This document shows positions 1 to 64,000 of a DNA stretch of 64,000 bases, one piece after another. The notes beneath the pieces were generated by a model. The model was not told the origin of the DNA. It did no database searches and worked only from the letters and a program-made list of their open reading frames with translations. Each line of letters begins with the position of its first letter. The first letter of the stretch is position 1. Position numbers and translations under genes: made by a program. Source of the stretch: a virus. The stretch covers positions 62,001 to 126,000 of IMG/VR virus record IMGVR_UViG_3300036398_003487, one strand, 5' to 3'.

Positions 1-300
1 GTTGGGGTTGATGTTATTGTTGGGGTTTGTGTAACGGTTGGTGTATTTGTTGCGGTTTGACTTGGTGTTACAGTATTAGTTGGTGTCTGAGTCACAGTTG
101 CTGTATTAGTAGGGGTTTGGGTTACGGTAGGAGTATTTGTTGGTGTAGGTGTTGGTGTTTCAGTATTTGTTGGTGTAGGTGTTGTTGTTGGTGTTGGTGA
201 TGCATAAATTGTTGGAGTAACCGATGGTGTTGGTGTGATAGTCGGAGTAACTGATGGTGTTGGTGTAATGGTAGGTGTCGGTGTTGGTGTTGGTCTACTT
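1..300 (-). repeat. Degenerate Thr/Pro codon repeats
   Basis: Low-complexity coding DNA with many near-copies of units encoding TPTxT and TPTNT motifs. It is the 3' part of the preceding reading frame. It is not a CRISPR array: the units are short, imperfect, without spacers and in frame. Confidence 0.8.
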
Positions 301-2435
301 GGGTCAAAACAAGTTAATATTAAAGTTTGGTCATCCTCAATTAAATGTAAATAAAAGTTATTATAACAACAATTAGGTATTGTAGTATTGTTAACTGTAA
401 ATGGAAATGTCTGACCTGATGTAATCAAATATCTTGGATTTGATTCTGAAACTTCATAATATAAATTAAATGTTCTATCGGCAAAAGTAGTTGAGGTAAC
501 AGTAAGATTATTACCTGAAACTAATAAACAAATATCGTTAATCAATCCGTCTGAACAGTCAGGACATCCATAATCAAAAAGTAAAAACGGACTTTTTAAA
601 ATGTCAAAATTATGTATTACCTCAGGATAACTCAATGGTTCCGTGTACATTCTAAATTGAGAAATTGCCCCGTCAAATGTACCACCAAATGTTGGTTCTA
701 ATAGTATATTGGTTGTTAAACCTGATAATGAAGTTCCTGACAATGTTTGATTTGGCATAACCTCAGGGTCTTGCATGTATGTCAACCCTGTTAAGGTTGT
801 TGGACATCCTGTAAAAGTTAAACTTTCTCTTAAACCTTGTGTCCCACCACCCCATGAAATATTAAATGGTACACCTAATTGTTTTTCTTTTTCTGTATTT
901 AATGCTCTTGGAATAACTTCTTCAAATCCATTAATTACATAGAATAATCTTCCATTAATATAAATTTTTAAAACACCCAATCTATCTTCTCTTTCAATTA
1001 ACCATCTTTCATTTAGATTAACTATTTCTACTTGTTCAGCAGGTGTTGACCCTGTACGTGTTATTGGTGGTTCAATTAATAATACCGTATTATTAGATAA
1101 ACTATCAACATATTCTGTGTCACTAATTAATCCTAACCCTCCTCTGTAATATAAATCACAAGTATCAAAATAAGTACTTCTTTCCCACACACAATCAACT
1201 AAAATCCAATGTTCTTTTGTTGTATAATCAGAATTTAAATCTTCACAGTAATCAAAAATTTGATTTGATGAACAATATTCTGTGATAGTATAACCTGTTT
1301 GATATGTAATTCCTGTTGTTGGACAAGTACCTGTTGTAATACAACCTCCTGTAAATGTTAATACTTTAACACAAACTTTTGGATTTTTAGGGTCACCTGA
1401 CAATCTCAATGAAAACGAGTTTGACATTGAGTCGTATAGTGGGTCTTTATCACTATTTGGAACTTGTGTGGTTGCGTTACATCCACAGTTACAATCGGTA
1501 TTATGTTGAGCTTTATAAACTAAAGGTTCATATACTTCAATACATCTTGAATTGGTCACTCCTGTGTTTGAACAAGCACAAGTTTCTAAACATCCACTTA
1601 AAACACTTGTAACTCTTGTATACCCACTATCTGAAACAGGTGAACCTGACGCATGATGATAAAATTTATTTTCAGCTCTTGCTCCAAAATAGAAAAAAGT
1701 GTTTTCATTTTCAGGATATGTTAAGTTTAAAGTTGTTTGAGTATTTGTTGGATAAAATTCATCAACATACCTTGGTCTAATCAACATCTCAACAGTCCAC
1801 CCTTCGTTTGTTCTATTTGGGAATGTTTCGTAATCATACCCAAACAAACTAAAGAATCCTTGGTAAAAACCACCATATAATTGATTGTAATATGTTATAG
1901 TATAACCTGATTCTGAAACCATATTATACAGAGTTTGTTTTGTGTTTCCTGAAAATCTTTCGTTTGGAGGATTTGTATAACCTGTAACTTGAAATAATTT
2001 TGTTCTTCTATCAAAATGATATCTATCCCACTTACTCGACCCGGTAAATAATCCCATTGTATAATTAATTGTTTCACCAGTCATCTGTGGAACTAAACCA
2101 TTATCGATACCTGTTAACCCAATATCACATAATGTAGAAGCCGTTAAACAATTTAAATCTTCATTTAGTGGATTGTAGTAATTTAATGAAACTAAAGTGT
2201 TACCTGATAAAAAATCACCATAATTAATTGTTAATTCTTGTGATGATAAAGGATTGTTTAAATCAAAATAAATAGGTAATCTATTACCATCATTATAACC
2301 AATAAGATTAGTTGAAAATACAACTTCTTCGTTATAATCTTTTTCATCTGATGCTAAGCAAATGTCAAAAATTTTTGGGACAGGTTTAACATACCACTTT
2401 TTAAAATTGAACTGATTTATATTCTGTTGAGCCAT
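1..2435 (-). CDS. LamG/ConA-like virion surface protein with Thr/Pro-rich tail (C-terminus beyond the window)
   Basis: An open frame runs from ATG at 2435 off the left edge (about 811 codons seen). The protein starts MAQQNINQFNFKKWYVKPVP. A LamG/concanavalin-like fold is suggested between about residues 205 and 610: WTVEMLIRP is a typical first strand, LKIYINGRLFYVI a central one, and FDGAISQFRMYTEPLS the closing strand. Paired cysteines (CACSNTG, CNCGCN) lie near residues 290-310. From about residue 711 to the edge the chain is almost only Thr and Pro with Val, Ile, Gln, Asn and Ser, in short repeats of the TPTVTQTPT type. Such tails are usually extended linkers and possible O-glycosylation targets. 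Likely an exposed tail or fibre protein (inference). A TATTTAT box lies 7 bases before the start. Confidence 0.75.
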   Translation of the reverse strand, partial: MAQQNINQFNFKKWYVKPVPKIFDICLASDEKDYNEEVVFSTNLIGYNDGNRLPIYFDLNNPLSSQELTINYGDFLSGNTLVSLNYYNPLNEDLNCLTASTLCDIGLTGIDNGLVPQMTGETINYTMGLFTGSSKWDRYHFDRRTKLFQVTGYTNPPNERFSGNTKQTLYNMVSESGYTITYYNQLYGGFYQGFFSLFGYDYETFPNRTNEGWTVEMLIRPRYVDEFYPTNTQTTLNLTYPENENTFFYFGARAENKFYHHASGSPVSDSGYTRVTSVLSGCLETCACSNTGVTNSRCIEVYEPLVYKAQHNTDCNCGCNATTQVPNSDKDPLYDSMSNSFSLRLSGDPKNPKVCVKVLTFTGGCITTGTCPTTGITYQTGYTITEYCSSNQIFDYCEDLNSDYTTKEHWILVDCVWERSTYFDTCDLYYRGGLGLISDTEYVDSLSNNTVLLIEPPITRTGSTPAEQVEIVNLNERWLIEREDRLGVLKIYINGRLFYVINGFEEVIPRALNTEKEKQLGVPFNISWGGGTQGLRESLTFTGCPTTLTGLTYMQDPEVMPNQTLSGTSLSGLTTNILLEPTFGGTFDGAISQFRMYTEPLSYPEVIHNFDILKSPFLLFDYGCPDCSDGLINDICLLVSGNNLTVTSTTFADRTFNLYYEVSESNPRYLITSGQTFPFTVNNTTIPNCCYNNFYLHLIEDDQTLILTCFDPSRPTPTPTPTITPTPSVTPTITPTPSVTPTIYASPTPTTTPTPTNTETPTPTPTNTPTVTQTPTNTATVTQTPTNTVTPSQTATNTPTVTQTPTITSTP

Positions 2436-2442
2436 TCTATTG

Positions 2443-2449
2443 ATAAATA
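2443..2449 (-). promoter_or_regulatory. TATTTAT box, 7 bases before the LamG-like gene
   Basis: TATTTAT on the minus strand, followed by seven bases and the ATG at 2435. A T4-type late promoter string, TATAAATA, also lies on the minus strand at 2462-2469. Confidence 0.5.
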
Positions 2450-2461
2450 GTTAAATCAAAG

Positions 2462-2468
2462 TATTTAT
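2462..2468 (+). promoter_or_regulatory. TATTTAT box, 14 bases before the 2483 gene
   Basis: TATTTAT on the plus strand in the divergent spacer between 2435 and 2483. This spacer therefore holds one box for each direction. Confidence 0.5.
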
Positions 2469-2482
2469 ATGTAAAAAGCCAA

Positions 2483-3352
2483 ATGGAATTTAATAAAGAA
2501 TATTTTTCATCACCTTATTACTTCTATATTAAAGAGGGTAAAGATACTATTTCCGTTTATTTTAGTGTCAGCAATACTTTAACTGAAGCTAGAAAAAAAG
2601 ATGAGGTTGTAAAATTTAAGAAAAAAGATAAAAAAGAAATTGAAAAAACAATTTCAAAAATTCAAAAAGAAAAAAAATTAAAAAATAATTCTGACGTTAA
2701 AAAAACTTTAAATAAGAAAAAAGATGAGTTAGAAGAATTAGTTGATTATGATGGGTCTTTTTTGAGTTCAAAAATTCCAATTTATAACCCATATCTTTCA
2801 CCAAAAAGTACAATGGACCAAGAGGTTGTTGCAACAAGACAAACAAACAATCCTATTACTCGTGGATATCGTGTTTATTGGGGTGAAGGTGAGGAAGAAA
2901 CTGACGAGGTAATTAATGAAACTGATTTTTCTGACGCATTTGGTTATGAAGAAACAAAAGACAAAAACGGCCCTGAGACATTTAAAACATTTGTTAAAGA
3001 ATTAGGTTTAGATAAAGATGAGGCGGCTGAAAGAACAAGACAACAAGGTAAAGAACCTGATGCTAAAAAACATAGAAAAAAATTAGAAAGAGTTCCCAAA
3101 AAAATTAAAAAACAAAAAGGTTTTATTGATAGAATGACCATTTCTGAAAAAGAAAATTTGGAAGAAGAAAAGAAAGCTATGATGAAAAAAATGGTTGAGG
3201 ATATTGTTCTTAAGAAAAAATCAGGTGATAAGGAAATGGCTAAAAAAAATGGTTTAAGTAAAGTTCTTACAAAAAATTTAGAAAATATTAAAAAATTAGC
3301 AGACAAAGAAGGTATTGAAATAAATGACTTGGTTAAAATATTGAAGAAATGA
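2483..3352 (+). CDS. Lys/Glu-rich protein of unknown function
   Basis: 289 residues, extremely charged. Residues about 35-90 and 190-289 are rich in Lys and Glu and likely helical or coiled-coil. A short uncharged segment near residue 95 (SSKIPIYNPYLSP) and a stretch with TRGYRVYWGEGEE separate them. No enzyme motif is visible. The last helix (IKKLADKEGIEINDLVKILKK) resembles a small DNA- or protein-binding end module. The stop overlaps the next start by four bases (ATGA), so the two genes are probably translated together. It sits beside a virion protein and has its own TATTTAT box, so a late, possibly structural role is inferred. Confidence 0.6.
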   Translation: MEFNKEYFSSPYYFYIKEGKDTISVYFSVSNTLTEARKKDEVVKFKKKDKKEIEKTISKIQKEKKLKNNSDVKKTLNKKKDELEELVDYDGSFLSSKIPIYNPYLSPKSTMDQEVVATRQTNNPITRGYRVYWGEGEEETDEVINETDFSDAFGYEETKDKNGPETFKTFVKELGLDKDEAAERTRQQGKEPDAKKHRKKLERVPKKIKKQKGFIDRMTISEKENLEEEKKAMMKKMVEDIVLKKKSGDKEMAKKNGLSKVLTKNLENIKKLADKEGIEINDLVKILKK

Positions 3353-3765
3353 ATAGTGAAATGTATGGAAATCAATACGAAGTTCCACACAACGTATTAA
3401 CGTCTTTAGAAAATTTTAAAGACGAAAAAACTATACATAATATTTTTACAAATGGTTATCTAACATATCAAAATATGAAAAAAATACTTCATGATATTGA
3501 TAATGGTAAATTTGGTGATAAAAATTTAAGTACTTTAAAATCATTTATAACACAAAATTTAGGTTCCGATAGAGGGAGTATTGATAGACAAAAGAGAGAT
3601 GCCTCTGATTCGGGAATGCAAAACCAATATTTATCAACACATAGAAAAGATAATGTTAGAGATTTAAATAGACCGTCTAAAAGTCATCACTCTATTTACG
3701 AGAACTATAATAAAGAAGTTGTAGATAACCTTAAAAGAATAAACGAAATAATGAAAAAATTATAA
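3349..3765 (+). CDS. Hypothetical protein
   Basis: 138 residues, no recognised family. The N-terminal half is mixed alpha/beta in appearance. Residues 75-110 are polar and basic with several Arg-Asp pairs, and the C-terminus (NYNKEVVDNLKRINEIMKKL) is an amphipathic helix. The first ATG overlaps the upstream stop by four bases; a second ATG at 3361 is possible. It belongs to a run of five closely spaced plus-strand genes ending at the terminator at 5042. Confidence 0.6.
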   Translation: MNSEMYGNQYEVPHNVLTSLENFKDEKTIHNIFTNGYLTYQNMKKILHDIDNGKFGDKNLSTLKSFITQNLGSDRGSIDRQKRDASDSGMQNQYLSTHRKDNVRDLNRPSKSHHSIYENYNKEVVDNLKRINEIMKKL

Positions 3766-3769
3766 AATT

Positions 3770-4063
3770 ATGGCATCAAAAGTCCCAATAGATTTAAACC
3801 AACCAGATAACGCTTTAAGTGCAATTGCTGAAAAAGTTAGAAAAGATTTGGTTACAAGAAATGATTACAAATCAAACGCAAATGAATATGGGGTAACTAA
3901 TCCTGACGCAATCTCTGATGGAGATGGTAAAGGAAGAGGAACAGGAGTATTCTTAGACATATTTAATGGAGGTACATCAACTGACCAAGTTACTAAAGTT
4001 GATAACATCAAACTAAACAAATATAGTTCAAAAAAACCTTATAACTCACCTTCGACAGAATGA
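3770..4063 (+). CDS. Hypothetical protein
   Basis: 97 residues. It starts MASKVPIDLNQPDNALSAIA, then a short helix and a Gly/Asp-rich loop (ISDGDGKGRGTGVF), ending in a polar tail. No family recognised. Start is four bases after the upstream stop, and the stop overlaps the WYL gene by four bases. Co-transcription with both neighbours is likely. Confidence 0.6.
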   Translation: MASKVPIDLNQPDNALSAIAEKVRKDLVTRNDYKSNANEYGVTNPDAISDGDGKGRGTGVFLDIFNGGTSTDQVTKVDNIKLNKYSSKKPYNSPSTE

Positions 4064-4452
4064 AGCTTTACAACGTCATAAAACAACTTATTTTTGAAGC
4101 AAGTAGTGAAGAAATTACTAATGCAATTAAGAATAGGCATGTTGCAACAATTTACTATGACGGGGAAGATAATGGAGGTAAAGGACTTCGTGTTATTGAA
4201 CCTTTTTGTTACGGAACATCAAAAAGAGGTAACAAAGTAATAAGAGCGTGGGAGAGAGAAGGGGCGTCACACACCGCAACCATAGGTGACCAACCATTAC
4301 CAGGTTGGAGATTATTTAGGGTTGATAGGATTGGAAGCTTCTCGTATGACCCACGTGAAAAATTTGATATAATAAGACCAAGTTATAATCCTGAAGATAA
4401 AGGAATGGTCGGATTAAAAGTATGTACAAAATTTGAATTAGAAAATGAATGA
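4060..4452 (+). CDS. WYL-domain protein with a capsid-targeting-like leader
   Basis: 130 residues. After a short leader (MKLYNVIKQLIFE, then AS) the chain follows a WYL-domain pattern: an N-terminal helix with AIKNRH, a strand with ATIYYDG, the GLRVIEPFCYG segment, then WRLFRVDRIGSF. WYL domains bind ligands or nucleic acid and are commonly part of transcription regulators, but no helix-turn-helix is present, so this is a stand-alone WYL domain. The leader closely resembles those of T4 internal proteins (MKTYQEFIAEA), which are cut after Glu by gp21. Packaging and delivery with the DNA is inference. The stop overlaps the next start by eight bases. Confidence 0.65.
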   Translation: MKLYNVIKQLIFEASSEEITNAIKNRHVATIYYDGEDNGGKGLRVIEPFCYGTSKRGNKVIRAWEREGASHTATIGDQPLPGWRLFRVDRIGSFSYDPREKFDIIRPSYNPEDKGMVGLKVCTKFELENE

Positions 4453-5020
4453 TTTAATGCAAAAACTAATGTTGTCTAAAGAAATTATGAATAGACACGA
4501 CGAAATGGACAAAGGGAATCCATCTAAAAGGTCATCAACAACTCAACAATTAGTTAGAGAATATGATGAATCACCTATACCTGCAACATATAATATACCA
4601 CAAGAATTTTTACAAAAAGAACAACCAAAGTCAGTCGCACCAAAAGTTATGACAGAAGATAGAATAAAAAATTCTAAACTACCTGACGCAATCAAAAGAT
4701 TAATGATGGAACACCCAATAGACCAACCACAACAATATCAGGCAACAATCTCAGATGATATTATTGAAAAGGCGGCAAGGTTAATGGGAAATAAACAACC
4801 TGTTTCAGAGTCAACTCAACAACAACCAAGACAACAAAATACATCATTTAATTTATCCGCATCAGATATAAAGAAAATTGTTAGGGAAACTGTTGAAGAA
4901 GTATTAAGTGAGAATGGATTAATGGTTGAGTCAACTCAAAAATCTAATGAATTAATGACAATTAAAGTTGGTAAACATATCTTTGAAGGTAAAATTTCAA
5001 AAGTTAAAAAAGTTCAATAA
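4445..5020 (+). CDS. Hypothetical protein, Gln-rich centre
   Basis: 191 residues. The middle (about 45-135) is rich in Pro, Gln and Ser and probably disordered. An amphipathic helix follows (SDIKKIVRETVEEVLSENGL), then a short beta-like C-terminus (TIKVGKHIFEGKISKVKKV). The helix-plus-strand end resembles C-terminal assembly modules of phage structural proteins, but no family was recognised. Last gene before the terminator at 5042. Confidence 0.6.
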   Translation: MNDLMQKLMLSKEIMNRHDEMDKGNPSKRSSTTQQLVREYDESPIPATYNIPQEFLQKEQPKSVAPKVMTEDRIKNSKLPDAIKRLMMEHPIDQPQQYQATISDDIIEKAARLMGNKQPVSESTQQQPRQQNTSFNLSASDIKKIVRETVEEVLSENGLMVESTQKSNELMTIKVGKHIFEGKISKVKKVQ

Positions 5021-5041
5021 AATTATAAACATTAAAAATTC

Positions 5042-5068
5042 AGTCCTCCTTGTGGGGACTTTTTTTTT
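5042..5068 (+). terminator. Rho-independent terminator after the 2483-5020 gene run
   Basis: Stem AGTCC...GGACT closed over a short loop, followed by nine T residues. It separates the small-gene run from the glycan island. Confidence 0.85.
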
Positions 5069-5075
5069 GTTATAG

Positions 5076-5106
5076 TTGAATTATAACATTCTTTCATTTA
5101 TCTTTT
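5076..5106 (+). promoter_or_regulatory. Host-type promoter of the glycan island
   Basis: TTG at 5076-5078, 20-base spacer, then TATCTTTT at 5099-5106. This matches the Bacteroidota TTG / TAnnTTTG layout with the final G changed to T. The first glycosyltransferase ATG follows five bases later. Confidence 0.55.
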
Positions 5107-5111
5107 TCATT

Positions 5112-6326
5112 ATGAAAGAAAAAATTAAAGTTTTAGTTATACCTTCTGACACTACTGGAGTTGGGAGATTTAGGTCAATCACACCACACACTCACTTACA
5201 ATCAAAATATGGGGAGGATTTTCATGTCGACATTGAATTTAATCCTGATTTAACTAATATAAATTATTTTAAAGATTACCAAATAATTCATTATCATCGT
5301 TCTCTTGGTCAAGATATGGATAAGTCTGTACAAATAGTACCAATTTTAAATTCAATGGGTATTATTACTGTATGTGATTTAGATGATTACTGGTTACCAG
5401 GAAAAGAACATCCTCTTCATCAGTTGATTGTTCAAGAAAAAATACACGAAAAAATTGTTGCAAATTTAAAAGTTGCTAAATATGTAACAACTACTACTGA
5501 GTTATTTGCGGATGAAATAAAAAAACATAATAAAAATGTTGTAATTTTCCCTAATGCGATTGACCATAAAGAGGCTCAATTTAATGAGCCGACTGAAGAA
5601 TCTGACTTGGTAAGAGTTGGGTGGTTAGGTGGTTCATCACATTTACACGATTTGATGTTACTTGATGGTATGGTATCTAAACTTTCTGATATTCAGAAAA
5701 ATTTACAGTTTGTTGTTTGTGGTTTTGATACACGTGGTATGATGACTGAGATTAATCAGGCAACAGGTGAACAAACAAGAAGACCAATTAAACCACACGA
5801 AACCGTATGGTATGATTACGAAAAGATTTTTACAAATAACTATTCAATAGTTACACCTGAGTATAAAAAACACTTGGAGTTATTTGTTCAGACACCTTAT
5901 GAAAATGAACAAAACCAACCATATAGAAGAGTTTGGACAAAACCTGTAACATCTTACGCTCGTAATTACTCTAAATTTGATATATCTTTGGCACCGATTA
6001 AACAACATATGTTTAACAAAGTAAAATCACAACTTAAAGTTATTGAGGCAGGTTTTTATAAGAAAGCGTTAATTGCGACTAACTATGGGCCTTATACTAT
6101 TGATTTAAAACATTCATTAAAGAATGGTGAGTTTACAGATGGAAACGCTCTTTTAGTTGATGACGTAAGAAATCATAGTGATTGGGCAAAATACATTAAG
6201 AAATTAGTTCAGAACCCAAACATGAGAATTGATATGGGTGAAAGACTATATGAATATGTATCTAAACACTATAGTTTAGATGTGGTAACAAAAACAAGAG
6301 CAGAATTTTATAAATCAATCGTATGA
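5112..6326 (+). CDS. GT-B-fold glycosyltransferase
   Basis: 404 residues from ATG at 5112. A TTG at 5076 would add a hydrophobic 12-residue extension that falls on the promoter, so it is not chosen. The protein begins MKEKIKVLVIPSDTTGVGRF, a typical first strand and Gly loop of a GT4-like enzyme. It continues with a CDLDDYW motif, TTTTELFADEI (the usual start of the interdomain strand), FPNAID, and a C-terminal sugar-nucleotide domain (RVGWLGGSSHLHDL; KVIEAGFYKKALIATNYGPY). It would transfer a sugar from a nucleotide donor in the cytoplasm; donor and acceptor are not predictable. First gene of the glycan island. The stop overlaps the exonuclease start. Confidence 0.8.
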   Translation: MKEKIKVLVIPSDTTGVGRFRSITPHTHLQSKYGEDFHVDIEFNPDLTNINYFKDYQIIHYHRSLGQDMDKSVQIVPILNSMGIITVCDLDDYWLPGKEHPLHQLIVQEKIHEKIVANLKVAKYVTTTTELFADEIKKHNKNVVIFPNAIDHKEAQFNEPTEESDLVRVGWLGGSSHLHDLMLLDGMVSKLSDIQKNLQFVVCGFDTRGMMTEINQATGEQTRRPIKPHETVWYDYEKIFTNNYSIVTPEYKKHLELFVQTPYENEQNQPYRRVWTKPVTSYARNYSKFDISLAPIKQHMFNKVKSQLKVIEAGFYKKALIATNYGPYTIDLKHSLKNGEFTDGNALLVDDVRNHSDWAKYIKKLVQNPNMRIDMGERLYEYVSKHYSLDVVTKTRAEFYKSIV

Positions 6327-7021
6327 TAAAGCACCCATTACACAAAATCTTATTTATTGACATTGAAACTGTAGGGGTTTCAAGTAATTATGAAAATTTT
6401 AAAAAGGATTATCCTGAACTTCATTTCCAGTTTGTTAATTACTTAGATTGGTTTCAAAAAAGGTTTCCTGAAGACGCTGAAAAAAGTATTGACGAAATCT
6501 TTGTTAATCGAGCGGCTTTAGTTCCTGAGTTTTCAAAGATTGTTTGTGTTTCAGTAGGATTTCTTGACCCTAAAGGTGATATTAAAAAACAAAGTTTTTT
6601 TAACTCAGATGAAAAAGCGTTACTTACAGATGTTAACACATTATTAAATCGAGTTGATAAGTTAGGTTTTATCCTTTGTGGACATAATCTTAAAAACTTT
6701 GATATCCCTGTATTGGCAAAAAGAATGTTAGTTAATGGTATTTTACCATCATCAATACTTCCATCTTATGACACTAAACCGTGGGAGATTAAAGCAATTG
6801 ATACAAAAGAAATTTGGCAATATGGACAATTTGGAGCGATAAGTTCATTAGAATTAATGTGTGTTTCACTTGGTATTGGAACTTCTAAAAATATGGAAGT
6901 AACAGGAAATAAAGTTCATAACGCATTTTGGAATGAAAACAAATACCAAGAAATTCAAGAATATTGTGAAAAAGATGTTGAGGTATTAATAAAAGTTTTA
7001 ATAAAATTAACAAACTTATGA
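6323..7021 (+). CDS. DEDDy 3'-5' exonuclease (PolB-like)
   Basis: 232 residues with the three exonuclease motifs of the RNase H-like DEDD superfamily: Exo I FIDIET (Asp13, Glu15), Exo II GHNLKNFDIP (Asp near 128) and Exo III YCEKDVEVL (Tyr and Asp near 214-218). The Tyr four residues before Asp marks the DEDDy branch, as in the predicted PolB-like exonucleases of Bacteroidota. It has no polymerase domain. A role in replication, repair or host DNA breakdown is likely. It sits between glycosyltransferases and overlaps both the preceding gene and the dUTPase by four bases. Confidence 0.85.
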   Translation: MIKHPLHKILFIDIETVGVSSNYENFKKDYPELHFQFVNYLDWFQKRFPEDAEKSIDEIFVNRAALVPEFSKIVCVSVGFLDPKGDIKKQSFFNSDEKALLTDVNTLLNRVDKLGFILCGHNLKNFDIPVLAKRMLVNGILPSSILPSYDTKPWEIKAIDTKEIWQYGQFGAISSLELMCVSLGIGTSKNMEVTGNKVHNAFWNENKYQEIQEYCEKDVEVLIKVLIKLTNL

Positions 7022-7602
7022 GTGAAAAATTTGATTTTGCAAGAGAATTAGAAGAATTAAAAAAATTGGTTGATGACTTTAGCCAATTACAAGAACAAGA
7101 ATTAAATGATGAATTAGGGTTTGATATTAATGAATTTGAGGATGCAAATCAATTTATTGGAGATGGGAAAATTACAATAAATTTTGTTTCAACAAATGAA
7201 AAAGAATTAAATTACGCATACGAATCAGATAGTGGGTTTGATTTATATGCCAATGAAGAAGTTAAAATACCTGCGTTTGGTAGAGCTTTAGTTCCGACAG
7301 GTATTTCAGTTGATTTACCCCAAGACTTTGAGATACAAGTTAGGTCAAAAAGTGGTTTAGCAATCAATCAAGGGTTAATGGTTTTAAACTCCCCAGGAAC
7401 TGTAGATGAAGGTTATACTGGTGAAATTAAAGTCATTATTTTTAATACAAACAACCATGAATTTGTAATAACAAAAGGTATGAAAGTCGCTCAAGCGGTA
7501 GTTGCAAGATGTATTACTGGTAGATGGGTTAATTTAAAAAAAGTAGATAAAATAGAAAATAAAGATAGAGGTAGTAAAGGTTTTGGGAGTACAGGAATAT
7601 GA
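7018..7602 (+). CDS. dut: dUTP diphosphatase (trimeric type)
   Basis: 194 residues. All five conserved dUTPase motifs can be seen: I DSGFDLYA (71-78), II RSKSGLA (109-115), III GTVDEGYTGEIKV (127-139), IV KGMKVAQAVV (153-162) and V RGSKGFGSTG (184-193). The enzyme hydrolyses dUTP to dUMP and pyrophosphate, keeping uracil out of phage DNA and feeding dTMP synthesis. The first 55 residues form an extra acidic, helical extension not present in a standard trimeric dUTPase of about 150 residues. The extension may mediate a partner contact (inference). Confidence 0.95.
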   Translation: MSEKFDFARELEELKKLVDDFSQLQEQELNDELGFDINEFEDANQFIGDGKITINFVSTNEKELNYAYESDSGFDLYANEEVKIPAFGRALVPTGISVDLPQDFEIQVRSKSGLAINQGLMVLNSPGTVDEGYTGEIKVIIFNTNNHEFVITKGMKVAQAVVARCITGRWVNLKKVDKIENKDRGSKGFGSTGI

Positions 7603-9236
7603 TAACAATTGGATATAGTACAAGAAATTCTAATCCTCAATTTCAAGAGTATCTAAAAAAATCTTCAGGTCATCCAAAGGTACAAATTATTGAGAAAGTT
7701 AATAACGGTGAAAAAAATCTTTCAGAAGTTTATAATGAAATAATTTCAGAATCAATTTTTGATATTGTTGTATTATGTCATGACGATATTTATTTTGACA
7801 CGTCAAATTGGGCTTCAAAATTAGTTAAACAATTTGAAAGAAATGATGATTTTGGAATTTTAGGTATGGCAGGCACAACTGAAATGCCTAAAAGTGGAAT
7901 GTGGTGGGAAGACCGTACAAAAATGTTTGGGATAGTCAATCATGAATCTGAAGGTAAAAAATGGGAATCAAAATATTCTGATTCATTAGGTAATGATATA
8001 AGAGAAGTTGTGGTTGTTGATGGTGTTTTTATAGCATTAAATAAACAAAAAATTAAATCTAAGTTTGATGAAACCGTTGATGGTTTTCACATGTATGATG
8101 TGAATTTTTGTTTTAAAAACAATATTGAAGGGGTAAAAATTGGTGTGTTAACTAATATTCGTATTACTCACAAATCAATAGGTATGACCAATCAAAAATG
8201 GGAAGATAATAGAAAACTTTTTGTTGAAAAATACTCAGAATACTTACCTAAAAAAATAAAATTTACCGAAAATAATAAATTAAAAGTTTTAATTAGTTGT
8301 TTGTTTTTCCAAAAATTTACAGGTTCTGAAATGTATGTTTTTGAATTGGCAAAAAATTTAGTAAAACAGAATTGTGATGTGACTGTGGTTGCGTCTGAAA
8401 CAAATGGGCCTTTGGTTTTAATGGCAACTAAATTAGGTATTAAAGTTAAAAACATTAAAGATACACCAGGTTTTAAAATGGGAGATGGTAAATGGGTAAC
8501 AATGACTGAAAGAGGCCCTGAACCTTCAGTTCCAAACAAATTTTATCAAGTAGATACCCCTCATTTTGATATCATTCATTGTCAACATAAACCAATTGTT
8601 GATATTATGAATATGTTATATCCAACGATTGATAAAATTTGTACAATTCATTCTGAAGTAATTGAACTTGAAAATCCTGTAATTCACAATAGTATTAAAA
8701 AATACATTGCAATACGTCCTGAAATTAAAAAACATATTATTACTAATTTTAATATTTCGGAAGATATTGTAGACATAACTTACAATCCAATTGATGAAAC
8801 TAAATTTTATAATAAAAATTTAAAGTCTGAAAATTATATTTTGTTTGTTGGTTCTATCGATTACCTGAGGAAAAATACAATATATGATTTAGTAACGTTA
8901 TCAAAAGAAGAAAATAAAGAACTTTGGTTAGTCGGTGAAAATAAAGACACATATTTAACCAATTTATTAAAAAATTCACATGTTAAACATTTCCCACCAA
9001 CGTTAGAAGTTGATAAATATATTCACAAATGTACAGAAACTGCAGGTATTTTATTAGGTAGAACTACCATTGAAGGTTGGATGTGTGGTAAATCAGGTTG
9101 GATTTATAATGTAGACAATTATGGTAATATTATTAATAAAAAATTATATAATGTACCCGATGATTTAGAAAAATTTAAATCTTCTGAAGTTTCAAAATTT
9201 ATTAAAAAGAAATATATAGAATTATTAAACAAATGA
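7599..9236 (+). CDS. Two-domain glycosyltransferase (GT-A-like plus GT-B-like)
   Basis: 545 residues that look like two fused enzymes. Residues 1-215 resemble a GT-A fold: ITIGYSTRNSNPQF, VVLCHDDIYFDT (an acidic metal-binding-like motif), GILGMAGTTEMP, and VVDGVFIALNK with FHMYDVNFCFK near the acceptor side. Residues 225-545 resemble a GT4-type GT-B enzyme: KVLISCLFFQKFTGSEMYVFELA, DIIHCQHKP, TYNPIDETKF, LFVGSIDYLRKN and ILLGRTTIEGWMCGKSGW. A fusion would let one polypeptide add two successive sugars. The stop overlaps the wecB start by four bases. Confidence 0.8.
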   Translation: MITIGYSTRNSNPQFQEYLKKSSGHPKVQIIEKVNNGEKNLSEVYNEIISESIFDIVVLCHDDIYFDTSNWASKLVKQFERNDDFGILGMAGTTEMPKSGMWWEDRTKMFGIVNHESEGKKWESKYSDSLGNDIREVVVVDGVFIALNKQKIKSKFDETVDGFHMYDVNFCFKNNIEGVKIGVLTNIRITHKSIGMTNQKWEDNRKLFVEKYSEYLPKKIKFTENNKLKVLISCLFFQKFTGSEMYVFELAKNLVKQNCDVTVVASETNGPLVLMATKLGIKVKNIKDTPGFKMGDGKWVTMTERGPEPSVPNKFYQVDTPHFDIIHCQHKPIVDIMNMLYPTIDKICTIHSEVIELENPVIHNSIKKYIAIRPEIKKHIITNFNISEDIVDITYNPIDETKFYNKNLKSENYILFVGSIDYLRKNTIYDLVTLSKEENKELWLVGENKDTYLTNLLKNSHVKHFPPTLEVDKYIHKCTETAGILLGRTTIEGWMCGKSGWIYNVDNYGNIINKKLYNVPDDLEKFKSSEVSKFIKKKYIELLNK

Positions 9237-10291
9237 AAAAAACAATTATAACTATCACCGGTATTAGACCCGATTTTATAAGAATGTCTGAAATTTTTAA
9301 AAAATTAGATAACAATTTTAATCATATATTAATACATACAGGACAACATTATGATAAAATGTTATCCGATGTATTTTTTGATGAGTTATCAATACGTAAA
9401 CCTGATTTTAATTTAGAAATCGGCTCAAAAGGAAAAGAACATTTTCATCAACAAGCTGATTTATCTGTTAAAATTATTGACTTAATTCGTAATGAAAATA
9501 TAAATCCTGATTTAATAATTTTTTTAGGTGATTCAAATTCGGCTTTAGCATCGGTACCTCTTAAAAAAGAGGGGTATAAAATCGCCCACATTGAGGCAGG
9601 TATGAGGTCTGGTGATAAAAGAATGCTTGAAGAAATTAATAGAATTGTTTGTGACCATTGTAGCGACCTTTTGTTTGTTTATCATGATAATTACAAAGAA
9701 AAATTGATTAGAGAATCAATTAATCCAAAATCAATTTATGTTGTAGGAAATACAATTAAAGAGGTTGCAAATAAAATAGAATTAAATAAATCTAAAAAAA
9801 ATAATAAAATAATTTTAGATATTCATAGACCTGAAAATTTTAATAGTAAGGAACGTTTAAAAAACATATTAAACTATGCTAATATTTGTTCCCAAAGATT
9901 TGGGATACCTGTTGAAATGTTATCATTTAAAAGAACTATTGATAAAATATCCGAATTTAATTTAGATTTAGAAAATATTAAAGTAATTGATTTATTATCT
10001 TTTAAAAATTATATAAATGAAATGTACCATTCTAAGTTTATAATTTCAGATTCAGGTACAGCTCAAGAAGAACCTTGTTTATTTAATACTCCAGTTATTG
10101 TCCCAAGAGATTTCACTGAAAGACCTGAATCGGTTGAATCCGGATGTTCATATATGATTAATGTAAATGAATTAGATGTTTCGTGGATTGAGTCATTTAA
10201 TTATCTGTCAAATTATAACTCAAACACAGATTGGTTAGGAGATGGTAAAACATCAGACAAAATTATTGAAATATTAAAAGAAAAATTATGA
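9233..10291 (+). CDS. wecB: UDP-N-acetylglucosamine 2-epimerase (non-hydrolysing)
   Basis: 352 residues with the WecB-type layout: ITGIRPDFIRMSEI at the N-terminus, HTGQHYDKMLSD, FLGDSNSAL, HIEAGMRSGD, LEEINRIVCDH, DIHRPENF and SDSGTAQEE. Residues equivalent to the catalytic Asp, two Glu and His of the E. coli enzyme are all present. The enzyme interconverts UDP-GlcNAc and UDP-ManNAc, giving the phage its own ManNAc donor. The family is normally about 375 residues, so this one is complete. It overlaps both neighbours by four bases. Confidence 0.88.
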   Translation: MKKTIITITGIRPDFIRMSEIFKKLDNNFNHILIHTGQHYDKMLSDVFFDELSIRKPDFNLEIGSKGKEHFHQQADLSVKIIDLIRNENINPDLIIFLGDSNSALASVPLKKEGYKIAHIEAGMRSGDKRMLEEINRIVCDHCSDLLFVYHDNYKEKLIRESINPKSIYVVGNTIKEVANKIELNKSKKNNKIILDIHRPENFNSKERLKNILNYANICSQRFGIPVEMLSFKRTIDKISEFNLDLENIKVIDLLSFKNYINEMYHSKFIISDSGTAQEEPCLFNTPVIVPRDFTERPESVESGCSYMINVNELDVSWIESFNYLSNYNSNTDWLGDGKTSDKIIEILKEKL

Positions 10292-11091
10292 TTTCTATTG
10301 TTACCGCATATCACAATCGAAAAAAAATATTTATTAAAACATTAGAAAGTTTTAAAAAAAGTAGTTTTACTGATTTTGAAGTTATCGCTGTCGATGACTG
10401 TAGTCACGAAGATGAGAGATTAGAAGATTTGGTAGACAAATTTCCTTTTTTAAAAATTGTTAGATTAGAAAAAAAAGATAAATGGTATGTAAATCCATGT
10501 GTTCCTTTTAACGTTGGATTTAACCATGTATCAGGTGATAAAATTATTATACAAAATCCTGAATGTTTACATTCAGATGATATTTTAAATTTTGTAAACG
10601 AAAATTTAATTGATAATGATTATTTATCATTTGCTTGTTATTCTTTAAGTGAAATTCAAACATCGGCAGTGTTACAACTTAATGATTTTAAATCATTTAT
10701 TAACCCCTCAACATATAAAAAAATATCAGTAGTTAATGATGGTGATGAAGGATGGTATAATCATTCATTATATCGACCAAAATCTTATCATTTTTGTACC
10801 GCAATAACTAAAAAAGATTTAAAAGAATTAGGAGGATTTGACGAAAGATTCGCAACTGGAGTAGCGTTTGATGATGATGAATTTATACATAGAATTCGTC
10901 TTAAATTAAATGTCAGGTTTATTGATGATTTTGTTGCTCTTCATTTATGGCATTACGGAAATGATAAAAATGCAACAGTAACAAATAGAGTAAACATGGA
11001 TAATAAATTTTGGGAAATGTGGAATAAAAATAATTACTTATTCAATTATGTGACTAAACTTGAAAATAAATACTCGATAAATAATGGCTAA
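10288..11091 (+). CDS. Family 2-like glycosyltransferase (GT-A)
   Basis: 267 residues. It opens with ISIVTAYHNRKKIF and FEVIAVDDCSHED, the nucleotide-binding strand and acidic loop of GT2 enzymes. The C-terminal part contains GGFDERFATGVAFDDDEFIHRIR, like the acceptor-side motif (GGFDE...DDD) of galactosyltransferase-type enzymes, followed by LHLWHYG. Soluble, no membrane segment. The sugar is unknown. Overlaps the neighbouring genes by four and eight bases. Confidence 0.82.
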   Translation: MISIVTAYHNRKKIFIKTLESFKKSSFTDFEVIAVDDCSHEDERLEDLVDKFPFLKIVRLEKKDKWYVNPCVPFNVGFNHVSGDKIIIQNPECLHSDDILNFVNENLIDNDYLSFACYSLSEIQTSAVLQLNDFKSFINPSTYKKISVVNDGDEGWYNHSLYRPKSYHFCTAITKKDLKELGGFDERFATGVAFDDDEFIHRIRLKLNVRFIDDFVALHLWHYGNDKNATVTNRVNMDNKFWEMWNKNNYLFNYVTKLENKYSINNG

Positions 11092-11872
11092 AAAAATATT
11101 TGACTGTTTTAAATTTTTTAATGAAATAGAATTATTACATCTACGATTAATGGAATTAAATCCTGTTGTAGATTATTTTGTATTAGTTGAATCCAACAAA
11201 ACACATACAGGAAATCCAAAAGAATTTCTTTTTGAGAAAAATAAAGAAATTTTTAAAGAATATCTTCATAAAATAATACATGTTAAAGTTGAGGATTTAC
11301 CAACTTATTCTCCTGATAATATTTGGATACCCGAAAATTACCAAAGAAATTGTATAATGAGAGGTTTAGTTGACCATGCATCTGAAGGAGATAAAATAAT
11401 TGTTTCAGATTTAGATGAAATCCCAAATACCGACTTAATTGTTAGTAATATTGAAAATAATCAATGGGTAACATTTAAACAAAATTTATATTATTATTAC
11501 GTTAATTGTAAACAAAACTGTTTATGGGATGGCCCTATTATGGCAAATTATGGCAGTTTCCAATCACCCCAACAATTAAGAAATACTGGGAGAAGTGGTT
11601 ATAATAGTAAATTTCATGGTGGATGGCATTATAGTTTTATGGGAGGGCCTGATAGAGTTAGGTATAAAGTTGAGAATATCGCAGAATCTTCATTAATTAT
11701 TAATAGTGTTGGTAATCCATCTGACATTGAGTATAAAATGAAAAATCAAATTGATTTATGGAATCGTACTGATGATTACGCCAAAAAAGAAATTGTTGAT
11801 ATAACAAATGATAAACCAAAATCTATGGATAAATTTTTAGAATTATATCCTAACTTTTTTTATAAAAATTAA
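11084..11872 (+). CDS. Family 17-like glycosyltransferase (N-acetylglucosaminyltransferase-like)
   Basis: 262 residues following the GT17 pattern: KIFDCFKFFNEIELLHLRL, YFVLVESNKTHTG, RNCIMRGL, IIVSDLDEIPN (the acidic motif), and a long middle with GGWHYSFMGG. GT17 includes eukaryotic bisecting GlcNAc-transferase and many bacterial and phage enzymes from polysaccharide loci. The reaction here is not known; GlcNAc transfer is the family precedent. Complete length for the bacterial type. Confidence 0.85.
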   Translation: MAKKIFDCFKFFNEIELLHLRLMELNPVVDYFVLVESNKTHTGNPKEFLFEKNKEIFKEYLHKIIHVKVEDLPTYSPDNIWIPENYQRNCIMRGLVDHASEGDKIIVSDLDEIPNTDLIVSNIENNQWVTFKQNLYYYYVNCKQNCLWDGPIMANYGSFQSPQQLRNTGRSGYNSKFHGGWHYSFMGGPDRVRYKVENIAESSLIINSVGNPSDIEYKMKNQIDLWNRTDDYAKKEIVDITNDKPKSMDKFLELYPNFFYKN

Positions 11873-11876
11873 ACAT

Positions 11877-12602
11877 ATGAAAAAAAATATTGAAATAATC
11901 TCATTGATTTTTAAGTCAATTGACTATCTCGAATTAATTTACAATGAACTAAAAAGTAGTAAATGTAAAGTTGATGGGTGGGATATTAATGTAAGAATTG
12001 TTGCAAATGATGCAACAGAAAAAATTTTAGATAAATTAAAAACTTTAGATATTCCGTATACAATATATAACGACCCAAAACCAAATGATTATTATTTAAA
12101 TCGAGTTTATAGGTGTTGGAATTTTGCAGGTAAAACTAGTGAATATGATAATATTTGTTTTGTTAATTCAGATATGGTGTTTAGTGATGGATGGCTTGAA
12201 AATTTATTAAAACATCATGATGGTATTAATATACCGACATCAAGATTAGTTGAAAGTGGTAAAATGAGAAGTGGGACTTATGGTATTAGTATAGACTGTG
12301 GAAAAAGTCCTAAAAAAATTGACTACGAACTATGGGAAAAAGTTAACACGTCAATGAGAGAAGATAATGCATACTCAGGTGGTTTATACATGCCATGTAT
12401 ATTTGAAAAGAACCGATTTATTGAGAGTGGTATGTATCCTGAAGGTAACATTTATACTGATGGAGTTGGTACTTTAAATGGGTTTGTTCAAAGTGGGGAT
12501 GATTGGTATTTTAGAAAATTAGAAGCGACTTATGGGATGAGACATGTTACAGTATTTGACTCATTAGTTTATCACATACAAGAAGGTGAAAAAGATGAAT
12601 AA
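11877..12602 (+). CDS. Probable GT-A glycosyltransferase
   Basis: 241 residues. IEIISLIFKSIDYLELI, a central ICFVNSDMVFSDGWLENLL with an acidic SDM motif, and SGDDWYFRKLEATYG near the end fit a GT2-like fold. There is no clear second conserved motif, so the family assignment is weaker than for its neighbours. It lies four bases after the GT17-like gene and is followed by a 24-base A-rich gap. Confidence 0.65.
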   Translation: MKKNIEIISLIFKSIDYLELIYNELKSSKCKVDGWDINVRIVANDATEKILDKLKTLDIPYTIYNDPKPNDYYLNRVYRCWNFAGKTSEYDNICFVNSDMVFSDGWLENLLKHHDGINIPTSRLVESGKMRSGTYGISIDCGKSPKKIDYELWEKVNTSMREDNAYSGGLYMPCIFEKNRFIESGMYPEGNIYTDGVGTLNGFVQSGDDWYFRKLEATYGMRHVTVFDSLVYHIQEGEKDE

Positions 12603-12626
12603 ATAATGAATAAAAAATAAAAAATA

Positions 12627-13505
12627 GTGAAAAAAAAACTAACCGTAATCGGAATAATATCCGCAACTTTAGAAGAAGCGTTAAAAGGGTGGGAATATAA
12701 TTATATTTTAAATGATTTATTATCCGAATTTGAAATTGATGTTAAATTAATTTCAGGTAATTTAGACGTTTTTATTGAGAACTCTTTAATAATATACTCA
12801 TCAGATGACCGTGAATTAAATAAAGATATTAGAGATTATTTTGAAAATTATAAAAATAAAGGTATAAAGTTTAATTTATTCCACATTTCAAATGAACAAT
12901 TAAATCATAATTGTGACTATTATGATTATGCTAATGTAGTAATAAGAAATTATTATGACCCAAAAATTAATAAACAAAATGTTATAACAGTACCTTTAGG
13001 ATATAAATCAGGAATTAAAAATAAAAATCAAAATTATCTTAAATTTAATCAAAAAAAATATAATTTTTGTTTTATTGGACAATTAAAACAAGATAGATTC
13101 AATGTAGTCACACAAATTTCAAAATTTAATAAAGTTTTCATTCATATTACTAAAGGATGGAATTGTCCAACATCAATTAATTCAACCGAAATGGGTGAAA
13201 TTTATTCCTCAACTTTATTAGTTCCATGTCCAATGGGTAACATTAATTTTGATACGTTTAGAATTTGTGAAGTATTAGAATCAGGGTCAATTCCTATTAT
13301 AAAAAAATATAGTGGAAATAACTATTTTGAAAACATTTTTGGGGAAAACCCAATCCCAATTGTTAATGATTGGGATGAAATTATTAATGTTTATAATAAT
13401 ATTTTATTAAATCCTGATTATGAAATAACAAAAATAAATGAATGGTATTTTGAATTTAAACAAAAATTAAAAAATATTATATATAATAAACTACAACAAA
13501 TGTAA
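12627..13505 (+). CDS. Exostosin-like glycosyltransferase
   Basis: 292 residues from a GTG start. The C-terminal half has NFCFIGQLKQDRFNV, then LVPCPMGNINFDTFRICEVLESGSIPIIKK cut here by Gly/Phe turns, resembling the donor-binding half of exostosin/GT47-type enzymes (a conserved E-x-G-x-I-P pattern). The N-terminal half is poorly conserved with IIYSSDD and VITVPLGYKSG. Acceptor and sugar unknown. The next gene begins one base after the stop. Confidence 0.6.
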   Translation: MKKKLTVIGIISATLEEALKGWEYNYILNDLLSEFEIDVKLISGNLDVFIENSLIIYSSDDRELNKDIRDYFENYKNKGIKFNLFHISNEQLNHNCDYYDYANVVIRNYYDPKINKQNVITVPLGYKSGIKNKNQNYLKFNQKKYNFCFIGQLKQDRFNVVTQISKFNKVFIHITKGWNCPTSINSTEMGEIYSSTLLVPCPMGNINFDTFRICEVLESGSIPIIKKYSGNNYFENIFGENPIPIVNDWDEIINVYNNILLNPDYEITKINEWYFEFKQKLKNIIYNKLQQM

Positions 13506-13506
13506 T

Positions 13507-13917
13507 ATGGAAAAAATATATTCTAAAATTAATGGTGAACTTCTTCATCAAGTTGTAAGATTATCTGATGTTATTTCTGAACGCACCGATTTAAGTGTAG
13601 ATAAAAATTATTTACAATGTGCGAGTTTAAAATTATCTAAAGGACATACATTTAAACCTCACAAACATAATATAATCCCAAGACATGATGAAAATTATAT
13701 ACCTCAAGAAAGCTGGTGTGTTATAAAAGGAAAGGTACAATGTATTTTTTATGACATTGATGATAATATAATTGCGGAACCAATATTGTCCGCAGGAGAC
13801 ATTAGTTTTACATTCAATGGTGGACACAATTATTTGATTTTAGAAGATGATACTATAGTATACGAATATAAAACAGGGCCGTATTTTGGTCAAACCATTG
13901 ATAAAACTTTTATCTAA
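13507..13917 (+). CDS. Cupin-fold protein of the polysaccharide type
   Basis: 136 residues. Cupin motif 1 is recognisable as FKPHKHN...ESWCVIKGKVQC and motif 2 as GDISFTFNGGHNYLILEDDT, ending YEYKTGPYFG. Small cupins of this kind occur in O-antigen clusters next to sugar-modifying enzymes. The metal ligands would be the histidines of PHKH and GGH. Its place directly before the acyltransferase suggests work on the same nucleotide sugar (inference). Stop and next start overlap by one base. Confidence 0.7.
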   Translation: MEKIYSKINGELLHQVVRLSDVISERTDLSVDKNYLQCASLKLSKGHTFKPHKHNIIPRHDENYIPQESWCVIKGKVQCIFYDIDDNIIAEPILSAGDISFTFNGGHNYLILEDDTIVYEYKTGPYFGQTIDKTFI

Positions 13918-14441
13918 TGAAAATAGGTGATGATGTTGTTTTAGATTTAGATATAATAATAAAAGAAAAAAATAATTGTGTTATAGGTAGTCATGTTGCA
14001 ATAGATAAAGGATTTTATTGTACAACAAAATTACATATTGGTGATTATACACATATTAGTCCTTATGTAACAATTATAGGTGGTAAAAACTCAGATTTTA
14101 CGGCCAAAGGGTTTAATAACATAATGGCCGGAGCTAGAATTGTATGTGGTTCAGATAGATTTGATGATAGTGGATTATTTGGTGCGATGATACCTGAAGA
14201 ATTAAAAGGTACTCAAATAATTAAACCTGTTCTTATTGAAGAATTTTCTAATATCGGAACAAATTCTATTGTATTACCCGGCTCAAGATTAAGACGTGGT
14301 GTTCTATTATCCGCAGGTAGTTTATTAATGGGAGATACTGAAGAATGGGGGGTATATAAAGGAAATCCCGCAGTTTTAGTTAAAAAAATAGATAGTACAA
14401 AAATACTTTACAACGCAAAAAAATTAGGATATAATTACTAA
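13917..14441 (+). CDS. Hexapeptide-repeat acyltransferase (probable O- or N-acetyltransferase)
   Basis: 174 residues. Left-handed beta-helix hexapeptides are visible: VIGSHVAIDKG, HIGDYTHISPYVTI, then EEFSNIGTNSIVLPGSRLRRGVLLSAGSLL, ending YKGNPAVLVKKI, the standard end of the XAT/WbbJ-like acetyltransferases. It would transfer an acetyl group from acetyl-CoA to a sugar. Next to the DegT-type aminotransferase and Gmd, it could acetylate a 4-amino-4-deoxy sugar such as perosamine; this is inference from context. Confidence 0.82.
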   Translation: MKIGDDVVLDLDIIIKEKNNCVIGSHVAIDKGFYCTTKLHIGDYTHISPYVTIIGGKNSDFTAKGFNNIMAGARIVCGSDRFDDSGLFGAMIPEELKGTQIIKPVLIEEFSNIGTNSIVLPGSRLRRGVLLSAGSLLMGDTEEWGVYKGNPAVLVKKIDSTKILYNAKKLGYNY

Positions 14442-14445
14442 TCTT

Positions 14446-15054
14446 ATGGAACAAGTAAATATGGATATTGTGACAGAATTTGAAAAAAGGATATCACAAT
14501 TTTACAATGCACCTTACGCAGTTGCTGTAGATAGTTGTACACATGGTATTGAATTATGTTTAAGATTAACAAATGCTACTAAAATTAATGTCCCATTAAG
14601 AACTTATTTGTCCGTACCCATGTTGTCTAAAAAATTGGGAATTGGATTAGATTGGAGAGATGAAAAATGGGAAGATTATTACACTTTAAATTACGAAGAA
14701 AAAAGAATAATTGACGCAGCGGTATTGTGGAAAAAAGACAGTTATATACCAAACACATATATGTGTTTAAGTTTTCAATTTCAAAAACATTTAAGTTTAG
14801 GTAGAGGAGGGATGATTCTTTTGGACAACGAACAAGATGCTATTCAGTTAAAAAAAATGAGTTATGATGGTAGATTACCCAACATCCCATGGAGAGAACA
14901 AAATATTGACACAATGGGTTACCATTATTACATGACTCCTGAGACCGCCAAATTAGGATTAGATAAATTGTCTAATGCTATTAATACAAATCCTAGAAAA
15001 TGGAGATATGAGGATTGGCCAGATTTGACTAAAATGAATTTTTTTAAAAGTTAA
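14446..15054 (+). CDS. Compressed DegT/DnrJ-type sugar aminotransferase
   Basis: 202 residues, about half the usual 370-400. It still has YAVAVDSCTHGIELCL (phosphate-binding turn), VPLRTYLSVPMLSKKLG, RIIDAAVLW (the PLP-pairing Asp) and SFQFQKHLSLGRGGMI with the Lys expected to form the Schiff base. The C-terminal domain is missing or shortened after YHYYMTPETAKLGLDKL, yet no frameshift is seen and the stop is followed closely by gmd. It is therefore a short variant or a decaying enzyme. The likely substrate is a 4-keto-6-deoxy sugar nucleotide. Confidence 0.7.
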   Translation: MEQVNMDIVTEFEKRISQFYNAPYAVAVDSCTHGIELCLRLTNATKINVPLRTYLSVPMLSKKLGIGLDWRDEKWEDYYTLNYEEKRIIDAAVLWKKDSYIPNTYMCLSFQFQKHLSLGRGGMILLDNEQDAIQLKKMSYDGRLPNIPWREQNIDTMGYHYYMTPETAKLGLDKLSNAINTNPRKWRYEDWPDLTKMNFFKS

Positions 15055-15063
15055 AAATAAAAT

Positions 15064-16035
15064 ATGATTAAACGTGCATTTATAACCGGTGTAGGTGGCC
15101 AAGATGGGTCATATCTAGCGGAATATCTTTTATCATTAGGATATGAAGTTCATGGTATTATAAGAAGAAATTCTACACCTGAACACCAACAAAGTAGACT
15201 TGACGAAATACGAGACAAAATAAATATATATTATGGTGACTTGTTAGACCAATCCAACATTGAACGATTATTAAATGAAATACAACCTGATGAGATATAC
15301 AATTTAGCGGCTCAAAGTCATGTACGTATTAGTTACGATATTCCACAATTTACATCACAAGTTAATTCTTTAGGTGTTTTAAATATTTTAGATGCTTATC
15401 GTAGAATTTGTCCTAATGCGAAATTTTACCAAGCAAGTAGTTCGGAAATGTTTGGAAGTTCGGTAGACCCTGATGGATACCAAAGAGAAACAACTCACAT
15501 GAATCCAGTTTCACCATATGGGTGTAGTAAAGTATTTGGGTATAACATTGTTCGAAATTATAGAAACGCATATAATTTACATGCCAACAATGGTATTTTA
15601 TTCAATCATGAATCTCCTCGTAGAGGTTCTAATTTTGTTACTAATAAAGTAGTTAAAGCTGCGGTGATGATAAGTTTAGGGTTATCAGATAAATTAGAAC
15701 TTGGTAATATGGACTCATACAGGGATTGGGGTCACTCCAAAGATTATGTAAAAGCAATGCATTTAATATTACAACAGGATAAACCAGTTGATTTAGTTGT
15801 TGCAACTGGGGAATCAAGGTCAGTTAGAGATATGTGTGAATATGTTTTTAGTAAATTAAATTTAAATTATAAAGACTATGTCATTCAAAATGATAAGTTT
15901 TTACGTCCTGAAGAATTACCATACCTTAAAGGTGATTCAAGTAAAATTAGGTCTTTAGGATGGAGTCCTGAATATAGTTTTGAGACAATGATGGATGAAA
16001 TGATTGATTATTGGTTAAACATTTATAAAAAATAA
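15064..16035 (+). CDS. gmd: GDP-mannose 4,6-dehydratase
   Basis: 323 residues with a Rossmann SDR fold. The NADP-binding segment is GVGGQDGSYLAEYL, characteristic of Gmd. It continues HGIIRRNST, YGDLLDQSN, YNLAAQSHVRISYDIP, ASSSEMFG, SPYGCSKVFG (the Tyr-x-x-x-Lys pair), the Gmd signature FNHESPRRGSNFV, and PEELPYLKGD. It converts GDP-mannose to GDP-4-keto-6-deoxymannose. No GDP-fucose synthase is visible in the window, but an aminotransferase and an acetyltransferase are directly upstream. Confidence 0.93.
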   Translation: MIKRAFITGVGGQDGSYLAEYLLSLGYEVHGIIRRNSTPEHQQSRLDEIRDKINIYYGDLLDQSNIERLLNEIQPDEIYNLAAQSHVRISYDIPQFTSQVNSLGVLNILDAYRRICPNAKFYQASSSEMFGSSVDPDGYQRETTHMNPVSPYGCSKVFGYNIVRNYRNAYNLHANNGILFNHESPRRGSNFVTNKVVKAAVMISLGLSDKLELGNMDSYRDWGHSKDYVKAMHLILQQDKPVDLVVATGESRSVRDMCEYVFSKLNLNYKDYVIQNDKFLRPEELPYLKGDSSKIRSLGWSPEYSFETMMDEMIDYWLNIYKK

Positions 16036-16043
16036 AATAAATT

Positions 16044-16967
16044 ATGGATAATAAAATTGGGTGGTTAGTTAACGATACACTTACGTGTATCCCAAATACA
16101 AGAACATTTTGGCATGACCTATTAGAATGGTTTCCAGGTCTTCAAGATAAATGCGACGGACATACAAGTTACGCAATATTAGCAAATAAAATAGAATCTA
16201 TTAGAGAGCGTCCCGATTATATAATTAGAAACGGAAGTTATTTTCGTAAACTTAATATCGATGTCCCAACATTTTGTCTGATACAAGATACTATGGATAA
16301 TCCAATGCAAACTGAAGTTATAAATTCATGTACTTGTGTAGTTTTTGCTTCTAAACAAACGTATAATCTTTATAAAGAAAGAATTAATCCAAAAAATGTA
16401 AGAGTAATTGAACAATCATCTGACTTTAATTTTTTTAAACCTATCCCTGAAAGACATCCTGATGTTTTACCTAATTCAATTATATTCATAGGTGATTCAT
16501 CTTACGAAAAAAAAGGATTTCATAGAGTTTTAAACCTTATTGAGACAATGACAGATTTTAACTTTTGTTTAGTAATGAAAGATAATACAACTATTGACGC
16601 AATTCCTGAACATAATAGAAATAGAGTAAGAATATTTAACAGAGTTGACACAAATACAGTTAGACTTTTAATAAATTCATCAGTGTGTGGTATTTGTACC
16701 TCAGGAAATGAAGAAGGTCATTTTGCGGGAATTGAGATAGGTGCGTGTGATATACCGATGGTTGCAAGACCTATGGGGTGTTATTTAGATAGACAAGATG
16801 ACAAAACATGGGGATTAGTTTCTAATGATGAAGATTTTCCTGAAACAATAAGATATGTTACCAGCAATCGACAACTTTTTTCACCACGAGAGTATTATTC
16901 AAAAGAATATACTTTAGAACGTTGTCGTGAAAAATGGACAGACTTAATTACTGAATTTGTTAAATAA
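16044..16967 (+). CDS. GT4-like glycosyltransferase
   Basis: 307 residues. A short N-terminal domain (IGWLVNDTLTCIPNTRTFWHDLL; FCLIQDTMDN; VVFASKQTYNLY) is followed by a typical GT-B donor domain: IIFIGDSSYEKKGFHRVLNLI, FCLVMKD, RVRIFNRVDT, GICTSGNEEGHFAGIEIGACDIPMV with the conserved Glu pair of GT4 enzymes, and a final helix ERCREKWTDLI. Cytosolic, donor unknown. It follows gmd by eight bases. Confidence 0.8.
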   Translation: MDNKIGWLVNDTLTCIPNTRTFWHDLLEWFPGLQDKCDGHTSYAILANKIESIRERPDYIIRNGSYFRKLNIDVPTFCLIQDTMDNPMQTEVINSCTCVVFASKQTYNLYKERINPKNVRVIEQSSDFNFFKPIPERHPDVLPNSIIFIGDSSYEKKGFHRVLNLIETMTDFNFCLVMKDNTTIDAIPEHNRNRVRIFNRVDTNTVRLLINSSVCGICTSGNEEGHFAGIEIGACDIPMVARPMGCYLDRQDDKTWGLVSNDEDFPETIRYVTSNRQLFSPREYYSKEYTLERCREKWTDLITEFVK

Positions 16968-16974
16968 AATAAAT

Positions 16975-17799
16975 ATGAAATTCACAGTAGAAATAAAATC
17001 AGGTTTATGTAATGTTATTAAATCTTTTGTCACGGCTTTAAGTATTGCGGAAACTAATATCTTACCAAGATTTGATGCTCACTTTGACGCTAATTATTAT
17101 GAAATTTTAGATGATAGTTTAATTTGTCATGGTACACATGAATTTGGGGAGTCATTTGTTTCAGCAAGATTCCTTATTTTAAAATCAGAGGAAAGTGAAC
17201 AACCAGATTTAATTAATGACGCAAAATCATTAGGTGACCACCCAAATATTGCAAATAAAAAACTTTCTTATTTGTTTTCAACACACTCAATTGATTGGTT
17301 TTTTGATAGAAAACTTATATCTGATACAGTGTATGACAGGATACAAAATGGAATTAGTAAAATTAAATGGAAAAATGAAGTTTTGTCTGAGGTTGATAGA
17401 ATTTCGCAAAATTTTGAATATCCGTTACTAACAATTCAAATAAGAACGTGGACACATAAATTTGACCCACCATACTGTACAAGTATTCGTGATGGAGTTA
17501 TTCGAGATTATAATTTTGAAACATATAAAAACGCAATTGATAAATTCTTACCAAAAGTAAAAACAATTTTTCTCACTTCAGATAATGATAGTGTTTTACC
17601 TGAGTATTTGGAATACTTAAAAGATTATAATGTAATAACTTATACTAAACCAGATAACATTACACAGATGCAATATTCTGCCGCAAGTATGTTAATAGCT
17701 TCAAAATGTGATATGTTGGTGTGTAATCGTCTTAGTACATTTTCAGAATGTATTTGGTGGTTTGGTGGATGTAAAGCCGAAACAATACCTGTTTTTTAA
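16975..17799 (+). CDS. Fucosyltransferase-like protein
   Basis: 274 residues from ATG at 16975; an in-frame TTG at 16957 would run into the preceding gene. MKFTVEIKSGLCNVIKSFVTALSIA resembles the Gly-x-x-N start of NodZ/FUT8-like and related GT-B fucosyltransferases. YPLLTIQIRTWTHKFDPP corresponds to their HxR-type donor motif, TIFLTSDNDS to the second strand, and CDMLVCNRLSTFSECIWWFGG to the acidic C-terminal motif. Being next to gmd agrees with a 6-deoxysugar donor. Family level is moderately sure; the sugar is inferred. Confidence 0.6.
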   Translation: MKFTVEIKSGLCNVIKSFVTALSIAETNILPRFDAHFDANYYEILDDSLICHGTHEFGESFVSARFLILKSEESEQPDLINDAKSLGDHPNIANKKLSYLFSTHSIDWFFDRKLISDTVYDRIQNGISKIKWKNEVLSEVDRISQNFEYPLLTIQIRTWTHKFDPPYCTSIRDGVIRDYNFETYKNAIDKFLPKVKTIFLTSDNDSVLPEYLEYLKDYNVITYTKPDNITQMQYSAASMLIASKCDMLVCNRLSTFSECIWWFGGCKAETIPVF

Positions 17800-17844
17800 A
17801 CATAAAAAAATATAAATAAACAATAATAAATTAAAACAAAAAGT

Positions 17845-18372
17845 ATGTCTATGTTCGCATATGGAAAATCCCATCATTCAGATTTAATCATTCAATTAGT
17901 TAAATCAATTAACTGTCAGACTTATTTAGAATTAGGTATTTACGACGGTATGACTATGGCAAGTGTTGCCCAAATAGTTCCTAGAGTTATAGGTGTAGAT
18001 ATTAAAGATATCAGAATACATAAAAATATTGGTGAGTTTCATCAATCAACAACTCAAGAATTTTTAAATAATTTTAATGAAAAGGTCGATGTTATTTTTA
18101 TTGACGCTGACCATTCTTTTGAATCGGTTAAAAAAGATTTTGAATTGTCATTAAGATTACTTAATGAATTTGGTATGATAATTTTACACGATACTGACCC
18201 AATATCAGAAGAATATCTAAGCGAATTACGTTGTGGTGATTCATATAAAATGATTGACTGGTTAAAAGAAAATTATCCTGATATGGATGTTTTAACATTA
18301 CCTGTATCAGAAGCGGGGCTAACAATAATTAGACGCTCTAATGAAAGAAGAGTAAATAAATTTATAAAATAA
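17845..18372 (+). CDS. Class I SAM-dependent methyltransferase
   Basis: 175 residues. Motif I is YLELGIYDGMTM, followed by VIGVDI, DVIFIDADHSFESVKKDF and GMIILHDTD, matching the Methyltransf_24-type methyltransferases common in polysaccharide loci. It probably O-methylates a sugar in the island. The 45-base gap before it is A/T only apart from a few C and G bases and contains TATAAATA, but no host-type promoter. The stop overlaps the next start by one base. Confidence 0.82.
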   Translation: MSMFAYGKSHHSDLIIQLVKSINCQTYLELGIYDGMTMASVAQIVPRVIGVDIKDIRIHKNIGEFHQSTTQEFLNNFNEKVDVIFIDADHSFESVKKDFELSLRLLNEFGMIILHDTDPISEEYLSELRCGDSYKMIDWLKENYPDMDVLTLPVSEAGLTIIRRSNERRVNKFIK

Positions 18373-19346
18373 TGAAAGAAAAAGTTTTATTAGTAGGTGG
18401 TGCCGGTTACATCGGAGGATTAACATCAGATTATCTTATTAGAGAAGGGTTTGATATAACTATTTACGATAATTTATTATATGAAAATAGGTATTTAAAA
18501 GATGTTTCTTTTATTTATGGAGACATTAGAGATACTGATAAACTTTATGAAGTATCTAAAGATTTTGATATTATAGTTTTAATGGCTGCTTTAGTTGGTG
18601 ACCCGGCTTGTAGTGTTGACCCATTTTTAACTGAAGAAATTAATTATAATTCTATTAAAAATTTTTGTGATATTGTTTCACCCGATAAACATTTAATTTT
18701 TATGTCTACGTGTTCAGTTTACGGAGCTCAAGATGGTATATTAGATGAATTAAGTGAAACAAATCCATTATCATCATATGCATCAACAAAACTTAAAGCC
18801 GAAAAACACATTTTAGACAAAAATGGGACAATTTTTAGATTAGGAACTGTATTTGGTCTTGGTGACACATATTCTAGAATTAGAATGGATTTAGTTGTTA
18901 ATGTATTAACTATGAAGGCGGTAAAAGAAGGTACTATAACTATTAATGGTGGTGAACAATGGAGACCAATAATTGCCGTTAAAGATATAGCAGGATATAT
19001 TACAGAGGCGTGTAAAGAAAAGTACCCAGGAATTTTTGTTTTATCAAAAGAAAATGTTATAATTAAAGAACTAGGTGAACGTGTCGCTAAAATAGTACCT
19101 AATACTAAAGTAACGTACACTGAAATATCTTTTCAAGATGCTAGAAATTATCGTGTTGATAATTCAAAATCTTTAAAAGTTTTTAAATATAAACCAATTA
19201 CAACCGTTGAGGATGAGGTATTAAGAATGGTAACTTTATTTGAAGAAAATAGAATTGAGAACCCTGAAGATAAAGTTTACCACAATGGAGCGTTTTTAAC
19301 AAATAAAAAAAATCAAAAAGAATTATTATGGACACAAAAAAATTAA
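18372..19346 (+). CDS. NAD-dependent sugar-nucleotide epimerase/dehydratase (SDR)
   Basis: 324 residues. GGAGYIGGLTSDYLI is the NAD-binding Gly motif; VLMAALVGDPACS, FMSTCSVYG (catalytic Ser/Thr) and YASTKLKAE (Tyr-x-x-x-Lys) follow in the normal order. INGGEQWRPIIAVKDIA is typical of the extended-SDR substrate side. The family covers 4-epimerases and 4,6-dehydratases, and the exact reaction cannot be read from sequence. Its stop overlaps the RmlC-like gene by 19 bases, which suggests tight coupling. Confidence 0.85.
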   Translation: MKEKVLLVGGAGYIGGLTSDYLIREGFDITIYDNLLYENRYLKDVSFIYGDIRDTDKLYEVSKDFDIIVLMAALVGDPACSVDPFLTEEINYNSIKNFCDIVSPDKHLIFMSTCSVYGAQDGILDELSETNPLSSYASTKLKAEKHILDKNGTIFRLGTVFGLGDTYSRIRMDLVVNVLTMKAVKEGTITINGGEQWRPIIAVKDIAGYITEACKEKYPGIFVLSKENVIIKELGERVAKIVPNTKVTYTEISFQDARNYRVDNSKSLKVFKYKPITTVEDEVLRMVTLFEENRIENPEDKVYHNGAFLTNKKNQKELLWTQKN

Positions 19347-19747
19347 TGAATGGTGGTATCTCTGTTGATGATAGAGGTTCGGTTAGATTTGTTAATGATT
19401 TCAATTTTGAAAATGTAAAAAGATTTTACCAAGTTGAGAATCATAGACAAGGATTTATAAGAGCATGGCATGGTCATAAAAAAGAAGGAAAATATGTTTA
19501 TGTATCTAGTGGTACTGCGCTTATTGGAATTGTTAATATGGAAACTGAAGAAGTTACAAAATATATTTTAAGTTCAAAACAACCAAAAGTATTATTTATC
19601 CCACCAAATCACTATAATGGTTTTAAAAATTTAGAAGATAATACTTCAGTTATTTTCTTTTCTACCACATCATTAGAAGAAAGTTTAGGTGACGATATAA
19701 GATTACCACATGATAATTGGAATATATGGGAAGAAGATTTTAGATAA
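19328..19747 (+). CDS. RmlC-like sugar 3,5-epimerase / cupin
   Basis: 139 residues. SVDDRGSVRFVNDF, FYQVENHRQGFIRAWHGHKKEGKYVYVSSG broken by Gly turns, and LFIPPNHYNGFKNLED follow the dTDP-4-dehydrorhamnose 3,5-epimerase and related FdtA-type cupin pattern. The conserved His is in RAWHGHKK. At 139 residues it is shorter than classical RmlC (about 180). A 3- or 3,5-epimerase or a ketoisomerase acting on the product of the preceding SDR are both possible. Confidence 0.75.
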   Translation: MDTKKLMNGGISVDDRGSVRFVNDFNFENVKRFYQVENHRQGFIRAWHGHKKEGKYVYVSSGTALIGIVNMETEEVTKYILSSKQPKVLFIPPNHYNGFKNLEDNTSVIFFSTTSLEESLGDDIRLPHDNWNIWEEDFR

Positions 19748-19771
19748 AAAAATAAAAAAAATAAAAAAATT

Positions 19772-20596
19772 ATGAAAATTTATATTTTAGGTTCAAAAGG
19801 GATGTTAGGTAAATATGTATACAGTTATTTATCTGAAAAATTTAATGTTAGTGAAATTAATAGAGATATTCTTGACGCTTCACATCAAACAGAAAAATCA
19901 ATAGAAGATATATTGATAAAGAGTGGTGTTAATAAAGGTGACGTTATAATTAATTGTATTGGTACAATTAAACCTAGAGTTGACCAATTAGGAGATTTAA
20001 ATGCGATTTTAGTTAATTCAGTATTTCCAAGAATGTTATCAAATATTTGTGAAAAAAATGAATGGAACATGATTCACCCAACAACTGATTGTGTGTACTC
20101 AGGTAAAAAAGGTAGATATAACGAAAACGATAAATATGATGTTGATGATGTGTATGGTATGTCAAAAGCTATTGGTGAACCAAATAATTGTACAATAATA
20201 AGAACTTCAATTATTGGTGAAGAGGTTAATCAACACAGGTCTTTAGTTGAGTGGGTTAAAAGTCAAAAAAATAATAAAGTTAATGGGTTTCTAAATCATT
20301 TTTGGAATGGTATAACTTGTTTAGAATGGGCTAAATTAGTAGAAAAAATTATAGATAACAAAGATTTTTGGAAAGGAACTAAACATTTTATTTCACCAAC
20401 TCAAGTGTCAAAATATGATTTAGTTAAAATGTTATCAAATTCATACAATTTAAATATTGAAATTAATCCAGTTGATTCAGAATCTATTGTTGATAGAACG
20501 TTATCAACAATCTTTGATATAAAATACGATATACCTGAATTGGAATTTCAAATAAGTGAAATGCAATTATTCTCAAAAAAGTTATACACAAATTAA
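19772..20596 (+). CDS. RmlD-like dTDP-4-dehydrorhamnose reductase family protein
   Basis: 274 residues. MKIYILGSKGMLGKYVYSYL is the RmlD-type NAD(P)-binding motif. VIINCIGTIKPRVDQ, LVNSVFPRML, MIHPTTDCVYSGKKG (Ser/Thr and Asp of the active site) and VYGMSKAIGEP with Tyr-x-x-x-Lys complete the pattern. It reduces a 4-keto sugar nucleotide to the deoxysugar donor. With the SDR and the RmlC-like protein it forms a three-gene set resembling the end of a 6-deoxyhexose pathway. Confidence 0.82.
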   Translation: MKIYILGSKGMLGKYVYSYLSEKFNVSEINRDILDASHQTEKSIEDILIKSGVNKGDVIINCIGTIKPRVDQLGDLNAILVNSVFPRMLSNICEKNEWNMIHPTTDCVYSGKKGRYNENDKYDVDDVYGMSKAIGEPNNCTIIRTSIIGEEVNQHRSLVEWVKSQKNNKVNGFLNHFWNGITCLEWAKLVEKIIDNKDFWKGTKHFISPTQVSKYDLVKMLSNSYNLNIEINPVDSESIVDRTLSTIFDIKYDIPELEFQISEMQLFSKKLYTN

Positions 20597-20599
20597 ATA

Positions 20600-21340
20600 A
20601 TGACAAGAAAAAAAACAATTAGTAAAGACAGTCAATATATTCCTACTGACTCTAAACCAAAAATGTCTAAGAAAGACCAAATTAGTGGTATGATTAAAAA
20701 GAGTAAGGATAAATTCTTAACTCAAAGTCAACGAGAGTATTACGATAAATTAGTTAGAAATCAAATTACAATTTGTTCAGGTCCTGCAGGTGTTGGTAAA
20801 AGTTTTATAGCAATGAAAGCGGCGGTTGATTTAATTGCTGACCATACTTCACCTTACGAAAAGATTATCATAGTTAGACCCGCAGTTGAAGCAGAAGAAA
20901 AACTTGGTTCTTTGCCTGGTAACGTTGAAGAAAAACTAGACCCATATATTTTCCCATCATATTATCTTTTAAATAAAATTATAGGTAAAGAAGCGAGAGA
21001 AAAATTAAAACAAATGGAGGTTATTGAAGTTTTTGCTTTAGCCTACATGAGAGGGATGAATATTGATAACTCTATTTTAATATTTGAAGAAGCTCAAAAT
21101 GCCACTCCAAAACAAATGAAATTATTATTAACTCGTATTGGTACTGACAGTAAATTTTTTATCTCAGGTGATTTAGAACAAACTGACAGATATAAAGATA
21201 AAAAACATTCAGGTTTGTGGGATGCAATTGAAAAATTTAAAAATATTTCCGAGATTGGAGTTCATGAGTTTGGAGATGAAGATGTTGTTAGAAATCCATT
21301 GATTACTGAAATATTAAAAAGATATGAAGATAGGAATTGA
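20600..21340 (+). CDS. phoH: PhoH-like ATPase
   Basis: 246 residues. Walker A is GPAGVGKSF (61-69), followed by IIIVRPAVEAEEKLGSLPGNVEEKLDPY, FALAYMRGMNIDNSILIFEEAQNATPKQMKLLLTRIG (Walker B within it) and SGDLEQTDR, given here as separate stretches. This is the core of the PhoH family, P-loop proteins with proposed RNA-linked activity, common in large phages. The first 40 residues are basic and specific to this protein. The start lies four bases after the RmlD-like gene. It marks the return from glycan genes to nucleic-acid genes. Confidence 0.93.
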   Translation: MTRKKTISKDSQYIPTDSKPKMSKKDQISGMIKKSKDKFLTQSQREYYDKLVRNQITICSGPAGVGKSFIAMKAAVDLIADHTSPYEKIIIVRPAVEAEEKLGSLPGNVEEKLDPYIFPSYYLLNKIIGKEAREKLKQMEVIEVFALAYMRGMNIDNSILIFEEAQNATPKQMKLLLTRIGTDSKFFISGDLEQTDRYKDKKHSGLWDAIEKFKNISEIGVHEFGDEDVVRNPLITEILKRYEDRN

Positions 21341-21950
21341 GGTTAATGGTGTATTAAGAGATACCATAAGTAAATTTAAAAGTGTTTACGATAAATTCTT
21401 AATTCAATCAACAGATGGTATTGAAGAAGATGAAAACAAATTTGAATATTCAATAGTTGAGCCAATCGATACTTTAGATTTATTTAATCATTTTTTATTT
21501 CCTTCAAAAGAAGAAATGTTTTCCTTTATGTTTGAGGATTGTCCTATGGAAATTTTTGGACACTCACCATCAAGTGAAATGATGACATTTGCGGATTTAA
21601 ATGAAATTTATGTTAAACATAGAAATGATATTGAATTTACAATTATTTCCGATGAGATTTCAAAATCAAAACCAGCTACATTATTTTTTTTATCAAAGTT
21701 TAGTTGTCAATTTGAAAGAATAATTTTCTATAATGAAATAACAAAAAATCAAATTCTGAATGATTTTGATTTAATAGTTACTTCTAACCCTGATATTCTT
21801 ATTAATTACAATAACAAAGTTATAAAATATAAAACCCTTTATAACGAAAAAATAAACTCGTCTAAAACAATTGAAAAAATTAAAGAATTAGACGAAATAA
21901 TTACAAATTTAAAGAATGTTAAAAATACTGGGGGAACATTATTACATTGA
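21324..21950 (+). CDS. Degenerate HAD-like protein
   Basis: 208 residues. The opening MKIGIEVNGVLRDT resembles HAD motif I (DxDGVLRD), but Glu and Asn replace the two catalytic Asp residues. EFTIISDEISKSKPATLFFLSKF corresponds to the motif II region, and DLIVTSNPDILIN to the motif IV region. The fold is likely kept and phosphatase chemistry lost, so a binding or structural role is possible. It overlaps phoH by 17 bases and the next gene by 35 bases. Confidence 0.5.
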   Translation: MKIGIEVNGVLRDTISKFKSVYDKFLIQSTDGIEEDENKFEYSIVEPIDTLDLFNHFLFPSKEEMFSFMFEDCPMEIFGHSPSSEMMTFADLNEIYVKHRNDIEFTIISDEISKSKPATLFFLSKFSCQFERIIFYNEITKNQILNDFDLIVTSNPDILINYNNKVIKYKTLYNEKINSSKTIEKIKELDEIITNLKNVKNTGGTLLH

Positions 21951-22179
21951 TTTAGAGTCAGCCCAATCAATTATTAATATAGACACACCAAACTCATCTG
22001 GTTCAACAGAACAACAAATAGGGGTAGTTCAATATGAAATTATTAAAATGATGTTAGAAGTTATTTTAAGCGAGACAGAAGAAGTTGATGAAACTTTAGG
22101 TGAAAAAGCATCTGCATCAATACCATTTAAACTAGCCTTTAATACCTTATTAAATAATAAAATAATTCAAAAATACTAA
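21916..22179 (+). CDS. Small hypothetical protein
   Basis: 87 residues, no recognised family. A polar N-terminus is followed by a strong helix (VVQYEIIKMMLEVILSETEEVDETLGEK). The annotated ATG overlaps the upstream gene by 35 bases; no later ATG would keep the N-terminal half. It ends four bases before the next gene. Confidence 0.5.
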   Translation: MLKILGEHYYIDLESAQSIINIDTPNSSGSTEQQIGVVQYEIIKMMLEVILSETEEVDETLGEKASASIPFKLAFNTLLNNKIIQKY

Positions 22180-22182
22180 ATT

Positions 22183-23241
22183 ATGGAAGAAACAATTAAA
22201 AAAATTGAGGACTCAATTAAAAATTTAAGTGAAAAAAAATCAAGAATTTATTTTTTCGCTCAAGATACTTTAGGGAATGCTAAAGCGTCAATCAAATACA
22301 TTTATGATATGGCATTAACTCTTAAAAATGCCGATTATAATGTTATTATTTTACATGAAAAACCTAATTACTTTGGAGTACAAAGTTGGTTAGGTAATAA
22401 ATACGATTCCATCCCTCACCAATCAGTAGAAGGACAAAATTTACAAATAGCTCCTGAAGATTTTATGATTATTCCTGAAATTTTTGGTTATGTTATGAGT
22501 CAATTAACAAACTTACCTTGTACTAAAATTGTATTGTCACAGTCGTATGATTATGTTTTTGAGACCCTCCAACCTGGACAAACTTGGCAACAATTTAACT
22601 TTACAAAGTGTATCACAACTTCAGAAGAACAAAAAAATTATGTCTCAAAATTAATGAGAATGAGTGCTATTGACGTTATTGAGCCAGTGATTGATGAGAA
22701 TTTTGTTGTTTCTGAAAAACCTGTTAAACCAATTATTTCGGTTGTGTTTAGAGAACAAAGAGATTCAATTAATTTTATTAAATCATTCTATCAAAAGTAT
22801 CCACAGTTTAGATGGATTACTTTCCGTGATTTAAGAGGTCTATCCCAAGAAGAATTTGCAAGTTCGTTAAGAGAATCTATGTTGTCAGTATGGAATGATA
22901 GAATTAGTTCTTTTGGTACCTTCCCATTAGAATCTATGAAAAGTGGTGTCGCGGTTATGGGTATAGTTCCAAAACTAGTCCCAAGTTGGTTGAGTGAAGA
23001 AAATGGAATTTGGATACAAGATGAAATAAAACTTGTAGACTATGTTGCAGATTTTGTTCAAAATTGGTTAGAGGATAATGTTTCTGAAAACCTTTACAAA
23101 AATGGTGTTGAAACTGCGGAAAAATACAGTGACGTAGAAAAATTTGAAAAGACAATTTTATCAACGTTTGAAGGTTACCTTCAGGTTATAAAAGAAAATT
23201 TTGAAACTGAATTAAATAAACTACAATTAATTGAAAATTAA
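22183..23241 (+). CDS. GT-B-fold glycosyltransferase
   Basis: 352 residues. SRIYFFAQDTLGNAKASIKYIYDMA and YNVIILHEKPNYFG form the acceptor domain. The donor domain has IISVVFREQRDSI, the helix before FRWITFRDLRGLS, and SSFGTFPLESMKSGVAVMGIVP, a typical GT4 end with Glu and Gly in the donor-binding loop. A short N-terminal helix of about 20 residues precedes the fold. It is separated from the main glycan run by phoH and two small genes. Confidence 0.7.
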   Translation: MEETIKKIEDSIKNLSEKKSRIYFFAQDTLGNAKASIKYIYDMALTLKNADYNVIILHEKPNYFGVQSWLGNKYDSIPHQSVEGQNLQIAPEDFMIIPEIFGYVMSQLTNLPCTKIVLSQSYDYVFETLQPGQTWQQFNFTKCITTSEEQKNYVSKLMRMSAIDVIEPVIDENFVVSEKPVKPIISVVFREQRDSINFIKSFYQKYPQFRWITFRDLRGLSQEEFASSLRESMLSVWNDRISSFGTFPLESMKSGVAVMGIVPKLVPSWLSEENGIWIQDEIKLVDYVADFVQNWLEDNVSENLYKNGVETAEKYSDVEKFEKTILSTFEGYLQVIKENFETELNKLQLIEN

Positions 23242-23245
23242 TATT

Positions 23246-24052
23246 ATGGAAAATATTTTAGATTTAAGTGTTATATTACCTATTAAGAATATGGTAATGA
23301 GAGATTTTGAAGACTTTTTTAAAAAATCAATCGAGTCTGTACTATCTCAAGATTTCTTACCAAAAAACTTAATTATAGTTCACGGTAAAGATAAAAATTT
23401 ATCAAATTATTTGGAAAATTACGATTTTCAAAATCTTACAGTCACGACTTTTGAATTCGATGGTGAACCAAATTTTTCAAACCAAGTTAATTTTGGAATT
23501 ACAAAGGCTGAAACTAAATGGGTTAGTATTTTAGAAGTTGATGACGAATACTCAAAAATTTGGTTTAAAAATGTAAAAAAATATTTAGATTCATATTCTG
23601 ATGTTGACGCATTCCTACCTATCGTAGTTGAGGTAGATAATAAATTAACTTTTCAAGGTTTTACAAACGAAGCAACATTTGCGGCTAATTTCTCACAAGA
23701 AATGGGATATCTAACAAATGAAACTTTATTACAATATCAAAATTTTCAAACGTCAGGAATGGTATTTAAAAAATCTTTAATTGAGGACTTTGGTGGATTT
23801 AAACCAAACATCAAATTAACATTTGTTTATGAATTGTTACTTCGTTTAACGTACAATTCAGCGAAAATTATGACTATACCTAAAATTGGTTACAAACATA
23901 CTAATTTAAGAGAGGGTTCTATTTTTTGGGAATACAAAAATGGTGAAACCAAACTTGAGGAGGATGAGGTTAAGTTTTGGGTATCTTCAGCTAAAAAAGA
24001 ATATTTTTTTAGTGAAGACAGAAACATAAAATTTGTTACTGAAAACGTTTAA
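23246..24052 (+). CDS. Family 2 glycosyltransferase (GT-A)
   Basis: 268 residues from ATG at 23246; a TTG at 23231 lies inside the upstream gene. LDLSVILPIKNMVMRDFEDFF and SIESVLSQDFLPKNLIIVHG are the first GT2 strands. WVSILEVDDEYSKIWFKN holds the acidic metal-binding motif. FQTSGMVFKKSLIEDFGGFKPN is the usual acceptor loop. Last glycosyltransferase of the island; its stop and the next ATG share bases (TAATG). Confidence 0.8.
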   Translation: MENILDLSVILPIKNMVMRDFEDFFKKSIESVLSQDFLPKNLIIVHGKDKNLSNYLENYDFQNLTVTTFEFDGEPNFSNQVNFGITKAETKWVSILEVDDEYSKIWFKNVKKYLDSYSDVDAFLPIVVEVDNKLTFQGFTNEATFAANFSQEMGYLTNETLLQYQNFQTSGMVFKKSLIEDFGGFKPNIKLTFVYELLLRLTYNSAKIMTIPKIGYKHTNLREGSIFWEYKNGETKLEEDEVKFWVSSAKKEYFFSEDRNIKFVTENV

Positions 24053-24789
24053 TGATATTAAGCGCGAGCTCAATAGAAATTAACGTTACGACGAAAAAAA
24101 AGTCTAGCGGTGAAAATTACTTTGATATAAGAGAAGAGAACGCAGTCAGAATGTTTCTGACCGCTTCTACTTTTGAAGAAAAAAATAAGATTTATAATGA
24201 ATACTTGAGACATCCTTTGGATAAAATGATTTCTTCAATTATTCGTAGATATAAATTATACAGAAAAGATATGGATTTTATTGAAATCCATACCGATACT
24301 CACTCTTTTTTAATGACTAAAATAGAAAAGTTTAGTCCTTCTAAAGAAAAAAAGGCGTATTCATATTTTGGCACAATTTGTAAAAATTATCTAATGGGTC
24401 AAATTTTAAAAGACCAAAAAGAACAAAACCGAAAAATTTCCTATGAAGATATTTCAGGTGATTTAGAAAATTCTCCTGAAATGGTTTATTATTTAGATGT
24501 TGAGCCACTTGAAGAAGTTAATTTAATCCCGATACTAATTGACTATATTAAAGAAACTATTGAAATTGATGATTTAAATGAAAGTGAAATGAAATTGGGT
24601 ATTTCATTAGTTGAAATTATGGAAAATTATGAGACTATTTTTCCAGCAACTGATAACAATAAATTTAACAAAAATATCATTTTATTATCGCTCAGAGAGA
24701 TGACAAATATGTCAACAAAAGAAATTAGAGCGTCAATGAAAAAGTTCAAAAAAATATATACTGCTCTACTTCAAGTTAATCCTGAATAA
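24052..24789 (+). CDS. Sigma-70-like factor, candidate late sigma (gp55-like)
   Basis: 245 residues. Between residues about 55 and 135 the pattern resembles sigma region 2: HPLDKMISSIIRRYKLY, HSFLMTKIEKFSPSKEKKAYSYFGTICKNYLM split here at the Ser-Pro turn, then GQILKDQKEQNRKISYED. The phrase K-F-x-P-S...A-Y-S-Y-F equals the region 2.2/2.3 signature F-D-P...F-S-T-Y-A of sigma-70. T4 gp55 is a reduced sigma that reads late promoters; this protein is longer. The C-terminus contains a helical region that could be a region-4 remnant. It lies before the virion genes, where a late sigma would be useful. Confidence 0.6.
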   Translation: MILSASSIEINVTTKKKSSGENYFDIREENAVRMFLTASTFEEKNKIYNEYLRHPLDKMISSIIRRYKLYRKDMDFIEIHTDTHSFLMTKIEKFSPSKEKKAYSYFGTICKNYLMGQILKDQKEQNRKISYEDISGDLENSPEMVYYLDVEPLEEVNLIPILIDYIKETIEIDDLNESEMKLGISLVEIMENYETIFPATDNNKFNKNIILLSLREMTNMSTKEIRASMKKFKKIYTALLQVNPE

Positions 24790-24803
24790 AAAATGTCATA
24801 AAA

Positions 24804-24810
24804 TATTTAT
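24804..24810 (+). promoter_or_regulatory. TATTTAT box, 4 bases before the 24815 gene
   Basis: TATTTAT followed by AAGT and ATG. The very short gap means a transcript starting about seven bases downstream would be leaderless or start within the gene, unless the element is read differently. Confidence 0.4.
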
Positions 24811-24814
24811 AAGT

Positions 24815-25177
24815 ATGACAAAACCAAAAAAAAAACAAATAAATTTTACACAGGACTCTATTTTAGCTCTGATGCAGGAAATTTATAATGAATTAGTCGA
24901 GCAACGCTCTACTGCAATTAGAATTCAAAATAAAATGATTTCTATGATGAAAGAGCCTGAAGACATGACTGTAATAGGCCCCGTTATTGAAAAACAACAA
25001 AAAATCATAAACGATTGTGTTGAGAAAAAACTTACGTTATCTAAACTACAATCAGGTATATGGGAAAAAAGAAGTAATTCAGAAGAAACTTTTGATATTT
25101 CATCTATGGATGATGATGTCCTACAAGGTTTAATTTCAAAGGATATAAATTCAGATATTGAAAAATTTAATCTGTAA
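24815..25177 (+). CDS. Small helical protein
   Basis: 120 residues, predicted almost wholly helical (DSILALMQEIYNELVEQRSTAIRIQNKM; IEKQQKIINDCVEKKLTLSKL). The C-terminus is acidic (DISSMDDDVLQGLI). Its size and position after the sigma-like gene recall the T4 late co-activator gp33, but no sequence link can be claimed. The last base of the stop is the first base of the next ATG. Confidence 0.55.
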   Translation: MTKPKKKQINFTQDSILALMQEIYNELVEQRSTAIRIQNKMISMMKEPEDMTVIGPVIEKQQKIINDCVEKKLTLSKLQSGIWEKRSNSEETFDISSMDDDVLQGLISKDINSDIEKFNL

Positions 25178-27099
25178 TGGCCGAAGATATTAGACAAGGT
25201 TTTAAAGAAAGTAAGGAGAGAGCCAAAGCCCTCAAAACTTTTACGCAAGTACAAAAAGATTATGACGGTTTTATACAAAACAATACTGATAGATTACAAA
25301 AAAAAGCGGACAAAATTCAAATAAATTTAGATTCCGCAACAATTTCAAGAAAAATTAAAGAAAAAACAAGTAATTCATTTGAGGAATTAATTGATTTAGT
25401 AAGTCAGACAAATACTAATCCAACGAGTGATTTTTTTATTGGTCTATTACAAGACCAATTACAAAATTTACCAACTTTAATTGAGAATATTATACAAGAA
25501 TGCGTTTTTAGTTCATTAAATTGTTCTAATGAACAAACTTTTTTAACAAATCAAGAATTATATATTCAAGTAAGTGAAATTGATTTATTTAACCAACTTA
25601 AATTAAACCCTAATAGTTCTATTGGGGCTTCAATATATGAAAAAACACCATACGAACAATTATCTTCAAGAAGAAGTACTAATAGGTTTTTATACGAATT
25701 AATTCAAACACCTTCAGTTCAACAAGTTTATTACGGTTCATCAGGACAAGAATTATTCAAAATATCTTTTGAAACTTTTAACGGAGTCACCCAAGGAAAC
25801 TATTTCAAAGTTGTTTTATATCAAAGAATAAATGCTCCAAATAGAGTAACAGATTTTATTATTGATTATTATAAAACTATTAAAATGTTAGATTTTAATA
25901 ATGCTGTAAATAAAATAGTTGATTTAATTTTAAACATTACAAAATTTAACTCAAATACAGGGCCTTCAAAATATAATGATTGGTTAAAATTTACAAGGAT
26001 TCTTGAGAGAATTTTAGGAATGTGTTTTGATTCTAATGAAGAAATAGACGTTGGGGGGATATCAAAATATCCTGAAAACGATGATGTTACTGATACCTTT
26101 TTTGAATTTACACCAAATGAAATTTCACAAATTGAAAACGAAATTTCTATCATAAGACAAGGTTATGTTGAATTTATTGATTGTAATAATGTTCAACTAC
26201 CTATCAGTGAGGTTGATTATGTTTTTGACACTATAAGTGAAGTTAATGAGGACGGAAGTAATATTAATTCCATATTTCAAGATATATATTTTAACTTATC
26301 TAATGATGATAGATGGCAATTACAAGGAATTTCTCTTGATTACGCTTGGAACCAAGGAATAATTAAAAACTTTGTTAAAGGTGCAATGATGTCTATTTTA
26401 TCACCAAAAGTTCTTTTACCTTTTGTGGTTATGTCTAAAGCTCTTTCAACAACAGTTTCAAATTTAGATGACAATATTGTAAATGATATAGAAGCAAATT
26501 CCCCAGGAATGATGCAATTCGCTAAACAAAATAAAAAAATGATAATATGTGCAACTTCAAAGATAGGTGCATTATTTGTTGAAGCACTATATCTTCAGTT
26601 AAAACAAGATATTATTAGATTGGTTAGAGCAATAATATTAGATTTATCTAATACAAAAAATGAAATGAAAATAAACGCTATTAAGGCGATTTTAGACAAC
26701 ACTGAAGCAATAATTAGAGGAGTGGTTAATTTGGTTAATGATTATCGAAGTTGTAAATCATTAATTAATTCAATATTTAATTTATTAAAATTAACCCCTA
26801 TTCCTAGAAAATATATTTTACCAACACCATTTTTATATTTAACTGAATATCTACCGGGAGTTTTACCTCAAAAAGAAGTTGTAGAATATATTTTACAAAT
26901 GCAGAGACTTGGTATACAAACAGGGCCAGGTATTAATGGAGAACCTGATTTAGGTACTCTTGAGAAAATTGCGGTCTTTACCGCATCTTTTAATGAAAGG
27001 ACTAAAAATGGTAAAATTGAAGGTGTTATAGTTACTGAAACAATTTCACCAACAGGTCAGCCAACAGGAAATGTAAGAGTAACAGGTAAATATTTTTAA
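25177..27099 (+). CDS. Large probable tail/baseplate structural protein
   Basis: 640 residues, no enzyme motif. Basic helical N-terminus (about 1-75), then a mixed beta/helical body. Two hydrophobic stretches (KGAMMSILSPKVLLPFVVMS; ICATSKIGALFVEALYLQL) look like buried core rather than membrane anchors. The C-terminus has a Gly/Pro-rich stretch ending in TGNVRVTGKYF. It is followed by a small coiled-coil gene and a baseplate-like protein, so a virion role is inferred from context. Confidence 0.55.
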   Translation: MAEDIRQGFKESKERAKALKTFTQVQKDYDGFIQNNTDRLQKKADKIQINLDSATISRKIKEKTSNSFEELIDLVSQTNTNPTSDFFIGLLQDQLQNLPTLIENIIQECVFSSLNCSNEQTFLTNQELYIQVSEIDLFNQLKLNPNSSIGASIYEKTPYEQLSSRRSTNRFLYELIQTPSVQQVYYGSSGQELFKISFETFNGVTQGNYFKVVLYQRINAPNRVTDFIIDYYKTIKMLDFNNAVNKIVDLILNITKFNSNTGPSKYNDWLKFTRILERILGMCFDSNEEIDVGGISKYPENDDVTDTFFEFTPNEISQIENEISIIRQGYVEFIDCNNVQLPISEVDYVFDTISEVNEDGSNINSIFQDIYFNLSNDDRWQLQGISLDYAWNQGIIKNFVKGAMMSILSPKVLLPFVVMSKALSTTVSNLDDNIVNDIEANSPGMMQFAKQNKKMIICATSKIGALFVEALYLQLKQDIIRLVRAIILDLSNTKNEMKINAIKAILDNTEAIIRGVVNLVNDYRSCKSLINSIFNLLKLTPIPRKYILPTPFLYLTEYLPGVLPQKEVVEYILQMQRLGIQTGPGINGEPDLGTLEKIAVFTASFNERTKNGKIEGVIVTETISPTGQPTGNVRVTGKYF

Positions 27100-27100
27100 T

Positions 27101-27295
27101 ATGTCAGAAAAAATAAAAGAAATATTAGTCGAGTATAAAACTAAATCAAATAAAGATTTAGTATTAGTAATGGATTTTTTATCAAAAGAATTTGATAATA
27201 CAAAACATTTAGTTATTGAATTAACAAAAAAAATTGATAAAATAGAATCAACGTATAACAAAATTTTAAAAGAATATGAGTCAAGGAAGGGATGA
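27101..27295 (+). CDS. Small coiled-coil protein
   Basis: 64 residues, mostly Lys, Glu, Ile and Leu in heptad-like spacing (FDNTKHLVIELTKKIDKIESTYNKIL). It starts two bases after the previous stop and overlaps the next gene by 20 bases. Likely a small assembly partner of the two large proteins around it (inference). Confidence 0.5.
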   Translation: MSEKIKEILVEYKTKSNKDLVLVMDFLSKEFDNTKHLVIELTKKIDKIESTYNKILKEYESRKG

Positions 27296-28859
27296 CCAAC
27301 AAAAACATAGAATATTATTTGGAGGTACCGTTACTCATAATGAAGACAAATATTCATTAGAACGTATTAGAGTTAAACCTGATTTTGAAATTTACCAACA
27401 AGTAATTGATTCACTTAAAGATATTACAAAAAATGGTAAATCAGTTTTAAATGCTCAAGGTAATGACATTTTAGAGGAGTTTTTTTACGAAGATATCGAC
27501 CCTTTTGTTTATATTCCTTTAATTCCCGTTCAATTAAATATTGTCCCTGAAAATAATGATTATGTTCATTTAATTTATTATAATTGGTCTGAAAATACAG
27601 GAAGGAAAAACCAATTTTATATTAAAGGTCCGATATCATCTGCAATGTCTGTGGCTCGTGAAAATTCAAATCAGACAAAAAGTATTATGGCTGCAGGACC
27701 TAATGTTAAACCAGGTTTACCATTAAAAAATTCAAATGGATACTTTTTTGAAAACACTAAAGGGGTATTTGCCGAACCAAAAGACTATGGAATTTATTCT
27801 AAAGGAAGGTCTGATATTATTTTAAAAGATAATGAAGTTTTATTAAGGTCAAAAAAAACACCAATATTAAAAACAAATGAGTATCCCGTAACAAACCCTA
27901 AAAGGTCTTTTTTACAATTATCTAATTTTGATAGTAGAACTGTTGTAGGAACTCAAAAAACAATTACTCAAAATTTAACAGTATCTGAACAGATTGTTAA
28001 ACTTGTTGAGTATGAAATATATTTAGGATTAGATACTGAAGGCCCATTTTCAGGTAATATTAACATATATAATTTACCAGGAAAATCTACTAAAACTTTA
28101 ACTGATAAATTTACACAACAAACAATTATTGAAGATGTGGTATATGAGTATTTTTCACACTCATTTAATAATATTGATACGTTACAAGAAATCGCCGATA
28201 TAATTAATAAAGTGATATCAGGATTAAATGATGGACTAATTAACATTACTTATTTAATTCCGAGAGTTACTGTTAATGTTACTGATGTTAGATTTCCATT
28301 TTTCTTTAGACCGTCATTATCTTTTCAGCGTAAATTATTAACAGGTACTGACCTTGAACAAAAAAATATTAGCACATTACAATCATTAGTGGCATTTCCT
28401 AAATCACAAAAAAATTCTAGTTCGGGATTAATATCAAGTAAAAATGTATATGGATTAAAAAAAGTTTCAAAAAAAGTGAAATACACCCCAAACGTAATTC
28501 AAAATGGTGATTTTGGTTATGCAGTAATGGGGTCTGAAAAAATATTTTTAATATCTAACAATTCAAATATTCCAGGATTTGAAAGAATTCAATTAAAAAA
28601 TTCAGATGTTTATGGAATTGATGAACCGACTTTGTCAGGAAATTATTATAATTCAACAAATTCTATGGTTAGAGGAGAGTCATTAAAGGATTTATTATCA
28701 TTAATTGTAAGGTTTTTATTAAATCATCAACACCTCTATCATAGGGAACAACCATTTGAATTAACAAGAGAAACCTCTCCTGTATCTAAAACAAGATTGA
28801 GGGCCGAATGGAAATTATTTGATACTAAAGTTCTAAATCAAAATATTCGTATAAATTGA
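27276..28859 (+). CDS. Baseplate-associated structural protein
   Basis: 527 residues. The centre contains YSKGRSDIILKDNEVLLRS, a Gly-x-x-D-I-I-L turn resembling OB-fold/beta-helix proteins of phage spikes and hubs. SEKIFLISNNSNIPG, LKDLLSLIVRFLLNHQHLYH near residues 470-490 and a C-terminal FDTKVLNQNIRIN recall a conserved protein of T4-like marine phages near the baseplate hub. The identification rests on pattern only. The start overlaps the small coiled-coil gene. Confidence 0.55.
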   Translation: MSQGRDDQQKHRILFGGTVTHNEDKYSLERIRVKPDFEIYQQVIDSLKDITKNGKSVLNAQGNDILEEFFYEDIDPFVYIPLIPVQLNIVPENNDYVHLIYYNWSENTGRKNQFYIKGPISSAMSVARENSNQTKSIMAAGPNVKPGLPLKNSNGYFFENTKGVFAEPKDYGIYSKGRSDIILKDNEVLLRSKKTPILKTNEYPVTNPKRSFLQLSNFDSRTVVGTQKTITQNLTVSEQIVKLVEYEIYLGLDTEGPFSGNINIYNLPGKSTKTLTDKFTQQTIIEDVVYEYFSHSFNNIDTLQEIADIINKVISGLNDGLINITYLIPRVTVNVTDVRFPFFFRPSLSFQRKLLTGTDLEQKNISTLQSLVAFPKSQKNSSSGLISSKNVYGLKKVSKKVKYTPNVIQNGDFGYAVMGSEKIFLISNNSNIPGFERIQLKNSDVYGIDEPTLSGNYYNSTNSMVRGESLKDLLSLIVRFLLNHQHLYHREQPFELTRETSPVSKTRLRAEWKLFDTKVLNQNIRIN

Positions 28860-28866
28860 TATTTAT
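28860..28866 (+). promoter_or_regulatory. TATTTAT box, 13 bases before the 28880 gene
   Basis: TATTTAT beginning at the last base of the preceding stop codon. It is followed by CTAAAAAGAGTAA and ATG. The AAAGAG string is one of the few purine-rich pre-start stretches in the window. Confidence 0.45.
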
Positions 28867-28879
28867 CTAAAAAGAGTAA

Positions 28880-30376
28880 ATGTCAATCCATCGTTCATAT
28901 TTTAGTAAAAACAATACCATACTTTCAAACAGTTATGTTAATACTGGTAAATCTCCGTACACACAACTTTATTTTGGTTCATCAGACACGGTAATTGCGT
29001 CACCAGGATTTAGTAGATTTATATTTGATTTAAATTTATCAGGTCTTACCCAAAAAATTCAAGACGGAGTCATATCTACAGGATGTACTGGATTTTCAGG
29101 AATAACTCATACATTAAGAATGACAAATACATCGTCATTTGATAAAGAAGGGTTATCTAATGAATATACCAGTCAAGGAAGATTAAGAGCAACTTCATTT
29201 GATTTAATTTTATTTAGAATTCCACTGACATCAGGTAATACAGGAACTGCTCAATTATGGGATGAAGGTGTTGGTTACGATTATTACGATGTCCAAAGAA
29301 CATTAAATTCTGGGAATGGTTTATTATCACCAATTGCATTACCTCAAGATAAATCATATTCACAAAGACCATCTAATTGGTTTCAAACAACAACATTAAG
29401 TGGATGGAGTACAAATGGAATATATAATAATACAACGGGAGGTAATGTTGATTATTCAGATTTAATCATCGTTGATACCCAACACTTTGAATTTGGTAAT
29501 GAGGATATTGAATTTGACATGACAAATGAAATTAATCAATATCTAACAGGTTCAACATCAGGATTTACAGGATGGGGAATTGCTTATTTACCTCAATTAG
29601 AAAATTTAACAGGATTAACTGAAAACTATTCTGTTGGATTTTTTACAAGACATACTCAAACATTTTACGAACCGTTTTTAGAAACTTCGTATAATGATTT
29701 AATATTAGATAATAGAAATTCTTTTTATTCACATAACAATAATCGTCTTTATTTATATTCTTATATTGGCGGGGTTCCAACAAGTTTAGATAATCTACCT
29801 ATTGTAACTCTTGAGAATAATCAGGGTAATGTTGTTGGGACATACACAGGTTGTCAAATAACACAAGGTATTTATCAAATAACAACAAGTGGAATAACTG
29901 TAACAACACCATGTATGTTTACGGATACTTGGTCTAATTTAGTTTATGACGGTATTTCATTACCTAATGTGGTTAATGATTTAACTGTATTACCTTATCA
30001 AGGGTATTTTACATTAGGAACACAAAGTAGAGACCCTGAATTATTTGGTTTTGATTTTTACGGTATTAAACAAGATGAAAAAATACTTAATACTGATGTT
30101 AGAAAAGTTGGTGTGATTATTAAAAAGGCATACACATCAAATCAAGTATTAACCCCTGTCACAGCATATTATAGAATATATGTTAACGAGGGAACTACTG
30201 AGGTACAAGTTCAAGATTGGACTCAAATTAATAGAGCTTCTAATGAATACTATTTTATATTTGATACAAAAGATAAAATACCAAATGAATATAATGTTGA
30301 TATTAAAGTACTAACATCAGGAGAAGTAGATACTTATAAAAAAACACTAACATTCCAAATAGTTAATAAGAAATGA
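28880..30376 (+). CDS. Virion structural protein, beta-rich
   Basis: 498 residues, predicted mostly beta. SIHRSYFSKNNTILSNSYVNTGKSP and FSRFIFDLNLSGLTQKI at the start and RLRATSFDLILFRIPL suggest a jelly-roll surface domain like the DNRLRE-type modules. The rest is rich in Thr, Gly, Tyr and Asn with few charged residues, typical of fibres and adhesins. The C-terminal 80 residues (VGVIIKKAYTSNQVLTPVTAYYRIYVNEGT) look like an Ig-like module. Probably a tail fibre or baseplate-rim protein (inference). Confidence 0.6.
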   Translation: MSIHRSYFSKNNTILSNSYVNTGKSPYTQLYFGSSDTVIASPGFSRFIFDLNLSGLTQKIQDGVISTGCTGFSGITHTLRMTNTSSFDKEGLSNEYTSQGRLRATSFDLILFRIPLTSGNTGTAQLWDEGVGYDYYDVQRTLNSGNGLLSPIALPQDKSYSQRPSNWFQTTTLSGWSTNGIYNNTTGGNVDYSDLIIVDTQHFEFGNEDIEFDMTNEINQYLTGSTSGFTGWGIAYLPQLENLTGLTENYSVGFFTRHTQTFYEPFLETSYNDLILDNRNSFYSHNNNRLYLYSYIGGVPTSLDNLPIVTLENNQGNVVGTYTGCQITQGIYQITTSGITVTTPCMFTDTWSNLVYDGISLPNVVNDLTVLPYQGYFTLGTQSRDPELFGFDFYGIKQDEKILNTDVRKVGVIIKKAYTSNQVLTPVTAYYRIYVNEGTTEVQVQDWTQINRASNEYYFIFDTKDKIPNEYNVDIKVLTSGEVDTYKKTLTFQIVNKK

Positions 30377-30891
30377 AAAAAGTAGTATTAAAAGAAAACG
30401 AATATATTAAATTATTAAAATTTGTATTATCTGAAGCTTTGTCACCAGGTGAAGATAAAATTGACATGATTTTAGATAAAATTAGTCAATCAGGAATGGA
30501 ATCAATCACACCTGAAGAAAGAGAAACTCTTGAAAAATTTACTAAAGGTATTTCAATAGAAGATGAACCGTCATCTAAAGAAGATTTTATGACTAAAGCT
30601 GGTGGTTTTTGGTCTTTTGAATTCCCAGGTATGCCGTCATTTAAATTTAGATATGAGTCAACTGAAGATACTGAAGATGAAAAAATACATACAGGATATC
30701 TAACAGTTGATGATAGTGATTACTATGGTGAAATTTATTGTGATACTGAGGGTAATTTTCAAACTTGTATGTTTGAAAATACAACTGAAGGAACTAACGT
30801 ATTTGAAGATTATGAAGGTTTAGAACACGATATTGAAGTGTTTTTAGATGTAGTCTGTAATGACCTAAAAGAAGATGATATGATTGCGTAA
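30373..30891 (+). CDS. Leader-bearing protein with a DUF6576-like segment
   Basis: 172 residues. The first 21 residues (MKKVVLKENEYIKLLKFVLSE, given to the Glu in parts: LLKFVLSE then AL) form an amphipathic leader ending in LSE. DMILDKISQSGMESITPEER is a short segment resembling the DUF6576 motif found at the end of Bacteroidota rhomboid proteins. The rest is acidic and beta-rich (FWSFEFPGMPSFKFRY; GYLTVDDSDYYGEIYCD). Overlaps the preceding gene by four bases. Candidate capsid cargo. Confidence 0.55.
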   Translation: MKKVVLKENEYIKLLKFVLSEALSPGEDKIDMILDKISQSGMESITPEERETLEKFTKGISIEDEPSSKEDFMTKAGGFWSFEFPGMPSFKFRYESTEDTEDEKIHTGYLTVDDSDYYGEIYCDTEGNFQTCMFENTTEGTNVFEDYEGLEHDIEVFLDVVCNDLKEDDMIA

Positions 30892-30892
30892 T

Positions 30893-31336
30893 ATGAAAAA
30901 TTTAAATAACATAATTAAAAAAGTTCTTAAAGAGGAAAATCAAAGATATATGTTTTTCTCTAACTTAGAACAAATGAAACGCCAATGTGAAATACTACTT
31001 GGTAAAGATAAACAAATGATTGAATCTATTTTAGATAATGGACACGATTGGGCTCAAGACCATATCGCTGAAGCTAAAAATAATATGGACCAAGTATTTG
31101 ATTTTATCATGAATGAAATTGAAGGTGATGATTTTAGTAGTGAGGACGCAGTTGATGTAATGTATGAAGGTCGTAAAAAAGCTGGTACTAAATTATGTGC
31201 TCGTGGTGTTGCGTCTGCAAAATCAAAATATGACGTGTACCCAAGTGCTTATGCGAATGGCCATGCTGTTCAAGTATGTAAGGGCAAAATCAAAGGTCTT
31301 GACGGAAAAAAACATTGTTCAGGTGCGTATTGTTAA
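30893..31336 (+). CDS. Leader-bearing protein with Cys-rich basic C-terminal module
   Basis: 147 residues from ATG at 30893; the TTG at 30884 is inside the upstream gene. The leader MKNLNNIIKKVLKE is followed by an acidic helical middle. The C-terminus carries LCARGVASAKSKYDVYPS and AYANGHAVQVCKGKIKG, then CSGAYC. This S-A-K-x-K-x-D-V-Y-P-S-A-Y-A-N-x-x-A-V-Q-V-C-K-G module recurs, in the reviewer's experience, in phage and algal-virus proteins of unknown function. Basic residues plus four Cys suggest metal or nucleic-acid binding (inference). Confidence 0.6.
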   Translation: MKNLNNIIKKVLKEENQRYMFFSNLEQMKRQCEILLGKDKQMIESILDNGHDWAQDHIAEAKNNMDQVFDFIMNEIEGDDFSSEDAVDVMYEGRKKAGTKLCARGVASAKSKYDVYPSAYANGHAVQVCKGKIKGLDGKKHCSGAYC

Positions 31337-31345
31337 TTAAAAATT

Positions 31346-31375
31346 TTGAATTATTAAAAAATCATAGTATATTTG
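31346..31375 (+). promoter_or_regulatory. Host-type promoter of the 31395 gene
   Basis: TTG at 31346-31348, a 19-base spacer and TATATTTG at 31368-31375: an exact match to the Bacteroidota consensus. The ATG is 19 bases further on, so the leader is short. Confidence 0.75.
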
Positions 31376-31394
31376 TAGTCAAATCATAAATGAA

Positions 31395-31799
31395 ATGACT
31401 ATAATAAAAAAACTGTGGATTAAGTATCGTCTGTATTTACGTAAATTAGACCGAAAGGATACCGAATTTGACATCTATATGTCTAACGTGAGGAAATGTT
31501 CCACCATATGCCGTAAACTCATTCATTCGGAAGATTCTGAACTTATAATCGCTCCAATATCCGATAAAAAATATATCCGTAATGATAAATTAGGTATTTT
31601 TGTTACAATGGATGGTGGACAAGTTACAATAACCAATCATACATACAGTTATTTTATTAAATTAAGTAAGATTCAATGGGAAAAATTGGTTATCTCATTC
31701 CGTAGAGAAATGGAATATAGAGCAATGGAGATTGAAAAAGAATTGGAAAGTCAAATTAATCATTCACTTGATAATATTTATAATAAAATAAATTGTTAA
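31395..31799 (+). CDS. Hypothetical protein under a host-type promoter
   Basis: 134 residues, basic, no recognised domain. It opens with a basic helix (MTIIKKLWIKYRLYLRKLDRK), has a beta-rich centre (KYIRNDKLGIFVTMDGGQVTITNHTY in two parts around the Gly pair) and ends in a helix of about 40 residues. Having a perfect host promoter amid probable late genes suggests early or constitutive expression. Function unknown. Confidence 0.6.
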   Translation: MTIIKKLWIKYRLYLRKLDRKDTEFDIYMSNVRKCSTICRKLIHSEDSELIIAPISDKKYIRNDKLGIFVTMDGGQVTITNHTYSYFIKLSKIQWEKLVISFRREMEYRAMEIEKELESQINHSLDNIYNKINC

Positions 31800-31809
31800 T
31801 ATTAGAATC

Positions 31810-32055
31810 ATGTCAAAGTTAGATATCCAAATTAAAAAAGTATTAAAAGAAATGTCAGAAGAACCAGAATACGGAAGACTTGATAGAGGTTTAGTTCAAG
31901 ATGTTATTGATAGAATATTATCTGATGAAACAGGTGAATATAAAAATGCATTAAGAGAATTAAATTCTGAATATAATACAGGACAATACTCAAGACCTGA
32001 AAGAACTTATGAGCCACCTAAACCAGGTATTAGAGTTAGCAAAAGTATTTATTAA
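31810..32055 (+). CDS. Small leader-bearing protein
   Basis: 81 residues. MSKLDIQIKKVLKE is the leader, nearly the same as that of the 30893 protein (IKKVLKE in both). The rest is polar and charged with a Tyr/Pro-rich tail (YSRPERTYEPPKPG). It overlaps the convergent minus-strand gene by four bases, and no terminator lies between them. Confidence 0.55.
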   Translation: MSKLDIQIKKVLKEMSEEPEYGRLDRGLVQDVIDRILSDETGEYKNALRELNSEYNTGQYSRPERTYEPPKPGIRVSKSIY

Positions 32056-33002
32056 TCTAAAGCTTTCCTGATTAAAGATATTAAGACCGATTCGTTGGTC
32101 TTTTTCTTTTTAGGTTTGTATGATGTCATAACAGGTTTTTGACCCTTACCTGTTTGAGTATCTTTTTTTTCAGCCTTTCTTTTTTGTTGACAAGCCGATT
32201 GTTTTTGTGAATCAGACATTTTAGCAGCAACTCCTACCGCTCTACATTTAGGATAACCCTTTGTATCACCCTCAGGTCTACCACATGGTGGATGTTTTCC
32301 ATCTTTTTTACTACAGATATTAACCCAAGGCCCCTTAGGTTGTTTACTACCTTTTGGTTTTTTCTTTGTACCAAACCAAACTCCTAAATCTTCTTTTATA
32401 GTATGAACATCGTGTGTTGGAATCTCATAACCACTATCTTTATGTTTTTCCCAAATACCGACAGTTTTTTTAATATTATTTTTAAGATTTTTTTTCTTAG
32501 CTTTATTTGTTGTTTGATGGTTACTGTCATCAGTAAATGGTCCTAATTCTTGTTTTCTCCATTTTTTTAAACCTATTTCAATAGGACCTGAATACTCACC
32601 AGCACTTACAGAACTATTAGTACCCTCTTTTATTTTTTTATTATCAAAAACTTTTTTAAGTAGTTTTGTGTTAACAGGGTTATCATTCAAATTACTACCA
32701 TCTTCATCATTCTGAATAGGATGTTTTTTGTCTGACTTTGAAATTGCGACCGACATTTCTTCTTTTCTTTTAATACCCTTAGTATCAATATTACCATCAA
32801 GTGAATCAACATATACTTCAGCATTATCATAACCATTTAATTGTTCAGTAAAGGGCTCTAAAATATTCTTATCCCACAACTTTAATCCAGGTCTTAATGG
32901 GGCTCTATAACTACCCGCATCACCTGTCGAAGTAGATTCAACAATATATTCGTTATACTCTTTGAATTTTTTTAATATTTCTAATATAACGTTACTTTTC
33001 AT
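32052..33002 (-). CDS. Leader-bearing basic protein with a YPKC-type module and an internal repeat
   Basis: 316 residues, strongly basic. Three parts can be seen. (1) A leader ending EYIVE at residue 22. (2) Two imperfect copies of a 25-residue unit: GSYRAPLRPGLKLWDKNILEPF near residue 26 and GEYSGPIEIGLKKWRKQELGPF near 130, each shown in part. (3) A C-terminal module NICSKKDGKHPPCGRPEGD, KGYPKCRAVGVAAKMSD and KQSACQQKRKAEKK that resembles the DUF5872/YPKC family. The Cys pairs suggest zinc. A DNA-associated capsid cargo protein is plausible (inference). Confidence 0.6.
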   Translation of the reverse strand: MKSNVILEILKKFKEYNEYIVESTSTGDAGSYRAPLRPGLKLWDKNILEPFTEQLNGYDNAEVYVDSLDGNIDTKGIKRKEEMSVAISKSDKKHPIQNDEDGSNLNDNPVNTKLLKKVFDNKKIKEGTNSSVSAGEYSGPIEIGLKKWRKQELGPFTDDSNHQTTNKAKKKNLKNNIKKTVGIWEKHKDSGYEIPTHDVHTIKEDLGVWFGTKKKPKGSKQPKGPWVNICSKKDGKHPPCGRPEGDTKGYPKCRAVGVAAKMSDSQKQSACQQKRKAEKKDTQTGKGQKPVMTSYKPKKKKTNESVLISLIRKALD

Positions 33003-33025
33003 ATGGATTTTTTTTTACTATCTTT

Positions 33026-33032
33026 ATATAAA
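33026..33032 (-). promoter_or_regulatory. TATTTAT box, 23 bases before the 33002 gene
   Basis: TATTTAT on the minus strand; on the plus strand the same place reads TATAAATA, facing the 33044 gene. Confidence 0.45.
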
Positions 33033-33043
33033 TATAACATACT

Positions 33044-33298
33044 ATGGAACATTTAGAAGAAGATAATTTAAATCAAGAAATAATAGATAAGTTTAATTCT
33101 TTATCTTCACCAGAAAGTATTTTTGACACAATACAATTTAATTCTGAAAAAGATTTAAATAACTTTATAAATAATTTAAATGAAATTGAATCCAATCAAT
33201 GTCTTATACAAGCAATTGTTGCGGCATATAAACGTGGTGCATTTACTTTATTGGAATCTGAAGTAATATCAAAATCCTTGAGAATTATTAAAAAATAA
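33044..33298 (+). CDS. Small acidic protein
   Basis: 84 residues, no family recognised. Asn- and Glu-rich, predicted helical (LNQEIIDKFNSLSSPESIF; CLIQAIVAAYKRGAFTLLESEVISKSL). It is a single plus-strand gene between two minus-strand genes and ends at a strong two-way terminator. Confidence 0.55.
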   Translation: MEHLEEDNLNQEIIDKFNSLSSPESIFDTIQFNSEKDLNNFINNLNEIESNQCLIQAIVAAYKRGAFTLLESEVISKSLRIIKK

Positions 33299-33328
33299 AA
33301 AAGGTCAGATTTCTCTGACCTTTTTTTA
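33297..33328. terminator. Two-way terminator between the 33044 gene and the capsid gene
   Basis: Stem GGTCAGA / TCTGACC (33303-33320) with a TTTC loop, A-tract on the left and T-tract on the right. It can end both the plus-strand small gene and the minus-strand capsid transcript. Confidence 0.9.
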
Positions 33329-33344
33329 TCTACATTAAGATAGA

Positions 33345-35195
33345 TTATCTTAATTCATTCAAATCGAATGTACGAACACCATCAACGATGATACGTCCAT
33401 AGAAACGGTTATTAACCATCTTCTTAGCGTAACGTGTCATAATACCCTTGATAGGAGTAAAGTTGAATGGGTTATACATTGTTGGAGTTAATTGTAATGG
33501 TACGTATGGAGCGTAGATATATCCAGTATCCAATAACGAAGTACCTTTGTGACCAATCAACACAGTGTTTGGTGGGAAGTATGGGTCACGGTATACTTGG
33601 TAACGACCACTTAATGTACCAACTCTCTCGATACCCATGTTGAATTGGTCCTGCTCAGGAGCCGCGTTTGATACGTGGAAGTATTCCAAGTCATCAAAGA
33701 TAGCACTGATTTCAGAAGATACAACAATCCAGTTAGCTCCACCTCTTAAAGTAGACTTATGGATTTGAGCTGAAATTTGGTTGATTGCAGTAATCAACGT
33801 TTGATTCCAGTCCTTTTGAGTGTAAGGAGTTGATTGGTTGTTCAGACGCTTCCATCCGTTGTAATCCCAACGTAATGTCCAAGCTGCACCTTTACGTAAG
33901 TCACGTAAAATTTCACGGTCAATTTCAGCTGCCACTTGCTCAGATAATAAAGCTGTTAATTCAGCTTCAGCATCGATGTTGTGGAACGCTGCAACGTCTT
34001 GAGCAAGTTCTGGAGACCATTGTGCTCTTAACTTTCTTTCAGTTACAGAAACTGTTACTGATTGAAGGTCGAAAGAAACTTCACCAATTTTGTCTTCAAA
34101 TTCTAACTCTTGGTAACGCTTCCAATATGCAGTAACTGCAGTGTTAGTTGTAACACCCGTTAAAGTAGTTGTGAAAGTAGTTCCAGTGTAACCATCAGGA
34201 GTAGATGCTCCACAAGAGATACATGCTGGTGTTTGTAAATCAACTTCTAAGTAGATAACACCATCAGCACTACATACATCATAGAACGAACCTCCATTTC
34301 CAGGAGTCGCTCCACCTGGCCATGTTGTAGTTTTGTTAGTACCATATTCAACAATACCTTTACCGTATTTTTGTGTAACAACACGGAATAAAAGTGGTGT
34401 AGAAGTAGTAACATTACCACCAGATGCGTTAATTCTTGCTGCTAATGCGGAAGTTGGTAATAAAGTTAAATCAGAAAGGAATGTTTCAGTATCCATTTCT
34501 TGTCCATCAGGGCCAATTAACTTACCGTCACCTACTGATGTGAAACCAGACATTACTAAAAGTAATTTTCTGTATTCACCTGAACCATATCCAGATACTA
34601 CTAATGAACCGTTTGACCAAACTACTTGGTTAGTTGCACCAGTAACCCAATACCAACCACCTTTTGAATAATCAAAAAGACCTGATGGGTTTAAACCTGG
34701 TTCATTTCCTTCATAGAATAAATCATAAAGGTTCTTTGGATACGCAGTTGAATCAGTGTAACCAGCATTTGGGTCACCAGGATAGTTTCCAGGAGAACCT
34801 ACAGGTGCTCTGTGTCCAGCTTCTCCTGAAGCTCCTTGTGTTGGAGTTGCTGCAGAATAACCTTGAATTTGAGGTACAAAGTAGAACAATTTACCGATTG
34901 GTAAGTTCATAGCTTGTACAGATACGATTTCGTTAGCTAATAATTTAGAGAACACACGTCTGATGATAGGGAATACCACAGTTTCGAATGAACCTGAATC
35001 AGCAGTTGAAGCCGCTTCGTTAATTAAGAATGATGCTTGGTTTTCATACAACTGAGCAACGTTTTCTTTTAGGTGGCCTCTAAGACCTTCAAGGAACCCT
35101 AATTTGTCCCATTTGTTTATAGTGTCTTCTTTGATAACTTTCAAGTGCTTAAGACCGATGTTACCTACTAATCCACTTTCTAATAATGCTCCCAT
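33345..35195 (-). CDS. Major capsid protein (gp23-like)
   Basis: 616 residues. The N-terminal 60 residues are helical (INKWDKLGFLEGLRGHLKENVAQLYENQ) and end SFLINE followed by AAS, closely matching the T4 gp23 processing site FLTE/A at residue 65. Maturation by the gp21-like protease would remove residues 1-60. Next, FPIIRRVFSKLLANEIVSVQAMN with IGKLFYFVPQIQG is the standard start of mature gp23. YRDPYFPPNTVLIGHKG and the ending ITRYAKKMVNNRFYG fit HK97-fold capsids of T4-like phages. About 95 residues longer than T4 gp23, with a Gly/Thr-rich insertion near residues 130-340. The position next to scaffold, protease and portal confirms it. Confidence 0.93.
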   Translation of the reverse strand: MGALLESGLVGNIGLKHLKVIKEDTINKWDKLGFLEGLRGHLKENVAQLYENQASFLINEAASTADSGSFETVVFPIIRRVFSKLLANEIVSVQAMNLPIGKLFYFVPQIQGYSAATPTQGASGEAGHRAPVGSPGNYPGDPNAGYTDSTAYPKNLYDLFYEGNEPGLNPSGLFDYSKGGWYWVTGATNQVVWSNGSLVVSGYGSGEYRKLLLVMSGFTSVGDGKLIGPDGQEMDTETFLSDLTLLPTSALAARINASGGNVTTSTPLLFRVVTQKYGKGIVEYGTNKTTTWPGGATPGNGGSFYDVCSADGVIYLEVDLQTPACISCGASTPDGYTGTTFTTTLTGVTTNTAVTAYWKRYQELEFEDKIGEVSFDLQSVTVSVTERKLRAQWSPELAQDVAAFHNIDAEAELTALLSEQVAAEIDREILRDLRKGAAWTLRWDYNGWKRLNNQSTPYTQKDWNQTLITAINQISAQIHKSTLRGGANWIVVSSEISAIFDDLEYFHVSNAAPEQDQFNMGIERVGTLSGRYQVYRDPYFPPNTVLIGHKGTSLLDTGYIYAPYVPLQLTPTMYNPFNFTPIKGIMTRYAKKMVNNRFYGRIIVDGVRTFDLNELR

Positions 35196-35226
35196 TTTAT
35201 TTTATAGGTTTTTTATTTTTTTAAGT

Positions 35227-36579
35227 TTATTTTATTATTTTTGACATAATGTCTTTCATTCTCAAGAATTGAGGATTTTCGTAAGTTTTTGATTCAATCA
35301 AATTCACAGCTGAACCTGATTGTGGAACTTTCTCCATCACTCTTTCGATTGATTCTGTCATCGGAGCTTTAGTGGTTGCACCACCTAACTCGTCTTTTAT
35401 TGTCTTATAAAGAGCTTTAGATTCTTTAAGAGTGTCTGCGGTGTCAAATCTTCTTAAAATGTTAATTTTTTCTTGCTTTGACGTAGAGTGTTCTGTGAAC
35501 AATCTTGTAGCGTATGCCAAATTTGAATTAAACACAGCAACTTCGTTAAGTTTGTCTCTAAACATATTTAGAGCTTTTCTGTATTCTTCATTTTTAGACC
35601 TTAACATTTCAACTTCTTCCATAATTTCACGACTTTCAAACGTTAAGTTTCTGTTAGGTGTAATACCCTTTCTTAAACCACGTCCTTTTTTAGAACCAAA
35701 TCCGTAAGTACGAGCAGCTTCTTTAGCTTCCTCTTTTGTTCCGAATCTTATAGGTCTCTTGTCTGTGTCCATTGAAGCTTCTTCTTTGAACTCAAATTTA
35801 GGTTTACCTGTTCCTTTTGTAGGATTTGCGTGAGCTTTCTTTTCGTTGAAACCACCTTGTGTTTTTTTGTAAGTAGATGCTGTTTTAGCGTTTCCTAACT
35901 TAACACCTTTACCAACCACTGCTTTAGTAGATTCAGTAAATATGTCTTCTTCAAGTTCATATTCTTCTTCCTCTTCAGCTTCTTCACTCATTTCAATTTC
36001 ATAAACAATTTCATCTAATTCTTCTTCCATTTCTTCATATTCAAAACCTTCATACTCTTCTTCTTCAGATTCAGTTTGAATAAGGTATTCATCTTCCTCA
36101 TCTCTTAAATGAATAAAATCACCTTCTTTTTTAATTTCAAAACTGTCATCAGAGCTCATTTGTTTGAACGCTTTAAGAACATCTTCCATTGAACTGTCAG
36201 TTAAATCAGTTACTTCAGTAGAATTAAATTCATCGTTACCACCCATATCAGATAAATCTGGCATGTCAAATTCTTCTTCAGAATCTTCGTCATCCTCAGT
36301 TCCAAATTCGAAATCTTCCTCATCAGACTCATCTTCATCAGACTCATCATCAAATTCTAATTCGTCTTCTTCTTCCTCAGAACCATCTTCAAATTCTAAT
36401 TCGTCTTCAACTTCAAATTCATCTTCTTCTTCAGCCTCATTTTTCATAGACTCTTTTACTAATTCGCTAATTTCTTCTTTCATTGTAGAATGAAGTATTT
36501 CTTTTGCGTTTTCATTGATTGCTTCTTCCAAATTTTGTATTTGGATTAATGCTTCTTCAACTAAGTTTTTTTCTGCCAT
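35227..36579 (-). CDS. Prohead scaffold / core protein (gp22-like)
   Basis: 450 residues. Residues about 45-215 are extraordinarily acidic with long Glu/Asp runs. A basic, Gly/Lys-rich centre follows (KLGNAKTASTYKKTQGG). The last 130 residues are helical (EVEMLRSKNEEYRKALNMFRDKLNEVAVFNSNLAYATRLFTE in heptads, cut here by context) and end FLRMKDIMSKIIK. A helical C-terminus and the position between protease and capsid gene match T4 gp22. The acidic insert is not present in T4 gp22 (269 residues). Function: internal core around which the capsid assembles and which is then degraded. Confidence 0.8.
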   Translation of the reverse strand: MAEKNLVEEALIQIQNLEEAINENAKEILHSTMKEEISELVKESMKNEAEEEDEFEVEDELEFEDGSEEEEDELEFDDESDEDESDEEDFEFGTEDDEDSEEEFDMPDLSDMGGNDEFNSTEVTDLTDSSMEDVLKAFKQMSSDDSFEIKKEGDFIHLRDEEDEYLIQTESEEEEYEGFEYEEMEEELDEIVYEIEMSEEAEEEEEYELEEDIFTESTKAVVGKGVKLGNAKTASTYKKTQGGFNEKKAHANPTKGTGKPKFEFKEEASMDTDKRPIRFGTKEEAKEAARTYGFGSKKGRGLRKGITPNRNLTFESREIMEEVEMLRSKNEEYRKALNMFRDKLNEVAVFNSNLAYATRLFTEHSTSKQEKINILRRFDTADTLKESKALYKTIKDELGGATTKAPMTESIERVMEKVPQSGSAVNLIESKTYENPQFLRMKDIMSKIIK

Positions 36580-36598
36580 TGCGTAGTTATTTTATTAA

Positions 36599-36605
36599 AT
36601 AAATA
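36599..36605 (-). promoter_or_regulatory. TATTTAT box, 19 bases before the scaffold gene
   Basis: TATTTAT on the minus strand between the terminator at 36651 and the ATG at 36579. No such box lies before the capsid gene, which therefore is probably read from here. Confidence 0.55.
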
Positions 36606-36647
36606 TGTAGATGTTTAGAAAAATTATTTTTTTTTGGTTTTTAAATA

Positions 36648-36677
36648 AAAAAAGGGGACTTTCGTCCCCTTTTAAAT
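36648..36677 (-). terminator. Terminator after the DUF4494-like gene
   Basis: Stem AAAAGGGGAC / GTCCCCTTTT with a GAAA loop on the minus strand, followed by T residues. It divides the protease operon from the scaffold-capsid operon. Confidence 0.85.
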
Positions 36678-36695
36678 TTTTTTTAAACTTTGTAA

Positions 36696-36911
36696 TTACT
36701 CAAACACTTCGTCAATTTTACTTTCACTTACTGAAGTGATTCTCCAATCATAACTAAATGATTTGTAAGCTTCAGTAACTTTAGCTTCTACATCAGTAAC
36801 AGAATAACCTTTTACAAGTTTTTCTTCTCTTACTTTTTTAATTTTTCCTGTGTTCTCATCTGGCAAATCATATTGAATTTTTGCCACAAAGTATTTTTCG
36901 TCCATTTCCAT
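36696..36911 (-). CDS. DUF4494-like small protein
   Basis: 71 residues: EKYFVAKIQYDLPDENTGK, EKLVKGYSVTDVEAKVTEAY and DWRITSVSESKIDEVFE. This is the layout of DUF4494, a small family in Bacteroidota (KxEYxYxxxDE, then a helix with AE, then a closing strand with I). Function unknown. It is six bases downstream of the protease gene. It is one of the clearer host-lineage markers in the window. Confidence 0.65.
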   Translation of the reverse strand: MEMDEKYFVAKIQYDLPDENTGKIKKVREEKLVKGYSVTDVEAKVTEAYKSFSYDWRITSVSESKIDEVFE

Positions 36912-36917
36912 AATTAT

Positions 36918-37637
36918 TTATTTTTTTAAATAATCGGAAAGTCTTCCCATTAAATCAAGCGATTTGTTAACTGTTCTTGCGGCTTTCATTTCATTTTCTT
37001 CTTGTAGGTTCTCTTCAAACGCAAATCTTCCATCAGGTTCAGTAAATAAATAAGCTCCAGGTGTTGATGGTGAAGATACCAAGTCAAAACAAATTAATTC
37101 AAAATCATCTTGAACTTCATTTTGGTCACCTACCTTTTTTAATGAACCTACCCCTCTTGATGATATACCTAACGTTACACCTAATCTTAATAGGTTTGCA
37201 GCTTGGTCACCCTTTGTTGATACAATACCTCTTTCATGAAACCCTGGTGAAGTCAGAAGTAATAGTTTACCTAATAGAACATTACCATCCCACCACATCT
37301 CTGTAATCATGTGTGATACTCTATCTAAATCTATCAATGAAGACTCAGGGTGGTTAAGTTCAGATAAGGATGTTTTCTTACCTATATAATTTTTAATATA
37401 GTTATCCGATTCTCTCTTTAGAATTCTTTCGGGATATATTCTACCATTTCTATTTGGTGTATTATATTTTTGTAGAACGGCATAAAATTCAAATGGTTTT
37501 GAATAATCTTTAAAATCCCTACTTTCTTGTAAGAATGTTTGATTATGTTTTTCTGTTGGGGAAACATATCCCGCATCCATCTCAATTAAAATACCCTTTC
37601 CTGTCTCTCTTGGACCTAATATTTTATAATTTTGCAT
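36918..37637 (-). CDS. Prohead protease (gp21-like)
   Basis: 239 residues. Serine-protease motifs of the prohead proteases are in order: LSELNHPES with His96, GISSRGVGSL with Ser160, and FDLVSSPSTPGA with Asp185. PNRNGRIYPERIL near residue 65 is also typical of the family. It cleaves the capsid protein, the scaffold and other core proteins during prohead maturation, probably after (L/I)xE. Members are about 210-240 residues, so it is complete. A TATTTAT box precedes it by 16 bases. Confidence 0.88.
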   Translation of the reverse strand: MQNYKILGPRETGKGILIEMDAGYVSPTEKHNQTFLQESRDFKDYSKPFEFYAVLQKYNTPNRNGRIYPERILKRESDNYIKNYIGKKTSLSELNHPESSLIDLDRVSHMITEMWWDGNVLLGKLLLLTSPGFHERGIVSTKGDQAANLLRLGVTLGISSRGVGSLKKVGDQNEVQDDFELICFDLVSSPSTPGAYLFTEPDGRFAFEENLQEENEMKAARTVNKSLDLMGRLSDYLKK

Positions 37638-37653
37638 TTTACCTTTTTATTAG

Positions 37654-37660
37654 ATAAATA
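37654..37660 (-). promoter_or_regulatory. TATTTAT box, 16 bases before the prohead protease gene
   Basis: TATTTAT followed by CTAATAAAAAGGTAAA and ATG on the minus strand. The box overlaps the stop region of the upstream gene. Confidence 0.5.
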
Positions 37661-38125
37661 TTAAATACTTTCTAATTTATCGGTAGTATTTAATTTATCC
37701 TTTTTGGTTAAATAAAATTTAAAATATTTTGAAGGTTTAAAACAATATTTTTCTATTTGTGATATTACGTTTTTTAATTCATTTTTTAACTCTGTTGATT
37801 TAAATCCCATCTCTGTTTTAACAAAAAGAGTCATTTCTAAATTCATGAAAGACCGTTTTTTAATTGATATCCCACTTGTTCTTAAATCTAAATCAACAAT
37901 AAATTTATCATTAAATAAATCTTTGTTAATTATATCACCGAGAGTTGTTTTTATATTTTTGTTGAGTATTGATACAGGTCGTACCCAATCCATCTCTAAA
38001 CCTTTTGGTTCAACCCAAGATTGGATGTTTAAGTAAATAGATTTTAAGTTTTTCGAATCCACAGTTCCATACGAACACTTTATTTGTTTGTAACCTTTGA
38101 TTACGCAACTTTTTCCTTTTTTCAT
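37661..38125 (-). CDS. Hypothetical protein in the head cluster
   Basis: 154 residues. It begins MKKGKSCVIKGYKQIKC, has a beta-rich centre (KFIVDLDLRTSGISIKKRSFMNLEMTLFVK in two halves) and a helix near the end (ELKNELKNVISQIEKYCF). No family recognised. The position between portal and protease genes suggests a head-assembly role. Confidence 0.55.
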   Translation of the reverse strand: MKKGKSCVIKGYKQIKCSYGTVDSKNLKSIYLNIQSWVEPKGLEMDWVRPVSILNKNIKTTLGDIINKDLFNDKFIVDLDLRTSGISIKKRSFMNLEMTLFVKTEMGFKSTELKNELKNVISQIEKYCFKPSKYFKFYLTKKDKLNTTDKLESI

Positions 38126-38179
38126 TTACAATTTTTTCATATCTTCGTTTATTTATACATTAATAATAACACACAAAAA

Positions 38180-38187
38180 TATAGTTG
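38180..38187 (+). promoter_or_regulatory. TATAGTTG, weak host-type -7 element before the bS21 gene
   Basis: TATAGTTG differs from TAnnTTTG at one position, eight bases before the bS21 ATG. No TTG lies 18-20 bases upstream, so the assignment is weak. Confidence 0.3.
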
Positions 38188-38195
38188 TCAAAAAA

Positions 38196-38381
38196 ATGTT
38201 AATTATCCCTGTCAGAAATAACGAGGTGGAAAAAGCTTTAAAAATTTTTAAACAAAAAGTAGTTAAAACTCAACTTGTAAAAAAATTACAGGAGGGAAAA
38301 TACTACAAAAAAAAATCTGACACAAAACGTCAGATTTTAAAAAATGCAATTTATAAAAATTTAAAAAATACTGAATTATAA
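38196..38381 (+). CDS. rpsU: Ribosomal protein bS21
   Basis: 61 residues from ATG at 38196; an earlier in-frame start would add a hydrophobic 33-residue piece not seen in bS21. MLIIPVRNNEVEKALKIFKQ is nearly the flavobacterial bS21 start (MLIIPIKDGENIDRALKRYK). KYYKKKSDTKRQILKNAIYKN matches the middle and end in pattern, including a Tyr at 53 that aligns with Tyr54 of the flavobacterial protein. bS21 sits on the 30S platform near the anti-Shine-Dalgarno end of 16S rRNA. It is the only plus-strand gene in the head block and its end overlaps the 38376 gene by six bases. Phage bS21 genes are known in other lineages. Confidence 0.85.
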   Translation: MLIIPVRNNEVEKALKIFKQKVVKTQLVKKLQEGKYYKKKSDTKRQILKNAIYKNLKNTEL

Positions 38382-39086
38382 ATTTTGAGTTAAGCTCAAT
38401 AACTTAATATATTCTTTTTTAGATGGTTTAGAGTTTGTAACTCTTTCTTTTGTTTCAACTAAAACATTTTTAAGTTCTTCATCAGATTCTGAAATTAATA
38501 TGTCAATTTTTTGAACCGCATTTTCTTTTAATTCGTCAAATTTACTTTTTAAATTTTCTTCTTTTGAAGTTAAAATTTCTTTAATTGAATTTCTTTCCGA
38601 TTCAGTTAAATTTTCTAAATATTTTTCAGCAGTTTTATTAGCAACTTTTAACATTGAACTAATTGGAACTTTGGGTGTTTTATTTTCAACAATTGGTTTA
38701 GTTTTAGTTAAACTTTCAACAATTTTCTTTTTGGCAATTGATTTTTTTTCAGGTTTTATCAAATCACCATACAATAAATCATCAATAGTTTCGTATTTGT
38801 TTTCTAAAACAATATCTTTTGTCCAACTTTTAATAAATTTATTTGTTGATTCTGAAAGATTTAGATTTTTAAATTCTGAAACCATATCCTCAACCAAGTA
38901 ATTGGAAGTTTCTTTATCTAAACCTTTGTTTTCATTTAGGTTGTCATAAATTGACATCATTTTAACAAAATCTTTATTTTTCAATAATTTTTTGTTAAAA
39001 AGATACATATCAGTTTTAAGAGCATCATTTTTGAATGACTCTACCAACTTATTTTCTACTAGTGTTTTAATTATTCCGAATCTCAT
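38376..39086 (-). CDS. Lys/Glu-rich helical protein, candidate prohead core protein
   Basis: 236 residues, nearly all helical and charged (LKVANKTAEKYLENLTESERNSIKEIL; SKFDELKENAVQKIDILISESDEEL). It starts MRFGIIKTLVENKLVESF with (L/I)xE-type sites, and further xVE, VLE and LxE sites are spread along the chain, as in prohead core proteins that gp21 digests. It lies directly downstream of the portal gene, where T4 has gp67 and gp68. Core protein is inferred from position and composition. Confidence 0.55.
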   Translation of the reverse strand: MRFGIIKTLVENKLVESFKNDALKTDMYLFNKKLLKNKDFVKMMSIYDNLNENKGLDKETSNYLVEDMVSEFKNLNLSESTNKFIKSWTKDIVLENKYETIDDLLYGDLIKPEKKSIAKKKIVESLTKTKPIVENKTPKVPISSMLKVANKTAEKYLENLTESERNSIKEILTSKEENLKSKFDELKENAVQKIDILISESDEELKNVLVETKERVTNSKPSKKEYIKLLSLTQNL

Positions 39087-39103
39087 TTTATAATAATTTA
39101 ATT

Positions 39104-39110
39104 ATAAATA
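39104..39110 (-). promoter_or_regulatory. TATTTAT box, 17 bases before the 39086 gene
   Basis: TATTTAT on the minus strand, just before the portal stop codon. Confidence 0.5.
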
Positions 39111-40958
39111 TCAATCCTTTAATAGTTTATCCAACTGATTTCCAATTTCACCCAATGATTCTTGAACTCTACCTAAATCAATCAGTTCATCTTCATTTAA
39201 CATTCCACTATTTTCTAATAAAATATTAAGACCTGAATTACGTTTTTCTACATTTTCAGGAACTGTACCTGCTCCTTCTGCCGATGGTGGGGCAGGACTT
39301 TCAGATGGTGGTGCAGGACTTTCGGAACCACCTCCAAATCCTTCCATTCCTCCTAATCCTGATTCAGGTGGAGCACCTCCACCTTCTGATGGAGTACCCG
39401 CTGGTTCACCTTCTTTTTTACCATATAATTTATCTAAATTATCAAATAAACCTGTGTGAGTAATAACTTCGGCAGTTTTCTTAAGTTCTTCACCAACAGC
39501 TCTTTCAATACGTTGTTGTTGTAAATCAAGTTTAATTTCTTCATCTGAAAATCCAAGAATATGTTTCTTAGCCCATGACATAGACACTGGTGCAATACCA
39601 CTACCAGGGTCGGCAACTAAATCCTTATATAATAAAACTTTTTCTTTCCATACATCAATCTTCATTAAATCAGCTTGAGTTGATGGGTTTGTCAAACTTA
39701 ATGTAAAGTTTGATATTTCATCTTCAAAACCTAAAATGAATAAATGTATGATTGCAATTTTATTTAATTCAGAAATCATATTTTTCTGAATTCTGTTAAT
39801 AGTTCTTGCAAAACGAATATCTTGTAATGATAAGTTTTTACCATCACCAACAGTTTCTTCAAAACCTAAAAATGCTTTAGGAACACGAAGAGCCGTTAAC
39901 AATTTCTTTTGGATATACTCAATATCGGCAATCTCTGATAAGTTCGCAGCTCCTGGTAATGTCTCAATAGGCATTGTTTGTGTAGTATCTCTAACAGGAA
40001 CAAAATAATCTTGGTCAACTGCCATCTGATTAAATCTCATATCAACATTACCCGTTTTTTGGTCAACTGTTTGACTTCTCTTAAACTTATTAGCAAATCT
40101 TTGGATATACGGTTCAACATCGGCGTCATCCATGTTACCAACAAATACTTTGAATACACGTCTTTCAGGTGCTCTTGATGTTCTATAAATTAACATAGCG
40201 TCTTCAGATAACAATAATTGTTTCCAAATACGACGAGCCTTCTCCAACATAGCGGTACCATAAGGTAATCTTCTATCATCACCTAATAATCTAAAGTGAG
40301 CGATTTCCCAAGTATTAAATTCTAAATCTTTTTGTTTCCATTTAAACTTTAAATGTTTTTTTTCGGGATTAGTAGTTGAATCTGTTGAATGTGAACCCAT
40401 ACTGGCTTCCAATCTTTCAATTTCAATAATTGGTAGTTGCATACATCCAACAACACCTTTTTCAGGGTCTAATTTTATGTAAACAAAATTATCACCATAC
40501 TTACATGTGTTTCTTGTCCACATTGGTAAGTTAGTATTAATATCTAAAGCATTATTAAACAAATCACCTAAAATTGATTTAATTCTTGATGATTCAGAAT
40601 AGATTTGTAACATATAACCATCCTGATTGATGGTTGTTGATTCTTCAGCATAAATGTCTAAAGCAGCACCAATTTCAGGAGTAAATTCCATTGACTCATA
40701 GTCATAGAATGATGATAATCTGGTTGGTTCATAAAAAACCGCTTGTGTGTATAGATTATTTTCAATTCTACCCCATTGGTTTGCTAAATAATATGTTTGT
40801 TGTGCCTGAAGTTTTTCTCTTTCATACTCAGACTTAGAGGTTGTTTTTAATAATTCACTCTTATCATATTTGTACGTAGGATAATCCTGACCCAAAAGAG
40901 AATTGGGTCCAAATGTTTGGGATAACCGTTGCCATACCGTTAGTTTATTTTCACTCAT
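39111..40958 (-). CDS. Portal protein (gp20-like)
   Basis: 615 residues. The T4-like portal pattern is clear: YYLANQWGRIENNLYTQAVF, MEFTPEIGAALDIYAEESTT, KYGDNFVYIKLD, EIAHFRLLGDDRRLPYG, RAPERRVFKVFVGNMDDADVEPY, DYFVPVRDTTQTMPIETLPGA and LRVPKAFLGF, each shown in part. It forms the dodecameric DNA gate at the head vertex and the docking site for the terminase. The C-terminus has a Pro/Gly/Ser-rich linker (about 505-560) and a short helix not present in T4 gp20 (524 residues). Confidence 0.93.
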   Translation of the reverse strand: MSENKLTVWQRLSQTFGPNSLLGQDYPTYKYDKSELLKTTSKSEYEREKLQAQQTYYLANQWGRIENNLYTQAVFYEPTRLSSFYDYESMEFTPEIGAALDIYAEESTTINQDGYMLQIYSESSRIKSILGDLFNNALDINTNLPMWTRNTCKYGDNFVYIKLDPEKGVVGCMQLPIIEIERLEASMGSHSTDSTTNPEKKHLKFKWKQKDLEFNTWEIAHFRLLGDDRRLPYGTAMLEKARRIWKQLLLSEDAMLIYRTSRAPERRVFKVFVGNMDDADVEPYIQRFANKFKRSQTVDQKTGNVDMRFNQMAVDQDYFVPVRDTTQTMPIETLPGAANLSEIADIEYIQKKLLTALRVPKAFLGFEETVGDGKNLSLQDIRFARTINRIQKNMISELNKIAIIHLFILGFEDEISNFTLSLTNPSTQADLMKIDVWKEKVLLYKDLVADPGSGIAPVSMSWAKKHILGFSDEEIKLDLQQQRIERAVGEELKKTAEVITHTGLFDNLDKLYGKKEGEPAGTPSEGGGAPPESGLGGMEGFGGGSESPAPPSESPAPPSAEGAGTVPENVEKRNSGLNILLENSGMLNEDELIDLGRVQESLGEIGNQLDKLLKD

Positions 40959-40966
40959 ACTAAAAT

Positions 40967-40973
40967 ATAAATA
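40967..40973 (-). promoter_or_regulatory. TATTTAT box, 8 bases before the portal gene
   Basis: TATTTAT followed by ATTTTAGT and ATG on the minus strand. Confidence 0.55.
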
Positions 40974-41016
40974 CTTTTAAATTAAATTAAAGTTTAATCA
41001 AAATATGATACATAGG

Positions 41017-41190
41017 TTATGGAGTTGTCGGAGGATTTTCCGATGAAGAAATAGTACCAGTAGTTTCATTTGGTTTAATTTGTATTTTATCACCATTTTG
41101 TATGATTGCAGTTAAAATACCAAGACCTGGAACAATCATTCTTGTACCAGCATTATATGTATTAGATTTTTGCCTTTTTAAAAAACCCAT
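41017..41190 (-). CDS. Small hypothetical protein between terminase and portal genes
   Basis: 57 residues from ATG at 41190, four bases after the terminase stop; a longer frame from 41340 overlaps the terminase and is not chosen. MGFLKRQKSNTYNAGTRMIV is followed by PGLGILTAIIQNGDKIQIKP, a small beta-hairpin-like core, and a Ser/Pro tail. No family recognised. Confidence 0.5.
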   Translation of the reverse strand: MGFLKRQKSNTYNAGTRMIVPGLGILTAIIQNGDKIQIKPNETTGTISSSENPPTTP

Positions 41191-41194
41191 AATT

Positions 41195-42940
41195 TTATCT
41201 TCTTCCTCCGAATAACCATAAATAGTTTTCGTAGTCGCTTTTTGTAGCTTCTCGTTTAAAGTTTTCCTGATGTTGTGGGATAACCGGTTCCATAAATTGT
41301 TTTCTGTTATACTCATTTGTATTAACAGTCCACGAATCAATCATCGCTTTTGTCTGATTTGTAACCTTATTAAGTGATGTAAATGATGATTCACCGACAT
41401 AAAGAGCCATTGCCACAGACATAATCAAGTCATCATGTTGTCCCTTTTGGTGGTCAGGTCTCCCATTCATATAAATGAATGTATTCATTTCGTTTAATAA
41501 CCTACTTGAATTTATTCTAAATCCATGCCTTAAATATTCTTCAAACGTCGCAATAATTTGAACTCTTTTAGCGTTAAAATTAATTCCTGGTATTTTTTCT
41601 GTGGCCTTTGGGTCATATTTCCATTTATTTGAAACGTCAACACCATCAACATACATATTTCTATAACCCAACTCTCTTAATCTTAAAGATGTTGTAACAC
41701 CCATACCGCCTGTAATATCAATAACAATAAATGCGTTATACATATTACCCCACTTATAACATATTTCAGCCAAAGTGTCAGGAGGAAGTTTACCAACATA
41801 TTCTGCCACTTGCTCTCTCGTATCAAAATCCACAATTTGGAATGTTGAGAAATCCTCACTATCTCCACGAGATACGTCAACACCCATGATATATTTTTTA
41901 CCCATCTCAGGTTCTTTCCAAATCCAAAGTCCACCACCCATCATTTTTGTAGGAGGTTCCTTAACCATATTAACTCTTAAATTTTCCAATAAATCAGAAT
42001 CAAATACGTTATCACCCGAACCAAGAAACGCACATTCCAATTCCTGATTAACCTTACGTTTATCGTATTTAAGTTTCTTAACCATTGACTCATACCAAGA
42101 AGAACTTGGTTTATATCCCTGAGCAATTAGTTGTCTTATATCATCAAAGTTTTTTTCTTTATTGTTATAGTCAATAATTTCAACATTTGGATAGTCATTA
42201 CGATTTAAATAATAATGAATAATATCTTTTACATTGATTAATGATAAATCTTTAGCGTATCTTGGGTCTTTCCACCAAACCATTTCGGAAACTTTAAATT
42301 CATTCATTCCCTTTAGTGCTTGGTCGTAAATTTCATAGTAAATTGCATCATATCCATTTGGTGTTGATACAACTATTACCTTACCACCTGTGGATAAGGA
42401 CGCCATACAAGCCGCCCAAAAATCACCATCTGCTTCAATGTATGCGGCTTCGTCAAATATTAATATTGTTGGTGTGTAACCACGAAGAGCATCCTTAGAT
42501 GTTGCAACCGCTTTAACTTCACATCCGTTTGTTAATTTAAAATGTCTTTGTGAGTTTTTTTCAGATGAAAATCCAACACCAACCCAGCTAGGCCACTGGT
42601 CAGTAAATCCTCTAATCTTATTTGCTACCTCAACCGCAGTATCCAACTTATTCGCAATAATCAAAACTTTTTCAGGACTATTCTTTTTAGCAAAAACAAG
42701 TTTTTTTGATGACCATGCGGCAGTTACTGTAGATACACCAGCTTGTCTGTACTTTAATGCGATATTTTCATTGTAATTTTCGTAATCCTCAACTAAACTA
42801 ACTTGGTCAGGGAATAACTCTAACGGGACATACTTTGAAACAGTGTTGTCATATGTCTGTAAATAAGTTTTAAGGGCGTATGGTGTTGATTTCATACACT
42901 TGGCATACTCCATTAAAACGGCTTCTTTAGATAAACTCAT
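41195..42940 (-). CDS. Large terminase subunit (gp17-like)
   Basis: 581 residues. ATPase domain: KYRQAGVSTVTAAW at residues 64-77 stands at the Walker A place (a deviant form with Val where the Lys usually is), and TPTILIFDEAAYIE is Walker B with the catalytic Glu; VVSTPNGYD is the coupling motif. Nuclease domain: IMGVDVSRGDSEDFSTF, FIVIDITGGMG and GQHDDLIMSVAMAL carry the expected Asp residues. It packages DNA into proheads and cuts concatemers. A TATTTAT box is five bases upstream. Confidence 0.93.
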   Translation of the reverse strand: MSLSKEAVLMEYAKCMKSTPYALKTYLQTYDNTVSKYVPLELFPDQVSLVEDYENYNENIALKYRQAGVSTVTAAWSSKKLVFAKKNSPEKVLIIANKLDTAVEVANKIRGFTDQWPSWVGVGFSSEKNSQRHFKLTNGCEVKAVATSKDALRGYTPTILIFDEAAYIEADGDFWAACMASLSTGGKVIVVSTPNGYDAIYYEIYDQALKGMNEFKVSEMVWWKDPRYAKDLSLINVKDIIHYYLNRNDYPNVEIIDYNNKEKNFDDIRQLIAQGYKPSSSWYESMVKKLKYDKRKVNQELECAFLGSGDNVFDSDLLENLRVNMVKEPPTKMMGGGLWIWKEPEMGKKYIMGVDVSRGDSEDFSTFQIVDFDTREQVAEYVGKLPPDTLAEICYKWGNMYNAFIVIDITGGMGVTTSLRLRELGYRNMYVDGVDVSNKWKYDPKATEKIPGINFNAKRVQIIATFEEYLRHGFRINSSRLLNEMNTFIYMNGRPDHQKGQHDDLIMSVAMALYVGESSFTSLNKVTNQTKAMIDSWTVNTNEYNRKQFMEPVIPQHQENFKREATKSDYENYLWLFGGRR

Positions 42941-42945
42941 ATACT

Positions 42946-42952
42946 ATAAATA
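42946..42952 (-). promoter_or_regulatory. TATTTAT box, 5 bases before the terminase gene
   Basis: TATTTAT followed by AGTAT and ATG on the minus strand, shortly after the terminator at 42973. Confidence 0.55.
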
Positions 42953-42971
42953 TAAAATTTATATTAAAATA

Positions 42972-42998
42972 GAAAACCCTTCATCTCTGAAGGGTTTT
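42972..42998 (-). terminator. Terminator after the 43006 gene
   Basis: AAAACCCTTCA / TGAAGGGTTTT stem with a four-base loop (42973-42998), A- and T-flanked. It isolates the terminase transcript from the genes upstream. Confidence 0.85.
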
Positions 42999-43005
42999 AA
43001 AGTTT

Positions 43006-44319
43006 TTAGTTGATACCTAATCCTTTTAAGAAGTCATCAAAATCCTCATCATCATCATCATCATCATCGTCGTCGTCGTCATCATCCTCATATTTTTTTA
43101 TAGTATCTTCATACTCATATCCTTTTAGTTCTTCAACAATTTCATCAACCATATCTTTCACCATTTTCTTTCCTTTTGGTGAACCTGATAAAATTTCACG
43201 AGCCATTGCAAAAAATTCGTTTGGAGTAAGTTCGGCAAACTTAACAAGGAAATACTGTTGTAAGTTTCTCTTATCGTCATCAAATAACTCATCAGGATAA
43301 GACTCACGGAACTTTTGCCAAATAACTGGACCTAATCTCATATCCCAAATTTCACCAACAACAGTATCTTGTGAGTTAATTACTGCCTCTTGTCTTGTCT
43401 TATCTTTTGGTAATCCGTATGTACCAGCAATTTCCATAACACCTTTAGCAAGTTCATGAATAAGAATTGGTAAGTTAACACCACGAGCCTTTACTGTCGG
43501 TGGGTCAGTCTTAGCATCTAACTCAGACATACCATATGTTGATTCTCCACCACCCGCCATACCTTGAACCATTGAGTCGGGCATTAACCAATAAAGTGAA
43601 TCGGCAAATGACATAAACACACCATACAAATTTAATAACCTTGGGTTAATGGCATTTAATTCTCTGTTTAACAATTCAAACATATAAGAAGATTGTTTAG
43701 CAGCTCCTTGGATAAGTGAGTTAATAAATCGTCTTTTAGCCTTTTCTAAGTCAAATTTTTCAAATGAGTCCATGAAATCTTCAAGTTGTTCTTGTTCTTC
43801 TTCAGAACCAAACATATTTTCAATTTCTTCTTCACTTGGTTCTTCACCTTTAGGAGATAACTTACTTGAGTCAATATCATTTGGTTGAACCAACTTTACA
43901 TCATATTGTAACGCTCCTTCAGGAATTGCAAATTCTTTTTGAACAACCTCAATCGCAAGTTCTTCCAAGTATTCTCTGTTTTCAGATTCTATCTGAGCAA
44001 TCTCTTGCATAGCATTCATTACCATCATTTGAAGTTGCATCATAGCATTTTGTGATGTAACATCTTGAAGGCCAGTATATCTTTTTAATCTGTTGATAAC
44101 CTCTTTAAATCTCTGTGATGCAATAAGTTGCTCAAAGTTAGATGGTTTATCCGGTCCTTCAGGTGTAATTTCAGGAAATGCTTTACTACCTGAATGAGGA
44201 GTTTCACCTTTTTCAAATTTAGATTGAATATCAGGAGCCATTCTTTCAGGTCCTTCGTATCCGATAGGTGCCTCATTAATTCGACTAACCAATCTTTTTA
44301 CTAATTGTTCTTTTTTCAT
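43006..44319 (-). CDS. Leader-bearing virion-type protein with poly-Asp C-terminus
   Basis: 437 residues from ATG at 44319, one base after the upstream stop (GTG at 44328 is the alternative). The leader MKKEQLVKRLVSRINE is followed by APIG, a good gp21-type site. The body is helical (LQMMVMNAMQEIAQIESENREYLEEL; EKAKRRFINSLIQGAA), then a conserved-looking block VNLPILIHELAKGVMEIAGTYGLP, and DLR-type helices. Near the C-terminus there are 13 Asp in a row encoded by GAT/GAC repeats. Placed next to the terminase gene, it may be a neck or head-interior protein; no family recognised. Confidence 0.6.
   Translation of the reverse strand: MKKEQLVKRLVSRINEAPIGYEGPERMAPDIQSKFEKGETPHSGSKAFPEITPEGPDKPSNFEQLIASQRFKEVINRLKRYTGLQDVTSQNAMMQLQMMVMNAMQEIAQIESENREYLEELAIEVVQKEFAIPEGALQYDVKLVQPNDIDSSKLSPKGEEPSEEEIENMFGSEEEQEQLEDFMDSFEKFDLEKAKRRFINSLIQGAAKQSSYMFELLNRELNAINPRLLNLYGVFMSFADSLYWLMPDSMVQGMAGGGESTYGMSELDAKTDPPTVKARGVNLPILIHELAKGVMEIAGTYGLPKDKTRQEAVINSQDTVVGEIWDMRLGPVIWQKFRESYPDELFDDDKRNLQQYFLVKFAELTPNEFFAMAREILSGSPKGKKMVKDMVDEIVEELKGYEYEDTIKKYEDDDDDDDDDDDDDEDFDDFLKGLGIN
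43041..43090 (-). repeat. Trinucleotide repeat encoding poly-Asp
   Basis: About 14 consecutive GAT/GAC/GAG codons on the minus strand, in two blocks: ATC units and GTC units on the plus strand. Prone to slippage; length may vary between isolates. Confidence 0.85.
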
Positions 44320-44320
44320 C

Positions 44321-45214
44321 TTACTCACCTTTTAATTTAATATTCATTTTACCAAAACTTAAATAATCAGGTAATTTACCTTTTGGTCTTGGGTCTGTGT
44401 TAGGAGCTGGTTGAAAAGGGTTTTTTCTAGGGTTTGTTGTTGTTCTTTCCTTTTCCTTAGTTTTTTCTTTTTCCTTAGTTCCCGAACCTTTTGGTTTTGG
44501 GTCAGTGTTAGGTGCCGGTTGAAAAGGATTCTTTCTTGTAGGAGTAGTTGTTTTTTCCTTTTCTTTAGTTTTTTCTTTTGTTTTTGATTCCAAAATACTT
44601 TTAATCAAATCTTTTTTAGTCATAGTTGGTCTTAAATTTTCTTCAATGATTTCTCTCATTTTTCGTTCCAAAATTACTTCATATGGATTTTTACCTTCTT
44701 TTAATGACTTTTTGACATCAAGAACACATCTTTCAAATTTCTTATCTTCACCTTTAGTGTAATCATCTTTCTTCTTACCTTCCAAACCTAATGATGATGT
44801 ACAGATAGCCCAAGGATTTTTTTCAACTTTCTTTTTTCTTTTTTTCTTACCTTCAGTCATTTCACCTTCAGCGGTAGAAATTTTTAAAACTCCGTTTTCC
44901 ACTTTAGCTGTTGACGGTTTATTAGGGTCATTTGATTTTGGAATTACAGTTCCTTTATTTTGAATGTCCGATAAAGGTATATTTGTGGTTGTTGTTACAT
45001 CTTTAGTTTGAGTAATTGCTTCTTTAGCTTCAGTTTTTTTACCACCTGAAAACATTCTTCCAATAGGTTTATCCATTTTACCATAACCAACAAATCCATG
45101 GGCATTAACCATAGATTCATATAAGGTATTAATTTGTTTTGGAGATTGTTTACTTAAATTTTCTTTAGTAAAACCTATCTCAACTAATTTTTGAATTTGT
45201 CTTTTTATTTCCAT
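44321..45214 (-). CDS. Repeat-containing basic protein with NPWAICT module
   Basis: 297 residues from ATG at 45214; a TTG at 45241 is less likely. Leader-like MEIKRQIQKLVEIGFTKENL. The centre contains KNPWAICTSSLGLEGKKKDDY and KKFERCVLDVKKSL, a two-Cys module that recurs in phage proteins of this type. The C-terminal third holds two copies of a 30-residue unit, KEKTTTPTRKNPFQPAPNTD and KERTTTNPRKNPFQPAPNTD. Very rich in Lys, Thr and Pro, probably disordered. Head-cluster location suggests a capsid-interior protein (inference). Confidence 0.55.
   Translation of the reverse strand: MEIKRQIQKLVEIGFTKENLSKQSPKQINTLYESMVNAHGFVGYGKMDKPIGRMFSGGKKTEAKEAITQTKDVTTTTNIPLSDIQNKGTVIPKSNDPNKPSTAKVENGVLKISTAEGEMTEGKKKRKKKVEKNPWAICTSSLGLEGKKKDDYTKGEDKKFERCVLDVKKSLKEGKNPYEVILERKMREIIEENLRPTMTKKDLIKSILESKTKEKTKEKEKTTTPTRKNPFQPAPNTDPKPKGSGTKEKEKTKEKERTTTNPRKNPFQPAPNTDPRPKGKLPDYLSFGKMNIKLKGE
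44380..44595 (-). repeat. Two-copy coding repeat (about 90 bases each)
   Basis: Two nearly identical stretches encoding the RKNPFQPAPNTDP unit and a preceding Lys/Glu/Thr run. They lie within one reading frame. Confidence 0.75.
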
Positions 45215-45599
45215 CTTCTTCAAACTCTTTATAAAATTCAAGGATTATATCCTTTTCATATAATTTATCTTTTACTTGTTGTTCAGTCATTCCAAAGTGA
45301 AAAACTAATCTTTCATCTTTGTCACTATCGTTTTCCCAAGCTAAAGCTACCACATTGTCTATTGCATCTTTCATACAAAAAAAATCGGAGTTTTGAATGA
45401 GCTCCATATCTATTCCGTCTCTATTCAATACTCCTACTTTTTTAATTTCTTCAGTATCAGGTGGTGTTGGGTTTCCATTAGCTGGAACTGTGTCCCAATC
45501 ATCACCAAATACTTCAGTTGTTTGTGAGAAAATAAACTCGTAAGTTTTGTTTCCCCTATAATTAGCTCCTAATCCGTTAACAAAAACTAAATAACTCAT
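45180..45599 (-). CDS. Hypothetical protein in the head cluster
   Basis: 139 residues. MSYLVFVNGLGANYRGNKTYEFIFS begins as a beta domain. A loop rich in Pro and Asp follows (NPTPPDTEEI), then DNVVALAWENDSDKDERLVFHFGMTEQQ, and an acidic helix. No family recognised. It overlaps the genes on both sides, so translation is coupled. Confidence 0.55.
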   Translation of the reverse strand: MSYLVFVNGLGANYRGNKTYEFIFSQTTEVFGDDWDTVPANGNPTPPDTEEIKKVGVLNRDGIDMELIQNSDFFCMKDAIDNVVALAWENDSDKDERLVFHFGMTEQQVKDKLYEKDIILEFYKEFEEDGNKKTNSKIS

Positions 45600-46873
45600 A
45601 GGATATTACCTTGTGGGGACACCTTAAGTTGCTTGTCTTTATTTTCAAATACTAAATTACCTTTATTAGTTTTACCTACAAAAGTTACAAATGGGAAATT
45701 GTTAACAATCTTTTTTGATATTTCAGCTTGAGCTTCAGTTAAAGATAATCTTTCAATTTCTTTGTTGTATTTAATTTTTCTTGATTCTGAAATAACTTTT
45801 TGTTCTTTTTTCTTTTCTTTAACAAATTTCTTTTCATTTTCATTAATTACAACATAACTTTTAAGAACTTTTTCAATTGTTGACTCCCCAAAAATTTTAT
45901 CTAAGCTAGCAGTAACAAAATCCTCCTCTTTAAATTCCATTTCGTCCATCCATCCTTCAGCCATTTCACCCTCAGGTTCAGGCATTGGTTCTTCTTCCGA
46001 AGACATATCAGGTTCTTCACTTGACATTTCATCTTCAGATGAACCCATATCTTCCATTCCGTAATCGGATTCTTCCTCACCTTCAAATCTAGATAAAATT
46101 TCTTCTTTATCTTCTTCATCCAATGAATTTAAATCTAAAGAAGATAATATTGAATTAATAACATATTTTACATCTTTACTTGATAACTCATCTTCACCTG
46201 AATAATCTCTAATTTTTTGAGCCAACTTTCCAGTTAACTTTTGGATAGATTTAAATGTTACAGGTTCACCTTCCCCACCTTCTGATGGTAATTCACCCAT
46301 ATCTTCCATACCTGTTGGTTCTTCCATACCTGTTGGTTCTTCCATACCCATTTCATCACCTTCAGGTGCAACTGGTAAATCACCACCCATGTCTGAACCC
46401 ATAGATGGGTCAGCAGGTGCAGGAGTTTCCTCAGGAGCAGGTGCCGGTGGAGGTAAATCTGAAGGTGCTTCAGTTGGGGCTTCCATTTCAGGTTTTGGTG
46501 TTTTTAACATGTATTTCTTATCTTCAGTAAATAAAGAAATTCCTTCACTAATACCATTAACTCTATTAATTTCACCAGCCATTAAATTTAATTTTCTCAT
46601 AGCTGCAGAGTATGAAGAAAAATGTTTTCTATTCTTCATATGGTCAATATAATCTGAAGTAGATTCATTGATTTGTTTTTTAATGATATAACCCAATCTT
46701 TCTTTTACAATTTCATAGGTGTTACCATCAGCTAATGTTACTCTGTAATCAACTGAAGATGTTTCATTAATTGAATTTGGTATATTCTCGTTATAACGAG
46801 CTATTTCCATAATTCTTTGGATTTTATCCATACCTTGTAGTTTCTCACTACCAATTGGTTTTAGTTTGCTCAT
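45596..46873 (-). CDS. Acidic Pro-rich protein, possible prohead core component
   Basis: 425 residues. An N-terminal region with ENIPNSINE then TSS (a gp21-like site near residue 37) is followed by a helical part. Then come a Pro/Ala/Glu/Met-rich low-complexity region (about 130-205, with tandem EEPTGM units), a helical domain (SIQKLTGKLAQKIRDYSG; KDVKYVINSILSSLDL), a second acidic stretch, and a basic helical end closing in a beta hairpin (FVTFVGKTNKGNLVFENKDK). The mix of acidic disorder and helices resembles scaffold or core proteins. Function not known. Confidence 0.55.
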   Translation of the reverse strand: MSKLKPIGSEKLQGMDKIQRIMEIARYNENIPNSINETSSVDYRVTLADGNTYEIVKERLGYIIKKQINESTSDYIDHMKNRKHFSSYSAAMRKLNLMAGEINRVNGISEGISLFTEDKKYMLKTPKPEMEAPTEAPSDLPPPAPAPEETPAPADPSMGSDMGGDLPVAPEGDEMGMEEPTGMEEPTGMEDMGELPSEGGEGEPVTFKSIQKLTGKLAQKIRDYSGEDELSSKDVKYVINSILSSLDLNSLDEEDKEEILSRFEGEEESDYGMEDMGSSEDEMSSEEPDMSSEEEPMPEPEGEMAEGWMDEMEFKEEDFVTASLDKIFGESTIEKVLKSYVVINENEKKFVKEKKKEQKVISESRKIKYNKEIERLSLTEAQAEISKKIVNNFPFVTFVGKTNKGNLVFENKDKQLKVSPQGNIL

Positions 46874-46879
46874 AATTTT

Positions 46880-47068
46880 TTAACTATTTAATCCGTTAAA
46901 ACCGCCTATTGTTACGGCGTTTAGTTGTATTACAGTATCTCCTGAAATTGTTCCACCACCATAAGTTGGGTGTGGTTGTAATGTTGATGTACAAGTATTA
47001 CAATTAGTTCCACCTGTAGTGTTGTTAATAACCACATAAGTATATGTTCCAGAAGAATACTGCGCCAT
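46880..47068 (-). CDS. Small Thr/Gly-rich protein
   Basis: 62 residues, Thr-, Gly- and Asn-rich with one CNTC pair. MAQYSSGTYTYVVINNTTGG and ISGDTVIQLNAVTIGGFNGL look like two beta hairpins. Low-charge composition like that of capsid decoration or fibre pieces. It has its own TATTTAT box 16 bases upstream. Confidence 0.5.
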   Translation of the reverse strand: MAQYSSGTYTYVVINNTTGGTNCNTCTSTLQPHPTYGGGTISGDTVIQLNAVTIGGFNGLNS

Positions 47069-47084
47069 AATTTAAGTTTTCTTA

Positions 47085-47091
47085 ATAAATA
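47085..47091 (-). promoter_or_regulatory. TATTTAT box, 16 bases before the 47068 gene
   Basis: TATTTAT on the minus strand preceded by TA (TATATTTAT), within the 32-base gap to the nucleotidyltransferase gene. Confidence 0.5.
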
Positions 47092-47100
47092 TACAGAAAT

Positions 47101-47862
47101 TTAAGATTTTTTTAGATTAAGTAAAAAATCTATCTTTTGTTCCATTAGTGATAATTCTTTATCGACCAATTTATTCTCTAAATTAAATAGTTTTTCCAAA
47201 TAATCACTTCTTCTTAAGTACTTAAAGACCAAATTTTCATATGAATATTCACCATCTTTTTTAAGACCTGAACTCCTATATTTTTTAAGTTTTTCTTTAA
47301 ATTTTTTAATATATTCTCTTGCTTCATCAATATCTTTCTCTGATGCGTTATCAACCACAGTGTCAATCTGTGTTTTCCAATGATTAATTTTTGACTTTAA
47401 TAATTTAGTGTCTATCTTAACTTCTTCTTTTTCAGGTTTCATATCCCATTCATCATATAGAACTGAATAAACACCTGAACTAAAATGTGCTTCAGATGCG
47501 TTTTGAACATATAGTTCAACTTCATACCCAAAAATTTTAATATCGTGATTGGTATTGAAAATAGTTTTTTTAACTTTAAATAATTCTTCGTAAAGTGATA
47601 ACTCAGTGTCAGAAAATTGAATGAAATCACAAACGACGTGTAAATCAATATCAGAATACTCCGACCAATTGTAGTTTGCTAAAGAACCTGTGAAAATAAC
47701 ATCCTCAATTAATAAAGGAACACCAATAAAATCAATAAATTCATTTGCAGTGTAAAGTAATTTTTCTCTTACTTCTTTACGCAACTTCATGTTCTCATCC
47801 CAAATTTTTGAGTTAAGTTCATCTTTAGAAAAAAAACTTTGAATTATATTATTATCTTTCAC
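47101..47862 (-). CDS. Nucleotidyltransferase-fold protein
   Basis: 253 residues, GTG start. The nucleotidyltransferase (pol-beta-like) motif is FTGSLANYNWSEYSDIDLHVV: Gly-Ser followed by Asp-x-Asp near residues 60-75. A third acidic residue may be in EVELYVQN near 123. The C-terminal half is a helical bundle (DEAREYIKKFKEKLKKY; RRSDYLEKLF). The family includes minimal nucleotidyltransferases and toxin-type MNT enzymes that add nucleotides to proteins or RNAs. The substrate is unknown; no HEPN partner is adjacent. Confidence 0.7.
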   Translation of the reverse strand: MKDNNIIQSFFSKDELNSKIWDENMKLRKEVREKLLYTANEFIDFIGVPLLIEDVIFTGSLANYNWSEYSDIDLHVVCDFIQFSDTELSLYEELFKVKKTIFNTNHDIKIFGYEVELYVQNASEAHFSSGVYSVLYDEWDMKPEKEEVKIDTKLLKSKINHWKTQIDTVVDNASEKDIDEAREYIKKFKEKLKKYRSSGLKKDGEYSYENLVFKYLRRSDYLEKLFNLENKLVDKELSLMEQKIDFLLNLKKS

Positions 47863-47867
47863 AAATA

Positions 47868-47874
47868 ATAAATA
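47868..47874 (-). promoter_or_regulatory. TATTTAT box, 5 bases before the 47862 gene
   Basis: TATTTAT on the minus strand, followed by TATTT and the GTG start. Confidence 0.45.
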
Positions 47875-47882
47875 TCAACTAA

Positions 47883-48125
47883 TTACAATCTTTTATATTT
47901 GTAAGCCTTTGCAATGTTTTTATTGAAAAAACTTCCTTGTGATTCTGCCATTCTAAATCTTGTATAAACTTCATGAGGTACCTCCTCATATTCATACTGA
48001 GCGCCGGTTTTAAAATCAACAATTAGTTTTTTACTCTCTGTGTTGAAATCTGTTTTAGTAATGTTTGATGATTCAATTTCACAAATAATATTTGTTCCAC
48101 TGATTGTTTCTTTTGTGATTGCCAT
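47883..48125 (-). CDS. KTSC-domain protein
   Basis: 80 residues. KLIVDFKTGAQYEYEEVPHEVYTRF and AESQGSFFNKNIAKAYKYKRL are the full KTSC pattern (Tyr-x-Tyr, Val-Pro, then Ser-x-Gly-x-Phe-Phe-Asn). KTSC is named after the C-terminal part of some lysyl-tRNA synthetases; stand-alone copies are common in phages and mobile elements and have no settled function. Confidence 0.8.
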   Translation of the reverse strand: MAITKETISGTNIICEIESSNITKTDFNTESKKLIVDFKTGAQYEYEEVPHEVYTRFRMAESQGSFFNKNIAKAYKYKRL

Positions 48126-48141
48126 AACTTTTTTTTTAATG

Positions 48142-48148
48142 ATAAATA
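48142..48148 (-). promoter_or_regulatory. TATTTAT box, 16 bases before the KTSC gene
   Basis: TATTTAT on the minus strand in the divergent spacer to the Clp gene. Confidence 0.45.
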
Positions 48149-48157
48149 ATTTTGAAT

Positions 48158-48165
48158 TACATTTG
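48158..48165 (+). promoter_or_regulatory. TACATTTG, host-type -7 element before the Clp gene
   Basis: Full match to TAnnTTTG. The base triplet at the expected -33 place reads TTA or TTT rather than TTG. The leader to the ATG at 48214 would be about 40 bases. Confidence 0.45.
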
Positions 48166-48213
48166 TAGTTGAATTTAAGAACAAATTCATTTAATTTTAA
48201 TAAAAACTATTTT

Positions 48214-50277
48214 ATGACAGATTCAGTTGAAGAAGGTGGGAAACTACCAAAAAAAGCAGAGGTTAACTCAAGTACACCTGTTTTAGACAATTTTAGTCGT
48301 GACCTTATTAAACTTGCCGAAGAAGGTAAGTTAGACCCCGTTGTCGGTAGAGAAGACGAAATATTACGTATTGCTCAAATCCTTTCAAGAAGAAAGAAAA
48401 ACAACCCAATTATCATCGGTGAACCTGGTTGTGGTAAGACGGCAATTGTTGAGGGATTGGCAATGAAGATTTTTGAAGGTGATTGTCCAAGAAACTTGGT
48501 TGACAAACGTATTCTTTCATTAGAGATGAATTCAGTTGTTGCCGGAACAAAGTATCGTGGTCAATTTGAGGAACGATTAAAGGTTATCTTGGAAGAAATT
48601 CAAGCAACCCCAAATGTTATTCTATTCATTGATGAAATCCATACCATTGTCGGAGCAGGTAACGCCTCAGGTTCCATGGACGCATCCAATATCTTAAAAC
48701 CAGCATTATCAAGAGGTGAAATACAATGTATTGGAGCTACAACATTAGATGAGTATAAAAAACAAATTGAAAAGGACGGAGCGTTGGATAGACGTTTTCA
48801 AAAAGTAATTGTTAGTTCATCAACAAAAGAAGAAACATTACAAATCCTTAAAAATGTTAAAGACAGATACGAAAATTATCACAAAGTAAATTATACCGAT
48901 AATATTCTACAAATCTGTGTTGACTTAGCGGAGCGATATATCACGGACAGAGAGTTCCCTGACAAAGCGTTTGACATCTTAGATGAAGTCGGAGCAAGAG
49001 CTCAGGTGGATGTAAAAAATCCTGAAATAATTGATGAATTAAAACGTCAGGCGTTAGAGATTAAACAACAAAAATTACTTGTTGTTAAAAAACAGAATTA
49101 CGAAGAAGCCGCTAACTTAAGAGATAAAGAAAAGAAAGTTTTATCACAACTTGATATTGAAAAGAAAAAGTTTGAACAAACTCTTTTGGATAATAGAAAA
49201 ACAATTTCTGAAGAATTGGTTTACGAGGTAGTGTCAACAATGACAAAAATACCTTTAACAAAACTTAATTTAGATGATAAAATTGCTCTTATTAATTTAG
49301 AGGAAGAGTTAAATAAATCAGTCATTGGACAAAAAGAAGCGGTTACAAAGATTGCGAAATCTATTCGTAGAAATAGATTAGGTATCAAAGACCCAAATAA
49401 ACCAATTGGTTCATTTATATTCTTAGGTTCAACAGGTGTTGGTAAGACATTATTGGCAAAAGAATTGGCAAGACAAATCTTTGGTAGTGATGAAAATCTT
49501 ATCCGAGTTGATATGTCTGAATATCAAGATAAACATACCGTATCTCGTTTGATTGGTTCACCTCCAGGTTATGTAGGATATGATGAAGGTGGTCAACTTA
49601 CAGAACAAGTTAAAACCAAACCATACTCTGTGGTATTATTTGACGAGGTTGAGAAGGCTCACAAAGATATATTCTCGGCATTACTTCAATTGTTGGATGA
49701 AGGTTACATGACAGATAGTTTTGGAAGAAAAATCAATTTCAAGAACTGTTTAATTATTATGACTTCAAATCTTGGGGTGAAAAAGATGCAAGAATTTGGA
49801 GCAGGTGTTGGGTTTAGTAAAACTAATAATGTTTATGCTAATGAAGAACTTAAAAAAACAATGTTAAACAAAGAATTGAAGAACCACTTCGCACCTGAAT
49901 TTATCAATCGTTTGGATGAGGTAATTGTATTCAATACACTTCAAAATGACGATATTCAAAAGATTGTTTTGGTTGAAGTTAACAAATTGAAATCTCGTTT
50001 GTCAAAATTGGGATATAACATTAACTTCGGTCAGTCAGTAATTGACTTTGTTTCAAAAGTTGGATTTGATGATGTTTACGGAGCACGTCCTTTGAAAAGA
50101 GCGATTCAAGAAAAGATTGAAGACTACATTTCAGATGAAGTATTACGTGAAAAAATTGTAATGTATAAGTCCTACAATATTGAAATCAATGAGGAGGAAG
50201 TGTCAATATCAGAAGTTGAAGCCCAACCTGATGAAACACCAAAAGTGAAAAGACCAAGAAAGAAAAAGGGGGAATAA
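48214..50277 (+). CDS. clpC: ClpC-type AAA+ unfoldase lacking the N-domain
   Basis: 687 residues from ATG at 48214 (an upstream TTG at 48169 overlaps the promoter). Two AAA+ modules are complete: Walker A1 GEPGCGKT (69-76) with [14 protein letters not shown], and Walker A2 GSTGVGKT with [15 protein letters not shown]-like middle segment ([16 protein letters not shown]) marks the ClpC branch. A VGF tripeptide stands in the loop where ClpC docks on ClpP (GAGVGFSK). The adaptor-binding Clp N-domain (about 150 residues) is absent; the chain starts just before the first module. It probably feeds substrates to host ClpP, and the choice of substrate must come from elsewhere. Confidence 0.9.
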
Positions 50278-50290
50278 ACCCCCTTTTTTT
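50263..50290 (+). terminator. Terminator overlapping the Clp stop codon
   Basis: Stem GGGGG / CCCCC with the loop AATAAA, which contains the stop codon, followed by eight T residues. Confidence 0.9.
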
Positions 50291-50295
50291 TATAA

Positions 50296-51114
50296 TTAAA
50301 AATTAAAAACTTGTGAACTGTGTATGAATTGGTATTTCTGTTTACCGAGTTCTTCGATTAGTTTTTTACCTGTATTCATACCGGCAAAAACTTCATGGAC
50401 AACAACATATTCGTTTGGTGTGTGATAGTTGTGATATCCGATTGAAAAGTTGATACAAGAGAAGTCAAACTTTTTACGAAGTTGCCAAACATCTGTGTAA
50501 GGGTGTTGCATATATTTTGGTTCAGATAACATACCTTCAGAAAGAACTTTTTTAGCCTTTGTTTCAAATTCAGAATCCGTTTCAAATACTTTAACACCAT
50601 AACAATATTCTGTTACCATGTAGTCGTCAGGAGCGTCAAATTGAATTGCGTAACCTACATTACTAAAAAAACCCCTGTCAGCTTCTTTTGAACCCAAACA
50701 ACCAACTTCTTCAGATACAAATAAAGCAACTTTAATTACATCAAAGACTTCCAATAACTGAAGACAGGCAAACACTCCACACTTATCATCACCACCAATA
50801 CCTGTCGGGTTACCCAAATCGTTATATGCTTTAAGTGATAAACTTGGATTACCTTTTGAGTCTTTAAGTTGTTCTTCATGGATATTGATTGTGTCAATGT
50901 TATGAACCGTATCAGTATGTGCAACAATACAAGGGTAAAATTCACCCTCGTTTATTTCACCCTTTGTGACATAAACATTTCCAAAGTCATCAACTTTAAA
51001 ATTATGTTTTTTTTCGGTTAAATATTTAACCAAAAATTCAATCATTAAATCTTCTTTAAATGATTTTGTAGGTATTGACAATACCTTTTTTAAAAAATCA
51101 ACATTTTCTATCAT
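50296..51114 (-). CDS. M20-family metallopeptidase, minimal form
   Basis: 272 residues. Zinc-site motifs of the M20 (PepT/ArgE-like) family are present: CIVAHTDTV with His66, GIGGDDKCGV with Asp109, FVSEEVGCLGS with Glu135 and Glu136, QFDAPDD with Asp160, and GYHNYHTPNEY with the last His. The usual dimerisation/lid domain of about 110 residues is missing, so only the catalytic core is kept. PepT-like members trim short peptides. Its position just after the Clp gene (convergent) and near the tmRNA invites a peptide-recycling role, which is inference. Confidence 0.82.
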   Translation of the reverse strand: MIENVDFLKKVLSIPTKSFKEDLMIEFLVKYLTEKKHNFKVDDFGNVYVTKGEINEGEFYPCIVAHTDTVHNIDTINIHEEQLKDSKGNPSLSLKAYNDLGNPTGIGGDDKCGVFACLQLLEVFDVIKVALFVSEEVGCLGSKEADRGFFSNVGYAIQFDAPDDYMVTEYCYGVKVFETDSEFETKAKKVLSEGMLSEPKYMQHPYTDVWQLRKKFDFSCINFSIGYHNYHTPNEYVVVHEVFAGMNTGKKLIEELGKQKYQFIHSSQVFNF

Positions 51115-51120
51115 AGCTCA

Positions 51121-51150
51121 TAAAGATAAGCTATTTTTTTATTAAAACAA
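51121..51150 (-). promoter_or_regulatory. Host-type promoter of the peptidase gene
   Basis: On the minus strand TTG (51150-51148), a 19-base spacer, then TATCTTTA (51128-51121), six bases before the ATG at 51114. The last G of the -7 consensus is A. Confidence 0.55.
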
Positions 51151-52221
51151 TTCAGGATGATATAAAAAATTTAAGAAAGTATCATAATCAATTTTAACGG
51201 TTTGGTTAAATTCATTTTTACTATGATTACTATATGTAATGAGTATTTTTCCGTCATCAACATCTTGAATTATGAATTTGTTTGGTGTCTTTTCACCAAA
51301 TGTTTTTTGTGAAGGAAATTCATACCATCTATTAAATTCACCATACTTTAACTTTGATAGTTTTTCAAGTGTTTCAGAGTTTTTACGATAAGAATCAATA
51401 TTATCACTATTTTCAATTTTTTCCATGATTTTATCAAGATTCCAAGTTACACTTCTGTTAAAACCTTCATCATCATAATTTTGACTATCAAAATAAGCAT
51501 AATAATCTTCATATAAATCTTCATCAAACTGTATTCCCAATTGGTCAATACTTGTTTTTAACATATCTGAAAGTTTAGCGTCTTTGTCTTCACCAGACTT
51601 ATCCCAAGTATTTAAAAGAATTGATACAGTTGTCATGTAGAGATTAGTACATTTTTTCTCAAAGATATTTAAAGGAAGTAAAGCGTTACATAATTTAGAT
51701 ATAACATATTGTCTTAATCCTTTAACCAAGGCTTCATCATATTCACTTGAATAATCGTAAATAATACTATCTATCTCATTTGAAAATTCATTTTTTAACC
51801 ACTTACAAATTTCAATAACTTTATCGTTATGATTTCTTAAATCCTCAACGGAAAGACTAGGTCTTAATATTTTTACTATTTGTTTAACCCTATCTAAATT
51901 CTCATCATTGAAATAGTGTAGTAAATAACCCTCATCCCAATCATAATCCATGGAATAATCATCAACAAAAACATTACCTCCATAATACCCCCCTTGGAAA
52001 GCAACTCTAATTAAATAACCGTTATTAGTTTCATCATTATTTCTAGTGAAAAGGTCAACATAATCATCACTATCAAACGTTAAATAAACCAAAGACTTAC
52101 CAAGATTTTTTTCATTTATTCTTGTAATACGTAAAATATCCTCATCGTCTTCGTACCTAACAAAATTTGCAGTAACTAAATCTTCCGTAAAATCTTTTAA
52201 TGCCTGATAAAGTTGACTCAT
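51142..52221 (-). CDS. Large acidic protein of unknown function
   Basis: 359 residues, rich in Asp, Tyr, Asn and Glu. An N-terminal alpha/beta part contains LVYLTFDSDDYVDLFTRN and AFQGGYYGGNVFVDDYSMDY. The middle is helical with LRQYVISKLCNALLPLNIF. The C-terminus is beta-like (PNKFIIQDVDDGKILITYSNHSK in two strands). No domain recognised. The acidity recalls DNA-mimic proteins, but there is no direct support. It lies immediately upstream of the divergent tmRNA. Confidence 0.55.
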   Translation of the reverse strand: MSQLYQALKDFTEDLVTANFVRYEDDEDILRITRINEKNLGKSLVYLTFDSDDYVDLFTRNNDETNNGYLIRVAFQGGYYGGNVFVDDYSMDYDWDEGYLLHYFNDENLDRVKQIVKILRPSLSVEDLRNHNDKVIEICKWLKNEFSNEIDSIIYDYSSEYDEALVKGLRQYVISKLCNALLPLNIFEKKCTNLYMTTVSILLNTWDKSGEDKDAKLSDMLKTSIDQLGIQFDEDLYEDYYAYFDSQNYDDEGFNRSVTWNLDKIMEKIENSDNIDSYRKNSETLEKLSKLKYGEFNRWYEFPSQKTFGEKTPNKFIIQDVDDGKILITYSNHSKNEFNQTVKIDYDTFLNFLYHPELF

Positions 52222-52235
52222 TAAACTTTTTTTTA

Positions 52236-52242
52236 ATAAATA
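52236..52242 (-). promoter_or_regulatory. TATTTAT box, 14 bases before the 52221 gene
   Basis: TATTTAT on the minus strand. It stops one base short of the TTG of the divergent tmRNA promoter, so both signals share a 40-base spacer. Confidence 0.45.
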
Positions 52243-52243
52243 C

Positions 52244-52274
52244 TTGGTAAAAGAAGAATATATTTATATCTTTG
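52244..52274 (+). promoter_or_regulatory. Host-type promoter of the tmRNA
   Basis: TTG at 52244-52246, a 20-base spacer and TATCTTTG at 52267-52274, a full consensus match. The mature RNA begins 23 bases later, leaving a short 5' leader for RNase P to remove. Confidence 0.8.
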
Positions 52275-52296
52275 TGATATAGTTCTTTGAGTATAT

Positions 52297-52691
52297 GGGG
52301 ATGTTTTTGGATTTGACAGGTATGAATCTGTCATAAAACGCACGTCGGGGCTAAACTAACCCTGTAAAACTGGTTTAAAACACAAACGGCAACACAATTG
52401 CAAAACTTTCTACACTCGGTTTAATCCGTACTGAAGAAGTAACTGTAGCCTAATCTAAGATTAGTATACAACGGGGTCGGTGAGCATATAACCTTGCAAC
52501 AGAAGCTTGTACCGTGGTGTGGTTTCTATCCGAAAAGGAACAAAGTGGAGGATTAGTTCTCAGTAAACCGAACCACTATAAAATAAGGGAATTGTGAAGT
52601 TTCGGATTGTTTAGAAAAACAATGACCTAAACGTGTAGTGTTTTATGGTCGACATATTTGGACCGGGGTTCGAATCCCCGCATCTCCACCA
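52297..52691 (+). ncRNA. ssrA: Transfer-messenger RNA (tmRNA)
   Basis: The 5' end GGGGATG pairs with CATCTCC before ACCA at 52688-52691, giving a seven-pair acceptor stem with G3-U70, the alanine identity element. The 5' part continues TTTTTGGATTTGACAGG, the conserved tmRNA D-loop region; the 3' part has GGGGTTCGAATCCCC, the T-arm. About 395 bases, normal for tmRNA. The tag frame is not canonical: from GGC at 52388 it reads 21 codons (GNTIAKLST... EEVTVA) to TAA at 52451. A second option from GCA at 52389 gives 11 codons (ATQLQNFLHSV) to TAA at 52422. Neither ends in the usual ALAA. Function: rescue of stalled ribosomes with tagging of the nascent chain. Confidence 0.93.
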
Positions 52692-52694
52692 ATT

Positions 52695-52723
52695 AAAAAG
52701 GGACTTTTTAGTCCCTTTTTTTA
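52695..52723 (+). terminator. Terminator after the tmRNA (also facing the hydrolase gene)
   Basis: AAAAAGGGACT / AGTCCCTTTTT stem with TTT loop; A- and T-tracts on both sides, so it can act in both directions. Confidence 0.88.
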
Positions 52724-54409
52724 TTTAATCATTTTTGATTTAATTTTTTGAATATCTTCTAAAATATTTTTTTTCTTTTGTTCAGATTCAAATTGAGGTA
52801 ATAAATCACCAATTTTATCTAAGATATCATCAACACTATATCCAAAAATTTCAAATCCGTCACCAGTATCTTTAACATCTTTTTTATCTTGGATTTTTGA
52901 CACTAACTCTTTTTGACTTTCTTTATCTCCGGGTTTAGCGTCTACAAAAGTTCCTAACCCAACATAGTCTAAAAATTTTTCTAGTTTATTTGGTTCTTTA
53001 GTATTATTTTTTTCAGTTTCAATATCACCACCCCTATTATCAAACATAGAATAGTCATAATCAGATTCACTATTACCCCAATTTTTTAAAATAAATTGTT
53101 TTATTGTTTGACCTTCAGTTTTTGCTTTATGTCCCGGATTTATTTCACCATGGCCGTAAATCCTATCAGGACTATACCCCAAAGATTTAACCAATTTAAG
53201 TGCAGAAACCGCCTGTACAGGTAAAATGTCATCATCATTCATACCAACAACTTCAACACCTTCAGTGTTAGAATTATTAATTCCTTTTGGAGCCGATGGG
53301 AAATCACTTGAATTTAAAATATGAGCCCCTCTACTTCCATCAGGTAATGTTCGAACAATAGACCCATCTCTTTCTATAACCCATTGAACACCTAATCCAC
53401 CTTTTCTACTATTAAGAATGCCAACAACTTTTTCAGCATCACCCCTACCAGCAGTATGATGGATAACAAAAAAATTTCTTGATTTAAGTTTTTCATTTTT
53501 CCTTCCATAAGTTGACATCCCTGAAATATCGCTAATCTGAAGAGTTTCTAAAATATTTTTTTTCTTTTGTTCAGATTCAAATTGAGGTATAATACTTTTT
53601 ACGTTATCTAATATATCGTCTAATTTATATCCAAATATTTCAAAACCTTCATCATTATCTTTCACATCATCATCTGAAAAAAGTTCTTTTGCCTTATCCA
53701 CCAGTCCTTTTTGACTTTCTTTATTACCTGCCGTCGCGTCACTCAATTCACCTAACCCAACATAATCTAAAAACTTATCAAGTTTAGACGGTTCTTTTTT
53801 ATCGATAATTTCATTATTTGGAACTTCAGGAAATTCAAAACTATCTAAACTTGATACATTTATTGAATTACAAAACTTTGGTGTAAATCTACTTTCATCT
53901 CTCCCATTCTCTGACCAAGATAGGTGAAAATGATTACCTGTTGAATTTCTTGTTCCGTGTCTGTATTCATCAATAAATGTAAATCCTGGAATACTTTTTC
54001 TTGCGGCACATAGTAACGTTGAAATTTTATCCAATATTTCATTATCGGTTTCTTTGATGTCACCTTGTTCATTTTTCCAAAAAACTACGTCATTAGCGTT
54101 GCCTTTATTATGTCTACTGGTACCTGATATTCTTCGATGAAAACTATCCCTACCCGAACCAAATTGTATGTTTAAATCAGGCATTTCTTTTTTAAACGCT
54201 GAACCTATTTTTTGTAATATACTAGAAAACTCAGGTGTAATATCACCAACTTCATCTAATGTTGGTTTAACTTTATACCCTAAACTTTGTAAATGAGCTC
54301 TAGCGTTTTTAGCGTTAAAAAAAGTTGATTTATCAATCGCATCCTCAAATATATATTCTAACTTACGTAGTTCTTTTAATGATTGTTCGTGTAATTGTTT
54401 TTTATTCAT
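52721..54409 (-). CDS. Two-domain peptidoglycan hydrolase (M15-like peptidase plus amidase) with repeated modules
   Basis: 562 residues. Residues 80-180 carry an M15-type zinc motif: SRHNKGNANDVVFW (His100, Asp107) and GNHFHLSW (His160, His162), as in D-Ala-D-Ala or L-Ala-D-Glu peptidases. Residues 310-445 are an Amidase_2/PGRP domain: FFVIHHTAGRG (His317/318), GAHILN and YGHGEINPGHKAKTEG (second zinc His and Lys). Two copies of an 85-residue module flank the amidase (about 205-290 and 471-556), each starting KLDKFLDYVGLG or KLEKFLDYVGLG and ending PQFESEQKKKNILE. The leader ends EYIFE then DA. Likely a virion-linked or lysis enzyme. A single chain with two cutting activities. Confidence 0.82.
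   Translation of the reverse strand: MNKKQLHEQSLKELRKLEYIFEDAIDKSTFFNAKNARAHLQSLGYKVKPTLDEVGDITPEFSSILQKIGSAFKKEMPDLNIQFGSGRDSFHRRISGTSRHNKGNANDVVFWKNEQGDIKETDNEILDKISTLLCAARKSIPGFTFIDEYRHGTRNSTGNHFHLSWSENGRDESRFTPKFCNSINVSSLDSFEFPEVPNNEIIDKKEPSKLDKFLDYVGLGELSDATAGNKESQKGLVDKAKELFSDDDVKDNDEGFEIFGYKLDDILDNVKSIIPQFESEQKKKNILETLQISDISGMSTYGRKNEKLKSRNFFVIHHTAGRGDAEKVVGILNSRKGGLGVQWVIERDGSIVRTLPDGSRGAHILNSSDFPSAPKGINNSNTEGVEVVGMNDDDILPVQAVSALKLVKSLGYSPDRIYGHGEINPGHKAKTEGQTIKQFILKNWGNSESDYDYSMFDNRGGDIETEKNNTKEPNKLEKFLDYVGLGTFVDAKPGDKESQKELVSKIQDKKDVKDTGDGFEIFGYSVDDILDKIGDLLPQFESEQKKKNILEDIQKIKSKMIK
52757..52800. repeat. 44-bp direct repeat, copy 1
   Basis: Identical to 53546-53589. It encodes the end of the C-terminal copy of the module (PQFESEQKKKNILE). 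Confidence 0.9.
53546..53589. repeat. 44-bp direct repeat, copy 2
   Basis: Perfect match to copy 1 about 790 bases away. Perfect DNA identity here, while the rest of the two modules has diverged, suggests gene conversion or a recent event. Confidence 0.9.
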
Positions 54410-54422
54410 TATAAAAATGGTA

Positions 54423-54429
54423 TATTTAT
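54423..54429 (+). promoter_or_regulatory. TATTTAT box, 7 bases before the zinc-finger gene
   Basis: Forms the left part of the 12-base palindrome TATTTATAAATA (54423-54434), whose other half serves the divergent hydrolase gene. Confidence 0.5.
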
Positions 54430-54434
54430 AAATA
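54428..54434 (-). promoter_or_regulatory. TATTTAT box, 18 bases before the hydrolase gene
   Basis: Minus-strand half of the palindrome 54423-54434. The two divergent boxes overlap by two bases, so only one could be occupied at a time. Confidence 0.5.
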
Positions 54435-54436
54435 TT

Positions 54437-55204
54437 ATGGAAAACAATAAATTAATTCAAATCGCGAAAAAGCTATCTTTATCCATTAAAGATACAAATG
54501 TTACACAAATATCAAGAAAATTAAATGACCGTAAAGGCCCGTATAAACAAATGATGTCCGTGTTAGAAGGATGGGATTTTGTTAAATTGGTATTTTTAAT
54601 CAATGCCATTAATAATGGTGAAAAAGAATTTGAATCAATATTATGGAAAGTAGATAATGAAAGATTTACCTATGCAATTGCTAATGTATTTGATACTGAA
54701 GTTCAGGAAAGCTGTGATTACTGTGGTGGTGATGGTGAAATTAGTTGCAGTGAATGTGATGGTTCAGGTGAAGTAGAATGTTCTGATTGTGGTGGTGAAG
54801 GTGAAGACGACGAAGGTGAAACATGTTCAAATTGTGATGGTGGTGGTAAAAGTGAATGTGATTCCTGTGGGGGTAGAGGTACTGAAGATTGTTATGACTG
54901 TGGTGGTACAGGTGAACAACAAAAAAGCGACGCTTACGAATTAAAATTAGACTTTTATTTTAGTATTAATGAAGAATTAAAATCAGAAATTAGTAAACTT
55001 AACAGATATGACAAAATTGACTCTGACACAATCACAGATTATGAAGATACAAATGAAACTATATTAGTATACGCATCACCGATGGCAATAGAAGTTGAGA
55101 CAAATGAAGAATTAGAATATAATACCGAATATTTTTATGAAATAGATACTGCTGGATGGGTTGGTAATACGGCTAGTAGCCCAAACTTTGATTTAGATTA
55201 TTAA
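54437..55204 (+). CDS. DnaJ-type zinc-finger protein without a J domain
   Basis: 255 residues from ATG at 54437. Residues about 94-165 contain six CxxCxGxG-type units in a row: CDYCGGDG, CSECDGSG, CSDCGGEG, CSNCDGGG, CDSCGGRG, CYDCGGTG. DnaJ has four. A helical N-terminal domain of 90 residues and a beta-rich C-terminal domain (YELKLDFYFSINEEL; TILVYASPMAIEVET) surround it. No HPD motif or J domain is present, so it cannot stimulate DnaK in the usual way. Substrate holding, zinc or redox roles are possible. The stop overlaps the convergent GAF gene by four bases. Confidence 0.78.
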   Translation: MENNKLIQIAKKLSLSIKDTNVTQISRKLNDRKGPYKQMMSVLEGWDFVKLVFLINAINNGEKEFESILWKVDNERFTYAIANVFDTEVQESCDYCGGDGEISCSECDGSGEVECSDCGGEGEDDEGETCSNCDGGGKSECDSCGGRGTEDCYDCGGTGEQQKSDAYELKLDFYFSINEELKSEISKLNRYDKIDSDTITDYEDTNETILVYASPMAIEVETNEELEYNTEYFYEIDTAGWVGNTASSPNFDLDY

Positions 55205-55818
55205 ATTAAAAAGTTTCTAACCGACTGAGTGTCTTTTTTGAAGTCCTCTCTGAAATTCTTTGTAAACTCCTCATTTTCACAGTATACCTCAACATGTTCA
55301 CTGAATACCCAATCCATACAAAGAAGAGCAATTAAATGGTTTTCTCTGTCCATAATTGGTAATGAAACCATAGATTGTGTTCCAAACTTTTTAATTAAAG
55401 CTCTTGTTGCAATATCAGGGATAAGTTCACAATCGTGAATAAATAATCCGTCCTCCATAGTTTGTTTAATCAACCAATTATAGTGACTTACAAACACATT
55501 TTGTATTTTTTCAGTTATTCTTTCAAGTCCATCAGAACATCTTTCATATGTTACAGACGCTTTCTGCATCGCTGATGATGTGTAAAAATTTCCACCATTA
55601 TGAAACTGAATGACATATATTCTATCTGCGTTATATTTTCTTCTGATTTCTCTTAAAGTAGAGTGAACAATTTCATCTGTTTCAATTTGTTGAGAAAGTT
55701 TGTTTCTTGAGTTTTGTTTCGCTCTTTTTTCCTTCATCATATTGAAGAAACCCGCAGTTATTAATGCTATAACAATTGATGTGACTGAGGTAATAATTGT
55801 TGGTAATAGTTCCTTCAC
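55201..55818 (-). CDS. Membrane-anchored GAF-like sensor protein
   Basis: 205 residues, GTG start. Residues 5-27 (LPTIITSVTSIVIALITAGFF) form one membrane helix, followed by a basic stretch and a coiled-coil linker. A GAF-like domain follows: IHSTLREIRRKYNADRIYVIQFHNGG is read here as HSTLREIRRKYNADRI plus YVIQFHNGG, then KKFGTQSMVSLPIMDRENHLIALLCMDWVF in two strands. GAF domains bind small ligands such as cyclic nucleotides. There is no output domain, so it may act by protein contact at the inner membrane (inference). Confidence 0.68.
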   Translation of the reverse strand: MKELLPTIITSVTSIVIALITAGFFNMMKEKRAKQNSRNKLSQQIETDEIVHSTLREIRRKYNADRIYVIQFHNGGNFYTSSAMQKASVTYERCSDGLERITEKIQNVFVSHYNWLIKQTMEDGLFIHDCELIPDIATRALIKKFGTQSMVSLPIMDRENHLIALLCMDWVFSEHVEVYCENEEFTKNFREDFKKDTQSVRNFLI

Positions 55819-55852
55819 CTGTTCTTTCTTTAAAAATTTATTTAACTGATTT

Positions 55853-55859
55853 ATAAATA
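55853..55859 (-). promoter_or_regulatory. TATTTAT box, 34 bases before the GAF gene
   Basis: The most distant box from its gene in the window. It follows the tRNA terminator at 55870. Confidence 0.35.
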
Positions 55860-55867
55860 GTTTAAAA

Positions 55868-55900
55868 AATAAAAAAGGGTTTAAATAACCCTTTTTTTAA
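55868..55900 (-). terminator. Terminator directly after the tRNA
   Basis: Stem AAAAAAAGGGTTA / TTAAACCCTTTTTT on the minus strand, starting a few bases after the tRNA 3' end. A- and T-rich on both flanks. Confidence 0.85.
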
Positions 55901-55902
55901 TG

Positions 55903-55979
55903 TGGTACCCCCGAAGGGATTCGAACCCCTGACCCACAGATTAGAAATCTGTTGCTCTATCCTACTGAGCTACGAAGGC
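55903..55979 (-). tRNA. tRNA-Arg (anticodon UCU)
   Basis: 77 bases with encoded CCA. Acceptor GCCTTCG pairs with CGGGGGT (one G-U at the end). Anticodon stem ACAGA / TCTGT with loop TTTCTAA, so the anticodon is TCT, reading AGA and AGG. T-arm AGGGG TTCGAAT CCCTT. AGA is by far the commonest Arg codon in the genes around it, which fits a supplementation role. It has its own promoter and terminator. Confidence 0.93.
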
Positions 55980-55991
55980 AATTATTTGTCA

Positions 55992-56022
55992 CAAATATAG
56001 ACAAAATTTGGGACAACATCAA
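55992..56022 (-). promoter_or_regulatory. Host-type promoter of the tRNA
   Basis: Minus strand TTG (56022-56020), a 20-base spacer and TATATTTG (55999-55992), a full consensus match. The tRNA starts 12 bases later. Confidence 0.8.
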
Positions 56023-56192
56023 ATTTTCTTGACAACGTATCTGTAACCTGAGTCAGAATTCAATTGAAGAATTGATTTAAATTCTTCAGCTTTATTCTCA
56101 TCATCAAATTCTAAAATTTCATCCTGAGAATTTAAAATAATAACAGGTAATTCTTTCTTATCTACCTTAATATACTTAACAATACAATACAT
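56019..56192 (-). CDS. Small hypothetical protein
   Basis: 57 residues starting MYCIVKYIKVDKKELPVIIL, then NSQDEILEFDDENKAEEF and a final strand GYRYVVKKI. A strand, loop, strand, helix, strand arrangement is likely. No named family; small proteins of this layout occur in Bacteroidota and their phages. It begins two bases after the 56195 gene. Its stop codon overlaps the tRNA promoter. Confidence 0.6.
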   Translation of the reverse strand: MYCIVKYIKVDKKELPVIILNSQDEILEFDDENKAEEFKSILQLNSDSGYRYVVKKI

Positions 56193-56194
56193 AA

Positions 56195-56446
56195 TTAATA
56201 ACCAAAATGTGTTCCACTATAATTATCCCATTCGTCATCAAACGAAAATTTTACTTTATCATATTTTTCAATAATAATAGATGATTTTTCTTCAATAAAG
56301 TTTGGGTTTGAAATAAACTCTTTCCATGTGTAAAAATCATGTAAACTTTCTAATACCTCCAAAGGAACTAATATAAGTTTATCATGTGTTAATCCTTTAA
56401 CATCATCTCTATATTTTTCTGATATTTGTATTTTGTTTTCCGACAT
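56195..56446 (-). CDS. Small hypothetical protein
   Basis: 83 residues, mixed charge: DDVKGLTHDKLILVPLEVLESL, FYTWKEFISNPNFIEEKS and KFSFDDEWDNYSGTHFGY. No recognised family. Paired with the 57-residue gene that follows; both are divergent from the HNH gene. Confidence 0.55.
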   Translation of the reverse strand: MSENKIQISEKYRDDVKGLTHDKLILVPLEVLESLHDFYTWKEFISNPNFIEEKSSIIIEKYDKVKFSFDDEWDNYSGTHFGY

Positions 56447-56485
56447 AACAATTTAAGTATAATAATACTTATTGCAAAATTCAAT

Positions 56486-56516
56486 TTGTCTTAATAAATT
56501 TTTATTAATATATTTG
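56486..56516 (+). promoter_or_regulatory. Host-type promoter of the HNH gene
   Basis: TTG at 56486-56488, a 20-base spacer and TATATTTG at 56509-56516. The ATG at 56522 follows after only five bases, so the transcript is probably leaderless. Confidence 0.8.
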
Positions 56517-56521
56517 TCATT

Positions 56522-57010
56522 ATGAGTGGAATATTGGTGCTTAATTCAGATTACAGTCCATTAAATGTTACATCGTTTAATCGTGGATTTAATTTAGTAT
56601 ATAAAGGAAAAGCAGAGATTGTTAAATCATCTGACGAGCCAGTTGTATGTGGTATCGTAAAACTCGTTAGACCCGTTATTATTAGACTTTTAAACTACGT
56701 TTCAATCACTCGTAGACGAATTCGTGTTAATCGTCACAGAATCATGAAACGTGACCACAACGCTTGTGTTTATTGTGGTAGTAAAAAAGACCTCACAATA
56801 GACCATATCGTTCCTAAATCAAAAGGTGGTGGTAATACATGGGATAACCTAGTTACGTGTTGTATAACGTGTAATTCGAAGAAAGGAGACAAGTTATTGA
56901 GTGAGACTAATATGAAGTTAATGAAAAAACCCACAGAACCTACTATATTTTCGGATTCTGTGGGTCAATCTTTACAAAAAGTTTGGATTGATTTTCAAAA
57001 AAGTTTTTAG
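56522..57010 (+). CDS. HNH endonuclease-fold protein
   Basis: 162 residues. An N-terminal domain ILVLNSDYSPLNVTSFNRGF and LVYKGKAEIV is typical of a host-type HNH family widespread in Bacteroidota and cyanobacteria, not of intron homing enzymes. The HNH domain is RDHNACVYCGSKKDLTIDHI, VPKSKGGGNTWDNLVTCCITC and NSKKGDKL: zinc Cys pairs at 82/85 and 114/117, catalytic Asp94-His95, and Asn109. It may nick DNA during packaging, recombination or host takeover. The stop overlaps the convergent gene by four bases. Confidence 0.85.
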   Translation: MSGILVLNSDYSPLNVTSFNRGFNLVYKGKAEIVKSSDEPVVCGIVKLVRPVIIRLLNYVSITRRRIRVNRHRIMKRDHNACVYCGSKKDLTIDHIVPKSKGGGNTWDNLVTCCITCNSKKGDKLLSETNMKLMKKPTEPTIFSDSVGQSLQKVWIDFQKSF

Positions 57011-58899
57011 ATGTCTTTTATGATTGAACTTTTTAATTTTTGTTCTAAAGACTTAATATCATCTTTAACGCCTTCGATATAATCGTGAAGATGTTGTCTA
57101 ACACCTTGTTTGATTTGTTTATCGTCAAATTTAATTGATTGGGATACAATACCTTTTAATCCCGTTTGTTCACCATTATTTGTTTGTGAAGATGTTTCAA
57201 TTGCTTTTGATATTGCCTCAGGGACATCATATTCATTTCTAAACATATCTTTAGCAGATACTTTATCTAATTCTGATTTAATACTTTTACCAAGTTCAGA
57301 CGATGGTGAAACTTCCAATTTGCCTAAGATATATTCTATTGCTCTGTTTTTAAATTCAGATTCTTTTCCTTGAAAAACAACGTCAAATGATTTTTCAAAT
57401 TCTGCATTGGTTGCTTCATTGATATTATTATTTCTAAATTTAGTTAACGTATCGAAGAATTTTCTATAATTTTGTTTGTTAAACTGTTCTGATAGGGTAC
57501 TCAAAGATTTTTCATTCTTCTTTGATTTTAATTTGTTTTGAATAGTTTCTTTAATCATTTTACCTTCCTGAAATACTTTTAATTTAGTTTTCACTCTACT
57601 TTCTAAATCCGTTTTTAACCAATTTGAATTTTTTGAATTACACATTTGAATAGCCCTTTGAACTGTTTCACTTCTATCTGAAGATGATTTTAAAGCATTT
57701 CTTAAATTAACACATAAATTTCTGTTAGCACCTGCCGATAAAATTACTTCAGCACTTGAGTCCGCAGGTGTATCTGAAAGTCTAACGTTTTTAGTTCGTC
57801 CTTCTTCACTTCTACCACCTGAAACATATGGTGTAACTTCTTCACCACTATCCTTTAAAAACTTAGTAAATAAATCACTCTTCCTATCAACACGAGTAAG
57901 TTCGTCTCTCATCCAAACTTTATGTAACGACAATAATCTAACAATTGGATGCTGGTAAATTTGATGTTCTCCACTATCTTCATCCATCCAAACATCATTA
58001 TCCCAGTCAATATCATTGGCATCAAAACCACAAAAATCAGATGGTACTAAATTACCATACCAACCTTTTTCACCTGACCATTCGATAAATTCTTTAGCCT
58101 TTTGATTTAATTTATCAACTCCTTCTCTTTTATATTTTTTTTCAAATAAATTACCTAAAGTCCAAGGCTCGCATTTTCTTTTTTCTGATTCAATTTGTTT
58201 TTCAAACCCAACATCAAGACCTTCACCAGTTTTTAACCAATTTTCGTTTTCATCTTTAATTTGTTTACCTAACGCTTGTAAAGCTGAGTTAGGTGAATTA
58301 AGTAAAAATTGAATAAACTCATTACCATATTCTTCCCAAGCGATTTTAATAGAATCAGCATCGTCTTGGATATTTGAAATAATATCTCTAATATTTTTTT
58401 GTTTGAAAAAACCAACACGAAAACTTTTTAACCATTTTCTGAATTTATTTGACCTATCAATAGTATTAATTGGAAATTCAACTTTTTTAGATAATTCAGT
58501 TTGTTGTTGTGGTGATAATTTTAAAAAATCTCCTTTGTTATCCTTCCAAGCCAGTTTTATACAATTATTTTTAAATGACATACCTTTTTTATTTTCAAGT
58601 TTGTCACTACCACATTTAAAATCCGGGCGATTTACTGACATCCAAGCTCTAAAAGCATCACCTTGAGCTTGGTCTTTTGGGTGGTCTAATGTTACATCAA
58701 CCTTACCACTTTTTTCAGGAGTATCCTTTTTAGGTAATTCTTTTGTACTATCACCTTTTTTAGGTAATTCTTTTGTACTATCACCTTTTTTAGGCAATTC
58801 TTTTGTACCATCACCTTTTTTAGGTAATTCTTTTGTACCATCACCTTTTTTAGGTAATTCTTTTTCAATTAAAAGAGTATTTTTATTCATATATTCCAT
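57007..58899 (-). CDS. Large virion-type protein with N-terminal KELPKKGD repeats
   Basis: 630 residues from ATG at 58899, which overlaps the previous stop (TGATG). The N-terminus MEYMNKNTLLIE is followed by five tandem decapeptides of KELPKKGDGT type. A module DAFRAWMSVNRPDFKCGSDK and SFKNNCIKLAWKD (about 77-118) is also found in the 62544 protein; a weaker copy NKFRKWLKSF...IKIAWEEYG follows. The rest is helical and charged, with an EWSGEKGWYGNLVPSDFCGF patch that hints at an enzyme or binding surface. No known domain. Likely a large ejected or internal virion protein (inference). Confidence 0.6.
   Translation of the reverse strand: MEYMNKNTLLIEKELPKKGDGTKELPKKGDGTKELPKKGDSTKELPKKGDSTKELPKKDTPEKSGKVDVTLDHPKDQAQGDAFRAWMSVNRPDFKCGSDKLENKKGMSFKNNCIKLAWKDNKGDFLKLSPQQQTELSKKVEFPINTIDRSNKFRKWLKSFRVGFFKQKNIRDIISNIQDDADSIKIAWEEYGNEFIQFLLNSPNSALQALGKQIKDENENWLKTGEGLDVGFEKQIESEKRKCEPWTLGNLFEKKYKREGVDKLNQKAKEFIEWSGEKGWYGNLVPSDFCGFDANDIDWDNDVWMDEDSGEHQIYQHPIVRLLSLHKVWMRDELTRVDRKSDLFTKFLKDSGEEVTPYVSGGRSEEGRTKNVRLSDTPADSSAEVILSAGANRNLCVNLRNALKSSSDRSETVQRAIQMCNSKNSNWLKTDLESRVKTKLKVFQEGKMIKETIQNKLKSKKNEKSLSTLSEQFNKQNYRKFFDTLTKFRNNNINEATNAEFEKSFDVVFQGKESEFKNRAIEYILGKLEVSPSSELGKSIKSELDKVSAKDMFRNEYDVPEAISKAIETSSQTNNGEQTGLKGIVSQSIKFDDKQIKQGVRQHLHDYIEGVKDDIKSLEQKLKSSIIKDI
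58725..58866 (-). repeat. 30-bp tandem coding repeat, five units
   Basis: Units of 30 bases with a few silent or Gly/Ser differences, encoding KELPKKGD(G/S)T. In frame and without spacers, so not CRISPR. Confidence 0.9.
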
Positions 58900-60284
58900 C
58901 AATATGACATTTCATATGTTTCACCATTTAAAACTAATTGAACTTTACTATCACTAATAACTTTAACAGAAGTAAAATCGGATATGTCATACCCATAATC
59001 AGTTTTAATTTTATCTATAATTTTAGTGTCGGTTGAAGTATTAATATCTCTAGGATATGTTGTTGGTATTATTTCATCTTCCTCAGTTTTTTTAGGTTCA
59101 CCTTCAACTACTGACCAATATTCATTCTCTCCTTGTGTTACTTTTTTAATAATATTTTTTGTATTATCCATAAATGTAATAGTTAAAACATCATTATCAA
59201 ATAATAAACTTTTGATATTTTTTTTAATGTTTGGGTCACTACCTGCAGAACCGGCATAATTTGCAATAATAAAATTTTGTAAATTTTTAGGTAAATCACT
59301 AAATGATTCTTTATAAGTTTCTTTCCATACATCTTTGTTTGAACCATATCTAAGCCTATCCCAGTTATACCAAACACCACCACCTAATAATGCAAGTCCT
59401 AATACTACTAACGCACCTTTCTTCCAACCTGATAAACCTTTCTTTAATTCGTCAACAGAGTCACCGGCCATACCCTCAAGTTCTTTCTTACCTTGTCTAA
59501 AAATTTTCATTCTTTCTAAGAATGATTTTTCATCACCACTTAACTCAATCATATAGTTAACCATTTCTTTTTGTGTTACACCAGCATTAATTATATCATC
59601 CTCAATTAGTTTTAAATCGGACATAGGAATTGGTTTTTTACCTAATTTTTTGGCTTGTAGTTCGTATAATTTATACATATTTTCAACCGAAGGAGTTGTA
59701 ATTGATTTAGTTTTAAGTGAAGTTAATTCAGATGCTAATCTTTCTTTTAGATATTTTTTCATTTGTACTCCTAAATCAGTTGCGTCAATTAACTGATTTT
59801 GTAATTTCACATATTCCGTATATTTTTCAGGAGACATTCTACTAATATATTTATCATAAGTTAACCCTGGTTGAATTTCAGAATATGAACCATCAGCCCT
59901 TTTTGTAAATCTATTAATGATTTGATTTAAATCAGGATTTGATTTTATAAAAGTAGTTTCTACCAAATTTTTAATTCTATCATCATTACTTCTTATTAAT
60001 GACGCTAACAATTTATCTTCTAATGTTGGTGACAGAGTTCCGGCTTTTAATTTTTGTAAGTTTTTAGCGAAAATTACGCTATCATCACCTAAAGCGGTTT
60101 TGAGTGTTTTTTCTAATGAAGGTATTTCTTTTTTTTCAAGTGACGTAAAAAGTTCGTCTGATGATTTATTAAAAAGTTTAGATAAATCGTCAATAAAAGA
60201 TGAAGGTATTTTACCTTCAATCAACAACGGCAAACCACTAATTTCTCTAAATCTATTAATTTCTGATAAAATTTCTTTTTTCAT
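58899..60284 (-). CDS. Large virion-type protein with one membrane segment
   Basis: 461 residues. The leader MKKEILSEINRFREISGLPLLIE, shown to residue 20 as MKKEILSEINRFREISGLPL, ends LIE then GK. The body is helical and charged to residue 285. A membrane helix lies at about 293-312 (GALVVLGLALLGGGVWY). The 150 residues after it are mixed and beta-rich (LTITFMDNTKNIIKK; SKVQLVLNGETYEMSY). A protein that crosses a membrane once with a cargo-like leader could take part in DNA entry. No family recognised. Confidence 0.6.
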   Translation of the reverse strand: MKKEILSEINRFREISGLPLLIEGKIPSSFIDDLSKLFNKSSDELFTSLEKKEIPSLEKTLKTALGDDSVIFAKNLQKLKAGTLSPTLEDKLLASLIRSNDDRIKNLVETTFIKSNPDLNQIINRFTKRADGSYSEIQPGLTYDKYISRMSPEKYTEYVKLQNQLIDATDLGVQMKKYLKERLASELTSLKTKSITTPSVENMYKLYELQAKKLGKKPIPMSDLKLIEDDIINAGVTQKEMVNYMIELSGDEKSFLERMKIFRQGKKELEGMAGDSVDELKKGLSGWKKGALVVLGLALLGGGVWYNWDRLRYGSNKDVWKETYKESFSDLPKNLQNFIIANYAGSAGSDPNIKKNIKSLLFDNDVLTITFMDNTKNIIKKVTQGENEYWSVVEGEPKKTEEDEIIPTTYPRDINTSTDTKIIDKIKTDYGYDISDFTSVKVISDSKVQLVLNGETYEMSY

Positions 60285-60298
60285 TTTTTCTTTTTTTT

Positions 60299-60305
60299 AT
60301 AAATA
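60299..60305 (-). promoter_or_regulatory. TATTTAT box, 14 bases before the 60284 gene
   Basis: TATTTAT on the minus strand followed by an A-tract (AAAAAAAAGAAAAA) and ATG. Confidence 0.5.
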
Positions 60306-60309
60306 TGTG

Positions 60310-62544
60310 TTAATTTGTAATTGGTTCATCAGAAATTTGTATTTCGTCTTCTAAATTTAAACTCTTTAAAAATTCTTCATCTAATTTTCTTAAATTTTCA
60401 TTAAGTTTTTTCATTTCGTTTTCAACGTCAACTCCTTTTTTCCCACCCGAAATTACCTCATTAATAGCCTTTTTACATTCTATACCAAGACTACCTGATT
60501 CAAATTTTGTTTTAATTTGATTCATTGTTTGACTATCTAAAGAACTTAAAGTTTGTAAAATTTTATTTTGTTCTGTTTCATCAAAATACGAAAGGGCTAA
60601 CTCCCAAAGTTTTTGTTCTTCTTCATTAATATTTTTACCTATTTTTTGACTAAAAATATCATTAATTTTTTTAACCAAAAATGTAACAGCAGGTGTTCCA
60701 TAAACTAAAATATTAATTAAAGGATTAGATATTTTTCTAGCTATTGGTGCTTTAGCAGTTTTCTTAATACCATCCACCACATCTTTACTCGCCTTTTGAA
60801 CAACGTCTTTATATTCTTCAGTACCAAGTTCTTTAATAACTCGTTGCTCTTGGGGTGTCATATTTTTTAACAAGTTATCAACTTGTGTTTTGGTTGAATT
60901 AGTAGGTAAAGATTTTAATTTTGATTCGACAGATTTGATGACTTCATCACCAAATTTTGCAGATTTTAATGCCGCCTTAACCGGACCTGATGCCATTAAT
61001 AAAGGTAAAAAGACATACGCCAAGTCCATTTTAATTGCATCATTATCTTGAGCATCAACACTTTTCTTTAAAGAATATAAATTAAGAGCAGTATCGGCCG
61101 CTAACTCAAGAAATATTGTTGCCGAAGGTCCTAAACCTAAACCACCTGATAATATTGCAATCGCAACCATACCACCCAACTGTATATATAATCCGTATTC
61201 ATTCCAAAACGCGCTTTCACAAGGTATTTTTGTTGAATCCCATTTCGCCATAAAAGATTGTCCTTTAGAATTTCTATAATATTTCCCAACAATTCTACCA
61301 TTTTTATTTTTTTTGGTTCCATTCATTATTTCTTCGAAGAATGACACGACAGCCTCTTCGTCACAATTTTGAAGAGCGTAATCAATTGCTTCTTTAGTAA
61401 ATAACTTATTAATTAATTCATTACTATATGCTTTATCTATTGTTTCTTTTTTATTTTTTTCTTCATATAAAACAATTAGTTCATCAAAAACCTCATCTTT
61501 AGTTTTTCCTTGTATATAAACTTTTATTTTTGTATTAGGTTCTGTCCAATAATTAAATTCATAACCCCCATAATCACCTGTTGTTTTATTATATTGTGTT
61601 AATGGTAATTCGGTTGGGAATTTTGAAAAATCAAAAATTTCAGCGTATTCTTTTTCTTGAATTTGTGACATTTCTCTTCTATGTTTTTCTTGATTTATAA
61701 ACTTAGAAGCATCTGATTGTGGTTTATCTCGTTGAGCCGTTATATCAACTTTTGGTATTTTTGACTTAGGGTTATATCCACTTAAATCGGCGGTTAAATC
61801 TTTGTAAACATCATAAACTTTTTTACCTTTAAACATACCCTCGTTAAAAGTTGCATTTGCTGCTTTATTAATATAGGAATTACAAAACGCCCCACTTCTT
61901 TCTAATTGATTTTTTTGTGCTAATTTTGGGTAAGAGTTATTAAACCATTCTCTAAACGCATCACCCTCTGTTTTATTTTTAAAAATACATCCCGAAGCAA
62001 CTGCCCTTTGTTCTGTTTTATTTTGTTGAGCACCTGTTTTTTGTTTTTGAAGTTCATCTAACAATTGACCTGATGTTTTTCCAAATAAATTTTGCATTTG
62101 AAAAGGGAATGCGGGTATTAATGTTGACTGAGGACCTGTTGGTTTAATACCGGCGTTTAATCCTTTAGATTTTCTATTCTCGTAATTTTTAAGAGATTTT
62201 ACGTAAATATCATTTTCCAAAACTATAGACGCCGGAGTAGGATTTGGTTTATTGAATCCTTGTAAACCAAAATCAGGGCTTATTGCTCCATACCCTGCGT
62301 CTGAAAATCCTTTTTGAATTTTCATTAAATCAGGTAAAGTAGTCGCCCTTAATCCATTTAAATAAGTTTCCCATTCAGGTCCTGAAAGTGTATTATTTTT
62401 AGATAATTTTAAACCTTGTTGTAAAATAGTCGGCCAAGTGTATTGTTCAGTTATTAACTGAGTATTTTCATTCAGTGTCTTTGACGAGTCGTAATTCATC
62501 ATTAACAATACTCTTTCTAATATTTCTTTTTGATTACTATTCAT
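60310..62544 (-). CDS. Large membrane-interacting virion-type protein
   Basis: 744 residues from ATG at 62544, overlapping the upstream stop (TAATG); a TTG at 62550 is less likely. The N-terminus EILERVLLMMNYDSSKTLNE with TQLITE then QY is a leader pattern (ITE site near residue 33). A module GDAFREWFNNSYPKLAQKNQ with AFCNSYINKAA lies near 197-240. Two long hydrophobic segments follow at about 457-485 (YIQLGGMVAIAILSGGLGLG; TIFLELAAD) and 505-525 (LAYVFLPLLMASGPV). The rest is charged and helical. Probably ejected into the cell envelope or internal (inference). Confidence 0.6.
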   Translation of the reverse strand: MNSNQKEILERVLLMMNYDSSKTLNENTQLITEQYTWPTILQQGLKLSKNNTLSGPEWETYLNGLRATTLPDLMKIQKGFSDAGYGAISPDFGLQGFNKPNPTPASIVLENDIYVKSLKNYENRKSKGLNAGIKPTGPQSTLIPAFPFQMQNLFGKTSGQLLDELQKQKTGAQQNKTEQRAVASGCIFKNKTEGDAFREWFNNSYPKLAQKNQLERSGAFCNSYINKAANATFNEGMFKGKKVYDVYKDLTADLSGYNPKSKIPKVDITAQRDKPQSDASKFINQEKHRREMSQIQEKEYAEIFDFSKFPTELPLTQYNKTTGDYGGYEFNYWTEPNTKIKVYIQGKTKDEVFDELIVLYEEKNKKETIDKAYSNELINKLFTKEAIDYALQNCDEEAVVSFFEEIMNGTKKNKNGRIVGKYYRNSKGQSFMAKWDSTKIPCESAFWNEYGLYIQLGGMVAIAILSGGLGLGPSATIFLELAADTALNLYSLKKSVDAQDNDAIKMDLAYVFLPLLMASGPVKAALKSAKFGDEVIKSVESKLKSLPTNSTKTQVDNLLKNMTPQEQRVIKELGTEEYKDVVQKASKDVVDGIKKTAKAPIARKISNPLINILVYGTPAVTFLVKKINDIFSQKIGKNINEEEQKLWELALSYFDETEQNKILQTLSSLDSQTMNQIKTKFESGSLGIECKKAINEVISGGKKGVDVENEMKKLNENLRKLDEEFLKSLNLEDEIQISDEPITN

Positions 62545-62804
62545 TACCAAATTTGATTTGCGGTACCTCGTTTAACACCCGAATCCCATTTTTCACCTTT
62601 CTTACCTAACATATTAGCCTTACCTCTGACAGTCGCATATAATTCATTCCAATTACTGCCTCTTTTATTCGTGTTAGATGTTCCACCTCCAGCAGCAGGA
62701 GCTGCTGCGTCTTGCTCACCTAATTCGTCTTTACTACCTTTTTTTCCATTATCAGTAGTTAATTTTTTAAGCAATGAAATTATGTAATCAACGTCGTGTA
62801 TCAT
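62544..62804 (-). CDS. Small Gly/Lys-rich protein
   Basis: 86 residues. A short helix (VDYIISLLKKL), an Ala/Gly linker (LGEQDAAAPAAGGG), and a basic end NWNELYATVRGKANMLGKKG with KWDSGVKRGTANQIW. The last pattern (W-x-S-G-x-x-R-G-x-A-N) looks like a short conserved motif. Likely an adaptor or DNA-binding virion piece; no family recognised. A TATTTAT box is six bases upstream. Confidence 0.55.
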   Translation of the reverse strand: MIHDVDYIISLLKKLTTDNGKKGSKDELGEQDAAAPAAGGGTSNTNKRGSNWNELYATVRGKANMLGKKGEKWDSGVKRGTANQIW

Positions 62805-62810
62805 TATTAC

Positions 62811-62817
62811 ATAAATA
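62811..62817 (-). promoter_or_regulatory. TATTTAT box, 6 bases before the 62804 gene
   Basis: TATTTAT within TTATATTTATGTAATA on the minus strand. It would drive the run 62804 to 60310. Confidence 0.5.
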
Positions 62818-62846
62818 TAAGTTAACCAATAAAAAAAGTGGAGTTA

Positions 62847-63182
62847 TTAGAATAAAAACGAAGGTGGTACTTTCTTTGGATTTGAACTATAGTATTCTTC
62901 CATAAATGATGTCAGTTCATCAGTATCAATTTCATATTCCTTTTCATCTGACGCTTCTTCATCAATTATAAGTTCGTCAGTATCTTCTTCATATATAATT
63001 GGGAAATCACTTGATTCGTAATCATAGTTTTCCAAAATGAAAAAACCGGACTTTTCAATAAAGTCCAGTTCAAATTCATGTTCTCTTATTTCATCATCAC
63101 CATCTTCCTCTAATCTAAAACTAACCTGTAGTATTTCAGATTTTGGATTATAGTAATAATCAACTATTTCTTTGATGTTCAT
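62847..63182 (-). CDS. Very acidic small protein
   Basis: 111 residues with about one third Asp and Glu (VSFRLEEDGDDEIREHEFEL; YEEDTDELIIDEEASDEKEY). Beta strands alternate with acidic loops. No family recognised. It starts one base after the stop of the Cys-rich gene. Confidence 0.55.
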   Translation of the reverse strand: MNIKEIVDYYYNPKSEILQVSFRLEEDGDDEIREHEFELDFIEKSGFFILENYDYESSDFPIIYEEDTDELIIDEEASDEKEYEIDTDELTSFMEEYYSSNPKKVPPSFLF

Positions 63183-63183
63183 T

Positions 63184-63645
63184 TTACAAAAGTCTCTTAA
63201 ACCAATTTAATGATTCACTGATATCTTCTTTAACTAACGGAGCTTTTGATTTTAGTTTGATACTTTCCTCAATTTCTTCCATAGAATATCCTTTAGTTCC
63301 ACACTCACATGTTTCACCTTCTTTCATTTCACCACATTGTTCACATTGTTCTCCCTCTTTCATAGATGAACACTGTTCACACATTTCACCTTCATATAAA
63401 CCATTACATTGTTCACAAACTTTTTTAAGTTTTCTATTAACTTCTTTGTTCGTATATTCTTTAACTTCACCCATATTAGATACTGTAATTCCTTTTTCAT
63501 CTAACGCCAAATTTTCTACATTAAGTATCTGTTCTTTTGGTGTGTTAAATCCACGAGTAACATATCCATCATATTGACTTTTGTGTTTATCTTGTATTGA
63601 TTCTTTTTCTTCTTTAGTAATATTCAAAAAAAATGCGTTTCTCAT
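63184..63645 (-). CDS. Cys-rich protein with CEQC repeats
   Basis: 153 residues. FLNITKEEKESIQDKHKSQY at the N-terminus is a helical segment. Residues about 75-120 hold CEQCNGLYEGEMCEQCSSMK, EGEQCEQCGEMKEGETCECG: five Cys pairs or near-pairs about 12 residues apart, each followed by an x-E-G-E turn. This looks like a string of small zinc ribbons or knuckles. The C-terminus is basic and ends NWFKRLL. Function unknown. Confidence 0.62.
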   Translation of the reverse strand: MRNAFFLNITKEEKESIQDKHKSQYDGYVTRGFNTPKEQILNVENLALDEKGITVSNMGEVKEYTNKEVNRKLKKVCEQCNGLYEGEMCEQCSSMKEGEQCEQCGEMKEGETCECGTKGYSMEEIEESIKLKSKAPLVKEDISESLNWFKRLL

Positions 63646-63662
63646 ATATAATTGTTTTCTAG

Positions 63663-63669
63663 ATAAATA
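63663..63669 (-). promoter_or_regulatory. TATTTAT box, 17 bases before the Cys-rich gene
   Basis: TATTTAT in the context CATATATTTATCTAG on the minus strand. It lies six bases from the divergent host-type promoter. Confidence 0.5.
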
Positions 63670-63674
63670 TATGG

Positions 63675-63705
63675 TTGATTGAATAATATTAATTTATTAT
63701 ATTTT
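63675..63705 (+). promoter_or_regulatory. Host-type promoter of the RmlC gene
   Basis: TTG at 63675-63677, a 20-base spacer and TATATTTT at 63698-63705. As at the glycan island, the last G is T. The ATG follows after four bases. Confidence 0.6.
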
Positions 63706-63709
63706 ACAC

Positions 63710-64000
63710 ATGGAAAAACCTTACCAACTATTACAACCAGTTTTTAAAGACCATCGTGGGTCTTTCACCCCAATTAAACTTTCTGACAAGTGGGTTCAAT
63801 CAAATATTAGTATAAACGACGATATATTTGTATTTCGTGGATTACATTATCAAGATGAACCAATGGCTCAAACCAAATTAGTTTCCGTTATTCAAGGAAA
63901 GATTATTGATTTTGTTATTAACTTGGATAAAGACAGTGAGAACTTTGGTAAACTTGAAACATTTGTTTTGACCTCAGGTGAATCGGTATATGTTCCAAAA
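63710..64000 (+). CDS. rfbC: dTDP-4-dehydrorhamnose 3,5-epimerase (partial, 3' end beyond the window)
   Basis: 97 residues seen. LLQPVFKDHRGSFTPIKLSD, INDDIFVFRGLHYQDEPMAQ and TKLVSVIQGKIIDFVINLDK, then ESVYVPK, match the RmlC family; the catalytic His is in RGLHYQ. The enzyme epimerises C3 and C5 of dTDP-4-keto-6-deoxyglucose. Unlike the shorter cupin at 19328 it follows the classical RmlC pattern. It may open a second glycan cluster to the right. Confidence 0.88.
   Translation, partial: MEKPYQLLQPVFKDHRGSFTPIKLSDKWVQSNISINDDIFVFRGLHYQDEPMAQTKLVSVIQGKIIDFVINLDKDSENFGKLETFVLTSGESVYVPK

Follow-up and report, generated by a model that had tools for sequence, protein, structure and literature searches.

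The WYL fold is used by bacteria for single-stranded DNA sensing. In the case of PafBC, binding of single-stranded DNA requires the WYL residues R181, Y196, R204/R208 and R211/R214 (PMC11804915). Another described system close to the present locus is that of the phage T4 internal proteins, which PMC9026906 describes as basic, and for which it gives targeting propeptides of 10-19 residues and an L/I-X-E specificity of the gp21 protease. In the T4 record, the IPII and IPIII leaders read MKTYQEFIAE|A and IPI displays ITE|A at residue 19, the cut positions being set by that rule (PMC9026906).

Stand-alone WYL proteins of phages are known, and what is new, as far as our literature search shows, is a packaging leader on one of them. 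Indeed, no virion-packaged WYL protein was recognised among the titles and abstract beginnings covered by this search, subscription papers lying mostly outside it. For the protein examined here, which is encoded by a group of uncultured T4-like phages, the explanation that we favour with moderate confidence, judging from sequence, is that of a late internal head protein that would be targeted to the prohead, trimmed and then probably ejected, and that probably binds nucleic acid.

Predicted fold and relatives of the WYL protein

The window, meaning the whole stretch of 64,000 nucleotides that was analysed, covers positions 62001-126000 of a virus record of 155,988 bases. Its WYL gene (4060..4452, + strand) encodes a stand-alone WYL-domain protein of 130 aa with a leader, and its ATG start overlaps the stop of the preceding 97-aa gene. 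Pfam PF13280 matches residues 17-93 of this protein at E=3.9e-4 with 20.8 bits, just missing the cut-off of 21.8; among its relatives, 25 of the 32 that were aligned hit the same family at E<=1 (best 8.1e-6), and the cut-off is exceeded in 7 of 15 records, neighbours in frame included. The PADLOC WYL model matches the window protein at 7e-6 and NCBIfam gave nothing for it. Neither Pfam nor AlphaFold revealed a fused helix-turn-helix or another DNA-binding part within the 130 residues, the WYL domain being the only one found.

The AlphaFold model, built from a 32-sequence alignment, has a pLDDT of 81.6 and a pTM of 0.76. In a Foldseek search of this model against the PDB the first 14 rows are WYL proteins (PafBC, BrxR, CapW, DriD), with a single row at E<=0.001, and VIA gives Z scores up to 10.5 with an rmsd of 2.9 across 88 residues, the first non-WYL row appearing at Z 7.8. 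Small barrels such as Sm and Hfq also appear in VIA, at Z 6.5-7.8, and were treated as common fold only. Since a family-profile search of PDB sequences matched no WYL chain, the tie to solved structures is made through the AlphaFold model, according to which the window protein is of the Sm-like WYL fold. In the comparison with WYL regulators that the initial annotation proposed, PafBC, BrxR, CapW and DriD are nearest.

A first scan of viral contigs with the WYL protein yielded 50 loci at 46-100% identity, and a profile scan, of which the best 80 of 355 entries were kept, mostly overlapped this set; together the 130 locus entries reduce to 65 distinct WYL proteins. The predicted mature WYL domain (4099..4449, + strand; WYL match at residues 17-93 of the whole protein) is 117 aa long with a conserved tail, and R44, E47, P48, C50, N58, W83, R84, F86, N110 and D113 are invariant in all 65 proteins. 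The pI of the mature protein is 7.0 in the window, with a median of 8.7 and a range of 4.9-9.7 over the 65; the near-neutral value of the window protein, set beside the basic T4 internal proteins, counts against an internal-protein reading. In one clade (L027-L036) the WYL protein bears a C-terminal extension of 80-90 residues.

In the phage collection the WYL relatives are all remote: they are in uncultured phages of 635-642 kb and in Flavobacterium phage MaF61, with weaker ones at 735 kb. The divergent member L046 had no match there, and the divergent member L051 matched only uncultured phages of 634-735 kb at E 0.02 or worse. For MaF61 and for one 636-kb phage, the alignment of the WYL homologue starts only at profile position 17-20, and neither shows a matching leader. 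No WYL match was obtained in three other phages with gp23-type capsids (immuto, Mel-JY01 and LR756508), which was counted against the favoured explanation. The lack of the WYL gene in all of five protease-bearing contigs was given no weight, since their sequence on the WYL side extends just ~6-32 kb past the protease as compared with 32.5 kb in the window.

The window also harbours a phage tmRNA gene (52297-52691) with the tag AKLSTLGLIRTEEVTVA.

A fixed gene block preceded by a promoter-like element

The WYL gene lies in a block of five genes on the + strand. In the 50 loci, which were picked for the WYL gene and many of which are near-identical, relatives of block gene 1 (289 aa, 2483..3352) occur in 49, of gene 2 (138 aa, 3349..3765) in 44, and of gene 3 (97 aa, 3770..4063, with its stop overlapping the WYL start codon) and gene 5 (191 aa, 4445..5020) in all 50. 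The 289-aa protein, whose AlphaFold model is poor (pTM 0.32), carries, around residue 35, a motif of the LTE|A type that was seen by eye in 7 of 9 representatives, the other two being without that N-terminal part. The 191-aa protein had no match in the phage collection. Upstream of the block, before the window start, there is a head-tail adaptor-like gene (phrog_211, 3.8e-8).

Querying with the 289-aa neighbour retrieved 23 loci, all 23 with the WYL gene; 22 are on contigs already known to bear it and the one new locus, L353, serves as outgroup. The outgroup keeps the whole block, its relative of the 289-aa gene being 38% identical. Its WYL protein shows 42% identity (52/125 aligned residues) and its capsid protein 71%, so that the WYL protein diverges faster than the capsid protein.

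The sequence TATTTAT is found 21 nt upstream of the block (2462..2468, + strand) and is kept at the block in relatives: of the 49 loci with the 289-aa gene, 46 have it at -19 to -24, and in the outgroup it stands 20 nt upstream. In two of the remaining three loci the element lies within an over-long ORF call, and the contig of the third starts close to the gene. When the sense strand is considered from 8 to 45 nt ahead of each start, TATTTAT is present at 14 of the 70 genes that were called mechanically; random windows would give 0.74, and shuffled upstream windows give a mean of 2.4 (largest 7 of 500). The element had been chosen by eye from the very regions in which it was later counted. By region, it is present before 0 of 25 genes of the metabolic run, a label set by eye, 8 of 26 in the virion region, 5 of 14 elsewhere and 1 of 5 in the block; the reverse complement gives 3, 2 and 2, without such regional bias. 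The portal, terminase and protease genes are also preceded by TATTTAT, within 70 nt upstream. In our view it is a candidate late promoter for these phages, and the common element suggests that the five-gene block would be transcribed late in infection. Late synthesis, which the initial annotation had held, together with a lack of cutting, against an early-acting injected protein, is a requirement of a packaged protein and so is by itself no objection.

Positions 5076-24052, which separate the WYL block from the genes for tail and head, are occupied by a long run of genes that by eye resemble those of glycosyltransferases, nucleotide-sugar enzymes and nucleotide enzymes.

The fixed block is likewise what one would see if the protein were packaged and cut as a component of the head core or of morphogenesis, acting in the capsid and not in host takeover. 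A head-assembly role has been suggested for T4 IPIII (PMC9026906), and this reading overlaps in its odds with the favoured one. Still, it is a possibility of rather low probability in our view: WYL domains are known from ligand sensing and single-stranded DNA binding and are not known from shells, and the faster divergence of the WYL protein relative to the capsid protein argues against it.

The leader and its predicted cleavage site

The 13-residue leader (4060..4098, + strand) reads MKLYNVIKQLIFE|AS in the window, with an I-x-E end (I-F-E|A) and a predicted cut between E13 and A14. With its 13 residues and the IFE end, the window leader agrees with the 10-19-residue length and the L/I-X-E rule of the T4 propeptides. 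The leader ends in [ILV]-x-E in every one of the 65 distinct proteins, which include one identical to the window protein, and in the outgroup; the first position of the site is I in 61, I or L in 64 and V in one. L3 and E13 are conserved in 65/65, I11 in 61/65 and K8 in 58/65, while positions 6, 9 and 12 are variable, and a Tyr at position 4, comparable with that of T4 MKTYQEFIAE, is found in 36/65. The outgroup protein begins MLLINSLIDLLTE|QVS, with the site LTE|Q, and has kept neither K2 nor K8.

Past residue 20 of the window ORFs, 366 of 18075 positions (2%) have [ILV]-x-E, so that its conservation in 65/65 leader ends is beyond chance. The bare motif count was rejected as proof of packaging: the strict form [ILV]xE[ASG] lies within the first 48 residues of 9/27 virion-region, 3/25 metabolic-run and 3/14 other ORFs, so that a near-start motif is not diagnostic. 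Across 1493 ORF entries, including many duplicate contigs, the pattern MK..K.hhxE was found outside the WYL family only in the window protein at 30884.

The enzyme that would perform the cut is encoded in the window. A gp21-type prohead protease (Peptidase_S77; 36918..37637, - strand) is identified by PF03420 at E=4.3e-26 and phrog_207 at E=1.7e-43, and a gp23-type major capsid protein (33345..35195, - strand; PF07068, E=5.8e-73) has the predicted site LINE|A; the portal and the large terminase are encoded there as well. Within the phage collection, the capsid protein is best matched in an uncultured 484-kb phage, in Microcystis phage Mel-JY01 and in Flavobacterium immuto phages. From 40 WYL-bearing records searched for the capsid protein 29 matched, and leaving aside 3 fragments without the site region, the remaining 26 and the outgroup all contain LINE (27/27), followed by A in 23, S in 3 and Q in 1. 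At the WYL site the next residue is I in 29, A in 16, V in 13, K in 5 and T in 2 of the 65 proteins. This varied P1' residue (I, V, K or T in 49/65), unlike the A or S of 26/27 capsid proteins, counts against cutting. Covariation of P1' between the WYL and capsid proteins was considered and dropped: the outgroup alone (Q and Q) hinted at it and it fails over 27 pairs.

Furthermore, three unrelated families of the window display comparable leader ends, counted by eye after removal of duplicates by script. A virion-region protein (43006..44328, - strand) has a leader of variable length ending in [IL]xE before a conserved block in 15 of 16 distinct orthologues, with one exception. The protein beside the capsid gene (32052..33002, - strand), again with a variable-length leader, ends it in [ILV]xE in 25 of 27, the two exceptions lacking the leader-end stretch. 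The third, a 172-aa protein (30373..30891, + strand), has the leader end LSE|A, with [ILV]xE in 10 of 12 and two exceptions. These leaders support a protease-defined boundary in these phages, as far as sequence can indicate.

Taken with the leader and site, the gp21-type protease and the common promoter-like element, the parallel leaders make packaging the best-supported reading of the WYL leader. The stand-alone WYL domain behind a packaging-type leader that had been noticed initially is thus upheld by the profile matches, the AlphaFold model and the 65/65 site; of the injected packaged protein proposed along with it, packaging gains support from sequence, and injection is drawn from T4 by analogy.

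A different role for the same residues comes from the AlphaFold model, in which the leader is a continuous part of helix 2-24 and may therefore be structural, a point that counts against targeting. The leader would then be the first half of a long WYL helix serving folding or dimerisation, and the protein, left unpackaged, would have its role inside the infected cell, perhaps that of a late regulator or a nucleic-acid chaperone. The helix is unbroken in the model, some WYL regulators (7tb5, 9fnd_Y) align back to its residue 1, and the residue after the site is variable. Nevertheless, we regard this as unlikely, given that L3 and E13 are held in every protein although positions 6, 9 and 12 vary, that the outgroup retains LTE without K2 or K8, that two WYL homologues are leaderless and that unrelated families have [ILV]xE leaders.

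Leader-like starts were also seen in two other proteins. The T4 gene 2 product, the DNA end protector gp2 (L248:12062-12886), begins MAIFQIINE|ST. Upstream of the window, a 501-aa protein (L055:11596-13101; record 55596-57101) with an Fe/Mn superoxide dismutase (PF02777 9.4e-42, PF00081 8.8e-22) has the start ..SRILGE|ET, and the sole GTATTTAT of that 20-kb stretch sits just before its gene start. This protein is perhaps a second packaged cargo.

Putative ligand and function

The initial annotation had suggested that the protein could sense a nucleotide. What can be retained of this is that nucleic-acid binding by the Sm-like WYL fold is plausible, the nearest folds in Foldseek and VIA including WYL proteins solved with single-stranded DNA. 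E. coli YfjR was not matched by the WYL family in hhalign and had no PDB hit in phmmer, so that the residue mapping to PafBC was manual. In this alignment to the WYL motif, PafBC R181 presumably corresponds to R44, R211 and R214 to R87 and position 90, and Y196 to V60. R44 is present in 65/65, R87 is R in 60/65 and position 90 is R or K in 63/65; position 60, read as the motif Tyr in the same manual alignment, is V in 64/65. The apparent replacement of the Tyr that PafBC requires counts against PafBC-like single-stranded DNA binding. By analogy, the protein is likely to bind nucleic acid, its arginines being kept although the motif tyrosine is apparently lost.

The further proposal that the protein blocks a host WYL regulator is without direct support. 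In contrast to the T-even internal proteins, which are highly diverse (PMC3012670), the WYL gene remains in a fixed block (50/50 loci for the 97-aa and 191-aa genes, 23/23 from the 289-aa query), which argues against a block of one host regulator. That the protein is an injected decoy for, or antagonist of, host defence WYL regulators such as BrxR and CapW is very improbable: defence loci, BREX among them, do contain or adjoin WYL regulators (PMC9122589, PMC9122601) and the nearest folds include BrxR and CapW, but the protein has a single WYL domain with no further domain found, its gene is not swapped, and one scan of cellular genomes, sensitive to close relatives only, gave 39 pattern hits and 0 WYL relatives.

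Discussion

In the sequence of events that we favour, the late-made WYL protein would be carried into the prohead core by its 13-residue leader, and the gp21-type protease would cut after E13, so that the capsid would contain an Sm-like WYL domain of 117 residues. The trimmed protein would probably be ejected with the DNA, as are the T4 internal proteins. Judging from the fold, and from the binding of single-stranded DNA by the WYL domains of PafBC and DriD, the most likely partners of its conserved arginines are single-stranded nucleic acid or DNA ends. Because the WYL gene stays in a fixed block, a general task in handling or protecting packaged or entering DNA is favoured over that of an inhibitor of one host regulator. 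A tentative and more specific version, which we hold with low confidence, is that the packed, injected and trimmed protein binds single-stranded DNA or genome ends and hides them from host exonucleases or from WYL-based DNA-damage and defence sensors.

If the favoured explanation is true, a fold with which bacteria sense single-stranded DNA in defence and DNA-damage regulation doubles as virion cargo, and the leader provides a rule to predict packed cargo in uncultured T4-like phages.

Among known proteins, similar predicted folds are found in BFVD for the small phage proteins A0A8S5VTW8, A0A6J5RNM4, Bacillus phage G Gp296 and that of Vibrio phage Vp_R1, the last being weak (E=0.083); two of these four are named WYL-domain proteins. 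A BFVD match to the DNA terminal protector of Serratia phage Muldoon was weak (E=0.16) and was set aside. MaF61 ORF126 and the WYL protein of the 636-kb phage share the homologous domain and part of the conserved tail, but they are longer (220 and 418 aa) and have no matching leader. With PafBC, DriD, CapW and BrxR the protein has in common the Sm-like WYL fold, R44, R84, R87 and R/K90 being conserved here; it differs from them in being viral, in its leader, in that no helix-turn-helix was found and in the motif Tyr, apparently Val by manual alignment. Finally, as compared with T4 IPI, IPII and IPIII, the cargo here is a WYL domain, the leader sequence is not that of T4, the gene belongs to a fixed block and the mature window protein is near-neutral, whereas the short leader, the MK start, the L/I-x-E before A, and a genome that encodes both a gp21-type protease and a gp23-type capsid are shared.
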